NCBI GenBank assembly: GCA_033439295.1
Contig: JAVTLE010000004.1
Span: 744,012-808,011 of the forward strand
Direction of reading: 5' to 3'
DNA: 64,000 nucleotides
Origin: Deuterostichococcus epilithicus
Lineage: Eukaryota; Chlorophyta; Trebouxiophyceae; Prasiolales; Stichococcaceae
Position numbers and translations under genes: made by a program. The notes under the pieces are model-generated. The model saw only the letters and a program-made list of their open reading frames with translations, was not told the DNA's origin and did no database searches. Positions 1 through 64,000 of the stretch are shown here, one piece after another (within the stretch, counting starts at the first letter, position 1; each line of letters starts with the position of its first letter).

Positions 1-108
1 AAGTGGTCCGCGCCGCGCCCTGCCGCCGGCCTGGCGCCCTTCGTGCTGCTGCTGTCGCCATACGCGCCGCACATCGCGGAGGAGCTGTGGCAGCGGCTGG
101 GCGCCGCT

Positions 109-146
<38 letters not shown>

Positions 147-616
147 AGCAGGCGGCACCTGCGCGTACGAGCCGTGGCCAGTCGCCGATGAAGCGCTGCT
201 GGTGGAGACGACCGTCAAGCTGCCGGTGCAGGTGCGCACCTTTCAAGATGGTGCACACATACAAGGGCGTGCACACATACAAGGACGCACATTGTGCATA
301 CGTCGTCTGGATCAGCAGCTGCAGGCAGCAAGCCGGCGGGATGTGAGGAACCGAAAGCTCTCACTGCGGGTTGCAGGTTGAGGGACAGAGCTTGAGCTGT
401 CCTTCGATCCGTGTAAACCCGTTGCACTGTCCCAACCCGCAGGTGAACGGCAAGATGCGGGGCACGGTGGAGGTGGACAAGGACATCGGGCAGGATGCCG
501 CGCTGGCGGCGGCGCTAGAGTCCCTAGAGAATGTGCGCAGCCAGGTGGACGGCAAGGCACTCAGGAAGGTCATCTTCGTGCCCGGCAAGATCCTGAACAT
601 CATCGTCGGCAAGTAA
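1..616 (+). CDS. Leucyl-tRNA synthetase, C-terminal part (partial at left edge)
   Basis: This is the 3' end of a class I leucyl-tRNA synthetase, the enzyme that charges tRNA-Leu. The open frame enters at base 1. Exons are <1-231 and 443-616 (stop TAA), joined by a GT-AG intron in phase 0. The first exon has the anticodon-binding-domain motif [16 protein letters not shown]. After the splice, KLPVQ joins [11 protein letters not shown], the hallmark of the C-terminal domain of bacterial/organellar LeuRS, so a plastid or mitochondrial enzyme is likely (inference). Directly after the LWQRLG helix lies a run of about 11 glycines encoded by pure GGC codons, an unusual low-complexity insertion in a conserved enzyme. 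The catalytic HIGH and KMSKS parts lie outside the window. Confidence 0.88.
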
Positions 617-1091
617 AGCGACACCTCTACGCTGGCCGTGTGCGGGCATGATCAGGCATGTGAGGTGCAGGGCGGACATAACTTGAGCATGCGGCAGCGG
701 GGTACGGCAGCATTGAGAGGACATCAGAATCAAATCGGAATTCTGGTTGCCAATCCCAAACGTAAATCCACACAGCTGTCGAAGATCAATTCAATACACA
801 CACACACACTGTCTGCGCTTGTTGATCGACTGCCAGTCTCAAAACGGGCAGATAGAGGTGCAGGTACGCCACATGGCTCAGAGATCGCCATCGCCTTCTG
901 CCTTCCATAGCATGTCGGCAGCAACAAATAGGTGTACAAAGCGCGCAAACCCATCTTCACTTCTCTCCCCACAATTTGCGCGCCAACTCCTGCGGAACGC
1001 GGATCGATTGTCATCTCAAGGCGTGCAGTCTGCAGAACTCCGGCAACGATCTTTCCCCAAGTCAGCTCATATGAGTCATGCAACAAGGCAC
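617..1091. other. Intergenic, no gene seen
   Basis: I see no supported gene. A short CA dinucleotide run lies near 796-809. The small open frames here lack splice context or family resemblance. Confidence 0.5.
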
Positions 1092-1898
1092 TCATGCATG
1101 GTAACAGGTCCCGTGCAAGTCGCGCACGTCTCGCTCCCGCTGCCGGATGTCCTGTGCCTCCTTCTCTTCCTTTATTTGCCGGTCACGCCGTTGCGCGCTG
1201 CACACGACATACGTGACAGCAATCAGCTTGTTGTCGTGAGCGCCATCGACGTTCCGTCTACAAATCTGTCCAGCAAAGGCATCTCTGTTCCGGGATGGCA
1301 GCGTACCTAAGCTCCACATAGCGCTGCACGTTCATGCACAATAAACCAGCACAGTGCGAAGTCGAATCGCACCAAACTACGCACCTTATGAAGATGCGGC
1401 CCCAGAAAATGATCGGAGGTGCCTAAGATCAGGCGAGAAGATGAGCCTCAGCGTCTAAGCAGTGTCCCTGCAGGGTCACTGGCACATCAAACAATGATCT
1501 CACGAGGAACGGGCGACAAGCACAGTCTCACTCACCGCTGCAAAGAGTGCCACAAAGAGCAGGCCTGGGTTGAGGCGCGGCTCGAACTGAGAGGCCGCCG
1601 CTGCAGCGCCTGCAGCAGCGCTGCCGGCGTCCAGTTCAGCTGCGTACATCGCCAGCGGGTGGAACATGACCCCTGCCACGACCGCGGCAGGCGCCAGCAG
1701 TCTGACGGCTGATCTGCGCAGCTGCTGTTGCTGTTGCGGCCGCAGCTGTGAAGCGCCGTCTGCGGCGCGATTCTGCTCCGCTGCACAGCAGACCCTATGC
1801 GCAGGGACGGTGCGGCCCCGGCGCGAAGCCGCTGGCTGCATGTTCAGCACGCTGTAGCTGGCGACCGTCTGTTGCATGCATGCGAGCCCGCAAGCCAT
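1092..1898 (-). CDS. Small putative chloroplast-targeted membrane protein (unrecognised)
   Basis: Not recognised as a named family. The first exon is about 1536-1898, read leftwards. It opens MACGLACMQQ (a second Met, MQQTVASY, is an equally good start). It continues as an Arg/Ser/Gln-rich, acid-poor stretch like a plastid transit peptide, followed by a hydrophobic segment ending in AMYA that could be a thylakoid-type processing site. The exon ends in the hydrophobic PGLLFVALFAA at a strong GTGAGT donor. A candidate second exon (about 1092-1270) encodes a very charged tail with QRRDRQIKEEKEAQ and a stop. Its acceptor is uncertain: the phase-0 choice after CTGGACAG adds a short second hydrophobic patch. 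A one-helix thylakoid or photosystem-associated protein is plausible but unproven. A chance open frame antisense to nothing is the alternative. Confidence 0.45.
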
Positions 1899-2565
1899 CC
1901 TGTGCTGCCACGCAAAAAAGGCTTTTTAAATGTGCTCTCTACGCTTTCAAGCCTGCTTGGGCGCCTCCACCGCTGGACGACCCTGCTTTTCAATCAACGG
2001 TCTGCACCAGGCGACAGCTTGCGCATCGGCGATAGTTAGAGGTCTTTCTGCAGATCAATGATACCCAATTGATAATGCGATGCCTGTAAGCTCCCGAGCG
2101 TGCCACGTGCCTGGCGCAATCGCACCGAAGCTGATACCAATCAGACAACGAGCGTCTGTGCTGCGCTCTAGGAAGAACCTATGGAGTCTCACAACGAGTT
2201 TGACACTGGTTGCAGATGCAATCTTTGCAGAACAGCATGCTGCACCTCGGCTTTGCTCGGCACACGGGGAACCGGCTGGGAGTCCCGTGCCGCTTGTGCG
2301 ATCACGCAAAGCAACAGCTGGCTGCCCTGCACAAGTGCACACTTCTTCTCATCAAATGCACATCCCTGATCTCGCGCAGTGATCAAGCCTCATTCGTTTG
2401 GTACCTCAATCCTGAGCGAGCTGACAGCGACGGGCAGAATCGCGTTGTTCACAATTGGAGGCCTTGGCATCCTTCTTGAAGCTTGAGAATTCTCACGAAG
2501 CGGGCAACTTGGCAGCATAGCTAGCACTGCAGGCTGCTCTTGTCACTCTCAGTAGTGCCACGGTC
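1899..2565. other. Intergenic between divergent genes
   Basis: About 0.67 kb separates the minus-strand small protein from plus-strand MAD2, so promoters for both should lie here. I see no clear TATA box or other diagnostic site and no coding exon. Confidence 0.5.
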
Positions 2566-4616
2566 ATGGGGGTGTCCAATCGCAACACCATCACCCTGAA
2601 GGGGTCGACGAAAACAGTCACAGAATTCTTCGGCTACGCCGTCAACAGGTGCCACTCGTCTGACAGCAAGTTCCTGGGGCTCACGGATGCCTTCTTGCAT
2701 GCTGTACCGCCTCCCTCTCCCCCTCTCCCACTTACGATTTTACTTGGGTCGGGGATGTTGGTGCACGCCGTGCGGGTGCAACGAGACGTCTGGGCGAGAA
2801 GCCTGCGATCTCTAGGTATGAGTGCTGCCATGCAATGATCTGTACACATGCATGCACCATGACATCCCTTCTCCTGCCCTCCTGCAGCATCCTGTACCAG
2901 CGCGGCATCTACCCGCCAGAGTCGTTCCAGGTCCAGAAGCAGTATGGGCTGTCGCTTATGGTCACCTCGGAGGAGGGCCTCACCAAGTACCTCTCCGACG
3001 TCCTCAGTCAGATGTCAGGTGGGGCTGTTCCTGCCCCAGAAAAAGCTCAAGCGAGGAGTGCACGGCATGCATCGTATAAACCCGCTTCCGGTGTGCAGCA
3101 GTGATAATGATATGCTGGACGCCGCGCCTGCAGACTGGCTGCTGGCGGGACAGCTGCAGAAGATGGTCATGGTGGTCACCAGCTGCGTCAGCAACAAGGT
3201 GCTGGAGCGCTGGACGTTCGACATCCTGACGGACCCCACGGCCCTCGCAGCCCAGTGAGTGCCACTGGCACCACTTGGACTGTCCTGTGAACAGCACAGC
3301 CTGCAAGCGCATTTGTCGCGAGGCTGTGGAGGCAGGCGGCTGCGGAACGGGGCTTCGAGACAGGCCTGCTCGCAGAGTGCTGCGCATCTCAACTGCATCC
3401 AGCTCCGAGCATGCTGCTGGAAGGGCACACGAGGGCGACGGGAAGCTCAACAAACCATTTCTGCGGGCGCTGCACAGTTTCTCCCTTGGTGAAGCATCAC
3501 AAGACTGTCGGCGCTGGTGCAGGGATGGCACAGAACGGCCAGAGAAGCAGGTGGCCGCGGAGATACAGGCCATCATCCGCCAGATCACCGCCTCCGTCAC
3601 CTTTCTGCCCCTACTGCAGGACCGCTGTGCGCTCCCCGCAAGCCTTCTGCCCTGCAGTCTCTGCATGTTCCCTTCGCGCACCTCATTCACGTACAGCTGC
3701 CTGGAAAAATCCGGCTGGCTCGCCTGTCTGTATTTCCCCAAGTCCGTGGCAACCTCCCGGCTGCCTGCTGGACCATGCGTGCATCAGGCTGCTGCCACTA
3801 AAGGCAGCCTTTCGGAGTCTCGACTCCGAACCCAAGACTCTACAGCTGATGCGTGTGTGTGCTTCGTTTCAACACAGGCAGCTTCGACCTGCTGGTGTAC
3901 ACCGACACAGCATCCGATGTACCCAGCACCTGGTGTGCTTCACCCACAGCGCTTGTTGCCAGCCATGCTGCCGTGCAATACATCTTGCATCGTGACCCCC
4001 TGCTTCAGCCGGACCTGGCACAGTGTCGCACCAGTTGTTGCGCTCACACTACAGCATGCAGACCGCCTCCCGTGCAAATCCTGTGCAGGCCACGTAGCTG
4101 CTGTCAGACACCGGCGTCATGACGATGGGCGTCCAGTATCCATGATGGTCACAATCAAACGTGGTCCACTATTGTGCATGTGCACAGGGAGGACAGCGAT
4201 GCAAAGCTCATCCAGAATGCGGCGGACGTCAAGCTGCGCTCCTTCGCCACCAAGGTGTGGGTTTGAACTTTACATGTGATCTGGCAGCTGCCAGCCGCCT
4301 GCTGGTGTCTTGTCGGGTTTCTGGTTGACAGGCAGCGCAGCCTGCCTGAAGCTGCCCAAAACGGCAGACAGTCCCCCTTGCCCCACGTTTTCTGATGAAA
4401 CACAGCTGAGGAAAAACATGCAACAGCGCTACCTCGAATCTGGCCTCTCCGCTGTGGCATGCCTTGCACGGCTGCCGGGTCGGAGCTCTGGAATGGAACT
4501 TGCAGTTGGTGACACCCTGCAATATTCGCCGGTCGCAGGTGCACAAGGTGGAGACGTTGGTGTCTTACTGCGAGGAAGGCGCCGATGAAAACAGCAGCAT
4601 TGCTGCAAACAGCTGA
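2566..4616 (+). CDS. MAD2: MAD2 spindle-assembly checkpoint protein (HORMA domain)
   Basis: MAD2 binds CDC20 and MAD1 at unattached kinetochores and holds back the anaphase-promoting complex. Seven exons join in frame to 212 aa (human about 205): 2566-2648, 2888-3018, 3134-3254, 3523-3626, 3878-3932, 4188-4254 and 4539-4616. All introns are GT-AG. Family landmarks appear in order: the N-terminal ITLKGSTKTVTEFF helix, SILYQRGIYP, YGLSLMVTSEE, VLERWTFDI, the conserved IIRQITASVTFLPLL, SFDLLVYTD, and the C-terminal safety-belt region LRSFATKVHKVETLVSYC. The ATG at 2566 is chosen because the first 27 residues align directly with the family N-terminus. The exon 5-6 junction is less conserved, so a small extra exon there cannot be excluded. 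Confidence 0.93.
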
Positions 4617-5311
4617 GAGCACCCGGGCGTGCTGGAGTCGCTGGCATTGGCACGCCCTGTGCTGAGTGCACCGGCGACACTCAAGATCGGGGCTTATCTG
4701 GCAGGGTTCGTGTGCTTGCCGGGAGCGTGTTCGCTTAGGAGGAGGAGGGCATATATTTGGGCCTACTTCGCGGCCATTGCTGCGACGGACGGCGCAAGCT
4801 GGGACGTTCTGAATTTGCCTAGGAACCTCGCAACGTGGGGGTGCAAGACTTGTGCACGATTCAGATTTCAGCTGGCCCTCCCCCACCACTTTCGCTGTAC
4901 AGCTCTCGCTGACATTTCTGTCCTGCAGCATGCCTCCTGCATTGTGAACGGGGTTCACTGTCTCGGATCAGCCGGACACGAGCATACTTTGCAGCATTTG
5001 GTGTGCCGCGGTATCCCCTCACTCGGCAGCGAAGTTTATGCAGGGCTTGGAACCATGGCCGCCGTCTTGAAGCAGGCAAGGTCTTACCCGCTTGCGCGTT
5101 GAGACACTCTCCGTCGTTGCAAGGACACTGTGAAGCAGGCGAGGGCCGCCGTCTTACCAGCTTGTGGCTAGTAACAAATCATCTTCAAGCCGTGACATAA
5201 TCGTGTACGCGAATTCACCCAGCCTGGCAACACAGGTGATTTGCGCAGCAGCTGGCAACACAGGTGATTTGCGCGGCAGGACCTGTCGTCCAAGTCACAC
5301 CAGGTTTAAAG
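4617..5311. other. Intergenic with a small tandem repeat
   Basis: No gene is supported. A direct repeat of about 27 bp (unit beginning CTGGCAACACAGGTGATT) lies at about 5222-5280, just upstream of the next start codon. A looser repeat (GAAGCAGGCAAGG / GAAGCAGGCGAGG) lies near 5070-5160. Confidence 0.5.
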
Positions 5312-6086
5312 ATGGGATCTTGTCTCTCGCAGCCTCAGGGAGGGCAGCGGCCCAGCCACTCGCCGGCTGATCCTGTCAGAGGTCACCCAGTGTACGAGGC
5401 GGAGCCGCAGCCGCAGAAGGTGGTCTACGTGCAGCAGCAGCCGCAGATCCAGCAACAGAAACAGCAGCCGATGCAGGTCGTGCATCATCCCGCGCCGGGA
5501 GACCAGCCTGCGCCAGCTCCTGCTCAGCAGTATGTGCATACGTCGCCAGAGCCAGCGCCGCAGCCCGCGTCGGCCCCACTGACCGTGGTGTACACGCAGC
5601 CCCTCACGCCACAGCCTGCGCCGCAGCCACAGGTCGTCTACGTGCAGCAGCAGCCTGCAGTCCAGCCCGGTGCGTTCTTGATGCCAGCACTCCATCCCCT
5701 GCGCAGGGTCCCCTGGTGGCACTGCGCCGGCTTGACTGCAATAAGCATACTCACGGATCTGACGTGCTGCCATCTTGCCTGTTCTCCAAAACCCACTTCC
5801 AAGGATTGAGCGAGGATTACTGAACGATACCGCGCACAATGAGACTGCCGCTTGCTGCATGATGCCAAATGCAAAGGTCAAATGTATTTTGCTGACACGC
5901 ATGATCTGTGCTGACCATGCTCCTGCTGCCACTTGATATGCAGTCTACGTGGTGCACCAGCAGCCAGTAATGATGCACCCCGCCAACAATATGGCCCGCG
6001 GCGTCGCGCTCGGTGCAACCGTGGGCCTGCTTGCAGGGAGAAATCAGCGGCGTCGGCGTCGGTGCGACTGCACTGCTCTACTGTAG
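5312..6086 (+). CDS. Pro/Gln-rich protein with lipidation-type N-terminus
   Basis: Unrecognised protein of 166 aa in two exons (5312-5669 and 5944-6086, GT-AG, phase 1). It starts MGSCLSQPQ: Gly2 followed by Cys4 is the classic N-myristoylation plus palmitoylation arrangement, suggesting peripheral membrane anchoring (inference). The middle is low-complexity and rich in Pro, Gln and Val, with the repeated phrase VVYVQQQP and variants (VVYTQP, VYVVHQQP). The C-terminal part has a short hydrophobic small-residue stretch (ARGVALGATVGLLAG) and a terminal Arg cluster. The last few residues depend on no further splicing: a GT at about 6060 could be a donor, in which case the protein is longer. Confidence 0.6.
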
Positions 6087-6884
6087 TGTGATCTTTTCAT
6101 GGACGGTCTCTTCAGCAACTTGCATAGTGCAGGGGCGCCTCATCAGCAGCATGCTGTCCGCAGTCCACAACATGGCGTGGTCGCGAGTTTCATCACCTGG
6201 CTAGTGCGACAGATTGCGACAGATGGTCCAATGCGTGAAATCTGTGATGCAGGTGCTGAGGCTGCGCTCAGCCAGGAAGATGTGTACAGGAGCCGCACAC
6301 ACTCGGATGACGATTGGTACCGATCAGTGTATGTTCAAGAGCAGTACTTCAGTACGACGGCACATGTACGCTTCACGCCTCATGCATGGGCAGCATCATT
6401 GCCTTGTCGTTGTGTTACGTCAGTCTGGCATTGCAGCAGCGGTCCGAGCCTTCATCGACGGCTTTGCACAGTCTCCTTCGTTGCGTCATCTCCGCTGCGT
6501 CGCGTTGGTTGTTTTCCTCAGCAGCTGCATTTCCTTGCATTGGCTCACCATCTCAGCCGGTTGCAATTCGTCAGATTACCTACGCGGGAGGTGAAGGTTT
6601 CGGCATCGCATTCAGATCACGCACATGACCATGGATGCTGCTGCGGGAAAGTCCTGCCCTCCCAATGTAAAACACGGTGGTCACTGATGCGCCCACATTT
6701 TCTGGAGACAACAGCCGACACCAGAAAGACTTGCTCACAGTGACTTCTTGCCCGTGCTGCCCGCCCTACGACCTTCTGCCCTCCTCAGACGCGTCAACAC
6801 ACAAGGCGCCGGGTAGCACTCCTCCCCGATGCTTACAAAGGCCGAAAACACCTGGAAATATTCGATCAAAAGCTATCCCTGTAC
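6087..6884. other. Intergenic / missing 3' part of IFT88
   Basis: I see no convincing exon on either strand. This is where the remaining TPR exons of the minus-strand IFT88 fragment would be expected, and no minus-strand open frame of useful length is present. Confidence 0.45.
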
Positions 6885-7938
6885 CCGGTAGCGCCCCAGG
6901 CGCGCCAGGCCCAGTCCCACGTTGCCCAGCACCGCGGCGCGGTCGCGCGTCTCATCATCGGGCAGCGACTCAGCCCCGGCGCGCCAGCAGCGCAGCGCCT
7001 GCGTGCGGCCCACCCCGTGGTGCACGTTGCCGAGGTTGACGCTTAGCCGCCCCGCCTGCGGCACATCGTGGGCCAGGCGCTCACACTGGTTGCTGGGCAT
7101 GGACTGCTGGGCTGTCTGAGGGGCAGGTGCACCACGTTCGAAACCATGCCAGAATGCTCCGACCATCTTGACACCTTCCTGCCCATTTTGGCCCATACAT
7201 CAAGCGCCGTTCGCCCAACTTTTCCGGAGAGTTTCCTGCAGTACCTCCGACCCGATTTCTCAAATGCTGCAACCCGCAGCAAGCAGCAGCAGGCCCCGGC
7301 GCATTCACATCCGGGAGCCTCCTGTCGTCGACGAGCTTCTGGTACGCCACCAGCGCCTCCGCCGCCATGCCAGCGCCCCCGTACGCTGCTCCCAGCGCCA
7401 CGCCGGCATCGACCTCCGGGCTGACAGAGTCGTCACGCTCTGCGGTCTGGTCGCCGCCCCGCCGTGCCGCCGCGTCAGGCGCAGAGGCAGCCGGGCCGCC
7501 TCCTTGGCGTGCGCCAGCGCTGCAGACAGCAGCAAGTGGTTTTGCTAGGCGGCGTGCATCACGATTCATCCTCTATGTCGCGGCCATAATTGGCGCCATG
7601 ATTGCAATTCTCCAGGGGCCATGGAGATGGTGCCGTCCATTCCGCCTTGAGGTCCCTCCTGATGACCGGTCGGCTCCAGGAACCAAGTGAAGCTGTAGCA
7701 GGCGACACGCGCTTGATTGAGCTCCACCTTCAGCAGGGCTGCCCGATCCCGCTGCGTCAGCGCTGCCCTCGACGTGCTGCCTGACTCGCTGCTCCAGGCT
7801 CAGCGGCAGGCGCTCGCCGGGCTTAGCTGTGCTGTCCCCGGCAGAGGCGCTGTTGCCGCCTGATGCGAAGGGTGCGGCGGTGGGCGGCGCGCCCCACGAT
7901 GTCTGCGGGCGGTCGCTGGTTGGCCACAGCGCAGCACC
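6885..7938 (-). pseudogene. IFT88: IFT88 (intraflagellar transport, TPR) 5' remnant
   Basis: IFT88 is a TPR subunit of the IFT-B complex needed to build cilia, normally 700-800 aa. Three exons read leftwards: 7938-7728, 7519-7309 and 7055-6885. The first holds RPQTSWGAPPTAAPFASGG and LEQRVRQHVEGSADAA. It splices in phase 1 to ALAHAKEAARLPLRL, matching the family order (S-R-P-x-T-A-x-x-A-A-G-F, then E-x-x-V-x-x-L-x-E-E-S, then A-L-E-K-A-K-E-A). The third matches the G-R-L-x-V-N-x-G-N TPR. Two defects are visible: inside the middle exon the similarity moves to another frame (from LRLTRR to VALGAAYGGAGMAAEALVAY), and no further TPR exons follow. An open frame upstream to about 8482 may hold the N-terminus. 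A sequencing error could explain the frame change but not the missing two-thirds. Confidence 0.62.
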
Positions 7939-8639
7939 CTGCACTCCGTGAAGAACAATCGGAACCAGCCGACACCGCAGGTGATGGCAATAGTGCTGTT
8001 GGACTTTCAAAGCGACGAGGGTGACAATTGAAGGCCATGTCCATGACAAGTGACAGCGCTGCCAAGTTGCTTGCCTCGCGTGCTGCAGACATGCCAGCTT
8101 GTGGCGAGTCGGCGTCAAAGCTGGCAGCGCTCGCGTGCGGGCTCCCATGTGCCACCTCTGCTGGCCGGCCGCGGAATAGCTGTCGTCTCAGTCCAGCCGC
8201 CGGCTTGGAAAGCACTCCACCTTCTGCTGCCATGTGGCCCTTCGCCGCTGCTGCCTCAATGCCTGGGGTAGTTGACCGTTGCTGCCGTTGCTGCCGCTGC
8301 TGCCCCCAATGCCTGGGGTAACCGGCAACGAGCTGGCCTTCGCCGTTCAACAGGGTCGATAGGCTTTTGGCATGGCCGCCGCCACCGCCGCTGACGCCAC
8401 CGCTCCATCCACTAATGCCAGACTGCAGGCGCAGTTCTGACGCGCCGAGCCCGGTGCTGTAGCCTCGTCGAGCGAGGTGCAAGCCATATCGGGGCGTGTG
8501 TTGTACTCAGCATAGCGTCCGGAAGGCGCGCGCACCAGGCTTGCGGCATCATGGTCGGAGCTTGCACTGACGTGCGCAGATTCGTCATCCCCGTTGCCTT
8601 TCAGGTTAATCAATGACAAGACGCTGTCCACCGCCACAA

Positions 8640-9716
8640 TGTTAGCTGGCTCAAGAGTCCTGTACCGTTAGCGCGGCTGCAGCAGGCGCTCATGTCCGGG
8701 GGTGCCACTGAGGCAAGGCGTCTGCGTAGGTTCACAGCTTCAATCGCAAGTTGTCATTTCATGTGAATGAAAAGGTTGGCGGATGGTGCATTGAATCTGG
8801 AAGAACACCTGCCCCTTCTTGTTTGGCAGAACCAAGAAATGATGACGGTCTGCAACCCCTTCGAAAGGCAGAGAACTACGCCATAATCTGTCTATATTGA
8901 CCTCCCGGGCTGCTTCTCTGAGCACCAGAGGACTCGCTCTCGCGGGCGCACGCACAGTGCTGCAAATTGCAACTGGCAAATTCGGACCGGCCACGCGACA
9001 TGACGAGCATCGAGCAGGAATGATACCTGGAGAATATCTGTGGCGCCTTCTTTGCCCTGCCTACGCAGCAAACTAGGCAGGGCCGCTCTGATTGTGCGCG
9101 CTTCGGTCATCTTTGATAAACCCTAGACACGGTTGCAGCGTCAGCGACTCAGCGCACGTGCGAAGGCATTGGGAGTTGCCCCTCTGCCCAGCAATAAGCC
9201 TCCAATTGTTTCTAGTCAGTCTAGTCAGGTCGGTAGCATTTGTGCATGTACAAGCCGCGCTGCTAACCCCACTAGCAGGATGGCCTTTCATTGAGGTTCA
9301 TCAGCTACTTCCTAGCGCGTGCATATCCATTGTTGCAGCGCCGGGATTTAAGAGGACACGGGACTGAATCATCCCGCTAGCGTGGGCCGCTGGAACGTCG
9401 GTGCAGCTCTTTGAGCTCCTGACTACTCGTTATTTCTGCCGCGACACGCAGGTACCAGCTCTTGTCGCATCTTCATTTCGCAACAGCAACAGCAATCGGC
9501 CATATGGGGCCCCACTGCTCAGGAGCCACACTCGCTGGTGTCGGATAAGTGGTTTCGGAGTTGGGCAGGGAAGCCGTCACCCACACACAACGCACAAACC
9601 GCAAGCCAATCATGGCTGCAAGGTCATAGCACATGCACCTTGACGACTGGTCTGAGCCGTTGGTGACGTGGCCTACGCCAGGAGGTGTAGCGGTAACGCG
9701 GTGCCATCGCGGCGCC
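8640..9716. other. Intergenic, no gene seen
   Basis: About 1.1 kb between the IFT88 remnant and the ABCG start. The open frames present look like chance. It presumably holds the ABCG promoter, but I recognise no specific element. Confidence 0.45.
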
Positions 9717-12700
9717 ATGCGGCACGGCTGGCCGCTCCTGATTGCCGCTGCCCTGCTCTTGGCTGCGGCGGTGGGTGCGCAAGACGCACCACCGCGGCCA
9801 TACAAGCCGCCGAGCGATGCAGACCTGCAGAAAAGTGAGTTGGCTCTTCAGAGGCCTGACAGACCGCCATTGCGCTGCAGCACCCCGGGCCACGTCTGGG
9901 AGGCATGCATTGCTGTGAACCACAAAGGTTGGCAAATTAGATGGTGACAACAAACTGGGAAGGGGGGGTGGAGGGTATGCCTGTAGTGTGCGCAGTGCAG
10001 TCCCATGCATCACAGCTGACCCGCATGGGAATGCCAAGAGTGTTTGCGGGCAATCACTGGCGAAGTCTGCACCACGCTGGCCAATGTCAGACAGACAGCC
10101 CGTGACAATACCGAATCAGCCGTGTTCCAAGCACCACACACCTGTTACTGAGCATTCTTGGACGCGCACACGCAGTGTGCTCGCACTCGCTGGAGCATGG
10201 CGACCCGCAGTGCCAAAACGGCGGCCGGCTGCACGCGAACAACGGCACCGAGCCCGACCCCGAGCGCTACAACAACTGCGTGCAGTGCGACTGCCCGCCC
10301 GGCTGGGCCGGCATCGACTGCAGTCGTGAGTTCACTCTGTCAACTTTGAGCTCTGTACATGCAGCCGCCTGACCTGTGCAGGTGCAACAGAGCACGCGCA
10401 CGCGGGAGCACGCTGCATGCCTGTGCCACGCATCGAGACTGCAGCCGTGGACCTCAATTGCGCTCTGATGTAATCTGTCCGTTTGCCATTGACCTGGCAA
10501 GTCCCTGCCCGAGGTGGGGTGCATGGGCTTCCATATCCGGCCCCCTGCCCCAGGCCCAAGAGTCCAGAGGCATCAAGACATTATTCCGACAGAACCTGCC
10601 TGCGGCCCCCTGCAGTGTGCGAGGGCAAGGACGTGTGCCCACTGTGGACCGACCCCGCCACCGGCAACCGCATCGCGGCGACCGGCTGCTCCGACGACCG
10701 GCTGCTGCCAACGGCGTTCGAGCTGCAGCACGGCAAGCACATGACGTGCGAGTGCTCGGGCGCGAAGGGCGACCGGTCAACCGCCTGGGCGTGCGGGCAG
10801 CAGCCGTTCACGCACTGGGACGCGACGGTGCTGCACCTCAACGGCACAGGCAAGCTCGATTGTTGAGGGTTTAGGTTTCAGGACCCCCTCCTGCTGCCTG
10901 CAGACGGCCCCCGCTGCTCTGAGCGTCGGAGGCCGGCATTGGGCAGGGCTGGGATCGATCCCACATGAGCTGGTCACGAGTCCTGGAGACTCGTATGGAC
11001 GGAAACGATCTGGATGCAGGGCAGCCTGTTCTTGCTGCCCACAGCGGAAGAACTCAGCGGGGGAATGCTGGAGCCGCCGGCCGCTGTCGCCTAGCACCAG
11101 CATTACGACGAGCTATCATCCCTCTCAATCCCTCTCAAGCCCTCTCAATTCAATTTTTCTGGTTCGACATTGCTCATCACCATGCAGACAAGCCGGCGAC
11201 GCTGAAGCTGACGGAGCGAGCGGGCATGCCGTCGCAGGATGAGCACCCGGGCAACTGCCCCGGCCCTGGTGGCACAGAAGTGGTGCGCTCAAATGTGGTT
11301 TGGCAGATTCCGAGATGTGAAGATGTGAAAATGTAATCAAGCTTGTACCTAAGCTGTCATGTGCTCGGCACACCAGCTGTCATCTGACTTGCGCACACAC
11401 TTTGGTGGCATGGGCAAGACAGCAGGGGGCCGACTGTCAGCACAGTCAGCTTGGTTTACAGATGCGCTGCAAAGCATTGTTCGCCAATCATGGAGGCACG
11501 AGCGAAGGCACTGCAACTCACTGTCTAATCATACCAGAAGTCATCAGCGCCTGACTCCTGCCTCTGTGCGCAGCCCCGCCCTACGGCGCAGCGCCTTATG
11601 CATACCTACACTTCGTCCGAGTCTGATGGCCACGTTGTGCTTAGTGGAATTGACGCAATCTGCTCATTTCCCCCGCAGCCTTGCCCCACTGCACAGCGCT
11701 ACAAGTATGCGTACGCTGTGGTGTGGGAGGGTACCTTCGAGGGGTGCCGCTGGGCGACGGGCGACTGCATCAGCCCGCTCACCGGCGACGACTGCGTCAC
11801 GCTGCGCTGCGACACCAGCAACGTCGTGTGCCCGCCCAACTGTGCGACCAGTTGTAACATATTTCTCATGTGAACAGCGTGTTGCCTACCTTGTCATCCA
11901 CTGGTGACGGCGCTCCCGGCGTGATTGCTGGTCAGTCGGCTATGCATGACTTGTCGCCACGGCAGCTGCACCTGCCGACCGGTATCGGCTTGCCTCCTGT
12001 GGCGCTTTGACCAGCACTGCCTTGTCAAATTTGGTGACTGAAGGCGACTGAAGGCCGACGATGCTGGACGCCCACAGGGGTTGAGCGGTGCCCCGGCTGG
12101 CAGCGCACTTCCTGCGGCCGCATCCCAGGCGAAGGCAAAGCCAGGTGCGCAGTTTCGAGGCCAAGGCTCACAGGTAGCCGGACCCACAGCGGCATCTGCG
12201 TCCCCTGCTGTCGCAGCGTGGCACTCTGCAGGCCTGTGCTGCGCAGACGCGCAGCTGTGCACTGCAGATGCGGCTGCTGCAGCAGCGGCGCACGTCACAA
12301 GTAGCACGGCACACATACACATCTTGCTGCATGCCCTGCGCTGAGCCTGGTGTGGACATGCGCAGGTACTGGAGCCACCGGTGCAACCCGCTGGCGGTGC
12401 CGTCCAATGGCACTTCGATCAAGCTGGCGTGCGAGCCACAGCGGGACAACACAACGAATGCCTTCCAGTGCTACATCTCCCAGGTGGGCCCATGAAACTT
12501 TTGAGAAGTATGGGTTCAGGCCTGAGTGCAGGAGGGTGGATGCCCTTGAGGCTGTGCAGAAAGCCACGCAGAAGCTGCCAAATCAGTTGCAATGTCGACG
12601 CCTTGTTGCTGCCTTGATGCCTGAAATTGGCGCAGACTCCTGGGCCCCTTGATTCAACCAAAACATCTACATTCAACCGAAACGAACGGGTGAACCTGGA

Positions 12701-15700
12701 CCGGGTGCAACGGGGGAGCTTCACGGCAAGCCTGGACATGTAGTGCCCCACGGACCACCGCTCCAGATCCGTGTGGGACTACACGCTCTAAATCAGCAAC
12801 TGTTCATCGCGCCTGCCGAGTGTTCCGACGTTTTGTGCACGCAGGAGGGCAGCTTCATGGCGAGCCTGGGCATGAAGTGCACCGCGGGCGGCTGCCTCTA
12901 CGACGCCGGCGGCCCCGCGCCGCCAGCGCCACCCGTGCCCCACGAGCACAAAACCAACCTGGTGCGCGGCGTTCGCGCCGCTGCAGGTTTCCGGTGCTAG
13001 GGTCAGGTTCGTATCAGCATGCACATGCGGCAGTCTCGGTGGTGCCACTGGCGCCCCGAGCTGCGCCCATGGCACAGTGGCAATGCCCGTGCATTTTGCG
13101 GCTTCTTTTATCTCACAGGCCATGGGGAACCTTGTCAACCCTGCACGTGCAGACCAGCACGAACAGACTGTGCTTGCACTCTCCTGGTCTGTAGCGGGTC
13201 ACGTGATCCCCAAACGTGGTCTGTGCCCACATTAGACGGGCAGCCAGCTGGAAAAAGCCCTCGAACTTGTATCAGGCATTGAGTAGGCGCCATCGCGCCG
13301 ATGCGCTGCCCTGGCAGAACAGGAGGTCCAAGCTAGTCCTGACAGCAGTGTCTGTCAGCTGCATCTGATCTGACTCGATGGTAAATATGACTTCCTCCAT
13401 GCACACAGGAGGAGCTCCTAGCGGTGGGCGCCATTGCATTTGCCATCGCCAACGTGGTCGTCATTGCCGCGATGCTCATCCTGGCCGACAAGCGGGCGTC
13501 GGCGGCGCAGGTCGCGCACTGGTCCAAGGGTGCGGCTCGTCGCAGCCCTCATGGGTTTTGGGCTCATAATGCTGCACAACTGAGTGGTGGGGTGTCAGGG
13601 CTGTCACGGCCACCATTGTCGCGCCCTCTCACTGGCGGCATTGGAGCTGGTGCTTTCCAGGGCCACTACGCCTGACAGCAGTGCCATTCCAGCATACAGT
13701 AGCCTCAGAGCATGCGGGATTCGAGGAATGAGCACTTCATGAGCTCAAGGAGAAAGCATTCTCCTCCCAGGCACTGTCTGCTGCGTGATTCCGCAGACTC
13801 GGCAGACGTTGCGCTCGCCGGCGAGGCTGAGGCGCTGGCGCCGGCGGCTGCGGCGGCCCGCGCACCTGTTGTGCTCAGCTGGTCCCGCATCAGCTGCTCC
13901 GTGCGGAAGGTGCGATGAAGTATCATCTCCTGCAACCGGGGCCCAAATGACTTCGGCATGTAAGCAATGCGTATTGTTGCACACACATTGAGCGTTTTTG
14001 GATGTGGCAAGCGGCTCATCGCAGAGTTTGTCCATGACAGCTGGACCTGCATGCCTCCGGCAGTCGATCCATGAGCAACCTAGGAGCATTGCTTGGTGAC
14101 ACGTTACCGGGGGCTGAGCACAGTTTGCCTTCTGTGGCGGCTGCTGGTGGCAGGGTCGGGGTGGGCGGCGCAAGCGTGTGCTGCGGGGCGTGTCGGGCGT
14201 GTCAGGTGTGCCTGCCGGCGGCGGCGGCTCCGGCGGCGCGTCGTGCATGACCGCCATCCTGGGGCCCTCAGGTCAGCTCCCGGCTTGCACTCGCATTGTC
14301 TCCACGCCTCCGGCTGACGCTGCGGTGGTGGCATCGATGGCCGGCTCGAGCACCTCGATTCTGCATCTGCAGCAGCAGCGCTCCGCCCAAACTCAGCTGT
14401 GTCTTCCGATTGAAGTGCCGGGAATGCTGCCGCAGGCGCCGGCAAGACGACGTTGCTGGACGTGCTGTCGGGGCGGCGCACGGGGCGAGGTGTGGCCGGC
14501 ATCATCAGCCTCAACGGCCACAGGGTGGCCGCGGCCCAGGTGGGCTCAGGTCTCAGGGTTTAGCGTCCGACCAGCAGCGGCTTCTGGCCTCGCTCCTGCT
14601 TCGTAGCGTGGCCGAAACGTCCTGCCGTCCGCAATCCACGAAGGTGGCACAGCCACAGTGACCCACACTGAATGCGCTTCTGCTGCCAGATGCCAGTCCC
14701 TGGTGCCTCCGACTAAAGGTGGCGTCCCTGCGCACGCCGCGCACGGGGCCAGCACGCGCGCCCCCGCCAGCCGCAGCAGCTCCCTACACATCATACAGCC
14801 GCCCCAGGCAGTGTGTGCAGGCTCTGGGCATGGCACGCGCAGGTGCGGGCGCTGGTGGGCTACGTGCCGCAGGACGATGTGCTGCCGGGGACGTCGACAG
14901 TGTGGGAGTTTCTGTCCTTCCATGCGGCGCTGCGGCTGCCGGGCGCGGCGCCGGAGGTGCAAGGGGCGCGCGTGTGGCAGGTGCTGATGCTTCCTGCTTC
15001 CCCCTGCTCGTGCTTCGCTGGGGATGCAGGGCGGCGCGGCGGGGGAGCGGGACGCGCCATGGCAGGCCCTGCCCAGGTTGTTCTGTGCTCACCTCGCGAT
15101 GTACCGTGCAAGGAGCGGCGTGTGGCACTGCAGCGTCGGCTGTCCGTAGGTCGCATGGGTGGGCGGCTGCATGTTGGCGTCAGATCACCAGGCAATTTCG
15201 GAAGCTGCTTTGTTTGCTTGTCGATGATGAGGAACGGTGCATAGCGGAGAGCGGCGGGAATGGGTCACCCTGACTGGAGCTTTGACTGTGGACTGTACGT
15301 CAACAGTAGGATCACCCATTCTCCATCATGGGTCGACTGCCCAGCATGACCCGATTTAACAGCGTCTGGCCTTGCACATGCACTAGCAATTCGAAAGCAC
15401 AGTAAGTCTTGCGTGCGGGTACGGGGGCGGCCCAAAAGTGTGTAGCCCGGAGCCCTTAACCGGGTTGAGTTGGGAGATAGCTCGGGCTTCCAAATGGCAG
15501 GGTGAAAAAGGGGCATTGCCATCCACGGACAGCGATGCCTGGGTGTACGGTCGTCTGCTGTGTGATGGCCTGTCCTCAGGTGACACAGTAAAATGATGCT
15601 CTGCAACCTGTCAGTTTCACATGGTCAAAAACAGCAGGCGTGGAGGAGGTGGTGCAGAGCTTCATGGCAATGGCTTCACGCACACCTGGCAGGCGACTGC

Positions 15701-18700
15701 ATGTTGCATATCCAACTGAATTGAAGGCCTTTTCAGGCCTTGCTAGTGCCGTGTCACAGGTCTTCGAGCAGCCAGGGCTGGCAAAGGTGGCGGCGTCATT
15801 GGCCACGTCTGGCCATGCAGCCTGCCGAAAGCTGTAACAGGGCGCACATCAGTGCTCAAGATGGAAGCACTCTCCGTCACGCACCGCGTCGTCTGCTGCA
15901 GGTGATAGAGCAGCTGGGGCTGGAGAAGGTGGCGCACTCGTTCATCGGCGACGCCTGGATGCGGGGGCTGTCGGGCGGCGAGCGCCGCCGAGTGTCCATC
16001 GCCGCCGAGCTGCTCACGGCCCCCGGCCTGCTCTTCTGCGACGAGGTCACGACAGGTGCGCAACGAAACGAACATCAGCAATGCGGCCACGGTGGCGGAC
16101 ATTCTGGCGGGGCTGGCGGGCCACGGCCGGCTCTGCAGCAGTGTTCTGGCTCTGTTTCTTGGTGCACTCATGCAACGCACACTGCTCGCCGCAAGCCTGG
16201 ACAGCTCCAACACTGCCAAGGTGTGGACACGCCCGCAAGGCTGGCGGGCCGTGGCAGGCTGCGAGCGCCGCTCTGTGCCCGGAAATATCCAGAGGACAAT
16301 TGCATTGCGCTGCTGCGCAGGCCTGGACAGCAGCAACGCAGCCAAGGTGGTGGACATCCTGGCGGGGCTGGCGTCGCGCGGAGTGGGCGTGGTGCTGACC
16401 ATCCACCAGCCACGCCCTGACGTGTTTCGCCTCATGCACCGCGTGCTGCTGCTGTCCGGCCGCGGCCAGGCGCGCTCACCTCCCTCTCTCTGGCATTGAC
16501 GGTGTGCAGTGGGCTGTCCTCGAGGCTCCAGCCGTGCCAGGCTGTCAGGGCAGCAGCAGCAGTAGCGCCAGAAGGTCAGCACGTGCGAGTGACGAGTGTC
16601 CTATCCAGCAGCCGCGCCCCCCTACGTGTTCCGCCCCGTGCACCGTGTGCTGCTGTTGTGCGGCGGCGGCTCGGTGCGCTCCTCAGAGAGAGACGACTGG
16701 CATCATGCAACATGGCCGCCTTTCAGCAGGACGTCTCTGACTGGGCGGCCGCTGCCACCCCAGCACTCCGGGTGCTGGCACAGCAATCTCCAGCGCGCGC
16801 TGGAGGTTGCTGGGGTGAATGTGGCTGTGAGCCAGAGACGTTTGCTGCAGAGGCGCCATGCTGCATGACATCAACAACTGGCCAGCTGAATGCTCATCAG
16901 GGATTGCGGTGGCGCCATGTGTAGGGGCTGGCCTCGAGGCTCCAACCGGCCTGCATACATGCACCGCGTGCTGCAGCTGTCCCGGCGCAATGATTGCCTG
17001 CGACCGAGTCGTACCTCTGCTATGTTGTCGCCTCATCGCCGATGCAAACCCAGTTCCAGCGTCGTCCTCTGTAAATTGCACGTGGGCCATACGGGCATAG
17101 TCTCGAATGCAGAGGCGCATTGCCTGGTGCTGGGCAATGGGCGTGTTACACGGTATCAGTGTTGTACACTGGTGCTGTATCGGACATGGATGCGCAATTC
17201 CTGGCGCTGGGCTGTTCGCCGGCATCCCCTGATCGATTCTGCCACTACCTGATGACCTCATTCCAACATCCGATGCCTCTGCACACCGTCTGCAGGTACC
17301 GCAGGTGGACGCTGTCGCAGATGCGGAGGCGTGCGTCGCGACGCTGGGCTGCATGCCGGCATCGCCCGAGCCTTTCCGCCAAATCATCCCCTCGTTCCGA
17401 CATCGTTCCGACATGTGGTTCGCGCCTTTCGCAGGTGGTGTACGCGGGCGCTGTGACAGACGCAGAGGCGCACTTCGCGGCACTGGGCTATGCGCCTGCG
17501 TCGCCCGACATCTCGATAGCGGACCACATGCTCGACGTGGCCATCAAGTCTCCGGCCGCCGAGGTCGAGCAGCTAGTGGCGGAGTTCCAGGGGTGAGCGG
17601 TTTTAGGAAAGTATTTCAAACTTGAGGGTTCAAGAGGTCTTCAAGGATTTGGCACGGGGTTCTGACACAGCAGGTGGACGTCAGAAGGCCCCGCGCCGGT
17701 CTGTTGCTTGCCAGCACGCCGAGCTCGAGTGCATTCTATCGCAGCTGGATACCTCACCATGCAATAGACCAGTCGGCATGCCAGCGTCTGCGCCTGCTGG
17801 CGGCTGCACTTCTGGCAATGCTGGCAACGCAGGTAGAAGCTCGTGCATCGCAGCTAGAGAGCCACATCTGATTCAGGTCCCTTCTCACCCCAGGTCGAGG
17901 GCTGCGGCAGACGACGCTGCATGGGCGGCGTCGCTGCAGTCGGTACCGTGGCCGCTGCCGCTGGCGCGGCCGTCGCCGCCACTGACAACGCAGCTGCTGC
18001 AGCTCAGCGGCCGGCTGCTGCGTCGCGCCTACCGCCACCCCTTCCTCATCGCGCTCAATTTCGTGGCAGCTTTTGTGACAGCAGCAGGGCTGGGGATTAC
18101 CTTCTACGCCACCGGCTACGAGACCGGCGGCATCCAAAGCAGGTGATCACACCTTGCAAATGTGCATTCTGCATCCGGCGGTGCTGGGTAAATTCAAACT
18201 CTGATGCAGGCTTGCTGTTCTGCTGCCAGTCAGTTCTAAGAGGGAGTTGTCGCTGTCCAAGGCATCAGCCCGTCCAGAAAGCCTGGAACCCGGCGCTGAA
18301 AATCTGGACCCTGGCGCTGAAATCCGGCGACCTGCCTGACACGGTCTTGCTTGTGTGTGCCGCTGCACAGGCTGGGCCGCCTGTGCCTCGTACTACTGTA
18401 GTGTTCCGTAAAGGCTGCCTCGGTTCCGATGCAACTTGACACATCAGACATGCGATGGTAAATGCTCAGCTGTCTTGTGAGTTGATGTCTTTTGTGGTGT
18501 GCCGCCCCGTAGGCTGGGCTGCCTGTTCTTCATGCTGCTGTACCTGTCCATGATGGCGCTGGGCTCGCTTCCAGTGTGGCGGCAGGAGGGGCTGCTCTTC
18601 CACAGGTCCGCACGCTTTCCGTTCTCCTTGTTGTACAGCAGTCCGCGAAGTTCAAAGATCGTGCTTGGTTCTGGCTGGCAGTCACCCACTTTGGGCACAT

Positions 18701-21700
18701 CCTGCCACCTCGGCTGCCTGGAAAACGAACCAAAGGAGCGCAGGCATGCGCTTGCTACGAGGGCAGCAGCGACTTTCGCACATAACCTTGAGCCGTTCTC
18801 GCGAGCCTTCTTTTAGTTGCCCCTGCCATGGGGGCCGGGCGGCTGGCACGTACGGCAACGACTTCTCATTTCTTGTCCATGCTTGGAGTTGCCACGAAGA
18901 GCCATCCTGCTCTAATACATATCTAGTCTTATTCAGTTTGATTTAATTCCATTGCGAAATATGACAGGGAGCGGGAGGCTGGCGTGTACGGCACCAACGC
19001 CTACTTCGCCGCGACGGTCGCATTCGACCTGGTGCCCATGCGCGTGGCGCCGCCGGCGTTCTTCGCGGCGCTGTCTTACTGGGCCATCGGCCTGCATGCC
19101 GGCTGCGCGACCTGCGTCCTCGCCTTCTTAGGTGCGCTGCCCGCCTGCTTCGCCTTCAACACTAGCAGCACCTGGGCTGGCTGTGCGAAACTCGCTGCAT
19201 CTTTGCGCCTGCCTTCTGCCTGGCCGCTTCAGCCATGAGCTGTGCGGGACCACCGCAATGCATGTGGCAGCTGCACCCCTGCCCTAACTTGAACCCCTCA
19301 ACCCGAAGCAGGGGTCCACGCGGATTGAGTACAGCATGCAGCCTCAGTGAAGAGCGCGTGCCCTGCCAATGCAACCATCGTCATGCCTGTGCGGTCGGAC
19401 GGCCGTGCGATTCGAGCTTGGTCGCTGCCGCGCTCCCCCCACAGCCTGAGAGCCCAGCTGCGACGTGCCGCGCAGTCATCCTGGTGTGGGCCAACATCGC
19501 GGCCGCAACGATGGCGATGATGATCGGCGCGGCGGCGCCGTCCGACGCCGCCGCTAACACTGCTGGCAGCCTGGCCATCATGGCCTCCCTGCTGTTCGGC
19601 GGCTTCATGCTGAACAAGGACCAGGTGCCGGCCGCCGCCTCCTGGGTGGCGTCGGCCTCCTACTTCAACTATGCCTACGAAGCCCTCGCGGTGAGAGCTG
19701 GCAACATGCCATTTCTGCTAGCAGTTGCTAATGTGCATAGAAGCCCTCGTGTGCATCGCGCACCTGTCGTTCCAAGGTGTGAAACTGTGATGTGGAATCA
19801 ATCCAAGCAGTGCTCTCTGATGTGCTTTCCATCCAAATGGTTTTCTGGCAGCGCTGGCGCCTCTGCCAGCCATGCCCACTGTGTAGAGCCTCACAGGTGG
19901 CGACGACTGAACCCTGCAGTCTGATGCCGGACCTTACTCTTGCAGATCAACGAGTTCCACCGCGCGCCGACGCCATTTTTCTTCACCAGCCCGCTCAACA
20001 GCACGGTGCTGCCGACGCTGCGCGTCAGCGGCGAGGGCGTGCTCAAGGAGTTTGGCTTCCAGGCGCACCGCTTCTGGGGCGACGTCTTCGCCATCGCAGC
20101 CTGCAGTGAGCGGGCTTTCCGCCAGCTGCGACCTGCAGCCTTGAGTGCATGACGCGCTGTGCGAATTGGACCTCGTGTCATGACATGGTTGCATAGCAAC
20201 AGCTGGCGTTGGCTGCCACTCTGCCGCTGCGCCAACAGCCTCGCTCTTGCAAAGTGCAGTGAGCACCTTTCCTGCTGCACATGTGTGACTCCTGGCGCAG
20301 TTGGTGACCCAGAACAGCATGTGGTGGCATGGATGCTGCCGGCACATTTGCCGCTGGCTTGCTTCACGCTACTGAAGATGAGACGCTGTGGTTTCGCGCG
20401 CACTCTGCAGCACTCAAGCCCAGCGGCTCTGCTGCAAGCGCAGTCTTCGTCTTTGCGGGCGCATGACTCATCCGCAGCGCTTGGAACCATGCAAAGACCT
20501 GCAACTGACGGCTTCGTCTGTGTGCGCGTGACCTATTTGACGCTGCTGGCGTCAGGCAGCGCAACAATGCATGCCATACAGCACTCGAGCCATACAGTAC
20601 TGCTATGCGTGCAGGCTTCGCCTCTGCTGGCGTGACCTACCTGGTGCTGCTGGAGTCAGGATGGCTGCTGCGGATGTTTAAAACAACGTTATGGCATTAC
20701 GGTGTGTGCTTGGCATATGCTGACACATCGCCCGCGTGCACCCGCAGGCTTCGTCTTTGCGGGGGTGACCTACCTGCTGCTGCTGGCGTCGGGCTCCGCT
20801 TTCCGCGACAGGCTGGCGGCCTTCAGCTTGCGGCGCCGACCCTCAGGTGCTTGCTTTGCTCCTTGCTGGACCGTTTCCTCGATCAGAGGTCTGTTGACAG
20901 CTTCTCCTGGGGCTGGCGGCATTTTAGCCAGGTGCAGTTCGGGGCTTTCTGCACAATCTTTTGGGGTTTTCAGCTCTCCAAACTGCGTTTTCCTCAGCCA
21001 GGCGACAGCATTCGATTGGTGAAAACCCTGCTACCCAGCCGTGCTCTGTCGTTTCTCTTGCGTGGTGCTGCAGATCGCATGCATAGTGCAGCTTCAGCCT
21101 TGCTCGAGATCCTGTTCCCAACGTATGCTGCATGGCGCATGCGCTGCAGCCCGAGCTCGCTTGCAGCCCGAGCTGGGGGTCGGTGCAGGACAAGCCCCAT
21201 GCGTCAGCACTTGAGCCATGCACTGCTGCATCCAGCCACGCGACGCTAGACAGCCGTAGACTGCTGGAATTTTGGTACACGAGTGCTATGCCCTGGGACG
21301 ATCCTCACCACGCGCAGGCGTGCGGTCAGGCTTCCTGCTGGAGCGTATGCTCAGCACGGGCTCAGTGACGCCGACGCTGGCGTCGCCACGGACCGCAGGC
21401 GGCGGCCTGGAGGAGCAGCTGCTGCCGCTATCTTCAGGCGGTGACGACAGGGACCCTCCCCGGGATGCCGAGGCGGACGCAGGGGACGACGACGACGGCG
21501 AGGAGGGTTTAGAACAGGGTTTTAGCGATCAGACTTCGGGGTTCAGCGGCGGCGGCGCCGGCCTGGACGAGGAGGGTCTGGCGGACGGCGGCTGGGACAG
21601 CGGCGAGCGGGGCTCGCTGCTGCCGCCGGCGGCCATCGCCATCCAGACAAACGGTGAACGGCGCTTGCTTCCCATGACCTTGAGACTCAAACTCTGACCT

Positions 21701-24700
21701 TAGGATCAAATTGCATGCGTCAGAGCCAATGGGATCATGCACAGCCATTCGAGGCATCAGCAACTGGTCGGAGAACCATGGCCTTGCGTCCAGGAGGTGA
21801 GCTGCTTCGAGAAGCTGGGCGTCTTTTCACAGGCGAATCGCTAGAGGCGGCCGCCAATCTGTCCTGGGAGGCCGTCTGCTAGAGGAGCACTGTTCTGAAC
21901 CTGCTCCGAACATATGTTTGCCTTGATCCATGAACCCCTTGCAACCTTTCGCAGGTGACTCGTCAGATATGGCCGCCGTCCTGTCTTGGGAGGACATTTG
22001 CTACAACGTGCGCATCGGCAGCGCCGGGCAGCTGCGGCAGATTCTGACCGATGTCAGCGGCATCGCCGGCGCGCCCGCCGCCGCCGCCTCCCCAGCCAGG
22101 CAGCCAATACCGCCTACCAGTGGCGACGGTGGCTCAGACCATGGCAGCGGCGTCAATGGCACAAGCGGCGACACTGCGAATGGCTTTTTGGCCGGGGACA
22201 CCGCCGAGGCAAATGGCGGCAGCGGCGGCGGCAGCGGCGGCGGCAGCGGCGGCGGCAGCAGCGGCGGCCGCTACGGCAGGCGCAAGGGCAGTGGCGGCAG
22301 CGGCAGCACTACTGCCGGCGGCGGCATGTGCGCAATCCTGGGGCCTAGCGGTGCCGGCAAGACGACGCTGCTGGACATACTGGCTGGCCGCCGCTACGGC
22401 GCAGGTGCGGGGTTGAAAATCGCCACAACTCATACTCGGTAAATCGCAGTGTCACTCAGGACGCCTGCACAGGCCCAGCGGCGCCGGCAAGGTGAAGCTG
22501 CTGGACATTCTTGCTGGCCACCGCAGCGGTGCAAGTGCGAAATGTAGAAGCGTCCAGCAATCTGCTGCATGAAGGCTGTCACCAATGGAGATGGGCAGGC
22601 TACTGTCAGCAACGTAAGAGGATGCAATCCGTGGCGCCCAGTGGCCTGCGCGGTTGCAGCCAGTGGCGCCACCAAGACGGGGCTCTAACGTTACAGCCTT
22701 AAGAAACTTTGTTGAATCACATGTGGCGGTATTATGTCTTTGATGCGCCCCTGACACGTGCCATGGCTGCCAAAGATGCAACAGCACGAGCTAAGAGCTG
22801 GAGTGAGGTATGCACTCCGAATGCCTTGATGCCCTCGGCAATGCTCTTGCTCCGTCTTCGTTGTGTCACTGGCGGTGAATTTATCCGTTTCTCTCATCAT
22901 GCGAAGGCAGTGGACGCAGGTGCTGCTTGCGATGCGAAGTTTGTGAAAGATTTATCTGTCGTCTTCAGCTGCTAATGCACTCTAGTGGTACACCACGCCA
23001 ACATTTTAAGCCTGCATCATTCCACCTGCGGCAGGCGTGTTGGGCGACACCCGGCTAGGCGGCCTCTGACCTGGCTGCGCTGTTGTCTGCACGTTTCTGC
23101 ACCAATTCCTTGGAATGCGCGGCTCTCCGCTGCCGCAGGCGTCTCGGGCGACGTGCGGCCCGGCGACTGGCGCGGCAGCCTCTGATCGCAATTGGTGTTT
23201 CCGCAGCGCAGCGTCAAAGCTGCGCTTTGGGTTTCAAGGCATTCCCACCCTGCCGCAGGCGTCTCAGGCAACGTCCGGCTGGGCGGCCGGCGGGTGGCGC
23301 CTGGTGATGTCTGATCTGCCACTGTGCACTGCTCAGTCGAGAATATGAAACTTTGAGACTATGAAATGAGTCACAGGAGTCTCGGGCGACATCCGGCTGG
23401 GCGGCCGGCGGGTGGCCCCCGAGGAGGTGCGCGACGCCGCCGGCTATGTGCCGCAAGACGACGTTCTGCCGGGCACCTCGACAGTGTGGGAGTTCCTGTC
23501 CTTTCATGCGGCGCTGCGGCTGCCAGCCGGCGGCGCTGGCGGCGTGGGCCCAGCGAGGGTGCGGACGCTGCTGCGCCAGCTGTCGCTGGCCAAGGTGCGA
23601 CTCCAAGTTGCAGTTGCGGCTGCAAGTGCGGTTCTGCTCCCTTTGGAGATGCTTTTGAGCATCTGCAGCCTCTGAGTTTGCATTCGGGGCTTCTGTCCGC
23701 TCTGAGCAGTGTGATGTGGGGCGTCCCCCACAGGCGATAGGCCGTGCAAGCTGTGTATGCGGCTGACAGCATAAACCATGACAGTAAACCCTAAGGTGGG
23801 GGCAGAACAGCTCGCTGTGCAGATGGCGTCTGAAAGCGGTGGAACTGACAAGCGCTTCCTTGACGCCCTACACGAGCTGCTCTGCACCACCTTTTGAGAC
23901 CTGTTTAGTGTTAGCAGCAGCCTGGTCAGCATGCAGCTGCAGATCACAGCGCTGTCAGTTGGAGGTTCGGATCCGGCTGAGACGCAGGTCAAACCCGACA
24001 CCAGCCTCCTTTGGCTTGGCAGGTGGCACACAGCTTTATCGGCGACGAGTGGGTGCGGGGGTTGTCGGGCGGCGAGCGCCGCCGCGTGTCCATCGCTGCT
24101 GAGCTGATCACCGCGCCACGCCTCATGTTCCTGGACGAGCCTACCACCGGTGGGGCTTCTGAACGGCAGTTTCCTTCTGTTCGGCAATTTCTCTACATCG
24201 CTGGAAAGAGAGTTGTCGACTTGTCGGTGGACACACAGACACGATGTACCCTCTACAAACCACTTTCAGAAGGCATTGCGCCGCAGCTGAAAGTCAAGTG
24301 TGTGACAGACACTCTGGGCCGCCCCTGGACGTTTCTGCAGGACCTAGTGGAGTTCTGCAAGAGGCGTGCATTGCTACACTGCGGCAGGGGCATGCACACT
24401 CGACTTCAGAGTAGCGAAACTTGCCTCTTGCAGAATTCCACTAGGTCCTGCAGGAGTGGCCAGGGCGGCCCAGCGTGTCCGTGACGCTTTGACTCTCAGC
24501 TGCGGCACCAATGTCTTTGAAAGATCTGAACCGGTTCCCATCATCAACTGCAGGGTGCGAGATCTGAATGCATAGATCCTGGAACTCTCGATCGGCACAC
24601 GGACAGTGGATTCCTGCTCAAAGCCAAGAGCTGCCGCAATGCATAGGCTCACTGTCAACCGTGCCATAAGCATGTATCAAAATGGCACAAAGTTTTGCCC

Positions 24701-27700
24701 AAGTCATGTCGGACAGGTCCTTCCGCAGCACGTTCTGTTGGCGCAAGTCTGCTGGCGACACAGGCCCGACGATGGTGTGCAAAGATGTCGACAGCTCTCG
24801 TGTTGACCTGCATGTTTCGCGGCGCAGGGCCTGGACGGCACCAATGCCGCAGCATTCGTGGAAATCCTGGCAAATGGCATTTTCTCTGCGGTCAAGGCAG
24901 CACACTGGCAATTCAATTCATTCACACTTGGCAGGACAGCTCCCACGCCAAGGCAGGCCTGGACAGCACCATTGCGGCAATGGCGATGGATGTTCTGGCG
25001 GACCTGACGGCCGGCGAGCGGCGTGGCTGACGCATTCTATCAGAGAACCGTCATCAGGAGTCAGAACACGTCAGAATATGTCAAACAGTGACTTTTCTGC
25101 GTCCCCTATCCCCAGGCCTGGACAGCACCAACGCGGCGACGGTGGTGGACATCCTGGCGGACCTTTCGGCGGGCGGCGTGACGGTGGTGCTGTCTGTGCA
25201 CCAGCCGCGGCCGGACATCCTGGCCACTATGCGGCGCTGCCTCATCCTGTCCGGCTACGGCCGCGTCGTCTACTCTGGTGCGCACTGGATGGGAACCCTA
25301 AAAACCTGTTTGAGGTTGGATCTGGTTGCGGCGGCCGGTTGACCGTTTGGCGCTTGTGCATCTTCGCGATGCTGCTTGTTGGAAGTGGACTTCCGGCAGT
25401 CCAGACCAGTGGAGTGGAAGAACGGTGCTTGCTGCCACCTCCCCAGTGCGCAGCATACTGATGCACTGCCCAGCGGCTTCGTCCAGAGCCAGCTGAAAGG
25501 CAGCTGAATCCGGTCCGGTCCATCATCTGCCGCCCCCAGGATCCTCTGCTGCATGCACTGGCATTGCCTCCTGGCAACACCCCGACATCAAGGGGGCATT
25601 TCCCTTCCTCAACGTCCTCTAGAGATCCTCTCGCGATGCTCCCAACGAAAGTCAACCCTCAAACCACGAGCAAGCCGTGAGGGAGCGCGAGAGGGAGCGC
25701 TTCGCATCGCTGGGCCGTTGAGGCGCCGCCCTCTGGCAACTTATACATGCCCCTTTCACAGACCCTTCCAACCGCGCCCCTGTATCACAAACCTTTTCGG
25801 CATTCACGCCCCCTCCCCCCGACTGCGCAGGCCCGATGGAGCGTGCGAGGGAGCACTTTGCGTCCCTGGGGCACGCCGTGCCGCGCGCGGTCAACATCGC
25901 GGACGCGGCGCTGGACCTGGTCATCCGCAGCCCGCCGGCGGAGGTGGCCCGTCTCGTGGCAGGGTTTGGCGCGGGGCCGGTGGCGGCGGCAGACGCAGAG
26001 GCGCTGGCGCGCCTCACGCTGGACGGCGCCATGCGCACGGCGCAGGGGTCAGTTGGACTCCTCCTGGACTCCTGAGCTCTTGTTCGAGGGGTGCATGAGT
26101 TCCGTGCCCTTGAGGTGACGCGCCTCGCGCTTGACGGCGCGACGTGCGCCGTGCAGCATCGGCTGCAAGGCTGCTGCTTCAGTCCAGTGGTTTTGGCGAG
26201 ATTGCACCGCGGCCAGCTGGCAGCGTTGTGCCCACACTGCGACTTTCAGCAAGCATCGTCGCCAAGCGGTGCTCCTTCCCACCCTGCAGCAACCCGGTGG
26301 TGCTGGCGAGGAAGTACCGCGCCAGCTTCGGCGCCCAGCTGCGGGCGCTCAGCGGGCGCGCCGCCGCCAACGCGAGGCGGCACCCTGGCCTCATCGCCGT
26401 CAACTGGGGCGCCACCTTCGTCGTGGCGGCCGGCCTGGGTGCGCATTTGCACATTTTCTCGGTATACCTGATGTCGATGCTGCTGCGGTCGTGTGCAGGG
26501 AACTCGCTGCACCGGTGCACCGTTGCCTGGGTTGACCTGCGAGCCGCCCCCGTGAGCTCAGTGCGCCAAGAATAGCATCGGGCCATCCACCTGCTGCGCC
26601 GCCTTGCCTGGCCGCGGTGCTGCTGATGTGCGCCTCTGCCATTTGCTGGAGAGACACTGCCAGCACAAAAGAAGGTGTGATTCTTTGTCGCACAAGCGGC
26701 GAGTACTTCATCCTGGCGCGCAAATGGGGCAGCATTGAGAGCGGCTGGGCAGTCAGGCCTCCATGGCGCTGTACCTGGCCCCATAAGAAAAATCGAAGAT
26801 TTACACACCCCTATCCTATACACGCGCAGGCGGCGTCTACTCCAACCTGGCACGCGACTCCGGGGGCATCCAGAACCGGCTGGGCAGCCTGGCCTTCATG
26901 GTGCTGTACCTGGGCGTCATGGGGCTGTCCAGCCTGCCCATCTGGCGCGCCGAGCGCCTGCTGTTCATCCGGTGAGACAATGCAGCTCTCGACCAAGTTC
27001 AAACGTGCATAGGGATTCCAGGCTCTCAAGTGCGGCAAGCGCGCAGCATGCTGTCTCAGGCTTGCCCATCGAGGAGCACACAACGACATTCTTTCAACGT
27101 GAGCCTCGGTGCAATTACAGTGTAGTGTCTCCCTCCAGATCCGCAGGGCCGCCACTGACATCTGCTGCCCAGGTGGCAGACGGCTGGCACAATGGCACGG
27201 CCTACTTCAAATCGGATTCTCGGACCGCCGAATTCATTTTGCATAGCCAAACGCGATCCTATCGTTTGGGATTCCATATCCTCTCCTTTTGTGGAGAATG
27301 GAAGGCAGGGCAACGACCTTTCTTCTGCCGCCAGATTGCATTGTCCTGCCATCGTGCGGAGCACCATCTCTCATGTGAACCTTTTCCTCCGATGCAGCGA
27401 GCGGGCGGCCGGCGTGTACGGCACTGCGGCCTACTTCCTGGCAACCGTAGTCTGGGACTTTCTGCCCATGCGCATCGCGCCGACGGCGCTGTTCGCGGCC
27501 ATCACCTACTCCGTCATGGGGCTGCGGCCGGGGCTCGGCCGTGTCCTCAGCTTCTTCACGGTGCTGGTGCTGACCAACCTGGCGGGGACGGCCATGAGCA
27601 TGGCCATCGGTGGGTGCCTCATCCTCTGCTGGACTGAGCCCGGCAGAAAGGTTCTCGCGGCACAGTGAGGCAGTTTTGGGGCTCCGTTCTGCGGCTCTGG

Positions 27701-29527
27701 CATGCCAGTCGTCGCTCTCGTGCACTCCCAGACGGTGTACAAGCCTCTCAGGGCTGCACGCGCTCGGGAGGAGGCCTGATTACGGACAGCGACAGCTGGA
27801 TTGTCTGCGGTGCTTGCCTTGTGCCGGCTGAGCATCGCTCGTGGAAACGTGGTCGGCATGCGGCAACGCCAGAGTGGGAGTCTGTTCGACCAAGTTGAAG
27901 CTCAACAGACACACAAATGCGGCATGGTTGATGTGCAGGCATCGCATTGCCGTCGCAGCCGCGGCCAACCTCACGGGCGGCCTAGCTGCGCAAGTGCCTT
28001 TTGCAAGCGACACATGGATACAACGATCAAATATCGGTCCCCGCACAGGTGCCGCATCGCCCTCGACAGCTGTGGCCAACAGCGCGGGCGGCCTGGCGGT
28101 GCTGCTGGCGGCGCTGTTCGGCGGCTTCCTCATGAGCCGCGCGCAGATGCCCGCGCTCACCCGCTGGCTGTCCAGCCTGTCCTTTGTCAGGTGACGCTTG
28201 GCCAAAATGATGGTCTTTGGATTACAAGCGACCATCTACATTTCAGCCGGCATCGGCAGCAGCAGCTCTATTGGACTGTGTCTGTGCTGTGTCATTTCGA
28301 AAGTTTGTCAGCACCTTTTAAGGGCAGATTTTTGTGCGCACCCATTGGCAGCCCCAGCCTGGCCGTTGCTGTCAGGGGCCTGCCTGCGGCAGGAGGCACC
28401 TGATGCAGTGGTGGCAAAGTTGCCAGCGTTGTGTGGCTGCGCTGTGCGGAATGCATGTGGTTTGTACGGCTCTTGGCACTCCAACTCCTGGCCCATTTTC
28501 GGACCGATGCTCTGCACCTCGTGATGTCTTGCATGATGCGCTGGTGCGTTGCGCAAGTGCTCAAGCCAGTGCACAGCCTCTCAAGTACACCCGGACCGTG
28601 CCAGGCCAGGTGTCAGCTGCAGGGTTCGCACCAGGACCTGCGGTCCAGTTGCCGGCAGGAGCGGCTGCGAAACGCTGCAGGACAACCGCAAGCAAGCAGT
28701 TGTGCAAGCAGGCCAGACTCAGCGAGCCTGCAGTCCGTACAGAATTTCTATAAGGTGTGGCACTTCCTGCTAGCAGGTACGGCTACGAGGCGCTGCTGGA
28801 CAACGAGCTGCACGGCGCCGAAGACTTCTACTTCACGCCCTACGCACAAAAGGTGATTTTGTTTTAGTGATAGGCATGGTTCTTCGACACGACATACAAA
28901 ACGATGGAACTTCAGCGAGATTGGCGCCCAGCACTTCTTTTTGATGTGCTCTACGCCCAGGGTGATTCGGCCTGTCTCATCGGCGCACCAATGAATGCCG
29001 CATGGGGCCCCGGTTCTCGGGCCTCGACCGAGGTGTGTGGTGGCCAAACATGCGGGAGTGTGCTCCCCCAGATCTGCCGCAGCGCGGCGAGGGCAGATCT
29101 TGCCGTGCCCTGTGCAAGTTGTCCCCACTTGCGCCCGGCTGCGCTGTCCCATCAGCCTGGTGCGCAGCGCGTTTCCCGTGACGTGCTACTCGTGAGCCAG
29201 CTCATTCTGAAACACATCTGAGCTCTGGCGGCGCACTGACCTCCAGCCCAGGTCACCTTTTCGCCGGAGGGCATCCCGAAGGAAAACTCCCCAGCGTGCC
29301 ACGAGGCCGTGCCTCAAGCCCTCCTTCTGCTCTTCAGGTCATCTCATTCACCGCAGGGCATCCCAAAGGAGAAGATCCCCAGCGTGCGCGTCAGCGGCGA
29401 CATCGTGCTCGGCACCTTCGGCTTCCAGCCAGGCGCCTTTTGGGGCGACGTCGCCCGCTTGGTGGCGCTCCTGGCGGCCTTCCTGGCAGCCACCTTCCTG
29501 CTGCTCAAGTATCGGCGGCAGCCCTAG
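9717..29527 (+). CDS. Full-size ABCG (WHITE-type) transporter with EGF-like ectodomain
   Basis: ATP-driven membrane exporter; substrate unknown. Thirty-three exons join in frame to about 1818 aa. Exons 1-21: 9717-9834, 10176-10325, 10616-10849, 11188-11279, 11679-11869, 12366-12483, 12845-12961, 13409-13529, 13797-13909, 14154-14271, 14436-14539, 14843-14980, 15902-16055, 16321-16469, 17435-17592, 17894-18142, 18513-18605, 18968-19131, 19476-19690, 19946-20105, 20748-20846. Exons 22-33: 21318-21653, 21955-22404, 23377-23594, 24023-24149, 25116-25277, 25831-26047, 26290-26438, 26830-26971, 27398-27609, 28049-28190, 28777-28852, 29357-29527. Order: signal peptide; EGF-like module (residues 40-90, [10 protein letters not shown]); Cys-rich ectodomain; TM at 342-370; NBD1 ([33 protein letters not shown]); TMD1; linker; NBD2 ([33 protein letters not shown]); TMD2. 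Both H-loop His are present. NBD1 has DEV where DEP is usual. Two adjacent half-transporter genes is the alternative, splitting near Met at 21349. Confidence 0.82.
16081..16265 (+). repeat. Two decayed copies of ABCG exon 14 start inside intron 13
   Basis: About 16070-16130 (AACATCAGCAATGCGGCCAC onward) and about 16193-16260 (GCCTGGACAGCTCCAACACT onward) are diverged copies of the beginning of exon 14 at 16321 (GCCTGGACAGCAGCAACGCA). Both precede the true exon in the same orientation, and the second retains the upstream GC-AG context. Confidence 0.8.
16600..17390 (+). repeat. Ladder of exon 14-end and exon 15-start copies in intron 14
   Basis: 16600-16685 copies the 3' end of exon 14 and runs through its donor into intron (CACCGTGTGCTGCTGTTGTG against CACCGCGTGCTGCTGCTGTC). 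A shorter copy lies near 16957-16990. Copies of the exon 15 start lie at about 17085-17140, 17155-17235 and 17293-17385; compare GACGCAGAGGCGCACTTCGC of the exon with GATGCGGAGGCGTGCGTCGC of the last copy. Confidence 0.8.
18828..18870 (+). repeat. Decayed copy of ABCG exon 18 start
   Basis: GCGGCTGGCACGTACGGCAA resembles GGAGGCTGGCGTGTACGGCA of exon 18 (starts 18968), about 130 bp upstream in intron 17. Confidence 0.6.
20440..20670 (+). repeat. Two to three copies of ABCG exon 21 in intron 20
   Basis: Copies at about 20500-20562 and 20603-20662 (GGCTTCGCCTCTGCTGGCGT, then GACCTACCTGGTGCTGCTGG) match exon 21 at 20748 (GGCTTCGTCTTTGCGGGGGT, then GACCTACCTGCTGCTGCTGG). A third short match lies near 20442-20465. 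The second copy keeps a GCAG acceptor directly before it. Confidence 0.85.
22473..22545 (+). repeat. Copy of the NBD2 Walker A exon end in intron 23
   Basis: CCCAGCGGCGCCGGCAAGGT followed by a CTGCTGGACATTCTTGCTGG block repeats the end of exon 23 (CCTAGCGGTGCCGGCAAGAC, CTGCTGGACATACTGGCTGG), about 70 bp after the true donor. Confidence 0.85.
23028..23306 (+). repeat. Three acceptor-bearing copies of ABCG exon 24 start
   Basis: Copies at about 23028-23072, 23130-23176 and 23249-23306 each begin CTGC(C/G)GCAGGCGT and continue like the exon 24 start at 23377 (GTCTCGGGCGACATCCGGCT). The third is nearly identical to the exon over about 40 bp. All three keep an AG acceptor in place. Confidence 0.87.
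24822..25022 (+). repeat. Two copies of ABCG exon 26 start in intron 25
   Basis: About 24822-24877 (CAGGGCCTGGACGGCACCAA) and 24951-25022 (CAGGCCTGGACAGCACCATT) repeat the acceptor and beginning of exon 26 at 25116 (CAGGCCTGGACAGCACCAAC). This intron occupies the homologous position to intron 13 in the first half of the protein, which also carries two copies. Confidence 0.87.
25680..26160 (+). repeat. Copies flanking ABCG exon 27 on both sides
   Basis: About 25680-25722 (GAGAGGGAGCGCTTCGCATC) resembles the start of exon 27 (GCGAGGGAGCACTTTGCGTC). After the exon, about 26112-26158 (CGCCTCGCGCTTGACGGCGC) copies its end (CGCCTCACGCTGGACGGCGC). Confidence 0.75.
27170..27995 (+). repeat. Decayed copies of ABCG exons 30 and 31
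   Basis: About 27172-27222 (GGCACGGCCTACTTCAAATC) resembles the exon 30 start (GGCACTGCGGCCTACTTCCT). About 27955-27998 (GCCAACCTCACGGGCGGCCT) resembles exon 31 (GCCAACAGCGCGGGCGGCCT). Each lies upstream of the exon it copies. Confidence 0.7.
29252..29312 (+). repeat. Copy of the last ABCG intron-exon junction
   Basis: CAGGTCACCTTTTCGCCGGA then GGGCATCCCGAAGGAAAACT duplicates CAGGTCATCTCATTCACCGC then GGGCATCCCAAAGGAGAAGA at the exon 33 start. Here the copied unit includes intron sequence upstream of the acceptor. Confidence 0.85.
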
Positions 29528-30039
29528 TCAGGAGCTGCTGCCGCTGCGTCCCACTTCCTACAAGTTGCCAGCGGCGGTCGTGGGGCGAGGCGACAGAGAA
29601 GCGTGCAGTGATACCGGCGCAGCTCCAAGACGGCACTGCAGCGGCTTTGATTGCGGCAGCAGTGGCGGCGACGGCGGGAAGCAGAGCGTCGCCGCTGCCT
29701 CCTGCCAACGCGGTGGGGCAGTAACGCAGAGGAAAAGTTTGCCCTCCTGGTGGGGCTGAAGCTTTGTTTTAGACCGCTGGACAGTACCAGACGCGCCCAA
29801 TTCGTGGGATTGGCAGGACAATTGGCGGCCCATGGGACGGCGAACAAGCATTGGTTTGGGACAGCGACTTCCTTCATAACATTACCTCATGTGATTGAAA
29901 ATTCTTGTGTTGCCGCCTTTGTGCTGTTGGCATCATGTGTTGCTTGACAGAGTTGAGCATTGACTGAAATGCCTGATGGATATTGAAACTGCTAATTGCC
30001 ACTTCACCGCAATAGATGTTGCATCTCTATGCTGCCAAT
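29528..30039. other. Intergenic between convergent genes
   Basis: About 0.5 kb between the ABCG stop and the stop of the minus-strand fucosyltransferase-like gene. It should hold both 3' UTRs. I see no other gene. Confidence 0.5.
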
Positions 30040-33000
30040 TTACTTGTGCAAGATATCCTGCTCATCCGAGGTCCCTGCATTTCCCCTCAAGAACTCCCAG
30101 GTCTGCGAGAAGGCCCGCGCCCAAGTCCCCTCCCCAGCGTGCATTCCCGGCCGTCCCTGCTCGTCGGGATACAACACGCCGTCCCGCTGCGCAGCATTGT
30201 CAGCGACCGCGGCGGCGTATGCCTCGGGCGTCCTTGGGAAGTTCGTGTACAACACGTCCTGCAGCGCATGAAAGCACTTGACTTCCTATCAGGTATCTTC
30301 AAGTGCCTTTTCGCTGATGGCAAGTCAAGCGCTGTGCAGTATGACATTGAAGTATCAGACGCCATGGCGAACAGTGTCGACTGACATCCAATGCGTTTCG
30401 AGTTGGCAGACAAGAGCAGACGTGATACTGGTTTGGCAACATTCGGCTCATTCAGGAGATGCAGCAAGGTTCGAAAAAAGGCGGATCATAGCACCTTGTC
30501 AGGGACGAGTTCTGCAGAGTGGTGGCCTCGCATGCGGTGTATGTAGGCCGTGAATGTCGAGCCGTACGTCCCCACAAAGCGGCTCGCCACGCTGCAGACC
30601 ACCTGCAATCCGTCGTGGGCAAATATGAATCGAATCATATTTGAAGCTGCCTTCAAGAAATTATCAACATGTTGGCGGAAATCTGCAGTTGTGCTACACA
30701 GTGAGGAGGTGACGGCAGGAGCTCTTGTGCTCAGCGGGCATACTGCTGAACGCTGCAAAGTAGACACGAACAATATCGGCTATGTCAGAGCAGAGCAGAA
30801 TGCGGAAGACACTTGCCTGTTCACCTGGCCCGCTGAACGCCGGCAGCTTGTCCAGCACAACATCAGCCGTGTCAGAGCAGGGCACGATTGATGCAAACCA
30901 CAAATGCGTGCCTGCTCTACAGGGCCGCTGAAGGCCGGCGGCAGGTCAGGCAGCACCTCGACCACGACGTCGCTGAGCCACTGCACATTGAAGTAGCGCT
31001 GTTTCACGGGCGCCCAGCGCGTCTCGTTCCAGGGCTCGGCCGCCACATAGACCGGCGTGTCTGGAGGCAGTCTGCCGAGCGCCTGCGCACGGTCGCACGA
31101 GTCCGTCACCGGTTCCTCATGCGGTGCACGCTTGAGAAGCACGCCCACGTCTCATCGGGGCTCCAGCCCTGGCACGCATCAGGCAAGGCCACCATCCGGC
31201 ACCTCTCTGCAGTCTGCGGGATGCTGCATGGTGGCGGCGCTGCCTCTGCCGCAGTGTGCTGACAGGCCAGCTGGGATGCTATGACATGAAATCATGAGTG
31301 GACCTGGTCAGCATGCGAGTGCAAGACATGTCTGAGACACACCAGGTGTGCCACAGCATCTGACCTGTGTGATGCGGTCCCCCAGGACGTCCGACCGGAC
31401 GAAGAAGGTGTCACCGAACTGCGCCTGGAAGTCGCCGGTGCGATCGTGCACCGCCGCCCATGGTGCGCCGCCGCCGCCGCCGCCGCCTTTGGCGCTGCGG
31501 AAGGCCGCCCGCCGGCGGATGGCGGCCGCCACGCGGCTGGCGTTTGCGAAGATGTCGCTTCGAAAGTGAAGGTGGTCCCGCAGCGAGGCCTGGTAGTACT
31601 CCTGCCAGGCCAGACTGGGCCAGTACCTGTGTGTAATGGAACTTGGCTTCTTGAAGAGTGCCACGGAGCTTCGGCGCCTCGCCAGGGGGTGCGCTGTGAG
31701 CTGCTGAGAAGCTGCTGGCAGTCAGGACGACAGCCAGTATACAGCGCTGGGATCATCCAAGGCAAACATAGCACTTGGATTGGTGGAGACAGGAGCATGA
31801 CACACCAGAAGCCAATGTTGTGGCCAAACAGCCGGAAGCCGTTTGCGTAGTCCATGGCAAAGTGCAGTGTGTTCGCCTGCACCATCAGTAGCACAGTGCA
31901 CAGCTTTAGCCACACAGTCTGGCCGACCACAAACACGAGGCACATGTGTCGCATGCCTTACAGGCCAAGTGAGCGCAACATGTACATGTTCGGACCCTGA
32001 GCCATCGTATGCTCCCGAAGCAAGAGCAACCAAACATGCAGGGAGTGATTCAGCAAGCCGAAGCACTGCTTGTTTACAGCAATGGCATGCCTGCTGCAGC
32101 TCTGGCGAGTAGGACACCATGCGCTGGCTGCCACAGAACTCCGCAAGGCTAAGGCGCCGCCGGCTGTCGGCGATGCTGCTGTTCGTGCTGCCGCTGTCAG
32201 CAGCAATGCGGATGGCCTCGGCTACCTCCCGGCTGGGTATGGGCAAGCAGTGGCTGCTCGGATCCCATCGCGGGCGCGCTATGCCAGTGCCATTGGAGTG
32301 CCTCAGGAAAGCGGTCAGCGCGGCGGTGTTGGCGCGCAGAGAGTCCCCCTCTGAAACGTCCCTGCGGCCCAAGAGTGGGATGGTCGACGTGATGGCGAGC
32401 TTAACTGCGCATCTGAGGCGAGGAGCCAGGCGATCAACACCATCTTGGCGGACAAGGATTCAATGGCAGTATGTTGCCACTGACGAGATCTGCCTGCGGC
32501 TGCAAGCGCCTGCTCGGCGGCATCTGTGTTGCCGGCCACAGAACTGTTCTTCACGTGTGCTGGCCTACGTTGATGCTGCCGGACCGTTCAGCACAGCCCG
32601 CAACAGATCCGGGCAAAGCGATATCCGAATGTTGACACCCTGACTCGCGGGACTTTCCCAAAGTACAGGGCAGACCAAGCGCATTAGCACCTGGCGTCCA
32701 GGTACTGCTGCATGGTGACGATCGGCACCCAGCGGCGCAGCGCACCAAAGTCGAACACCCGCGATGCGCGCACATAGCCGCCGTGGCGCCGGGGGTCGTC
32801 CAGGTGGGTCAGCAGGTGGCCCGGCATGACTAGGGTGCGCCGAAAGGCGTGCGCCATGAGGGCCAGGTTCTCAACCTGCAGTTCGTAGGAGCTGGCAGGG
32901 TTTGGAGGTTTTCGTGGTGCGGCGCAAGGCGTGCGCCATGAGCGTCAGGTTCAGGTTTATCAACTGGGTTGCAAGCGAGCCCGAAAGTGTGTGGTGGTGC

Positions 33001-33889
33001 GCGCTTGCAGGATGACTGCAGCCGGGCCTGTGTCGGCTCATCCTACTGTGGACCGCACTCCGGGAGTCATGCGCCCTGTGGTCGCAGCTGCGACTTGTCC
33101 TGCTGGCGATTGGTGCGGCCTACTATTCTTGTGCTGTGCAATAAGCATAGCCACTTCAGCTTGCGCACCTGCAAGCGTACGTTGTTCATGCCTGCGAAAT
33201 CCTGCTCCCACGTGATGAACTGTGTCTCGTTTGCCGTCGAAAAGAAGGGCGATGCCGACGGTACTGCAGGGCAAAAATGTGCCATGAACTTAGCTGAATC
33301 TCGACTGTGCCAGCAGGAGCCTCTTTGCAGCACCATGCGTCCCTGCACCGGCGCCATCACCACGAGCATTTCCGTTATCAGATGGTCGGATGCCGCTGCA
33401 AGTGCTGTGCGTGCAGCACTCACGAGGCACTGGGCGGGCAAGGTGCCAGTACATCATCGCGGCCTGCAACTGCCGCTGCTGCAGCTCCTCCGCCTCCTTC
33501 TGGGCGGCCCGCAGCTGCTGCCGCGCAGCCAGCGTGTCATTCCGCATGGCCGCCAGCTGCTGCGCCGCCCACATCATCGCCTCTGCCATTGCTTCTGTAG
33601 CGGACCTGTGTTCTGCGGTGCTCCCGCTGCCATCCACTGCCAGGATAGTCTCAGCATCAGTGCCGAACAGCCTGGCGATGCTGGCCTGCTTGGCGGGGGG
33701 CCCCCCGTGCTGATTGCTTTCATCCGAAGCACTCGGCACAGAGCTGGACTGGTTGCTCCTCAACGTTGAGCTCGTCAGCGTTACAGGCGCAGCTGCTCCA
33801 TTGCTGACGTCCGCGGATCGCTTGTAGGAGATCAGCACCATGAGGACGAGGCCCAAAAACAGCAGCCATAGTAGTGGGGGGTGCCTCAT
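30040..33889 (-). CDS. O-fucosyltransferase-like type II membrane protein
   Basis: Likely Golgi GDP-fucose protein O-fucosyltransferase family member; donor and acceptor not proven. Eight exons read leftwards give 599 aa in frame: 33889-33424, 33263-33169, 32875-32691, 32361-32091, 31601-31365, 31130-30912, 30602-30495 and 30258-30040. Features in order: cytoplasmic MRHPP; signal-anchor helix (LLWLLFLGLVLMVLISY); a Gln/Ala-rich stem likely coiled coil; TWEQDFAGMNNVRLQVENLA and FRRTLVMPG, the family's first motif; VFDFGALRRWVPIVTM; AVHDRTGDF, which replaces the usual H-L-R with H-D-R; VYVAAEPWNETRW; and the C-terminal signature CSVASRFVGTYGSTFTAYIH followed by RMRG. Introns 4 and 6 use GC donors (CAG|GCATGC, CAG|GCACGC), required to keep frame. 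It diverges from the thaumatin-like gene with 522 bp between starts. Confidence 0.8.
30694..30905 (-). repeat. Two decayed copies of O-FucT exon 6 end in intron 6
   Basis: Read leftwards, the intron after exon 6 (which ends PPAFSGPVEQ) re-encodes LPAFSGPGEQ followed by GCAAGT, then a further decayed version (FAAFSSMPAEH). The copies keep the exon-end/donor arrangement, including a GC-type donor. Confidence 0.8.
32905..32962 (-). repeat. Copy of O-FucT exon 3 start in intron 2
   Basis: Plus-strand GGCGTGCGCCATGAGCGTCA near 32929 repeats GGCGTGCGCCATGAGGGCCA of exon 3 (near 32847), upstream of the exon on the coding strand. Confidence 0.8.
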
Positions 33890-34411
33890 GATAGCTGTAT
33901 GTTCGGCAAGGGGGTTTCGAGGCTGCTTCCATTATTCCATAGCCAGTCAGAGAGAAGATTGAATTGGTGCGGGGAAAGCTCTGCATGTAAAATGGCGTAC
34001 CAGAACATTCCAGGCGTGGCCCGGGCTGCCAGAAATTCAGCGGCGGTTTCTACGGCGGATTGACCTCATCGGCCTCTCAAAATTAGTCGATGAAAAGAGA
34101 GCCAGAGCCAGTTGATCTCCACTGCTACACTTTGTGCCACATGTTGTGAGCCGCATGGCTGGTGGCCTCTTCCATGCAACAAGTGGCGGTCGACAGCGGC
34201 GAAGCCGGGGCAGCACCCACGTGCAGTTGTCACAGTCGAGGTCATGAGACTCCATTCCCTCCACATGGCCGAATCACTCATCACTTGTTCAACAGAGCAG
34301 ATTAACACTCCCTCATTTATAGCTGCACGTCAGCCAGAAGGCGACCAACTCAAGCTTCAGTGCAGTCATTCACATATCACAGTGGAGGCCTGCCGCATTT
34401 GGTCTGCCAGC
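33890..34411. other. Shared promoter region of divergent genes
   Basis: 522 bp lie between the start codons of the O-fucosyltransferase-like gene (-) and the thaumatin-like gene (+). Co-regulation through a bidirectional promoter is possible. I see no named motif I would defend. Confidence 0.45.
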
Positions 34412-36094
34412 ATGAAGTTTGCGATGAGCATCGGTGGAGCTCGCTGCATTGCAGCGGCAGCTGCGATCATGTTCATCGTCGCCTGCCCTGTGGTTCGCGG
34501 TGAGTCGAGCTGAGTCTGGCTAGCCGTGACCGAGGCCAGTCCTGTAAAGCTGTTATCTGTCTTTGCTGGAAGCGCCTCTCAATAAACAGTGGCTGCGCAG
34601 CCGCATGCCCACCTGTGCCAGGAAGCTCAAAGCACGTTTCCTCCTGCTCACTTCAATCTTCTGAGTATAATGCGTTGCCACTGCTGCTTCGTATGCTCAG
34701 GTGAAATCACGATCCGGAACCAGTGCGCTGGCACCGTTACGGCATTTTGGCGCAATGCCGCCAACCCCACCCAGAGCGCCGCGATCCCCCACGGTGGTAC
34801 GCAGCGTGTGGTGAGTCGAGCTGCTTCTCCGCAAACAGCGGTCCCTGGCATCTGCACTTTGGAGCGGCCCGCGCGAGAGAGCTCTCAGCATACATGCCAC
34901 GTATGTATATGACACATGCACAATTGTTCATCATGCGGCGCTGTGGGGCTGGACGGGAATGGCAGCTGGAGGCCCAGGGCGCACCTATCCGAGAGGACCG
35001 GTTCATCGGCAAGGAACCTGTGCAAAATTACACAGGCGACAGGAACGTCCTGGCCTGCCGGCATCATCTGGGGCTCCCGCACCGGCAATGACAACAACGC
35101 GCAGGCAAACCTCGCAGAATTCACAATCGGGGGCTCGGACAACATGGACACATACGACCTCAGCAACGTGGTAGGCCATGGCACGATGAAATTATGTGTT
35201 GCAACCACATTGTGTTGCTGATGCCAACATCCCATGAAATGTAGTAAATATGCCCGGAGGACATACCGCCTGCTAGCCTGCATTGTTCATCTTGAGCTGA
35301 GCTGGTTCACTGACGCTGATTCGCGAATGGTGATTATATTACTAATCATATGGTGTTGGCGCAGAATGCATACAACATCCCGCTCCTCATCAACCCCCTG
35401 AACCCCATCACACCTCCAGGCCAGCGATCGGGCCAGATGTGCGGCACCATCAGATGCAGCATCCCAAACCTTGCTGACTTCTGCCAGCCCAACAATGTGT
35501 TCTCAAGAGAGAGTGGTAGGGTTCGCCTATGCCCATCACAGGCCACCCTGCCGTCAGTGATGAGGGTGTTGCTGCGATATTGCCTGCGCTGCATTCGCTA
35601 TGCTTCCAACCATTAATTATGTCACTCCCCATTCGATCACAGTTCAGCGCCCACACGGCGTCTGCCAGCGGGCAACACAACACACTCAGTTTGTCTCGCA
35701 TTCTTGCTGCTGCAGGACATTTTTGCACCAACGCTGATGGCCCCGGCCAGGTTGCGACTCCTGGCACAATGCAATTCAAGGCGGTGTGTCCCACGTCATA
35801 CAGGTGCGCAAATGTCCTCACCAATACTTCTGCATGGTAGGCAACACACTCATAGGCAGCGCAAACAGGTATGCATGACAGGGCGGGCAGAGAAGAAACA
35901 GAGAGTGTGCGCGTGTTCCCCGCTTCCCAGATTATCTCACACAAGGCCTCTACCGTACTGCTTTCGTTGAGCAACGGTTGACCCACGTGTATACTGTGCT
36001 TGCCTTGATGTGGCGCAGCTTCAGCTTGGACGATGCCACCTCCACATTCACCTGCACGACTGGCACCAACTACGAGGTCGTGTTCTGCCCGTGA
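34412..36094 (+). CDS. Thaumatin-like protein (PR-5 family), secreted
   Basis: Six exons (34412-34499, 34701-34810, 35036-35170, 35365-35515, 35716-35803, 36025-36094) join to 213 aa, all GT-AG. A signal peptide (MKFAMSIGG, then a hydrophobic Ala/Ile/Val core ending VVRG) leads to EITIRNQCAGTVTAFW, the family's first strand. Then come WPAGIIWGSRTG, ANLAEFTIGGSDNMDTYDLS (family: L-A-E-F-T-L, then D-x-Y-D-V-S), YNIPLLINP, a Cys-containing middle, CPTSYS, and the terminal TFTCTTGTNYEVVFCP typical of thaumatin-like proteins. In plants the family binds or hydrolyses beta-glucans and is often antifungal; a wall or defence role here is inference. At 213 aa it is near the usual 200-230. The exon 2-3 junction was chosen by phase; the family's R-x-W-x-R-T-x-C segment looks divergent. 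Confidence 0.87.
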
Positions 36095-36569
36095 GCTGCT
36101 GGGCGGTGCCCAACGATTCACGTTGCTGCGCTGCCTCGAACTTGTTCGATGTTTGACCTGAGCTTGCGGATGTCAGCCGGTAGCATCAAATCAGCAGTTT
36201 TGTGTGGATCTGATTTGCCGTTCAGGTATGCGGCTGATTGGCTTTGCACTTGACAGCAGTCTTGGCGACTCTTCGATTACTGAATGGAATTGTGTTTGAT
36301 TCGGAAATCCTGCAACGACATCCAGACACGCTCCGATCCCAGCCACATTCTTGAATTCAAAACAATTGTTGAGTCTTGAGTGCGCCCATGCTCGTTTCAG
36401 TCTTGATCAGGAGGCTTGCACTCCCGGTCAAGAGGAGTGCCAGCCTCTCCTCGAGACTTGCAGGCAAGGGGCTTGGCCGCCTGTTGCCATCGTGATGCCG
36501 CAGCAGCGTCTCCCGCTGAGGGCGCCACAGCCCTGCAATGGCAACCCTCTCCACACCTCCATGCCGCAC
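36095..36569. other. Intergenic between convergent genes
   Basis: About 0.47 kb between the stop codons of the thaumatin-like gene and the FNT-type transporter. It should hold the two 3' UTRs. Nothing else is seen. Confidence 0.5.
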
Positions 36570-39500
36570 TCAAGGCGCCAGGCGATCATAAGGTGGCGGC
36601 GCTGGATCAGCAGCTACAGCGACGTTGGCGACGTCGATAGCTGTCGACAGCTCCGGGGCGCGGCCGGCGCGGCCGAAGACCAGTGCGTAGACGCCCGCCA
36701 TGCAGACGGCGCCGCCAACGATGTTACCCAACGTCACCGGAAGCAGGTTGCCCAGCTGCAGAAAGCAGTCGTTTGTTTGTCATCCGTAATGAACAGGACA
36801 CGTTTGAAGACAGCAGCTATACCGTCCATGCTCTCAGTTCAGCTTGCCATGACAGCAGGTCACGCTGCACACGGTCCAGCGCCTGCCAATGACTCATCCG
36901 TCCGCACATTACGGCCTTCGGGACGCGCTGCGCGGGACGGGACGGCACAGGGTGCGGCAGCGATCCCCCTCGAGGGCGCGCGCTCGCGCACACTTGCCAC
37001 AGTAGTTGACATATGCATCGCCAGCCAGAGGCATGACCGCACCGGCAACTGCTGCTGGGTCATGGCAGCGCGCACCGTGCCGCGCTGTCAGAACCACCGC
37101 GCTGCCAGGACCCAGGGTTGCGACAAACAGGTATGTGACATCCCTATAGCCAGGCCAGGCCAGGGTTGAGTGGTGTACCCCTAAACCCCAAACGCACCCA
37201 GAACTGCTGGTTGGAGATGGGCGCCCCCAGCGCCATGGCCATGGGGATGATGCACATGTTGGCGACGCTGTGCTCCAGCCCCATGCCGACGAATGTCATG
37301 ATGGGGATGATGGCGCCCATGATCTGCGTGAAGTAAGTTGGGTTTGAGACATCGTGCTGTGATACGTTTCAATACTCGGCTCGCAAAACGCGGTGCTCCA
37401 GCCCCAAGCCGACGAACGTCATGATGGGGATGATGGCGCCCATGATCTGTTTGGAGTAATCATGTTTTGAGACATCGGTTTGTGTTGTGTTCTCATGATA
37501 AAGGACAGCGGGTCAGGACTGGCAGGATGCCGGCCATAATCTGCGTCGGCAGGAGCTGATCGTCGCCGCCTCGTGGCAGCTGTTGGAGGTCCAGGCCACT
37601 GCGCGATGTGTGCGCGCCGCACCTTGCCGGAGGGGGAGGCAGACGTCGTCGCCTACCAGATGGCGACATTGATATTGAATTTGAAACTGTTCCGTTCATG
37701 ATGTTCAGCAAACCTTGCCGCACCTTGCCAGAGAGGGAGGCAGACGCCGTCGCATGCCAGATGGCAATGTTGACCAGCCAGTTGGCCATGATGGCACGCA
37801 GGAAGGCCTGCGCGCAGCAGAAAGTTGCCGTCAGATGCCGCAGAGCGTGCATTGGCTCGGGGAAGTTCTCAGGTTGACGGCAATTCCACGAGCTGATTAT
37901 CAGGTGGTCCTTTGCGCGAGCGGAAACATATGGGAGCACTTTTGCAATATTTCACAGTGTCTGCTCGAAGGGCAGCGGTGCTTTTGGATAGACAGATCCT
38001 CCTTCTGTGACTTTCATTTCCTTCATCTAAAACTTGCAGTCATCCGAAAGGCATTCTCGAGGCGCCCACCTGCTTGAAAGGCAGCGACGCCTTCTTCACC
38101 GCAAGGGCGGCTGTCGAGGCGGCCGGCGGCGGCACGCCGGCGGCGGACACCAGTGTCACCAACGCGATGGAGCCCACCAGGTTGGCTGCAGAAGGGGCAG
38201 AAATGCTCAGACTCGAAATGCCGAGCAGGGCAGATGTTGCAGCCGCCGGCAGCGCACACCAGCGCCACCAGCGCGACTGCAGCACGGACCACAACCTAAA
38301 GTCGCATCCAAGAGCATCAGACCGAGGAGCAAGCGCACACCAGCAAACTCAGCACAGCGGAGCCCGCCAGCTTCGCTGCAGAACAGGTCAAAGCGTGATA
38401 TCGAAGTCGCGATGAAGAACAGGTGTTGTTGGTGTGTGCACCCATCCAATCATCTAGTATTCAGCACACAAGTCACCAAGAGTGGCATAGGGGCCGCCCG
38501 CTTTCTGACTAGGCCTGCTGCACTCAGACCATGCATCTACGATTTCATTGGACATTTCGAGTTGGGCGCTGTCACGGCGTACCGCCAAAGGAGACGACCC
38601 AGATTCTGAGCAGCTGCGCCAGCGAGATGCGGCCCTCGTAAAACGCCGCTGCGCAGCTGCAGGTGTTGCCCGTGAACAGCTCCGCGCCGCACACCGAGAC
38701 CATGATCAGGCCGAAGGGCAGGCCCACGACGCCGGCTACCAGCTTCTGGAGCCCGGGGTTGGTCTGCGCGCCCGCACAGACGCTTTTGGTCATGTCGTCC
38801 TGTGTCATCGTGTAGGTGCTCGCTGCATGGCGCCAGAGACAACCTGGCTGCCCGCTTCCAGGTGCGCCGATCAGGCGTACCACAGCTCGACGGAGCGCAC
38901 CACTGCTCAACGGCGTCAGCAGCATTCCGGAGCCTTGCATAGGTAGGCATACAGAAACGCTACTGCCTGCCCCAACATCGTCAGGCAAAAGCAGCATCAA
39001 AGCCTGCCTGTGTCGGAAGGAACCACCACGCGGAATGCACTGCCGCAAGACTGGAGCGGCAGACGCCGCCATATCGCACGAGCGATGATGCACGTCAGAA
39101 CACGGCTGCGTCGAATGGCACCTCAGACCACGCATACCACGTGAGGCCGGGGCAGCAGAAGCCAACATGCAGGAGCAACAGGCGTCAAATCTGTCTACAC
39201 AAAAAGAGTAGGAAGATGGTGCATCTCTCACCGCCGCGAGGCCCGGGCAGGCGCAGCCGACGTGCAGCAGCAGCAGCGCGCCAAAGCCGATGTAGCAGCC
39301 GGCCACCACGCCCAGCAGTGCGGTCTTCCACACCGGCAGCAGCGCCTTGGCAGCACCCAGCTCCACCACCTGGTGCAGATCGATGTTTGCGAGGTCGGTC
39401 GCAACCCTCTGATGTCTAATCTTGCCCAGCAGCGCAGCCGACCACGCAGGCATTTGCGCTTCACAAGCTGCATTACTGATGTCCGGCCACGACATGCGCC

Positions 39501-39699
39501 ACACACTCACGTGGACATGGATGTCGGGAGGCTACGGCGGTGGCGGCTTGAGCAACAAGAGGAGTTCTGTCGATGACCCTACTGGCTGAGCGCTCACCTT
39601 CTGGTAGATGGCGGCTGGCGGCGCGCAGTCGGTCGCCAACGGCCCAGGCGATGGCGGAGCGGGCGCAGGCCACGGCGAAGCGGGCGCGCCGGACGCCAT
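36570..39699 (-). CDS. Formate/nitrite transporter family (NAR1-like) channel
   Basis: Pentameric FNT channels move small anions such as nitrite, formate or bicarbonate; algal NAR1 members serve nitrite or HCO3- uptake. Seven exons read leftwards, in frame, 310 aa: 39699-39598, 39369-39232, 38763-38583, 38185-38070, 37807-37724, 37323-37198 and 36755-36570. Landmarks: APPAAIYQK|VVELGAAKA before TM1; GVVAGCYIGFGALLLL; NPGLQKLVAGVVGLPFGLIM; CGAELFTGNT (family signature); FGANLVGS; FLRAIMANWLVNIAIW; IMGAIIPIMTFVGMGLEHSV and ANMCIIP; and LGNLLPVTLGNIVGGAV before a short hydrophilic tail. The N-terminus is uncertain. Met at 39699 is the first usable one in this exon, but the open frame continues upstream to a possible acceptor near 39785, so a longer, perhaps plastid-targeting, leader could exist. 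Substrate cannot be assigned. Confidence 0.86.
37398..37680 (-). repeat. Copies of FNT exons 5 and 6 in intron 5
   Basis: Plus-strand ATGATGGGGATGATGGCGCC occurs in exon 6 (near 37300) and again at about 37421, the copy spanning about 37390-37448. A weaker copy, encoding QIMAGILPVL, lies near 37519-37560. About 37612-37670 copies the end of exon 5 through its donor (plus strand CACCTTGCCGGAGGGGGAGG against CACCTTGCCAGAGAGGGAGG). Confidence 0.85.
38205..38400 (-). repeat. Two decayed copies of FNT exon 4 start in intron 3
   Basis: Read leftwards, about 38290-38230 encodes VALVALVCAAGG, resembling IALVTLVSAAGV of exon 4. About 38380-38325 (AGCTGGCGGGCTCCGCTGTG) resembles AACCTGGTGGGCTCCATCGC. 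Both lie upstream of exon 4 on the coding strand. Confidence 0.7.
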
Positions 39700-41101
39700 C
39701 GCCCGCGCCTCCCGCGCCGCTGGACTGTTGCCGGAGGCAGACTGCGGCGGCGGCACTGGCGGGCTGAAGCTGGACAGCACTGCAGCACCAGAGAGGGATC
39801 ACGTCATGGCTGCATTTAGGGAGGGTTCACAGCGCAAAGCCCGCTGCAGCGCTTGGTGCCGATGTTGAGATGAGCCAAGCGACAGTGGCTGCACGAAATG
39901 GACGATCATGCAGAACTGCACCAGGCCGGCAAGATGCTGGCAAAGCCGGAGGGTCACGACATCAGGAAGCTGCAAGTGCTGCGATGATCGCAGTTTCTTT
40001 GGCAGTAAACTTCTATGCGCTGTGCCTTGTGCATATATGAATTCACGCACAACGTCACGTGCTCTCTCGCTGTGCAAAATTGTCGAACGATGTTAAGGCT
40101 AGGGGTCACGCACTGCCGCAGCGATCCGAGAGTTGCAACATTTTCTGCATGGCAAGATGGTGGAATGATCCGCTGCTAAACGCGGAAGATAAGATTGCAC
40201 GCACATGTGCGCCGCCTGAGCAGAGCTGGTCGCCTCAGGCCTGGCGCACTGCTGGACATGCACTTCGCGCAGCTGCAGCTCCTTGGCATCATGGCCACAC
40301 GAGGGGCCATCGCCATCGCCATCTTTGACCTGACCGCGACGTGATCGTCGGGTGCGATCAAAACACGAGCGCAATCACCCAGAGCCCTCTTGTTTGTGGT
40401 GCTGTGCTCAGACCTGAATGCCAGTGTCTGAGTGGTTGGGTTGGCCCAAGCGCAATCCGCAAGCTGTGGCTCTCGGGACATCCACGTGCCTCACGTGTCA
40501 ATTGAGCTGGCGGACGGGCAGGGGATACTAAATCCAACTTAATGTCAGTTGGGACTTCCTACTCTCGGAAACCGGCGGGAAAACCCGCCTCTTCGAAAAG
40601 GAAACCACAAAACGCAGCCTTGCGTGTTGGGGTGGTCCGTACTGAGCAAGGAGAGCATCAGTGCAGCGTGGCGCTGTTGCAAGGGGCGGGGCTGGCGCTG
40701 CCGTCCGCGCGCACAATGCGTTCTAACGAACCACGCATCTGTTTCCACCGAAGGTTGCGACGAACAAGCTTCATCTAAAAACAGCGTTCTTCCGGTGGAC
40801 GTCTACAGAAACGTAGAAACCCAAATGCAACGTTGCACGCTGTGCGAAAGTGCCAAGCGGCATGCAAATGGCGTCGTGTTGTCGGCCTGCGCTGCTGCCG
40901 CTGCCAGCAGGCCGCCGTGATTGCAACAGCTGCAGCACCGCGGCTGCAGATCAGCCACCGCGCTGACTCTGCTGCATGAAACCACGGGGAAATTCGCAGG
41001 ATTGAACCAGAATCAGTCCAGCTGCACCTCCGATGCCAAGCAGCAGCAGGAACAATGGCTGTTGCCGCCGCGGGGCGGCGATTGACGTGAACCGGCGCAA
41101 C
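39700..41101. other. Intergenic, 1.4 kb, no gene
   Basis: No supported exon. It contains the FNT promoter and, near 40574-40589, a perfect inverted repeat with GGCGGG and CCCGCC arms around AAAA, one side of which reads as an E2F-like TTTCCCGCC. Open frames here have no family resemblance. Confidence 0.45.
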
Positions 41102-41661
41102 TCAGGCGGCGGGTGGCCGCCGCACATGGTCCTGCGAAGTGTCGAGCGCCCCGGGCGCCAGCCACAGCGGGCCCGGCGGCGGCGGCTGCGATGGTGGCGC
41201 GCCACCGCCTGCACCCGGAGGCACGCCGCCGCCGACCTGCAGCCTATCACTGCCGCCGCCGACCATGCTGCCACCTCCCTGGGGGGCGCTACCGCCGCCA
41301 GAGGCGTCTCCTTCGGACTTGACGCCGGCGTCGCTGGCGGGCAGGCCCAAAATGGGCATGCTGCTGAATGACTGCATATAGTGGCCCAGCATTCCTGGAG
41401 AGTGGCACCACGAAGTTCAGCACACAGATGACGACTGGTTGCTGCCGAAACTGTCGCTTTGTGAGGTTTCGTGCTTCATGCACTGGGCAGAGCGAGAGAC
41501 TGCTCAACGTGAGGTGACAGTCGGACGAAGGTAACATGCTGGCGGCGCACCTTCGCTGCCGAGGTTCATGCCTGCTCCTAAGCCCATTACTGGAAGCGAA
41601 ATTTGCGGCAGCCCAACCGCCTGCCGCCGCTGCTGCAGCGCGGCCTGCTGCTGCAGCGTGG

Positions 41662-41704
<43 letters not shown>

Positions 41705-41992
41705 TGTGCCGTGGTCCACTGTCTGGCTGGCCGCTGAGTTTGGGCGCTGCGGGCTCTGCAGGCTCTGCTGCGACTGCAGGCCCGACGCCTGCAGCTGCTG
41801 CTGGCACTGCTGCAGCTGATGCGCGCTGCTCGGCGGCGCCGCCTGCACCGCCCGCTGCTGCTGCAGCTGGTGCTGTACGTCCTGTGCCTGCACCTGCTGC
41901 TGCAGCGACGCCTGCATGCTTTGGTCCTGCTGCTGCACCTGCTGCTGCGGCTGCGGCTGCAGCTGCAGGTCGCCTCTCGGCGTGCCCGCGTC

Positions 41993-42058
<66 letters not shown>

Positions 42059-44878
42059 CTGCCCGTCTGCTGCGCCAGGGACCGGCATGTTGAAGCCCTG
42101 CTGGCCCTGCGCCTCGCTCTGCGATGCCCACAGCGCACAGCAGTAAAAATGCCGTGAGGCAACAGTCACTAAGGCGGCATGTGATCCATCATTTGATGGG
42201 GCTTCCCACACTCACAGCCGTTAGATGGACGCCAGCGGTGGGTCTTGGATGCTGGCTTCAAGGCTGGCAGATGCCAGGCACAGTGCTCGTCAGCAATCTG
42301 ACAGGCGAGTTTGGAACAGCTCGTGTGCAAGGGTCTGCATCTGTCGAGGCCTGGAACCATCGGTCACTTCGCAAGTCGGCAAGAGAGGCCACAAAGCACA
42401 TCCGTTAACACTCGCCTGCTGCAGCAGCGCGGCGCCGGCGCTGATGTGGGACACCGATTGCGCCATGGGCGTCGACGCCATGGCACCTGGGCCTGGCAGC
42501 AGATGGCCGCCCATGGCTGTCAGCTGCTGTAGCGCCGCCGCCGGCACCGCCACCATGCCGCCCGGCATGTTCATGCCTGAGCGACATATCAGGTTGGTGA
42601 ATGCGTCTTCTGGTGGATGTGTCTTCTGGCTGCCCCATCACAGCTCGGTCGTCAATCACAGAGTGCACCGCCCTCAATGTAGCTCATCCTCTTCTTCTCC
42701 TCCGCCTTCCCCAGCTGCCCGGAAGCATGTGCACATGCACCTCGAGACGGCAGGGACTGCCGCTGTGTCAAGCGCACCCTGCATGCTGAAGGACGGCTGC
42801 TGCATGAAGCTGTTGCTGGCGCCGCCGCCGCCGCCCATCTGTGCCTGCATCATGCGCGACAGCTCCGCCTGGTGCTTGGCTGTCTCGAGGTCTTTGACGC
42901 GCTCCTGCGGGCAAGAGTTCAGGGCTTACACTGCATGCGAATCGGGTCTGAATTCAGGCGTGACAGCTGTGCCTGGTGCTTGTCCACCTCCGGGTGTTCG
43001 ATGCGCCTCTGCGTCGCCATGCTGCAGTCCATGAAGAAAAATGGTTTCAGGGACTGCAGGATTCAGGAAGAGTTGCGTGTCAAGCCTGACATGCAGTCGC
43101 TTTCCTTAGGACAGCTCGCAGCACCTGCGGCAAACGGGTGCTGCAGAGCAGTCTGCACTGCCGGCAGCAGGCACCCTTGCCGGCGCTGCGTGCCCTCGTG
43201 GCCATCGCCTCTGTGCGTGTTTGGCCCCAGACAAGATGTGCCAACTGCACGATCGTGAATCGCGCCGCATCTCGAGGTGCGGGGCGCCGCGGTGCTGGTC
43301 AGTGAGCTGGCGCGGCATGAGGCTGGAACCACTGACTCCAGGACCTGGCAGATCAGATGCCGCACCTCGAGAAACTTGTTGAGCCGTCGCAGCTGGTGCG
43401 ACTCGGCGCGCAGCTTGTTGACCTCTTTGACGGCGTCCGCGATGATGGACAGCTTGTCGGTGCGCACCGCCTTGCCGTTGTCCAGCAGCGCCGCCAGTTC
43501 TGCGAACCTGATGATGTGCGAGCGAGTGTTGTCAAGCCACCAGCTCCGCAAACGCGTTGTGGAGGCGCTGCCAACAGCGGCTGACAGCTTGCATCCCCAC
43601 AGGACACCTGTTGCCTTGCCCTGCCCCCGTCCGACAGCGACGCCAGTCCCGCCAAGCTAGGGTATGCCGAAGGGGCGCGGTCAACATGACTCTTACAAGA
43701 CAGCACGTCGCAGCCCCATCTGCAGGAGAGGCGCCGGCGCGTCGCAGCTGGNNCCACTGCATACTGCCTGTGCCTTGCAGTGCACAGCAGCCAGCCCTTC
43801 AAGATTCGGTACCAGTGTTGTACCAGGTTCGACACATGACGGCAGGCTCACCCATCGTTGAGGCGTTCTCGCCGTGCGCGCTCCCTGTGCGCCTTGCTGG
43901 GGTTGGCCACCCCGGACTGGTCCCGGCGGCTGCGGCCGCCGCCAGCCCCAGTCGAGCCGCCTGCGCAGACGGCAGCAAGAGCTTCGGGCAGGCCAGCGTG
44001 TCGATGCATCGCAGCAGAACCTGCTGCTCTAAGGTCGGCGGTGCCGTCGCAGCGTTCCAGCGACCTACAGCTTGTGGAGCGGGGCAGCACCAGACCGCAG
44101 CCCGGTTCAGGAGTCCTGCCGGCCAGGCGAGGGGCGGGGCACCCCTATTCCCTCGCTGACACCTTCTTGTCATAAAAGAGACCGCCGCCATCACCGCCTC
44201 CTGTGGACAATGACAAGCTGAGGCACCTGGCGTGTCGTCGTCGAGGTCGTCCTCGTACGGCATGCTGCGTGTGCGCTGCGCCGGGCCNGCGCCGCCGCCG
44301 GAGCGGTCGAGCCCGCTCCCCGGCGGCTGCTGCTGCTGCGGCGGCTCTGGAGCTCCGAGTTGCGCCATGTACGCCTCCACGCTGGCCTCGCCCGACTCGA
44401 AGCGCTGCCGCTTGGCGCGGGTGTCGACGCCGCTGCATGGGCGCAGCAAGTTGCCGCATCAGGCTCGAGTGGGAGGAGACAGTAGTATGTGCCATTGCAG
44501 GGGGGCGTCGGGGGCGAGCACGATGCTCGCGTGCTGGGGCTTATAAACTCTGAAGTGACGTGTTCATGAGAAACACCTTGCGTGCCCTCTGAGGCAGCAG
44601 GACTGTTGCCAAAACGAGAGCCAATGCCCGCCTCAGGCCGTCACACATAGGCGGCCAGACATGCCAATACGGATTCGGTGTCACCTCTCGCCATGGAAGC
44701 CATCCAGTGCGAGCGCCAGGCTGCCGTCGTCATGCCACGCGGGGTCCAGGCCAAACGGGAACGCCTCCGGGCCTGGCAGCGGGAATTGCTGGCCAGCGCC
44801 ACCGCCATCGCCGCCGCCGCTGTGCGGCTGGCTGGCGCCTGGCTGCCCAGAGCCAGAAGGATCCCCATTCCACTGCAT
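41102..44878 (-). CDS. bHLH transcription factor with polyglutamine tracts
   Basis: Eight exons read leftwards give 599 aa in frame: 44878-44685, 44432-44227, 43960-43852, 43507-43366, 42904-42778, 42576-42416, 42118-41551 and 41394-41102. The DNA-binding domain spans exons 3-4 (about residues 150-215). The basic region is SKAHRERARRERLNDG, helix 1 FAELAALLDNG, helix 2 TDKLSIIADAVKEVNKLRAE, running into a Leu-rich coiled coil (ERVKDLETAKHQAELSRMM). Helix 2 with T-D-K and A-V resembles plant group IVb/c factors such as ILR3, several of which control iron responses; target genes here are unknown. Exon 7 is almost wholly Gln-rich, with pure runs of about 14 and 20 Gln. The tail ends DHVRRPPAA. 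Intron 6 has a GC donor (CAG|GCGAGT). One N (44288) falls in exon 2. Confidence 0.85.
41660..42056 (-). repeat. Pure CAG/CTG codon tracts in bHLH exon 7
   Basis: Two uninterrupted CTG (plus-strand) runs, about 41663-41701 and 41994-42051, encode the Gln runs. They are trinucleotide microsatellites inside a coding exon. Confidence 0.9.
42945..43022 (-). repeat. Copy of bHLH exon 5 start in intron 4
   Basis: Read leftwards, about 43018-42955 encodes RRIEHPEVDKHQAQLSR, a diverged copy of ERVKDLETAKHQAELSR of exon 5 (42904 leftwards). Confidence 0.82.
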
Positions 44879-46489
44879 AGCCCTTCCGTGATTCCGGAAT
44901 CACTTTCCAGCTACTGGCGGCTGAGCGCCGCCTCTGCTGCCAGAACCTCAAGCTGCCCGATGGGTGTCAGCACCATCAGATGATCGATGCCTCGATACTT
45001 TGCTTTGCGGCGTTGAAGATGGACTCGCCGCAACATAGAGCTGTAGGAAACGGTGAACGATCGCAGATCACAACTCGAGACGGACACGGGTCGTGCACCC
45101 TGCTGCACCCACCGCACGCGAGTCGGTGCGCTCCGCGTCTGTTTTAGGAAAGTGCACCGGTGGGTGGGGTTGCAGTAACAGGTGTATCGTCTGCTGTGCT
45201 ATCCAGACATCGATCCAGTGGATCATCAACGAGTCTGGGTTGGCTGCTGGGTTGGCGTGCGCCGCGCGCGCGGCTCAACGAATCACGTAACATTATGTAA
45301 GGGGGTTCCCAGCAGTTCATCACCTTGAGCATTGCTGCTCTCATTGACCGGCGCAGGCAGTCCGGGCTAGGGCAATTATACGCATTGAACAAGACCGGCG
45401 ATGGATGGCAGTGTGAGCCTTCGTGCTAGGTTATGGCATCAATTGTCTTCGGAGATCTTGTGAGATCTCTCCCAGCTTCTTCTACAGGGCGGGCGACCTA
45501 CCCTCTTGATCCCATTCCTGGACGCAGTCAAAACATGTGCCAAACGAGAGACACGTAGAAAATCAACATGTTCAAGGCAACGTGGATCCAGGTGCCTGAA
45601 GGAGGAAGTAGCGCGCTAGCACTTCGCAGCTCAGCCGCCTGCATGTGGCCAGTGGCGCCCGCGGCAAGGACAAAGGCAGGGGGGGTGTGTTCTGTATATC
45701 ACTCAACACGCCTTCGTGAGCAGCATCTCGGGAAAGCTTAGACAACTGAAGCAATCATGCAGCGAGCTCCAACCCCTGTGTGGTCTCAGTCATATCGTCT
45801 ACTTGCATGTTACGTCAGCGGTAATGTCCAGACTGAACGTGTAGGTCATGAACGCTTGTTCGTTCGCCAGAGGAATTACATATCAGGGGCCAAACGCACT
45901 TGTGTCTGTGTGCTGGTCACGCCGTCCATCATAGGTGAAGCATCAAGTCGAATGCAAAACTGCAACGCAGTGTCAGAAGCATACAAAGGCATGCGCCGCC
46001 GTCTGACAGGAAAGCTGGAGGTGCCAATGAAACCACAACCGAGAAAAACCATCCGATCTATCCTGAAGTAAGGAGCTCGATGAGACGCCAGCTGCCTTAT
46101 CTAGCTACATTTGCCTGAATCTAGCTACACTTGCCAAAACTCCCCCGGCTGTGGGGCATGCGCCTGCTGAGGTGGAGGAGGAGCGCCTCGAATTTGGTCG
46201 CTCCCTGGCGGCAGTGCAGAACGAGCTGGCATGCACACCAGCCCGTTGCTCCACTGCCTCCAATGTGCGGCGGCCAATGTGGCGCCGACCGAAGATTGTG
46301 CTACCTGCATGCGCTGTCTGGCAGCGCCGAGTCGGCGCATGTGTTCGCTGCTATCTGGGCATATCGCATAGGGGCACGGCCTGAACTGCTGTAATGGCTA
46401 CCTACTTCCTTGTTCGTGGTGTGCTTTGCGAGGCTTGGCTGCTGCAGCCGCCCCTGCCACCAACGCCAGCGCTGCATGCTGAGCCGCCA
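44879..46489. other. Intergenic, 1.6 kb, no gene
   Basis: Base composition is visibly less GC-rich than the genes. It holds the promoter of the bHLH gene and the 3' flank of the secreted-protein gene. I see no exon with family resemblance. The open frame at 45757-46071 (+) has no recognisable content. Confidence 0.45.
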
Positions 46490-49152
46490 TCAAGCGCAGA
46501 TGACCAGCGCCCCAACGCCGGTGCTGGCACAGGCAAACGTGTTGCTGGACACCTGCAGACAAAGTTGCACAGCTCGCCAAACGCTCAAAGCTGGCTCGGG
46601 AGCACACGAGCATATGCAGACTGCGAGATCAGAAGAGGAAAAGGCAGCCAATGTCTGGTGAACCATACTGCAGCAGGCCGACCAAGGAGATGCTATGCTG
46701 ACCTGGGTCAGGCCGGAGGCGCCGACGTGGGCGTAGTTGCAGAATCCATTTTCGTTATTGCTGAACGCCGGCGTCGCGGTGTAGAAGTAGGCGTTTGGCG
46801 AGGCGCCGCACGCAGCCATCGCGGCAGCCACCTTGGCGGCTACGAGCGCGTTCGACATGAAGGCTGGAGTTTTGCCGATCCTGGCGCAGGTAGCCACCGC
46901 CGAGGCGTCGCCAGTGGCGTAAGTGACAGCGGGCGCCGCACGGTTCAGGTACACCGCCACGCCGCTGGACGAGCAGAACGTCTGCGCGCTGGGGGTGGCG
47001 GCGGCCGCTGCGGGCACCAGCGTGGGGGCGGACACCGGCGCCGAGCCGGGCGTCGGCAGGGGCACCAGCGAGTAAGTCGGCGCTGCTGTCGGAGCCGGCG
47101 TCGGGGCTGCCGTGGGGGCAGGCGTCGGGGCTGGGGTGGGCGCGGCAGTCGGCGCCGCAGTGGGAGCAGCAGTCGGCGCAGCCGTCGGCGCCTCTGTGGG
47201 CGCGGCGGTCGGCGCTGGCATGGGCGCGTCCGTTGCCGCCTCTGTGGGCGCGGCGGTCGGCGCTGCAGTGGGCACGTCGGTCTGCGCCGCCGTGGGCGCG
47301 TCGGTCGGCGCTGGCAGCGGATCCAGGTCGGGTACCTCTTGGTAGTTGGCCCCTGAAGGCGCCGGCGTCGGCACCACAGCGGGCGCCGAGCCGTCGCCCA
47401 TGAGGCCTGCCTCCTCCATCTGGGCCTGGGTCACAGTGGGCTGCCCGCGCGCGACGGTGAGCGCCAGCCGGCTGACGACCAGGTCGCCGCAGGCGGAGTT
47501 GGAGATTGAAACGTCCAAGCTGGTGAAATCGTGGAAGTCGCCGCCGCCAAACACCTGTAGGGGTTGACAGCGCAGAGATCAGTCCCACATGCAAGTGAAA
47601 CTGAGGCATGGTCACAGTCCGACACCGGCTTGCAGCAGGCTGAGAGTCTTCAGCGCCATGCTGCTGTCGAGCCAATAAAAGCCAAGACATTTGAGGGAGC
47701 CCACCATCTCAGCGCCGATGGGGATCTTAACGGCAGCCTGCGCCAGCTGCACCCGCTGCAGGTTGCCGCTGCAGCTGGCGGTGTCTGCTGCGCTGCCACC
47801 GAGAGACAGCACGAGCGATGCATACGCCGTGCAGCTGAGGTCGCGGAAGGCTGTGACGGTGACGGAAAGCGAATCGCAGGCGCGCGCCGCGGCTAGGCGG
47901 CGGCCACCAGCGGATGGCGGCGCGGCGCCGAACGTTGCATCCAATTTGCCCACATGGCCAGCGACACCGCCTGCGGCATACGAACACTGCTCAGATCTGA
48001 AGGCATGACGAATTGTCGTGCAGGGCCATTCATTGTGAAATGCTGCACCGACAAGCAGGACGTTTATTGCAACAGGACCCAATGCAGCAGGCAGACGGTT
48101 GCAGCACACCTGCCAGCGTGACGGAGACGCTGAGCTGCCCGGCGGCTCCCGCGAGCGCAAGCGATGGCGTTTGCCTGCTGTAGGTAAAACCTGGCGCCGA
48201 GACGGCGGTGCTAGCGAAGGCGGTCTTGAGTGCCAGCCTGGCGCCTGGCACGGGTGAGGTGGCGCCCATGGGCCTGACAGCGATGACAGTTGCTGTGGCA
48301 GCGCCGCCGAGGATGTTCTGCACGGCGGAGGTGCTTGGCAGCGGGCTGCGGCGCGCTGTGGACTTCTTGGTGGGCCGCCCCTTCCTCGTGGGCCGCTTCT
48401 TGGTGGGCCGTCTCTTCGTGGGCCTCCGTTTGATGGCCCGCCTCTTGGTAGGACGCGCTGCCGCAGCCAGTCGCAGGACGGAGGTTGTGGAGCCGCCGCC
48501 GCGCGCCGTCACGGGTCGCACCGTCGCCAGCATCGACCGGAGGTCCGAGGCCTGTGCCGGAGCCACCTGCAGCAGAATTGGCAACTGGGTGAGTGCTCAT
48601 CAAGTGTCCGAAGGACGTGTGGCGAGTCCCAAATTTCCATGTCAACGCGTCATCGGCCGTCAACGCGGCCCGCGGCCCTGGTAGCAGGTGCAGGCCACGC
48701 CTGCGGATTCCAAGTTGGGTTGAGGCTTCCGGTCGCTGGGACGCTGGATCAGCAGGCTTATGCACAAATCACGATGGTGACGCGAAAAAGGGCCACCAAT
48801 GACTCGGTCGTACTACGTCAACATCACACGGGCTCGGCAGCAGGCCGCCTGCGACCGCGTGCTGCGCTTCAAGCATCCAGAGACAAGTGCCTGATTAAAG
48901 AGAAGATAGCAACATCTTTCGCCGCCTTCAGGCTTGAGATGGCTACGTGACACAGGTGAGTCACCCGCTGACGTCACAGAGCTGGCAGACACTTGACCAG
49001 AACTCTATCAGAAACGGCCGGTTGCTCACCTCGCCGGCGCTTGCTGTGCCCTTCGCGGCACACGAAGGGACAGTGGCTGCCATGATGACCATTGCAGCCA
49101 GGCACACCAGGATGCGGGCCACCGTGCTGCGGCTGCACTTGGCGGTTGCCAT
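46490..49152 (-). CDS. Secreted Pro/Thr-rich protein with basic repeat (unrecognised)
   Basis: Unrecognised extracellular-type protein of 586 aa. Five exons read leftwards, in frame: 49152-49030, 48566-48110, 47970-47705, 47554-46703 and 46552-46490. An N-terminal signal peptide (MATAKCSRS, hydrophobic core, cleavage likely near SCAAKG) is followed by a strongly basic, Pro/Thr-spaced repeat (KRRPTKRRPTKKRPTRKGRP). Next are two beta-rich segments of about 80 aa with scattered Cys. A long APT repeat (units APTAAPTEAPTAAPTPAPT, about 80 aa) comes next, then a small C-terminal domain with five Cys (FCSSSG to ASTGVGALVICA). The PT-rich spacer is typical of O-glycosylated wall or matrix proteins of volvocine and related algae (established); the specific role is unknown. 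The final exon is short but uses a good acceptor and keeps frame. Confidence 0.75.
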
Positions 49153-51225
49153 TGCGCGAGGGAGTGCTGGCAGCGTGACGGTAATTGATGGCAGCAGGCG
49201 CTCCTGCAGCGTGACACGACACTGTGAGAAGCCTAAATAATTCTAATGCTGCACTAGCCTACCGTCGTTGGAAAAGCCCGCTGCCGCATGTGGCTGCTGA
49301 ACTCTACTGATGACCAGGGGCCTCGAGCGGCAAGATGACCAGGGGCCTCGCGCGGAGATGGCATGCTCCATATGATCAAAGCAGAGAGCAATACACTAAC
49401 GACAGAGCCAGGTGCGGTGAGCATCTTGTTGCGGGTCGCACCTCGTCGACTAGACGCGATGTAAAAAGTCCACTACCGGTACCGGACGCCGCAACAAGTC
49501 TGCGGTGAATAAGCAGAAAACGGGCAGCAGGGGGACAGTTTTTTGCTGATCGTAAATTTGCGACTGACACTGTGACAGACTGCTCCAGCGGCTTGACGGT
49601 CGCGTCGCCTTTGAGGGAACCTGCGGGCGTAGCTTCAAACTCCGCACAGGGCGGGCTCCTGTCGAAGTTTGACTAAGGGATGACGTCGCTGGTGTCATCT
49701 GTCATGACATCGTAACATGTCCGTCTGTGCAGCCGTGTCAGTGCAACATACGCTCCACTCCAACAAAAACGTTCCAAGAAATCCGCCACTGCCGATACGG
49801 AAGACAGATGAGACGCACAAGATGACCGTGCGCATGTTTGCAAGGTTATACTACACATTCATGGTACTCTCTGCCTGGTACAGGTAAAGTAGGAGACACT
49901 AAGTTTCTAGGAAGTTGATTCTCATTGAGCGACGCTTTCTGTTCACGTAAGCACTGTGATCGGCATACTGAACCCATACTGCAGGCCGGTCCTTTGCTGT
50001 CTTTGTGTCGGGTGTTGGCCACCTGATTCTCTCAAGCAAATATTGAGCGTTGTCTTCGTGTTGCAGCGCACAGTCGAATTCATTGATGTGATTTAGAGGA
50101 ACCTTCTGGAAGGTTTGTACGTACGAGCGCCTTGCCTAATACTTCAGCTCGTGTATGACCAGGACGGTGGTACCCTTCCACCATCGTGGGCCTTTTGATG
50201 CAGGAAATTCATGCTGCCCGTATCAAGAGAGCGAGAACCACATCCCGTGCAGATGAGACCACCTAGTGATGAGGGCTAGACACCCTCACCGCTTATTGCC
50301 GCACATTCGTGGGCGTGCCAAGAGGTTGCTAGGTAGTCGAACACGTCGGTGCCATTCATACATATGGTCTACGGTCAGTCGACCAGCTAGCCCTCGCCAC
50401 ACAGTGACAATCCCCTTGACTCCTGAAGGGACTTGGTCTAATTGCAATTAGTCTGCCACCTGCATGCTGAGCTAGCTTGCCGCCGCGCCAATGCTGGTAG
50501 GTATTCAGGACTTATCTCGTCGAAGCTGCTCACGAAAATATTGGGTGCTGAATGGGTTCCAGGTGTTCGACTGGACATATCTGCTCACTGAACGAATTGT
50601 GCCTGCCCTTGGTCGAGGGCTGATCCTGCGTCGGGTGATGTGATGTCACAACCATTACACTGCGGTGCTGCAGACGCACGGACAAACTAAACAAGGCATC
50701 CAGCCAAGTTATCACTGGATGAAGCAGACACTAATGACCGTGAGCACGACAGTTCTCATCAGTGGCACAGCGGTGGCCCGCTCTCTCCAAGGTGGTGGGC
50801 CCATGCTGCAGGGTTGCCACTGATGGTCTGCTGCGTGATGCGGTGCCGGACACTTGCTGGCAGTGAGCGCCCAGCCCTCGTGGATGCGAGCCCCATGCTG
50901 ACGCCACCAACACCGCAGTTCTAGGTCAAGTGGCCAACATGTCCACCTCAGAGAAAACTGCCAGCAGCTTAGCCGATGCCTACCCGGAACCGACTGCTGG
51001 CCTGCACAGCAGCTCGTGCGCCTTCAAGCCTGATCCAGGGGCCCGAGCAGCTGCCATAGTCAGGCACGCACGCCACCTGCAACGCCCATGCGCCCAACCT
51101 CTCAGGAGCCCCGACTCGCTGGTAGAGCCTGCAGCTGCGCGGCGCTGGCGGCGACCTCGCCGCGCAGGCCTACGCCAGAAGAGGAGAGGTTTTCCCGCCC
51201 CTTGGTGGCGGCAGCGGCGCGCTGA
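49153..51225. other. Gene-poor, lower-GC 2.1 kb island
   Basis: No supported host gene. Composition is closer to 50 percent GC than the surrounding exons. A minus-strand open stretch of about 79 codons, without an early Met, runs leftwards from about 50130 to 49905. Its residue use looks protein-like (LLERIRWPTPDTKTAKDRPA, then VWVQYADHSAYVNRKRRSM), but I recognise no family. Several short inverted repeats occur at 50110-50460 (for example CTAATTGCAATTAG). Confidence 0.45.
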
Positions 51226-53586
51226 TCAGGCGGCCGGCGGCCTCTTGACGCTGTCAGCGGAGACGTCCAGGTCGGCGCTGGGCATGTAGAGGCATGCAGC
51301 GCTGCTCAGGACGTCCACCGCGCCGGGCGCCTTGAAGGCCGGCATCGGCGGGAACTGAGCGGCGGCGGGCGCCGGGGCCTGGACGGCGGTTCCTGCTGCC
51401 GGCTGGTGCGCCGGCCCGAGGCGCGCCTGGTGTGCCGCCAGCATCTGCTGGAAGGCCGCCGCGGGCAGCGCCACCATGCCGGCGCCAAAGCCTGTCCAAA
51501 GCAGGCAAACACGTCAGGCAAACAGGAAGGGAACAACGGGAGAATGAGCTTCAGCGTCTGCAGGCGGGCGCCCATGCATGGCTGCAGCAGTAGGAACGCT
51601 CAATACGGACCGCCTCTATTGACGCTGTGCAGGCGCTGCGGCATGCAATGTGCAGGTGCAGCACATGCAGCGCCTGACGAAGCGACCATGAGCAGGAAGG
51701 ATGCAGCGCTAGGCTGCTGGGGGAGGCACCTGTCTGCATCGCCTGCATCTGCAGCGGCTGCTGCGCCACCTGCTGCGCCTGTGCCTGCTGCTGTGCCGCC
51801 TGCTCCTGCTGCGCCGCCTGCTGCTGCGTCTGCTGCTGCTGCGCCGCAGCCTGCACCTGCTGCTGCATCTGCTGCATCTGCTGCATGAACGCCGCTGGCG
51901 GCTGGAGGCTGGGCAACACATTCTGGGTGTACTCGCTGCGAGCCTTCAGGTCCGCGACCCTCTCCTGTAGTCGGAGGAAGACATTACTGTTGAACCTCAC
52001 GCATGGCCGACTGGGGCTGCTGACACGGTCAGTGCGCAGCAGTCCTGCTCCACAGGCGCACAGCATCCCACCGCAGCTGACGCCACGGCCTGAATGTGCC
52101 CTTGACCAGCCCGTCACTGGGGCGCAGCTGCCTGGCCTCTTCCAGCACTGTGCGCGGTCTCGTACAATTCAGTGCAACTTCCCCTCTCTCAGCAGGCCAA
52201 TATGCATCAATGCTTCCAAATGCCAATGCCCACATGCCATGTGAGCGCAACTTGAGCCTCCTGCTGAGGCGGCGGTGTCATCGTGCGATGCTGCCCGTGC
52301 ATGCCAGACAATGCCAGCAGTGCAGGCACCGCCCCACATGCCCCAGCAACAGCGAGTGCGCATTGCCCACCTCGAGAAAATTGTCAAGAGTGCTCGGGGC
52401 GGCAGAGTCGGCACGCAACACCGCGCCCGCATACCTGACACACGTCAGCAGTGCAAGCACTGGCCCCGCGCGTCATACAGGAGCGGACGCCCACCTCGAG
52501 GATCTTGTTGAGGCGCTGCAGCGCGGCGGTGTCGGTGCGCAGGCGGGTGATCTCCTTCACCGCATCCGCCAGCGTGGACAGTTTGTCAGCGCGGCCCGCC
52601 CTCGCCGGGTCCAGCAGCTGCGCCAGCTGCGCAATGCTGCGCAGCGGAAAGGGTACAGGTCAGACATGTGGGCAGGAGCAGGACAGGGCTTGTGCGCCAG
52701 CGATTGGGGTCTGGGATGCAGCCATGGGGTTTGTATGTCAGTCGCGCAGGGCTTCGGATGGTCGTCTCGCCAGCATGAGCTCTGCATACTAAGCATGCTC
52801 CTGGCTGCAATGCCACTACCGCTGCTACTGAACATGATCCGCTGAGCAAAGCCACTTTGTGATGCACGGTTGGCTGAACAAGTGTGACATTGGGCTGGGG
52901 CAGAACAAAACAACTCACAACTCGTTCTCGCGCTGGCGGCGGGCCTTCTCGTTAACCTTCTTTTGCTCCTTCGCTGCCGTGCCCTTCTTGCGGGCGCCAC
53001 CACGTCGGCCGCACCCCATGTCCACTTCATCGTCGCAGTCAACGCTGGAGTCCCAGCCATCAGCGCTGCCCTCGCCGCCAGCCCTCTGCCGCTTGCGCGT
53101 GGCACGCCCGCTGCCTGCTGTGGCCCCGCTGTGTCCCGGCACCGCAATGCTCTCCACCACCAGTACTGCCTCAGGCCTACATTGCAGCCCACGTCTTTAG
53201 GCCAAGGCTCGGGTGCAGCACAGGCCGACACGCTGCAGTACGCAAACGTGGTCGCAGCGACGTGGTCGGCGGCGGGCAGCCGCGGCGGGCAGCCGCGGCA
53301 GCAAGGGCAAACATGCTGTCGCCCTGGTGCCTCGGCTCAGGGGTGAGTCACAGTGACCACATCTTGTAGCGGCTCAATCCCGGCGCAATCAAGCTCCAGC
53401 AGCCCGCTGTGACGCCGTGCGTGCTCACCCGGAGACCGGAGCGCGCGCCATAGGGTCGGTCGCAAGGTCCTGGTGCGGCAGCATCCAAGGTTCGTCGCCA
53501 GCCAGGTCTGGCATCATCTCCGCCAGCCAGTGCAGCGGCGACTGGCTGCCCGGCTGCGGCGCCTCTGTCTGCGGCTGCTGCTCCAT
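51226..53586 (-). CDS. Second bHLH transcription factor, paralogue of the 41-45 kb gene
   Basis: Five exons read leftwards give 352 aa in frame: 53586-53429, 53176-52919, 52636-52495, 51964-51730 and 51491-51226. The first exon encodes an acidic, Pro/Trp-containing N-terminus (MEQQPQTEAPQPG, then LHWLAEMMPDLAGDEPWM), a plausible activation region. The bHLH spans exons 2-3 (about residues 120-185): basic KKVNEKARRQRENEF, helix 1 IAQLAQLLDPAR, helix 2 ADKLSTLADAVKEITRLRTD, then a coiled coil starting ERVADLKARSEY. The intron inside the bHLH falls at the same place and phase as in the other gene, and the next exon also opens with ERV at phase 0. A Gln-rich segment with MQQMQQMQQQ follows, and the tail ends ADSVKRPPAA. 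Basic-region residues differ from the paralogue, so binding sites may differ. Confidence 0.85.
52340..52432 (-). repeat. Copy of bHLH2 HLH exon end plus donor in intron 3
   Basis: Plus-strand GCCCACCTCGAGAAAATTGT near 52367 repeats GCCCACCTCGAGGATCTTGT near 52489. The match spans the donor site and continues about 50 bp into the copied coding sequence (GAGTCGGCACGC against GTGTCGGTGCGC). Confidence 0.87.
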
Positions 53587-54545
53587 CGAATGCTACTGCG
53601 GCACCGCTGAGGCCTGCTTGAGTGCAGAGAGCCTACGAGAAGGCTTGCTAACGGCTGCTTTCAAACCTGCTCAACCAGACCGCCCGTTGCTCCGGCTGCC
53701 CGGGCCTGCTGCAGATGATGACGGGGGCTATACAGTATCCGAGCTAGAGTGTCCAAGCCGGTATGCTGCCACGAAGTGCTGACATGCCACGTTCGAGGAG
53801 GAGGACGCGGCGGGCAAGAACCGCTGCACAGAGTCGCTGCTGCAAAGGGGTTGACGGCGGCCTCGCGGAAACCTGCTGCTGGAGGTGAAGATCGCAACTG
53901 CTCGCGAGCATGCAACACCGCCGCATGCTCGCAGGGACAGCCGCTCGGGTCGAAAGAGATATCCTCTGGTCCCGTTCGCCGGGCTACCACGAGCGTCCTC
54001 GATGACGAGCAGGGGGTGTGCAGAGAGCCCGGATCGAGGGCGAGCGATCTGGAGCGAAACTGCACAATGGCAGCTGGTGCAGTGGATTTGCGAGAAGACA
54101 AACACCAGACCATCAGCTGTATAGTGCTTTGATTCGCCTTCCCAAAGCTAAAATAATGCAGACAGCCGGCCGTCTGTCTCACAGTATCCACTGCCTTCCG
54201 AGACTCAGCCTCCAGCCGACGCCGCGTTTGGCAGCAGCTTTTGCACCGCAGAGAATCCACAAAATGTCTACTCGTAGCAACGGTGGCATTGTGGTAAGCC
54301 CCTGCGTCTTCCTTTCGTATCTTCGACATTTTTCATGGCCTGAAACAGATGATCGTACCTGCCACGTCGACGCCTTTGCGGCGTGATTGTGCCACAGACT
54401 TGCATTCGATAATACTGTATGGATTTTGCACCCAAAGCTTCCGTAGAAATCCGTGCTGGATGGATCGTTACCAAGTGTGCGTGGCATTGACAAGCTGCGG
54501 CGCTTCAAGGTTCAACAGAAAGTGACGCTGTTCCTGCAGACCGCC
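53587..54545. other. Divergent intergenic region
   Basis: About 0.96 kb between the bHLH2 start (-) and the SDR1 start (+), presumably holding both promoters. In-frame sequence upstream of the chosen SDR1 Met extends to 54453, so SDR1 might start earlier. No other gene is seen. Confidence 0.5.
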
Positions 54546-57500
54546 ATGGCGGATATCGCTTCAAAGGCCGCAGAAACCGTCAAGGACACGGTGAAGGGTG
54601 CTGCAAAGTCCGTTGACCCCAAGAAGGGCGAGGCGGCACCGATGCACGGCAAGATCGCCATTGTCACAGGGTGCGGCAGCAGATATCTGCGTGTCGTGTC
54701 ACAAGAACTGTTACTGTACGCTCCCCTTTGCAGCAATGCACGTGAAGCAGTCTGACAGGGTCTGTTGCGCCGCCGCTTGTGTTATGGGACTTACTACGCC
54801 GCTAACGACGGGTCTGCCGCACAATGCAGAGGAAATGCCGGGCTGGGTTTCGAGACCAGCAAGGCGATTGCCAAGGCTGGCGGCCATGTGGTTTTGGCAG
54901 TCCGCAACCCTGAGAAGGGCGCAGAGTGCGCCGCCGCCACTGCTGCCATCACAGCTGCAACACACGAGCAACAAGGCTGGCCTTATGCTGCCTCGACTTC
55001 CTTGCACTACGTGCACCCGGACTTGGACTACTGGTTTGACGACTGAACACCTCGGTGTTGCGAATCTCACACTGATACGAGCTGTCTGATCCTGTAGGGC
55101 AGTGCAAATGATACAGAAGGAGGTGGATGCAGTGAACGGCGGCGGCAAGGTCGAGGCGCTGCATCTAGACCTTGCTTCCCTCAGGTACATGCCACCAGGC
55201 ATTCTACACTTCTCTGTTTAAAAATATCAGATTGCGCCTGCGCACCCTTCCACATGCGCCTGTGACAAGCTGTACGAAAGGCTGTGCTGCGGTCGCAGCC
55301 CGCTAGGTACAGCATGCGCATCCCATAGCCATCACTGTCTCCAGCGCGATTTGGATGTCCAGATGGCTCTATCCTGCAGAGTTCAGCCGACTTTACTGGA
55401 ATAGTAGAGTTGGCCAGTGCAAGTCTGACCTCCCGGCTGCTGGACTGCTCTGCAGGTCGGTCCACAATTTTGCACAGGATTTCAAACAGAAGAACCAGCA
55501 GCTGCATGTGCTCGTTAACAATGCGGGAGAATTCGTCCCCCAGGACAAAGTCACAGAGGACGGCTTCGAGGTGCACTTCTCATCCCTGCAATTACGATGC
55601 AGTTGTGTTTGTTGTGTCACCACAGCGCCGACGGAAGCTCTACAGATCATCTGCACAGCCTGATTGCCGAAGGGCCAATGAACACAAATCAACAATGTGA
55701 GGCAGCAACCTGCACTGAGCAGTTGCATGCGGATAGAGTCTCTTCCCCGGCCGTCGTCAGGCAGGACCTTCAAAAACAAATGCATTCACTGGTTTGCCCG
55801 TGCCTCTCCGCAGATCACGACCGGCACCAACCACATGGGGCACTGGTACCTCACGCAGCTGCTGGTGGACAGGCTGAAGGCCAGCACCCCGGCGCGCATT
55901 GTATGGGTCACCTCGCCGTCAGAGACCTCCACCCCCGACATCGACTGGAACAACCTCGAGTGAGGCTGCTTTGGTCTCGCATCTCGTGGATGCCCCAACT
56001 TCGCGGCTGCACAGGGCTGCTCACTGCCTGTGCGTGGGTGTGATACCTGACACACTTAGGTGTGATTGTCTGTGGCGCCACAGCATGTGGTCTCAAATTG
56101 AGCGCTGCAGCGTGCAACAAACCATGCTGTCGTTTGGGCAGGGGTATCGGCAAGCAGAGTGACCTCACAATGTACGGTCTCACAAAGTTGTACAATGTGC
56201 TCTCCATGAAGGTGCGTCTGACCGCCTGTCGCGTTCCTTCAGACTGCACCATGAGCATGCATCTTGCAGTCCTCCATATGCCATCATGGGTGTCCTCTGT
56301 CGACTTTGCGTGTTTCTGCTGGTGGGCCGTGGGGTAACAGCAGGCTGGGCACACGTGCTGAGGACGTATAGTGCATTCCATCTCACAGGAGTTTCAGAAG
56401 CGGCTGGCAGGCACGGGCATTGAGACCTTTGCGGCGCAGCCTGGCATCGCCAAGACCGAGATCTTCGGCAAGATTGACACGGGCGTCGCCAAGCCCATGG
56501 CGACAGTCCTGGTGCGTCTGGAAATGCACGAAACGTGCCGCTGCGCCTTCATGCATTGCTGCGAATCGGCGACTGCATTCTCCAGTCCGACAGAGCAGCC
56601 CGAGCTAGGCGCCCCCTTTCGAAAGCCGAGAGCCGAGGAGAGTCTCGAAAGCTAGAACGTCGCAACAGCGCACCATTTGCGAGCTTGACGCCTGCCCTTC
56701 ACTTCTTGCGGGTGGCATGCACAGGCAAATGTGGGACCCGTCATCGGGCAGACGGCCGAGGAGGGTGCGCGCGCAGTCGTGTATGCAGCGACCAACCCCG
56801 ACATGGAAGGCAAAGCTTCTATTCCTGGGCCTGCCTGATGCTCGCCAGCATCACTCAACTCTTGTGATCGTTGCTCTGCTTGATCATCTGCGCGCATAAA
56901 ACTCAAACTGCGACATGGTGCATTCGAAACCATCAAGTGCCCAAGCTCTGCTGTGTCTGACGGTTCTCTGGTCCCTCACAGGCAAGGGCGGTGACGTGGA
57001 GCACATCGTCGGTGCGTTCTTTTCCTGATGCCTCGACATGCTTCTCGCAATTCGTGCAGATGCGCAGTCTCTGCGCTGGTACCTCCTTGCAGTTGACCAG
57101 CTACGAAGAGTGATGTCCCTTGCTCATGCGCCGCCACAGGACCATTCTACAGCTCGCTGGGCCCGGCGACGCCGTACGGCGGCTCCAACATCGCCAACAT
57201 TGGCAACACAGGCGAGTGCTGGAAGTCATGCATCCCAGTTGGCCAGCTTGTGCACAGCTCATCATCGTGCACAGCGGGGCAGTCCGCCGCTCAGCGTGTT
57301 GTGCATGGCATGCGGCATACGGCATCCCTGTTGAAGCAGAGTTGTTTGGGCAGCCCTGCATGCGCTGATTGCGTCCTGTAGTCTCAATGTAATTACGCCA
57401 ATGTTGCTTTTTGCGACATATTGGCGGATTGACATTGCTGTGAATGCGCTGGATTTGTTGACATGCAGCTGAGCGTCCAGCGTCCAACGATCGGGCGTAT

Positions 57501-57599
57501 GACGACGAGCAGGCTGCACGCCTTCACGACGAGACTAGCCGCATCATTGGCCAGAAGGTCAAGGACTTCGATTCCGACTCGCCGCAACAGTGGGTTTAG
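54546..57599 (+). CDS. Short-chain dehydrogenase/reductase, copy 1
   Basis: Classical-type SDR (NAD(P)-dependent oxidoreductase, retinol-dehydrogenase/WWOX/TIC32-like); substrate unknown. Eleven exons join to 359 aa: 54546-54670, 54830-54925, 55098-55184, 55456-55570, 55814-55959, 56142-56211, 56389-56511, 56725-56809, 56982-57011, 57140-57211 and 57469-57599. The N-terminus is an amphipathic, LEA-like helix (SKAAETVKDTVKGAAKSV). Then come the cofactor motif TGGNAGLG, the D-L-A-S-L strand (ALHLDLASLR), the structural NNAG, NHMGHWYLTQLL, Ser in WVTSPSE, and the catalytic YGLTK (YxxxK). Introns 8 and 10 have GC donors (AAG|GCAAAG, CAG|GCGAGT). The next gene is a tandem paralogue with nearly the same exon lengths (87, 115, 70, 123, 85 and 30 bp conserved). 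Confidence 0.88.
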
Positions 57600-58266
57600 A
57601 GTGGTGATCTGCGATGGAGTCGTGTTGACAGTCCAATGAGAGGGAGGTCATCAGCTCCAACAACAGCAGGCTGTTCTGATGTCTGTGCCCTTGATGTGAG
57701 GATTCTTTCTGAAAGTCTCAGGCAGCAAATGCAGGCTGTCTGTCGAGTTCGCCAAGCAGCGCACATTGTGCTGCCACATATTTCTGTCAGCTGTGATCGA
57801 TCCTGCCGCCGCTGAAATTGCTTTTGGAACAATTTGACACCTGTATATGCATTCAGCAACGTACATTGAGCGAGGATCATTGTAGTACAGCAGCAGATAC
57901 CCGCAGACCCTCTGGCCATCAGACCATGGATGAGCTCTACATATGCCTGATCGTGTGCTGATGCTCCGTCTTCAACTCTGTCCCTCAGGGTTTATAGGCT
58001 ATAGCAGTTGCTGCAAGACTCTTCTCAGAAGATCAAGGCGGTAAGGACTGAAGCGAGGTTGACTGTCACATTCGCGCAGAGGATATATATACGTGCACAT
58101 CCTGCGCGCGGTTTGCCAGCAATTTGCATGTCTAGGATTTTGGATCCTGACGAGGATCTCTGGATCTGCTTGTCTGACACCGCCACGACGAATCTGCTGA
58201 AAGGCCGGTCGACACCGCTCCGCGGCTGTCATTTTGCGAACACCAAAACTTTTAAAGCAATTCAAT
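57600..58266. other. Intergenic between tandem SDR genes
   Basis: About 0.67 kb with no supported exon. It should hold the SDR1 3' UTR and SDR2 promoter. The SDR2 start at 58267 is itself tentative. Confidence 0.45.
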
Positions 58267-61200
58267 ATGCAGCTCGCCAACCGCCTGTCATCGAGCATCG
58301 CCAAGCAGCACTGCACCCCTCTCGTGCTACAACGGCAGCTGGCTGGTACTTGCACAGCGCCACGACAGCAACACCTCGGACGGAGGAAAATGACAGGCAT
58401 CATGGTGGGTGGTGATTTGACGTATCGCGGGATGATCATCCGTGCCTGCTTGCGCATGCATCACTCAAGTTGTGCACGATTGCAAGGGGCACGTGTTGTC
58501 GACAAGTCTGCAGCTGTCGTGGCATATGTCCCTGCTGCCCTCTGACTGAGTGATTTTGCTTCGGTCGCGTTTGGTTGTGCGAAACCGTCGCATCTCGGAC
58601 GGCCGCTGACAATACGGCACCGCGAACTGCAGGCAAAGGCATCGGACGCCGTCGCGCAGGCAGCCGACAAGGTGAAGGACTCCACCAGCTCGGGAACAGT
58701 GCAGGGCATCGCCGACAAGGTCAAGGGCGCCTCCAAGGCGGGCGACTCAGCGCCCATGCACGGGCGCACTGCGGTGGTGAGTGCGGCACACATGGCGGCA
58801 TACTGCTCTTCCACCCGCCTTAGCATTTTTCCAGGTGTGTGCACGCCTCCAAGTGCACCTGCATCCACTTGCGTGTGCAGCCCTATGACCGAAAAAGCTG
58901 TCCTGACAAGATCCTCATCGCCTGTGCCATCATGTGAGCAGGTGACCGGCGCAAACTCTGGCATTGGGTACGAGGCCAGCGTGAAGATGGCACAGGCTGG
59001 CGGCCACATTCTGCTGGCGGTCCGCAACCCCGAGAAGGGCGAGGAGTGAGTATGCCGGCGTCTGCGTTCGATGACTCGCGGCCTGCCCAGCGAGCTGTTC
59101 CATTGCCTGCAGCAGCGGCAGCTTGTACCCGCACTCAGCCGCCGCCAGGAGTGACAAGATGGTGGTGTCTTGGCGATGCTTGCAGGGCCAGGCGCACGAT
59201 CCAGGAGACAGCAGACGAGGCCGGCGAGGGTGGCAAGGCTGAACCGCTCCACATCGACCTGGCCTCCCTGAGGTGCGCCTGTTCAGCCAGCGAGGCAGGA
59301 TTAACCTTCATCGCCCCGATGACGCTGCACACGTGCGCGCATATTGTATGCACATGCTTAAAGATGCGCTCAGATCTAATCCTGTACTTTGCTCCTCCGA
59401 ACTGGCTGTTCCCGTGTTGCCAGCCGGTTGATGTGAAAACGCTGGCATTCTCACTTCGCAGGTCGGTGCACAAGTTTGCGGAGGAGCTGAAGAAGCGCGA
59501 CCAGCCGGTGCATGTGCTGCTGAACAACGGCGGTGACTTCTCGCCGCCCGACAACCCCACCGAAGATGGTTTCGAGGTGTGCTTCCGCCGTCGCTTGCAG
59601 TCTTAGTCGTGGATGTCTGCCTTGTCGTGGCTGTGTGAATGCACGGCCCTGCTGGCCCATGAGTTTCTGAGCAACACAAGCCACCCCAAATTTGGTAGCT
59701 GTGTTGGAGAATGACGGCAGACCTGTGAGTGCGCAACTCTATTGGCGACTGACGGCAGACCTGTGAGTGTGCAAATTTACTACCATCTCACCAATGAATC
59801 GCTGATCGTGCACCCGCAGTACCTCACCGGCGTCAACTACTTTGCACACTGGGTGAGTACTGACAACCTGCAATAGCTGCCTTTCACTGGGGCTCACCCA
59901 CTGGCTGTGCGTTGTGTTGTGTTCCTGCAGCTTGATCGGTTTGGAAGCGTATCCTTGACTGTGCACTTGCGGCGTTTGCGCAGTACCTCACCCAGTTGCT
60001 GGTCGACAACCTGAAGAAGGGCGGCGCTGGGGCGCGCGTGGTCTTCACCACCAGCCCCAGCGAGTCGAAGACCACCGACATCGACTTCGACAATCTGGAG
60101 TGCGCCTCGCACCCGCACAAATCTCGCCACCTCGTGTCCTGCCAGGACTCGTCACTACGTGTGCCTCGCCAACGCCTGAAGCCTGCAGCACCGGTGGTGC
60201 AACCGCAGTTGCTGCAGGTTCCGCTTTGAATACTCGTCATGCTGTCACCGTCTGATCTGACTAATATTTTGCCTGCTGCAGGGGCGTTGGCAAGTCGTCC
60301 ACAGTGGCCATGTACGGGTTGACGAAGCTGTATGCCATCCTCGCCATGCAGGTGACGAGAATGAATTCTCCGATTGCATTGGGCACTCCGATTGCATTGG
60401 GCACCTGCCTGACAGTGCGCACCACGCTCCCACAGCCTGGTGCACCATTATTCCCGGCTCTGCAACACGGCAGTCAGATCTGCTTCCCGAGCATCAAGCA
60501 GCATCAACGGTGCATGGCCTCACTGGCATGCTTGGCATGATGCAGTATCAAGCTCGTTTTATCAAACGTCATTGGCTAGCCGGAGCCCTAAGCTCTTGGG
60601 TCTTACGGCGCGCAGGAGTTCCAGAAGCGCCTGTCGGGCAGCGGCATCGAGTTCTACGCGGCGCACCCGGGCATCGCCAAGTCCGGCATCTTCGACCGCA
60701 TGGAGGCCAGCTGGGACAAGCCGCTGTCCACCCTGCTGGTGCGCGCTCTGCCTTCCTCTGCAGCACAGAAGCTGGCTTGCTGTAGAAAAGCTCTTCGCCT
60801 GCATGCATGTCGCCAACAAGGGCACCTTCGATCGCATGGAGGCGGCCAGCTGAAACAAGCCCCAGCCTAGCCTGCTGGTGCGCCTCGACCCTCAGGGTCG
60901 AGTGGGGCCGGCCTCTGTTGGGAAAGCCGCTCCAGCTGTGTGCTGGCCTAGTGTGTCAGATGGCCTGCAGATGCCGACTGCTTGGCTGCGCCAGGCTGCG
61001 GCTGTCCAGCTGCTCGCAGCAGCATCTCTCCCTGATGAGCGCGCCGCTGTCACCTGCAGAAACTGGCGGGACCCATTGTGGGCCAGACCGCAGAGGCAGG
61101 CTCGCGCGCCATTGTGCACGCTGCCACATCCCCTGACATGGCAGGCAAGTGCTGAAGCGATGTGACCCTAAAACCTGCTTCGAAATTTTGTCACGACTGC

Positions 61201-61988
61201 ACATGCTGGATGCTTTTTGTGCTGAGACCTAGCTGCATGTATCCCTCCCTCCCATACAGGCCTTCATTCCCACATGGGCTCATTCAGTCAGAATGATACT
61301 TCTGTCTTGCCAAGCTATAACTTGTCGTGCTTGTGAATGTTGCTGCGCAGGCAAGGGCGGCGACCCAGACCACGTTGTTGGTGAGATGAGATATCTTCAA
61401 CTTTTGCTACATTGCCGACAAATCCATGCTGATCTAACCACACGCTGTTGATGGTTGGCTGTGATGCACCCTGCGGCTGTTTCAAGATGATGCAACAAGT
61501 CAACAACGCCTCCAGATGAGTCGTTGAATGATGTACGGCAAGGAAAATGCTCTTGGCATACTGTGACCCGACTCTTCCTGCCCAGGCCCCTTTTACGGTC
61601 CGCTGAAGGAGGTTTCGCCAGCAGGGACCAGCGGCCTCATCACAAACACCGGCAACACAGGTACGTTTCATGCACAAATGTGCAGAATGTTTGACACTGC
61701 TGAACTTACTACACTGCATTGAATCTTGTGCAGCATCTTGGTCGCTCGCTCGAGGTGTTGTCGCAGCTCTGACATCGAAGCGTCAATGCACATCGCTTTC
61801 GGGTTATGCTGGCCGGCAGCTGATGTCATTTTCTGATCCCTCATCTGTGTTGAACGTGCACAGATGACCGGCCAGCCCGCAACCCGCGCGCATTTGACGC
61901 TGACTTGGCGGCGCGGCTGTACGACGAGACAGCACGCATCCTCACCCACAAGATCAAGGACTTTGACCCCGACCGCAAGTTTGCTTGA
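58267..61988 (+). CDS. Short-chain dehydrogenase/reductase, copy 2 (possibly organelle-targeted)
   Basis: Tandem paralogue of the preceding SDR, 13 exons, 414 aa: 58267-58404, 58633-58776, 58942-59045, 59186-59272, 59462-59576, 59820-59852, 59984-60099, 60282-60351, 60616-60738, 61060-61144, 61351-61380, 61586-61660 and 61864-61988. Exon 1 (MQLANRLSSSIAKQHC, then Arg/Gln/Thr-rich and acid-free) resembles a plastid or mitochondrial presequence absent from copy 1. Motifs: canonical TGANSGIG, LHIDLASLR, NNGG in place of the usual NNAG, Ser in FTTSPSE, and catalytic YGLTK. Exons 6-7 correspond to the single exon 5 of copy 1, split by an extra intron after NYFAHW. Intron 10 uses the strong GC donor CAG|GCAAGT, at the same position as a GC donor in copy 1. 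Exon 1 could be spurious, with translation starting in exon 2. Confidence 0.86.
59722..59790 (+). repeat. Short tandem duplication upstream of SDR2 exon 6
   Basis: TGACGGCAGACCTGTGAGTG occurs twice, at about 59712 and about 59750, inside intron 5. Confidence 0.8.
60790..60905 (+). repeat. Copy of SDR2 exon 9 end in intron 9
   Basis: ACCTTCGATCGCATGGAGGC near 60822 and CTGCTGGTGCGCCTCGACCC near 60873 copy ATCTTCGACCGCATGGAGGC and CTGCTGGTGCGCGCTCTGCC at the end of exon 9 and its donor. The copy contains an in-frame TGA after GGCCAGC. Confidence 0.87.
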
Positions 61989-63188
61989 GAATTTACATTC
62001 ATTGGCTCGAGATGATTGCAGCAGCCGCATTTTTGCCGCACGCACGCCAGCAGCATGCAGGATCGATTTTTGGAGACGTCAGATTCGATAAGTCCTGAGC
62101 ATCGCGAAATTCCGAACGCAACTATGTGCAGTGCAACTACAGCAAGCATGCTGCACCCCTAACGCCGTCCTTCTGCAGCCACCACCTCTGCGCATATAGC
62201 ACCGCACCTCTCCAAATTGTCAGCTGGTATCCATCACTGTACCTCAACGTGATGCTCAGGCCTAATTTCCAAACGCAACTAGGTGCAGCGCAAGTACAGC
62301 AGGCACGCTGCACCCTTAACAACGTCACCCTTCAGCCGCCGCCTCTGCGCGCACAGCACCACACCTCTCCAGGTAGTCAGCTGGCACCCGTTAACGTAGT
62401 ACCTCAACGTGATGCTCATGCTTGGCTGACCCTGCGCAATTACGGTCCCCCCACCTGTCTCGACTTCATCTCGCTGGATGCGGGAAAGTCAATTGGGTGC
62501 CGCACTACTCCCACAATGCCTAGCACACTGCCTTGTCCAATACGTTTCGCTATAGCTTTTGCCTGTTTGACACTACTGACCCTTGCAGCCACCGTCTAGC
62601 GCACCTGGGACACTTTCCTGTCTGCCTGACCTCGAGCCAGGTGCCTTTTCTGTTGTGTGCATGCTGCTTGGCCGATCCCGCCTGAGTGCATTCCACCCGG
62701 CTCGCAGCCTTAGTTGCGGGGAAAGTATCGCCGCACTACTCCCGCTGCACCAGGTCGATGCGGTGAGCACGAGTCTACACTTACCGACGACAGAGCCTCA
62801 GCTGGGCCGAGCCAGAAGAGGTCCTAACGATGGGCAGCTTGCGCTCTATGATAGCGACCAACCTTTATCAAAAGCACAGCAGCCTTGGCCTTGCAAGCTC
62901 GTGTGGCGTGCGACTGCAGCGGGTTGGTCCAAGTTTTCGAATCCGGTGCAAACCAGCCCTTCTTGAGTCCACGCTAACAGCAGCTCTCTTTGATTCTGAT
63001 GCTTGTCGGATCTTCGAATGTCCCTGCATGGCTCGGTCAACCTGCTGTGACTTACCGACACACCGCCTGGCCGCACGCCACCATGTCAGCTGCGGCAGTG
63101 CCAGCTCAGGTGCGTGCTTCAAATATAAATGTGAAGTTGCAGACACCACAAGTGCATACAAGCCTGCAACGACTGGACGTGTGCGAAT
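61989..63188. other. Intergenic, 1.2 kb, with a direct repeat
   Basis: No supported gene. A diverged tandem duplication of about 165 bp fills about 62105-62420, listed separately. The remainder shows only short chance open frames and should contain the promoter of the RING/RBR gene. Confidence 0.5.
62105..62422. repeat. Diverged tandem duplication, unit about 165 bp
   Basis: Two successive units begin near 62118 (CGCAACTATGTGCAGTGCAA) and 62275 (CGCAACTAGGTGCAGCGCAA). Both end with GTACCTCAACGTGATGCTCA-like sequence (near 62239 and 62399). No open frame spans both. Confidence 0.88.
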
Positions 63189-64000
63189 ATGCAGGCGCCT
63201 GTGCAAATCGACTTGAGCGCCCCAGATGCCGCCGTGCTCTGGCCAGCCTCGCCGATCGATCTGGACGCCCTCAGCGACTCAGAGCTCGCACTGCCCTCTA
63301 AGCGGCGACGTCGAAGTCGAGAACCTCAGGTCATCGAGGTGCGGATCAGTCACCCAAGTTTCTCGATGGTGGAGTGCAGCTACAGCAAGTTGGTCTTCAG
63401 GACGCAACACCCCGCGCAACTGAGTGTCCCGCTCGACTGTCCCAACGACCCAGTCTTGCCGGTTGCACAGCACGTCCACCTGTGCTTCAGCAGGTTCCAT
63501 CCTAGCCATGCCAGTGACAGCATTCCTGCCGCAGTACTGCAGACACTACTTACTGTCATGTTGCACGCGCAGCTCGGCTCGTCCCCGTCGTCCAGCGACG
63601 AAGATGATGTGCGCTTCATCGGCAACGGCGCAGCAGAGCGGAAAGCCGTCCAGGCGCGCAGGCTGCGGCAGCTGCATCACCCGCCCGGGGTGCGGCGGGA
63701 CCCCGCCCAGCGGCGGCGGCACGCACGCGGCGGGGCGGCCGCCGCCGCCGATACCATCTGCATCGACAGCGAAGACGACGGCGGTGCAGGGTCTGCCGCC
63801 GGCACGGCAGCCGGCGGCGGCACGGACGCCGCAGCCGCCGCGGACGCTGCAGCAGCAGCCGCCGCAGGCGGCGCAGCCCCGGCAGCAGAGGATGGCGACC
63901 CGTGCACCAGCAGCTGCGGCATCTGCCTGAATGACGAGCTGGCGAGGCGCAGCATGTACCGCCTGGACGGATGCCGCCACGAGTTTTGCCGCGCGTGCCT
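63189..64000 (+). CDS. RING/RBR-like E3 ubiquitin ligase, N-terminal part (runs off right edge)
   Basis: An uninterrupted 270-codon frame from ATG at 63189 to the window end. It opens MQAPVQIDLSAPDAAVLWPA, then a basic patch (SKRRRRSRE). A compact segment (IEVRISHPSFSMVECSYSKL, VFRTQHPAQLSVPLDCP) follows, then acidic Ser-rich (SSPSSSDEDDVRFIGNG) and Ala/Gly-rich linkers containing TICIDSEDD, a SUMO-interaction-like hydrophobic/acidic patch. At the edge it enters CGICLNDELARRSMYRLDGC, then RHEFCRACL. The order C-x2-C, then C-x-H-x2-C-x2-C, is the start of a RING finger; the wording R-L-D-G-C-R-H-E-F-C resembles RING1 of RING-between-RING ligases. Whether IBR and RING2 follow is outside the window. 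A start in an upstream exon is possible. Confidence 0.72.
   Translation, partial: MQAPVQIDLSAPDAAVLWPASPIDLDALSDSELALPSKRRRRSREPQVIEVRISHPSFSMVECSYSKLVFRTQHPAQLSVPLDCPNDPVLPVAQHVHLCFSRFHPSHASDSIPAAVLQTLLTVMLHAQLGSSPSSSDEDDVRFIGNGAAERKAVQARRLRQLHHPPGVRRDPAQRRRHARGGAAAAADTICIDSEDDGGAGSAAGTAAGGGTDAAAAADAAAAAAAGGAAPAAEDGDPCTSSCGICLNDELARRSMYRLDGCRHEFCRAC

What the first reader, a model, noticed from the sequence alone, without database searches (positions are those of the whole stretch)
16056..29357. ABCG introns are populated by decayed copies of the adjacent exon, often with its splice site
At least nine introns of one gene contain one to four diverged, same-strand copies of the nearest exon end (intron 13, 14, 17, 20, 23, 25, 26/27, 30, 32). 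Copies usually include the acceptor or donor and some flanking intron. The same pattern recurs in O-FucT, FNT, bHLH1, bHLH2 and SDR2 in this window, so it looks like a property of the genome. No mobile-element ends or target-site duplications are visible. Local duplication across exon-intron junctions followed by decay would both lengthen introns and seed new exons. I know of no standard name for such an intron class.
Basis: partly seen in the sequence, partly recalled or inferred. Interest (0 to 1): 0.88.

Follow-up and report, generated by a model that had tools for sequence, protein, structure and literature searches.

The report
Decayed splice-junction tandem duplications in introns
In this green-alga genome many introns carry worn-out copies of the neighbouring exon's edge, probably left by short tandem duplications across the splice junction, so introns may have grown by copying their own borders, most densely in one membrane-transporter gene.

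Summary
In the ABCG gene 21 of 67 tested exon ends (16 of 35 predicted introns) have a same-strand copy in the adjacent intron; about 0.2 are expected. Over 324 kb (window plus 26 loci of the same assembly) it is 75 of 1052 exon ends versus 4.7 expected; wrong exon end 6 of 1052, reverse complement 5 of 1052. Held-out loci alone: 13 of 320 versus 1.6. ABCG is a hot spot.
The copies match the junction-side exon end, lie a preferred distance away (median 125 bp) and are mostly 72-86% identical; 48 of 68 carry a stop or frameshift. No mobile element was found.
Best reading: local tandem duplications of about 100-160 bp across splice junctions, whose outer copy becomes intron and decays. Contiguous units are shown for only 13 of 51 BLAST pairs; elsewhere the intron half is missing more often than neutral decay predicts. 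No gapped pair reaches 90% identity, hinting at a past episode. Function and new exons are unproven. Related single cases are in print; this density was not found in the listings searched.

The parts
9941..29527 (+). ABCG-type ABC transporter gene, gene-finder span (36 predicted exons, two of them decayed copies; by eye the true start codon is probably near 9717)
   Evidence: PF01061 matches
12713..12753 (+). copy of start of exon 12845-12961, offset 134, 83%
15003..15065 (+). copy of end of exon 14843-14980, 76%
15766..15818 (+). copy of start of exon 15902-16055, 84%
16072..16246 (+). two tandem copies of start of exon 16321-16469 (blast alignment 16072-16246 to 16201-16373, 180 columns, 67%; best copy 16072-16118, 87%)
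16597..16670 (+). copy of end of exon 16321-16469, 83%
17159..17369 (+). tandem copies of start of exon 17435-17592, period about 137 (alignment 203 columns, 65%)
18371..18427 (+). copy of start of exon 18513-18605, 74%
18836..18872 (+). copy of start of exon 18968-19131, 78%
20433..20660 (+). three successive copies of start of exon 20748-20846 (offsets 304, 237, 133; nearest 20615-20660, 85%)
21835..21881 (+). copy of start of exon 21955-22404, 72%
22472..22539 (+). copy of end of exon 21955-22404 including donor gtgcg, 82%
23026..23310 (+). ladder of three copies of start of exon 23377-23594 (offsets 342, 238, 118); the copy at 23259-23303 was called an exon by the gene finder
   Evidence: gap in Trebouxia protein
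24829..25022 (+). two copies of start of exon 25116-25277 (24829-24871 and 24957-25022); the latter called an exon by the gene finder
   Evidence: gap in Trebouxia protein
25679..25740 (+). copy of start of exon 25831-26047, 72%
26112..26156 (+). copy of end of exon 25831-26047, 80%
26184..26263 (+). copy of start of exon 26290-26438, 76%
26689..26778 (+). copy of start of exon 26830-26971 with about 7 bp of intron, 77%, offset about 134
27943..27991 (+). copy of start of exon 28049-28190, 80%
28324..28375 (+). copy of end of exon 28049-28190, 77%
28662..28686 (+). copy of start of exon 28777-28852, 84%
29270..29299 (+). copy of start of last exon (model 29357-29527; homology reaches back into the preceding 20 bp), 90%
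37388..37495 (-). outside the given range: copy, in a minus-strand gene, of an exon start (exon 37198-37323, 95% over 59 bp) together with about 50 bp of intron tail (about 70% by eye); nearly a whole 123-bp unit

Best explanation
Shown: copies of exon edges lie in the adjacent intron, same strand, at a preferred period near 125 bp. Upstream copies match the exon's acceptor end and downstream copies its donor end, and most are broken as coding sequence. Inferred mechanism: short tandem duplications (unit about 100-160 bp) arise locally, as in fill-in and end-joining of staggered breaks or nicks. When the unit spans an acceptor, the duplicate gives [intron tail + exon start][intron tail + exon start + rest of exon]; the gene still makes the same protein if the inner splice site is used, so the outer copy becomes intron and is free to decay. 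The mirror case holds at donors. A duplication wholly inside an exon, or of a whole exon with both sites, changes the protein and is likely purged, so junction-spanning events are the ones that survive; exon conservation also keeps their traces readable longer than intron-intron duplicates. Repeated rounds give ladders. The lack of gapped pairs of 90% identity or more hints that the burst is over or has slowed.
For: Right-end matches 75 of 1052 exon ends versus 4.7 expected; wrong-end 6 of 1052, reverse complement 5 of 1052. Offsets of 68 nearest copies: median 125, IQR 111-148, range 82-287, no preference for multiples of three (22 of 68); 154 ungapped repeat segments within 400 bp versus 3 in shuffles; the held-out loci also peak at 100-125. 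Of 54 upstream records 42 reach the acceptor, of 29 downstream ones 22 reach the donor (within 3 bp). Contiguous units exist: L016:9178-9469, 133-bp unit, 92% ungapped, across an acceptor; L029:7061-7482, four-rung ladder, period about 119, each rung with CACAG and exon start as read by eye; 13 of 51 pairs overall, 12 of them at a predicted exon. Among pairs under 200 bp apart, contiguous (12 of 13) and partial (24 of 38) ones have alike offsets (medians 124 and 133.5, p 0.49). Identity by codon position 0.816/0.790/0.753 and 48 of 68 copies with a stop or frameshift: decaying, not coding. The Trebouxia protein lacks the two ABCG copies called as exons. Repair of double-strand breaks with overhangs yields tandem duplications (PMC5730883, passages read).
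Against: In most events only the exon half of the unit is recognisable. Intron-tail homology reaches p<=0.05 in 3 of 33 acceptor and 4 of 16 donor cases with cheap gaps (2 of 33 and 3 of 16 with strict gaps), although simulated neutral acceptor tails of 55-75% identity give 48-85%; tail score does not track copy identity. 14 of 38 partial pairs lie 200 bp or more apart against 1 of 13 contiguous ones; I take them as second rungs, untested. In-frame stops are fewer than a uniform-mutation model gives (6 of 1120 codons versus 17), so weak constraint or biased mutation is not excluded. Part of the junction bias is ascertainment, because exon-anchored pairs stay readable longest. The acceptor AG is kept in 15 of 23 and the donor GT in 8 of 17 copies, so no strong purge of the competing site is seen. 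Exon-only pieces reach 95%, which weakens the claim of a finished burst. No relative's DNA and no transcript data were available.
Confidence: 0.66

Rival explanations
1. Exon-edge copying: only the exon end plus the splice dinucleotide and a few intron bases is copied into the intron, with about 75 bp of unrelated spacer between (templated insertion, or a process tied to the splice junction).
For: Mean homology falls to background within about 10 bp (acceptor) to 20 bp (donor) of the splice site; intron-tail homology is missing in most cases, below simulated power; two donor copies share exactly the first 12-13 intron bases and then stop (L018:2117, L005:5762); 14 of 38 partial pairs lie at 200 bp or more.
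Against: 13 of 51 pairs are contiguous tandem units at similar divergence; under 200 bp both classes have alike offsets; weak pooled tail homology (Fisher 0.016 and 0.0035 with cheap gaps, 0.072 and 0.051 with strict gaps). Templated insertions would often be inverted: no inverted pair within 500 bp by blastn in 324 kb, and reverse-complement exon-end matches sit at chance (5 of 1052); but an ungapped scan does find some inverted segments within 1 kb (11 in 234 kb; 14 in 26 loci versus 2 shuffled).
Confidence: 0.19
2. The copies are functional alternative (mutually exclusive or alternative-acceptor) exons.
For: A few keep an open frame and a splice site (the copy at 37388-37495; 24957-25022 and 23259-23303 were called as exons).
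Against: 48 of 68 have a stop or frameshift, and divergence is nearly flat over codon positions; nearly all are partial exons; the Trebouxia protein lacks the two called copies.
Confidence: 0.05
3. A mobile element or introner family carries the copies or spacers.
For: Introners occur in green algae (PMC9860276, passages read); 8 spacers have two to five matches in the 234 kb sample, which I did not inspect (ladder copies inside long spacers are the likely cause).
Against: No spacer matches another spacer; three of three tested copy-bearing introns have no match outside their own gene in the 46.8 Mb genome (that search skips very common words).
Confidence: 0.03
4. cDNA- or RNA-templated insertion of exon fragments.
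For: Boundaries sit near the splice junction; one of 39 and one of 24 outer flanks score 13 or more against the neighbouring exon, 0.08 and 0.26 expected.
Against: On average the outer flank does not resemble the neighbouring exon (7.26 versus 7.27 and 7.49 versus 7.55); intron bases AG or GT are often present (15 of 23, 8 of 17).
Confidence: 0.03
5. Assembly artefact or chance similarity.
For: None found.
Against: Copies mostly differ from the exon by 14-28% (10th-90th percentile of 68), too much for haplotype or assembly duplication; shuffles and wrong-end controls are near chance.
Confidence: 0.01

Closest known systems
Junction-spanning tandem duplication in potato RdRp gene PGSC0003DMG402000361.L (Ma, Lan and Niu 2016, PMC4974935; abstract and passages read)
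   Same: The duplicated segment holds the 3' part of an intron and the 5' part of the next exon; splice signals come with the duplicate.
   Different: One recent case that made a new intron; here there are dozens of old events and the outer copy lies inside the existing intron.
Pseudogenic (decaying) exons of mammals (Morais and Harrison 2009, PMC2718932; abstract and passages read)
   Same: Decayed duplicated exons near or inside their parent gene.
   Different: Reported for 0.4-1.0% of mammalian genes with a protein-level search; here 35 of 335 predicted introns in 17 sampled loci by a DNA-level search (the two methods are not comparable). Here they are partial exon ends with a preferred period and strict end polarity.
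Intron gain by tandem duplication of an AGGT-bearing exon segment (Rogers model, as cited in PMC4974935; Drosophila cases in PMC2891723, abstract read)
   Same: Tandem duplication of coding sequence with one copy becoming intronic.
   Different: That model makes a new intron as long as the unit; only 1 of 83 records has an offset equal to its intron's length within 5 bp.
Small tandem duplications from repair of staggered breaks (PMC5730883 and PMC8355091, passages read; Vaughn and Bennetzen 2014 seen only as a citation)
   Same: Direct tandem repeats of limited size.
   Different: Observed there at nuclease cut sites; here old, decayed, and seen through a splice-site filter. I found no size figure to compare in the passages seen.
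Introners (PMC9860276; passages read)
   Same: Mass remodelling of introns, found in green algae among others.
   Different: Introners are families of similar introns dispersed over the genome; here each copy derives from its own neighbour exon.

Membership tests
Tandem duplication across an intron-exon junction | direct orientation, local, source adjacent | tested here: met
   75 of 1052 right-end versus 5 of 1052 reverse complement; offsets 82-287
Tandem duplication across an intron-exon junction | unit contiguous, includes both intron and exon parts | tested here: inconclusive
   13 of 51 pairs contiguous, 12 at predicted exons; most others lack a recognisable intron half
Tandem duplication across an intron-exon junction | empty site in a relative | not testable with these tools
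   no relative's DNA was at hand; the Trebouxia protein lacks two copies called as exons
Pseudogenic exons | disabled by stop or frameshift | tested here: met
   48 of 68 records
Pseudogenic exons | whole-exon duplicate | tested here: not met
   2 of 83 records span both exon ends, predicted exons of 31 and 36 bp
Intron gain (Rogers AGGT model) | intron equals one duplicated unit | tested here: not met
   offset within 5 bp of the intron length in 1 of 83 records
Introners / transposons | multicopy related introns | tested here: not met
   spacers do not match each other; three of three tested introns unique in the genome
Introners / transposons | target-site duplication or terminal inverted repeats | not tested
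   no scan for them was run
Mutually exclusive exons | intact alternative exon under coding constraint | tested here: not met
   nearly flat codon-position identity, frameshifts

The most novel reading that the evidence does not exclude
The alga has, or had, a duplication process tied to splice junctions: exon edges with their splice site, but not the intron tail, were copied into the adjacent intron at a preferred distance of about 125 bp, in one gene on about half the acceptor ends, a directed route of intron growth for which I found no model in print.
Probability: 0.15. Interest if true: 0.88.

Novelty: new variant of a known kind. Interest (0 to 1): 0.62.

Why it matters
How introns get longer is mostly attributed to transposons and slippage (general knowledge). 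A genome in which several percent of exon ends, and about half the acceptor ends of one gene, still show the scar of a junction duplication would give a direct, countable record of intron growth from own borders, with ladders that order the events. Duplicate ages and unit sizes could be read without a relative's genome. The size window near 125 bp and the shortage of young pairs are testable clues to the repair process. It also warns annotators: copies look coding and mislead gene finders (two in ABCG were called exons here).

Tried and rejected
Mobile element or introner: spacer all-against-all gave no matches (8 spacers had extra matches in the sample, not inspected); three introns unique in the genome. 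cDNA origin: no average resemblance of outer flanks to neighbouring exons. Functional alternative exons: codon-position and frameshift tests. Rogers-type intron gain: 1 of 83 records has the right offset. Intron-length test: difference 108 bp (95% CI 62-187), but a length-biased draw explains most of it, so it was not used as proof. Simple one-class tandem-and-decay: intron-tail homology is too weak for most events; kept as the main reading because contiguous units exist with alike offsets. An Rfam scan of the window found nothing. No close ABCG paralogue was seen in the own genome: matches outside the gene are at most 56% over short pieces. Nine paper searches for a prior report showed none in the rows listed; several lists were cut, and most subscription journals are not held. 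Rows dropped before counts: predicted exons under 40 bp and introns whose tested stretch was under 80 bp; low-complexity stretches masked; exon-exon pairs set aside (15 of 66; the best of them is 81%). Exons come from a self-trained gene finder of my own, not from an annotation.

Full report
WHAT WAS CHECKED. The window lies at C4:744012-808011 of a 46.8 Mb, 21-contig assembly. Protein relatives of the ABCG gene point to a green alga, the best hit of the 999-residue query being Trebouxia sp. C0005 at 49%. A plain self-comparison finds 20 same-strand pairs within 500 bp in the window and no inverted ones within 3 kb. With 17 loci of 10 kb added, the counts within 500 bp are 48 same-strand and 0 inverted; over all 324 kb they are 66 and 0. 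An ungapped scan gives 154 direct segments within 400 bp versus 3 in local shuffles, with a peak at offsets of 100-150 bp, 24 direct segments at 400-2000 bp versus 3, and 11 inverted segments within 1 kb; in the 26 loci inverted segments number 14 versus 2 shuffled. So inverted local repeats exist, but they are few and do not follow exon ends (5 of 1052).

GENE MODELS. No annotation was at hand, so I trained a small gene finder on the sequence: 463 exons (median 124 bp) and 442 introns (median 267 bp) in 234 kb. The ABCG model is supported over nearly its whole length by the Trebouxia protein P0001 at 45-53% identity. Two predicted exons, 23259-23303 and 24957-25022, are decayed copies: P0001 has gaps there.

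THE MAIN TEST. For each exon, the 60 bp at one end were aligned to about 330 bp of its own adjacent intron and to the same stretch of other introns. At score 16 or more, acceptor ends match their own upstream intron in 16 of 34 (ABCG), 6 of 61 (rest of window), 17 of 271 (17 loci) and 5 of 163 (nine held-out loci); donor ends match the downstream intron in 5 of 33, 3 of 60, 15 of 273 and 8 of 157. Summed, that is 75 of 1052 against 4.7 expected. The wrong exon end gives 6 of 1052 and the reverse complement 5 of 1052. ABCG differs from the 17 loci at Fisher p 5e-9; the rest of the window does not (p 0.40). In ABCG the copies fall in 16 of 35 predicted introns.

ANATOMY. In 54 upstream records 42 copies reach the acceptor; in 29 downstream records 22 reach the donor. 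Nearest-copy offsets have median 125 bp and IQR 111-148, with no multiple-of-three preference. Identity of 68 copies runs from 0.67 to 0.95 with median 0.78. By codon position it is 0.816, 0.790 and 0.753; 48 of 68 have a stop or frameshift; differing codons are 165 synonymous and 428 not, against 120.5 and 467.4 under uniform mutation; in-frame stops are 6 of 1120 codons against 17. The copies therefore mostly decay without coding constraint; the small synonymous excess fits change on the exon side, but weak constraint is not excluded.

MECHANISM. Contiguous tandem units spanning a junction are seen directly: L016:9178-9469 (133 bp, 92% ungapped), L029:7061-7482 (four rungs, period about 119), and 13 of 51 local pairs overall, 12 of them at predicted exons. 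The other 38 pairs show mainly the exon edge. Below 200 bp (12 of 13 and 24 of 38 pairs) the offsets of the two classes do not differ (medians 124 and 133.5, p 0.49), which argues for one origin; but 14 of 38 partial pairs lie further apart, against 1 of 13, and that these are second rungs is only my assumption. Against the main reading too, intron-tail homology is weak: pooled p is 0.016 and 0.0035 with cheap gaps (0.072 and 0.051 with strict gaps), only 3 of 33 and 4 of 16 reach 0.05, where neutral simulations of acceptor tails give 48-85%, and it does not track copy identity. Either intron tails are lost faster (deletion, or selection against a second splice site), or part of the events copied only the edge. 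I keep the first as more likely.

WHY JUNCTIONS. Inference: a duplicate inside an exon or of a whole exon alters the protein; one across a junction can be spliced away. Exon conservation also makes such duplicates readable longer. Random placement of the same 133 events would give 44.6 exon-intron cases; 82 were seen. The upper limit near 160 bp is not explained by splicing and may reflect the duplication process; the lower limit near 80 bp may reflect the need for a working intron tail.

AGE. No gapped BLAST pair among 51 reaches 90% identity, while 29 lie between 75 and 90%. Under steady births some should be young, so this hints at a past episode. It is a hint only: an exon-only piece reaches 95% (37388-37495) and L016 is 92% ungapped.

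EXCLUDED OR DISFAVOURED. Spacers do not match each other and the three tested copy-bearing introns are unique in the genome, against mobile elements. Outer flanks do not on average resemble neighbouring exons, against cDNA. Offsets do not equal intron lengths (1 of 83), against intron gain by whole-unit duplication.

KNOWN RELATIVES. A single junction-spanning tandem duplication is described in a potato RdRp gene (PMC4974935, abstract and passages). Decaying exons are reported for 0.4-1.0% of mammalian genes (PMC2718932, abstract and passages). Tandem duplications by end-joining of breaks with overhangs are shown experimentally (PMC5730883, passages). What I did not find described is the density, the period, the strict end polarity and the hot spot.

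LIMITS. The exon models are predicted; no relative's DNA, no RNA; 324 kb of 46.8 Mb sampled; heterogeneity among loci is real (permutation p 0.0014).

Noticed in passing
window 24263-24523: Long imperfect inverted repeat inside an ABCG intron (77% self-match on the minus strand over 261 bp), with no other match in the genome; a lone foldback structure.
   Followed up: partly
window 62107-62421: A 157-bp tandem duplication (79%) inside a long predicted intron with no predicted exon involved; in one frame one copy is open and the other has a single stop, so a missed exon is not excluded.
   Followed up: partly
window 37388-37495 (minus strand): Exon-start copy 95% identical while the intron tail of the same unit is only about 70% identical by eye; the exon half seems better kept than neutral decay predicts.
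   Followed up: no
L004:5231-5601: Tandem repeats inside a predicted exon with offsets in multiples of three (48, 75, 123, 171, 231), perhaps a coding counterpart of the same duplication habit.
   Followed up: no
window 46899-47494: Predicted coding region made of diverged GC-rich repeats of 12-60 bp; not translated.
   Followed up: no
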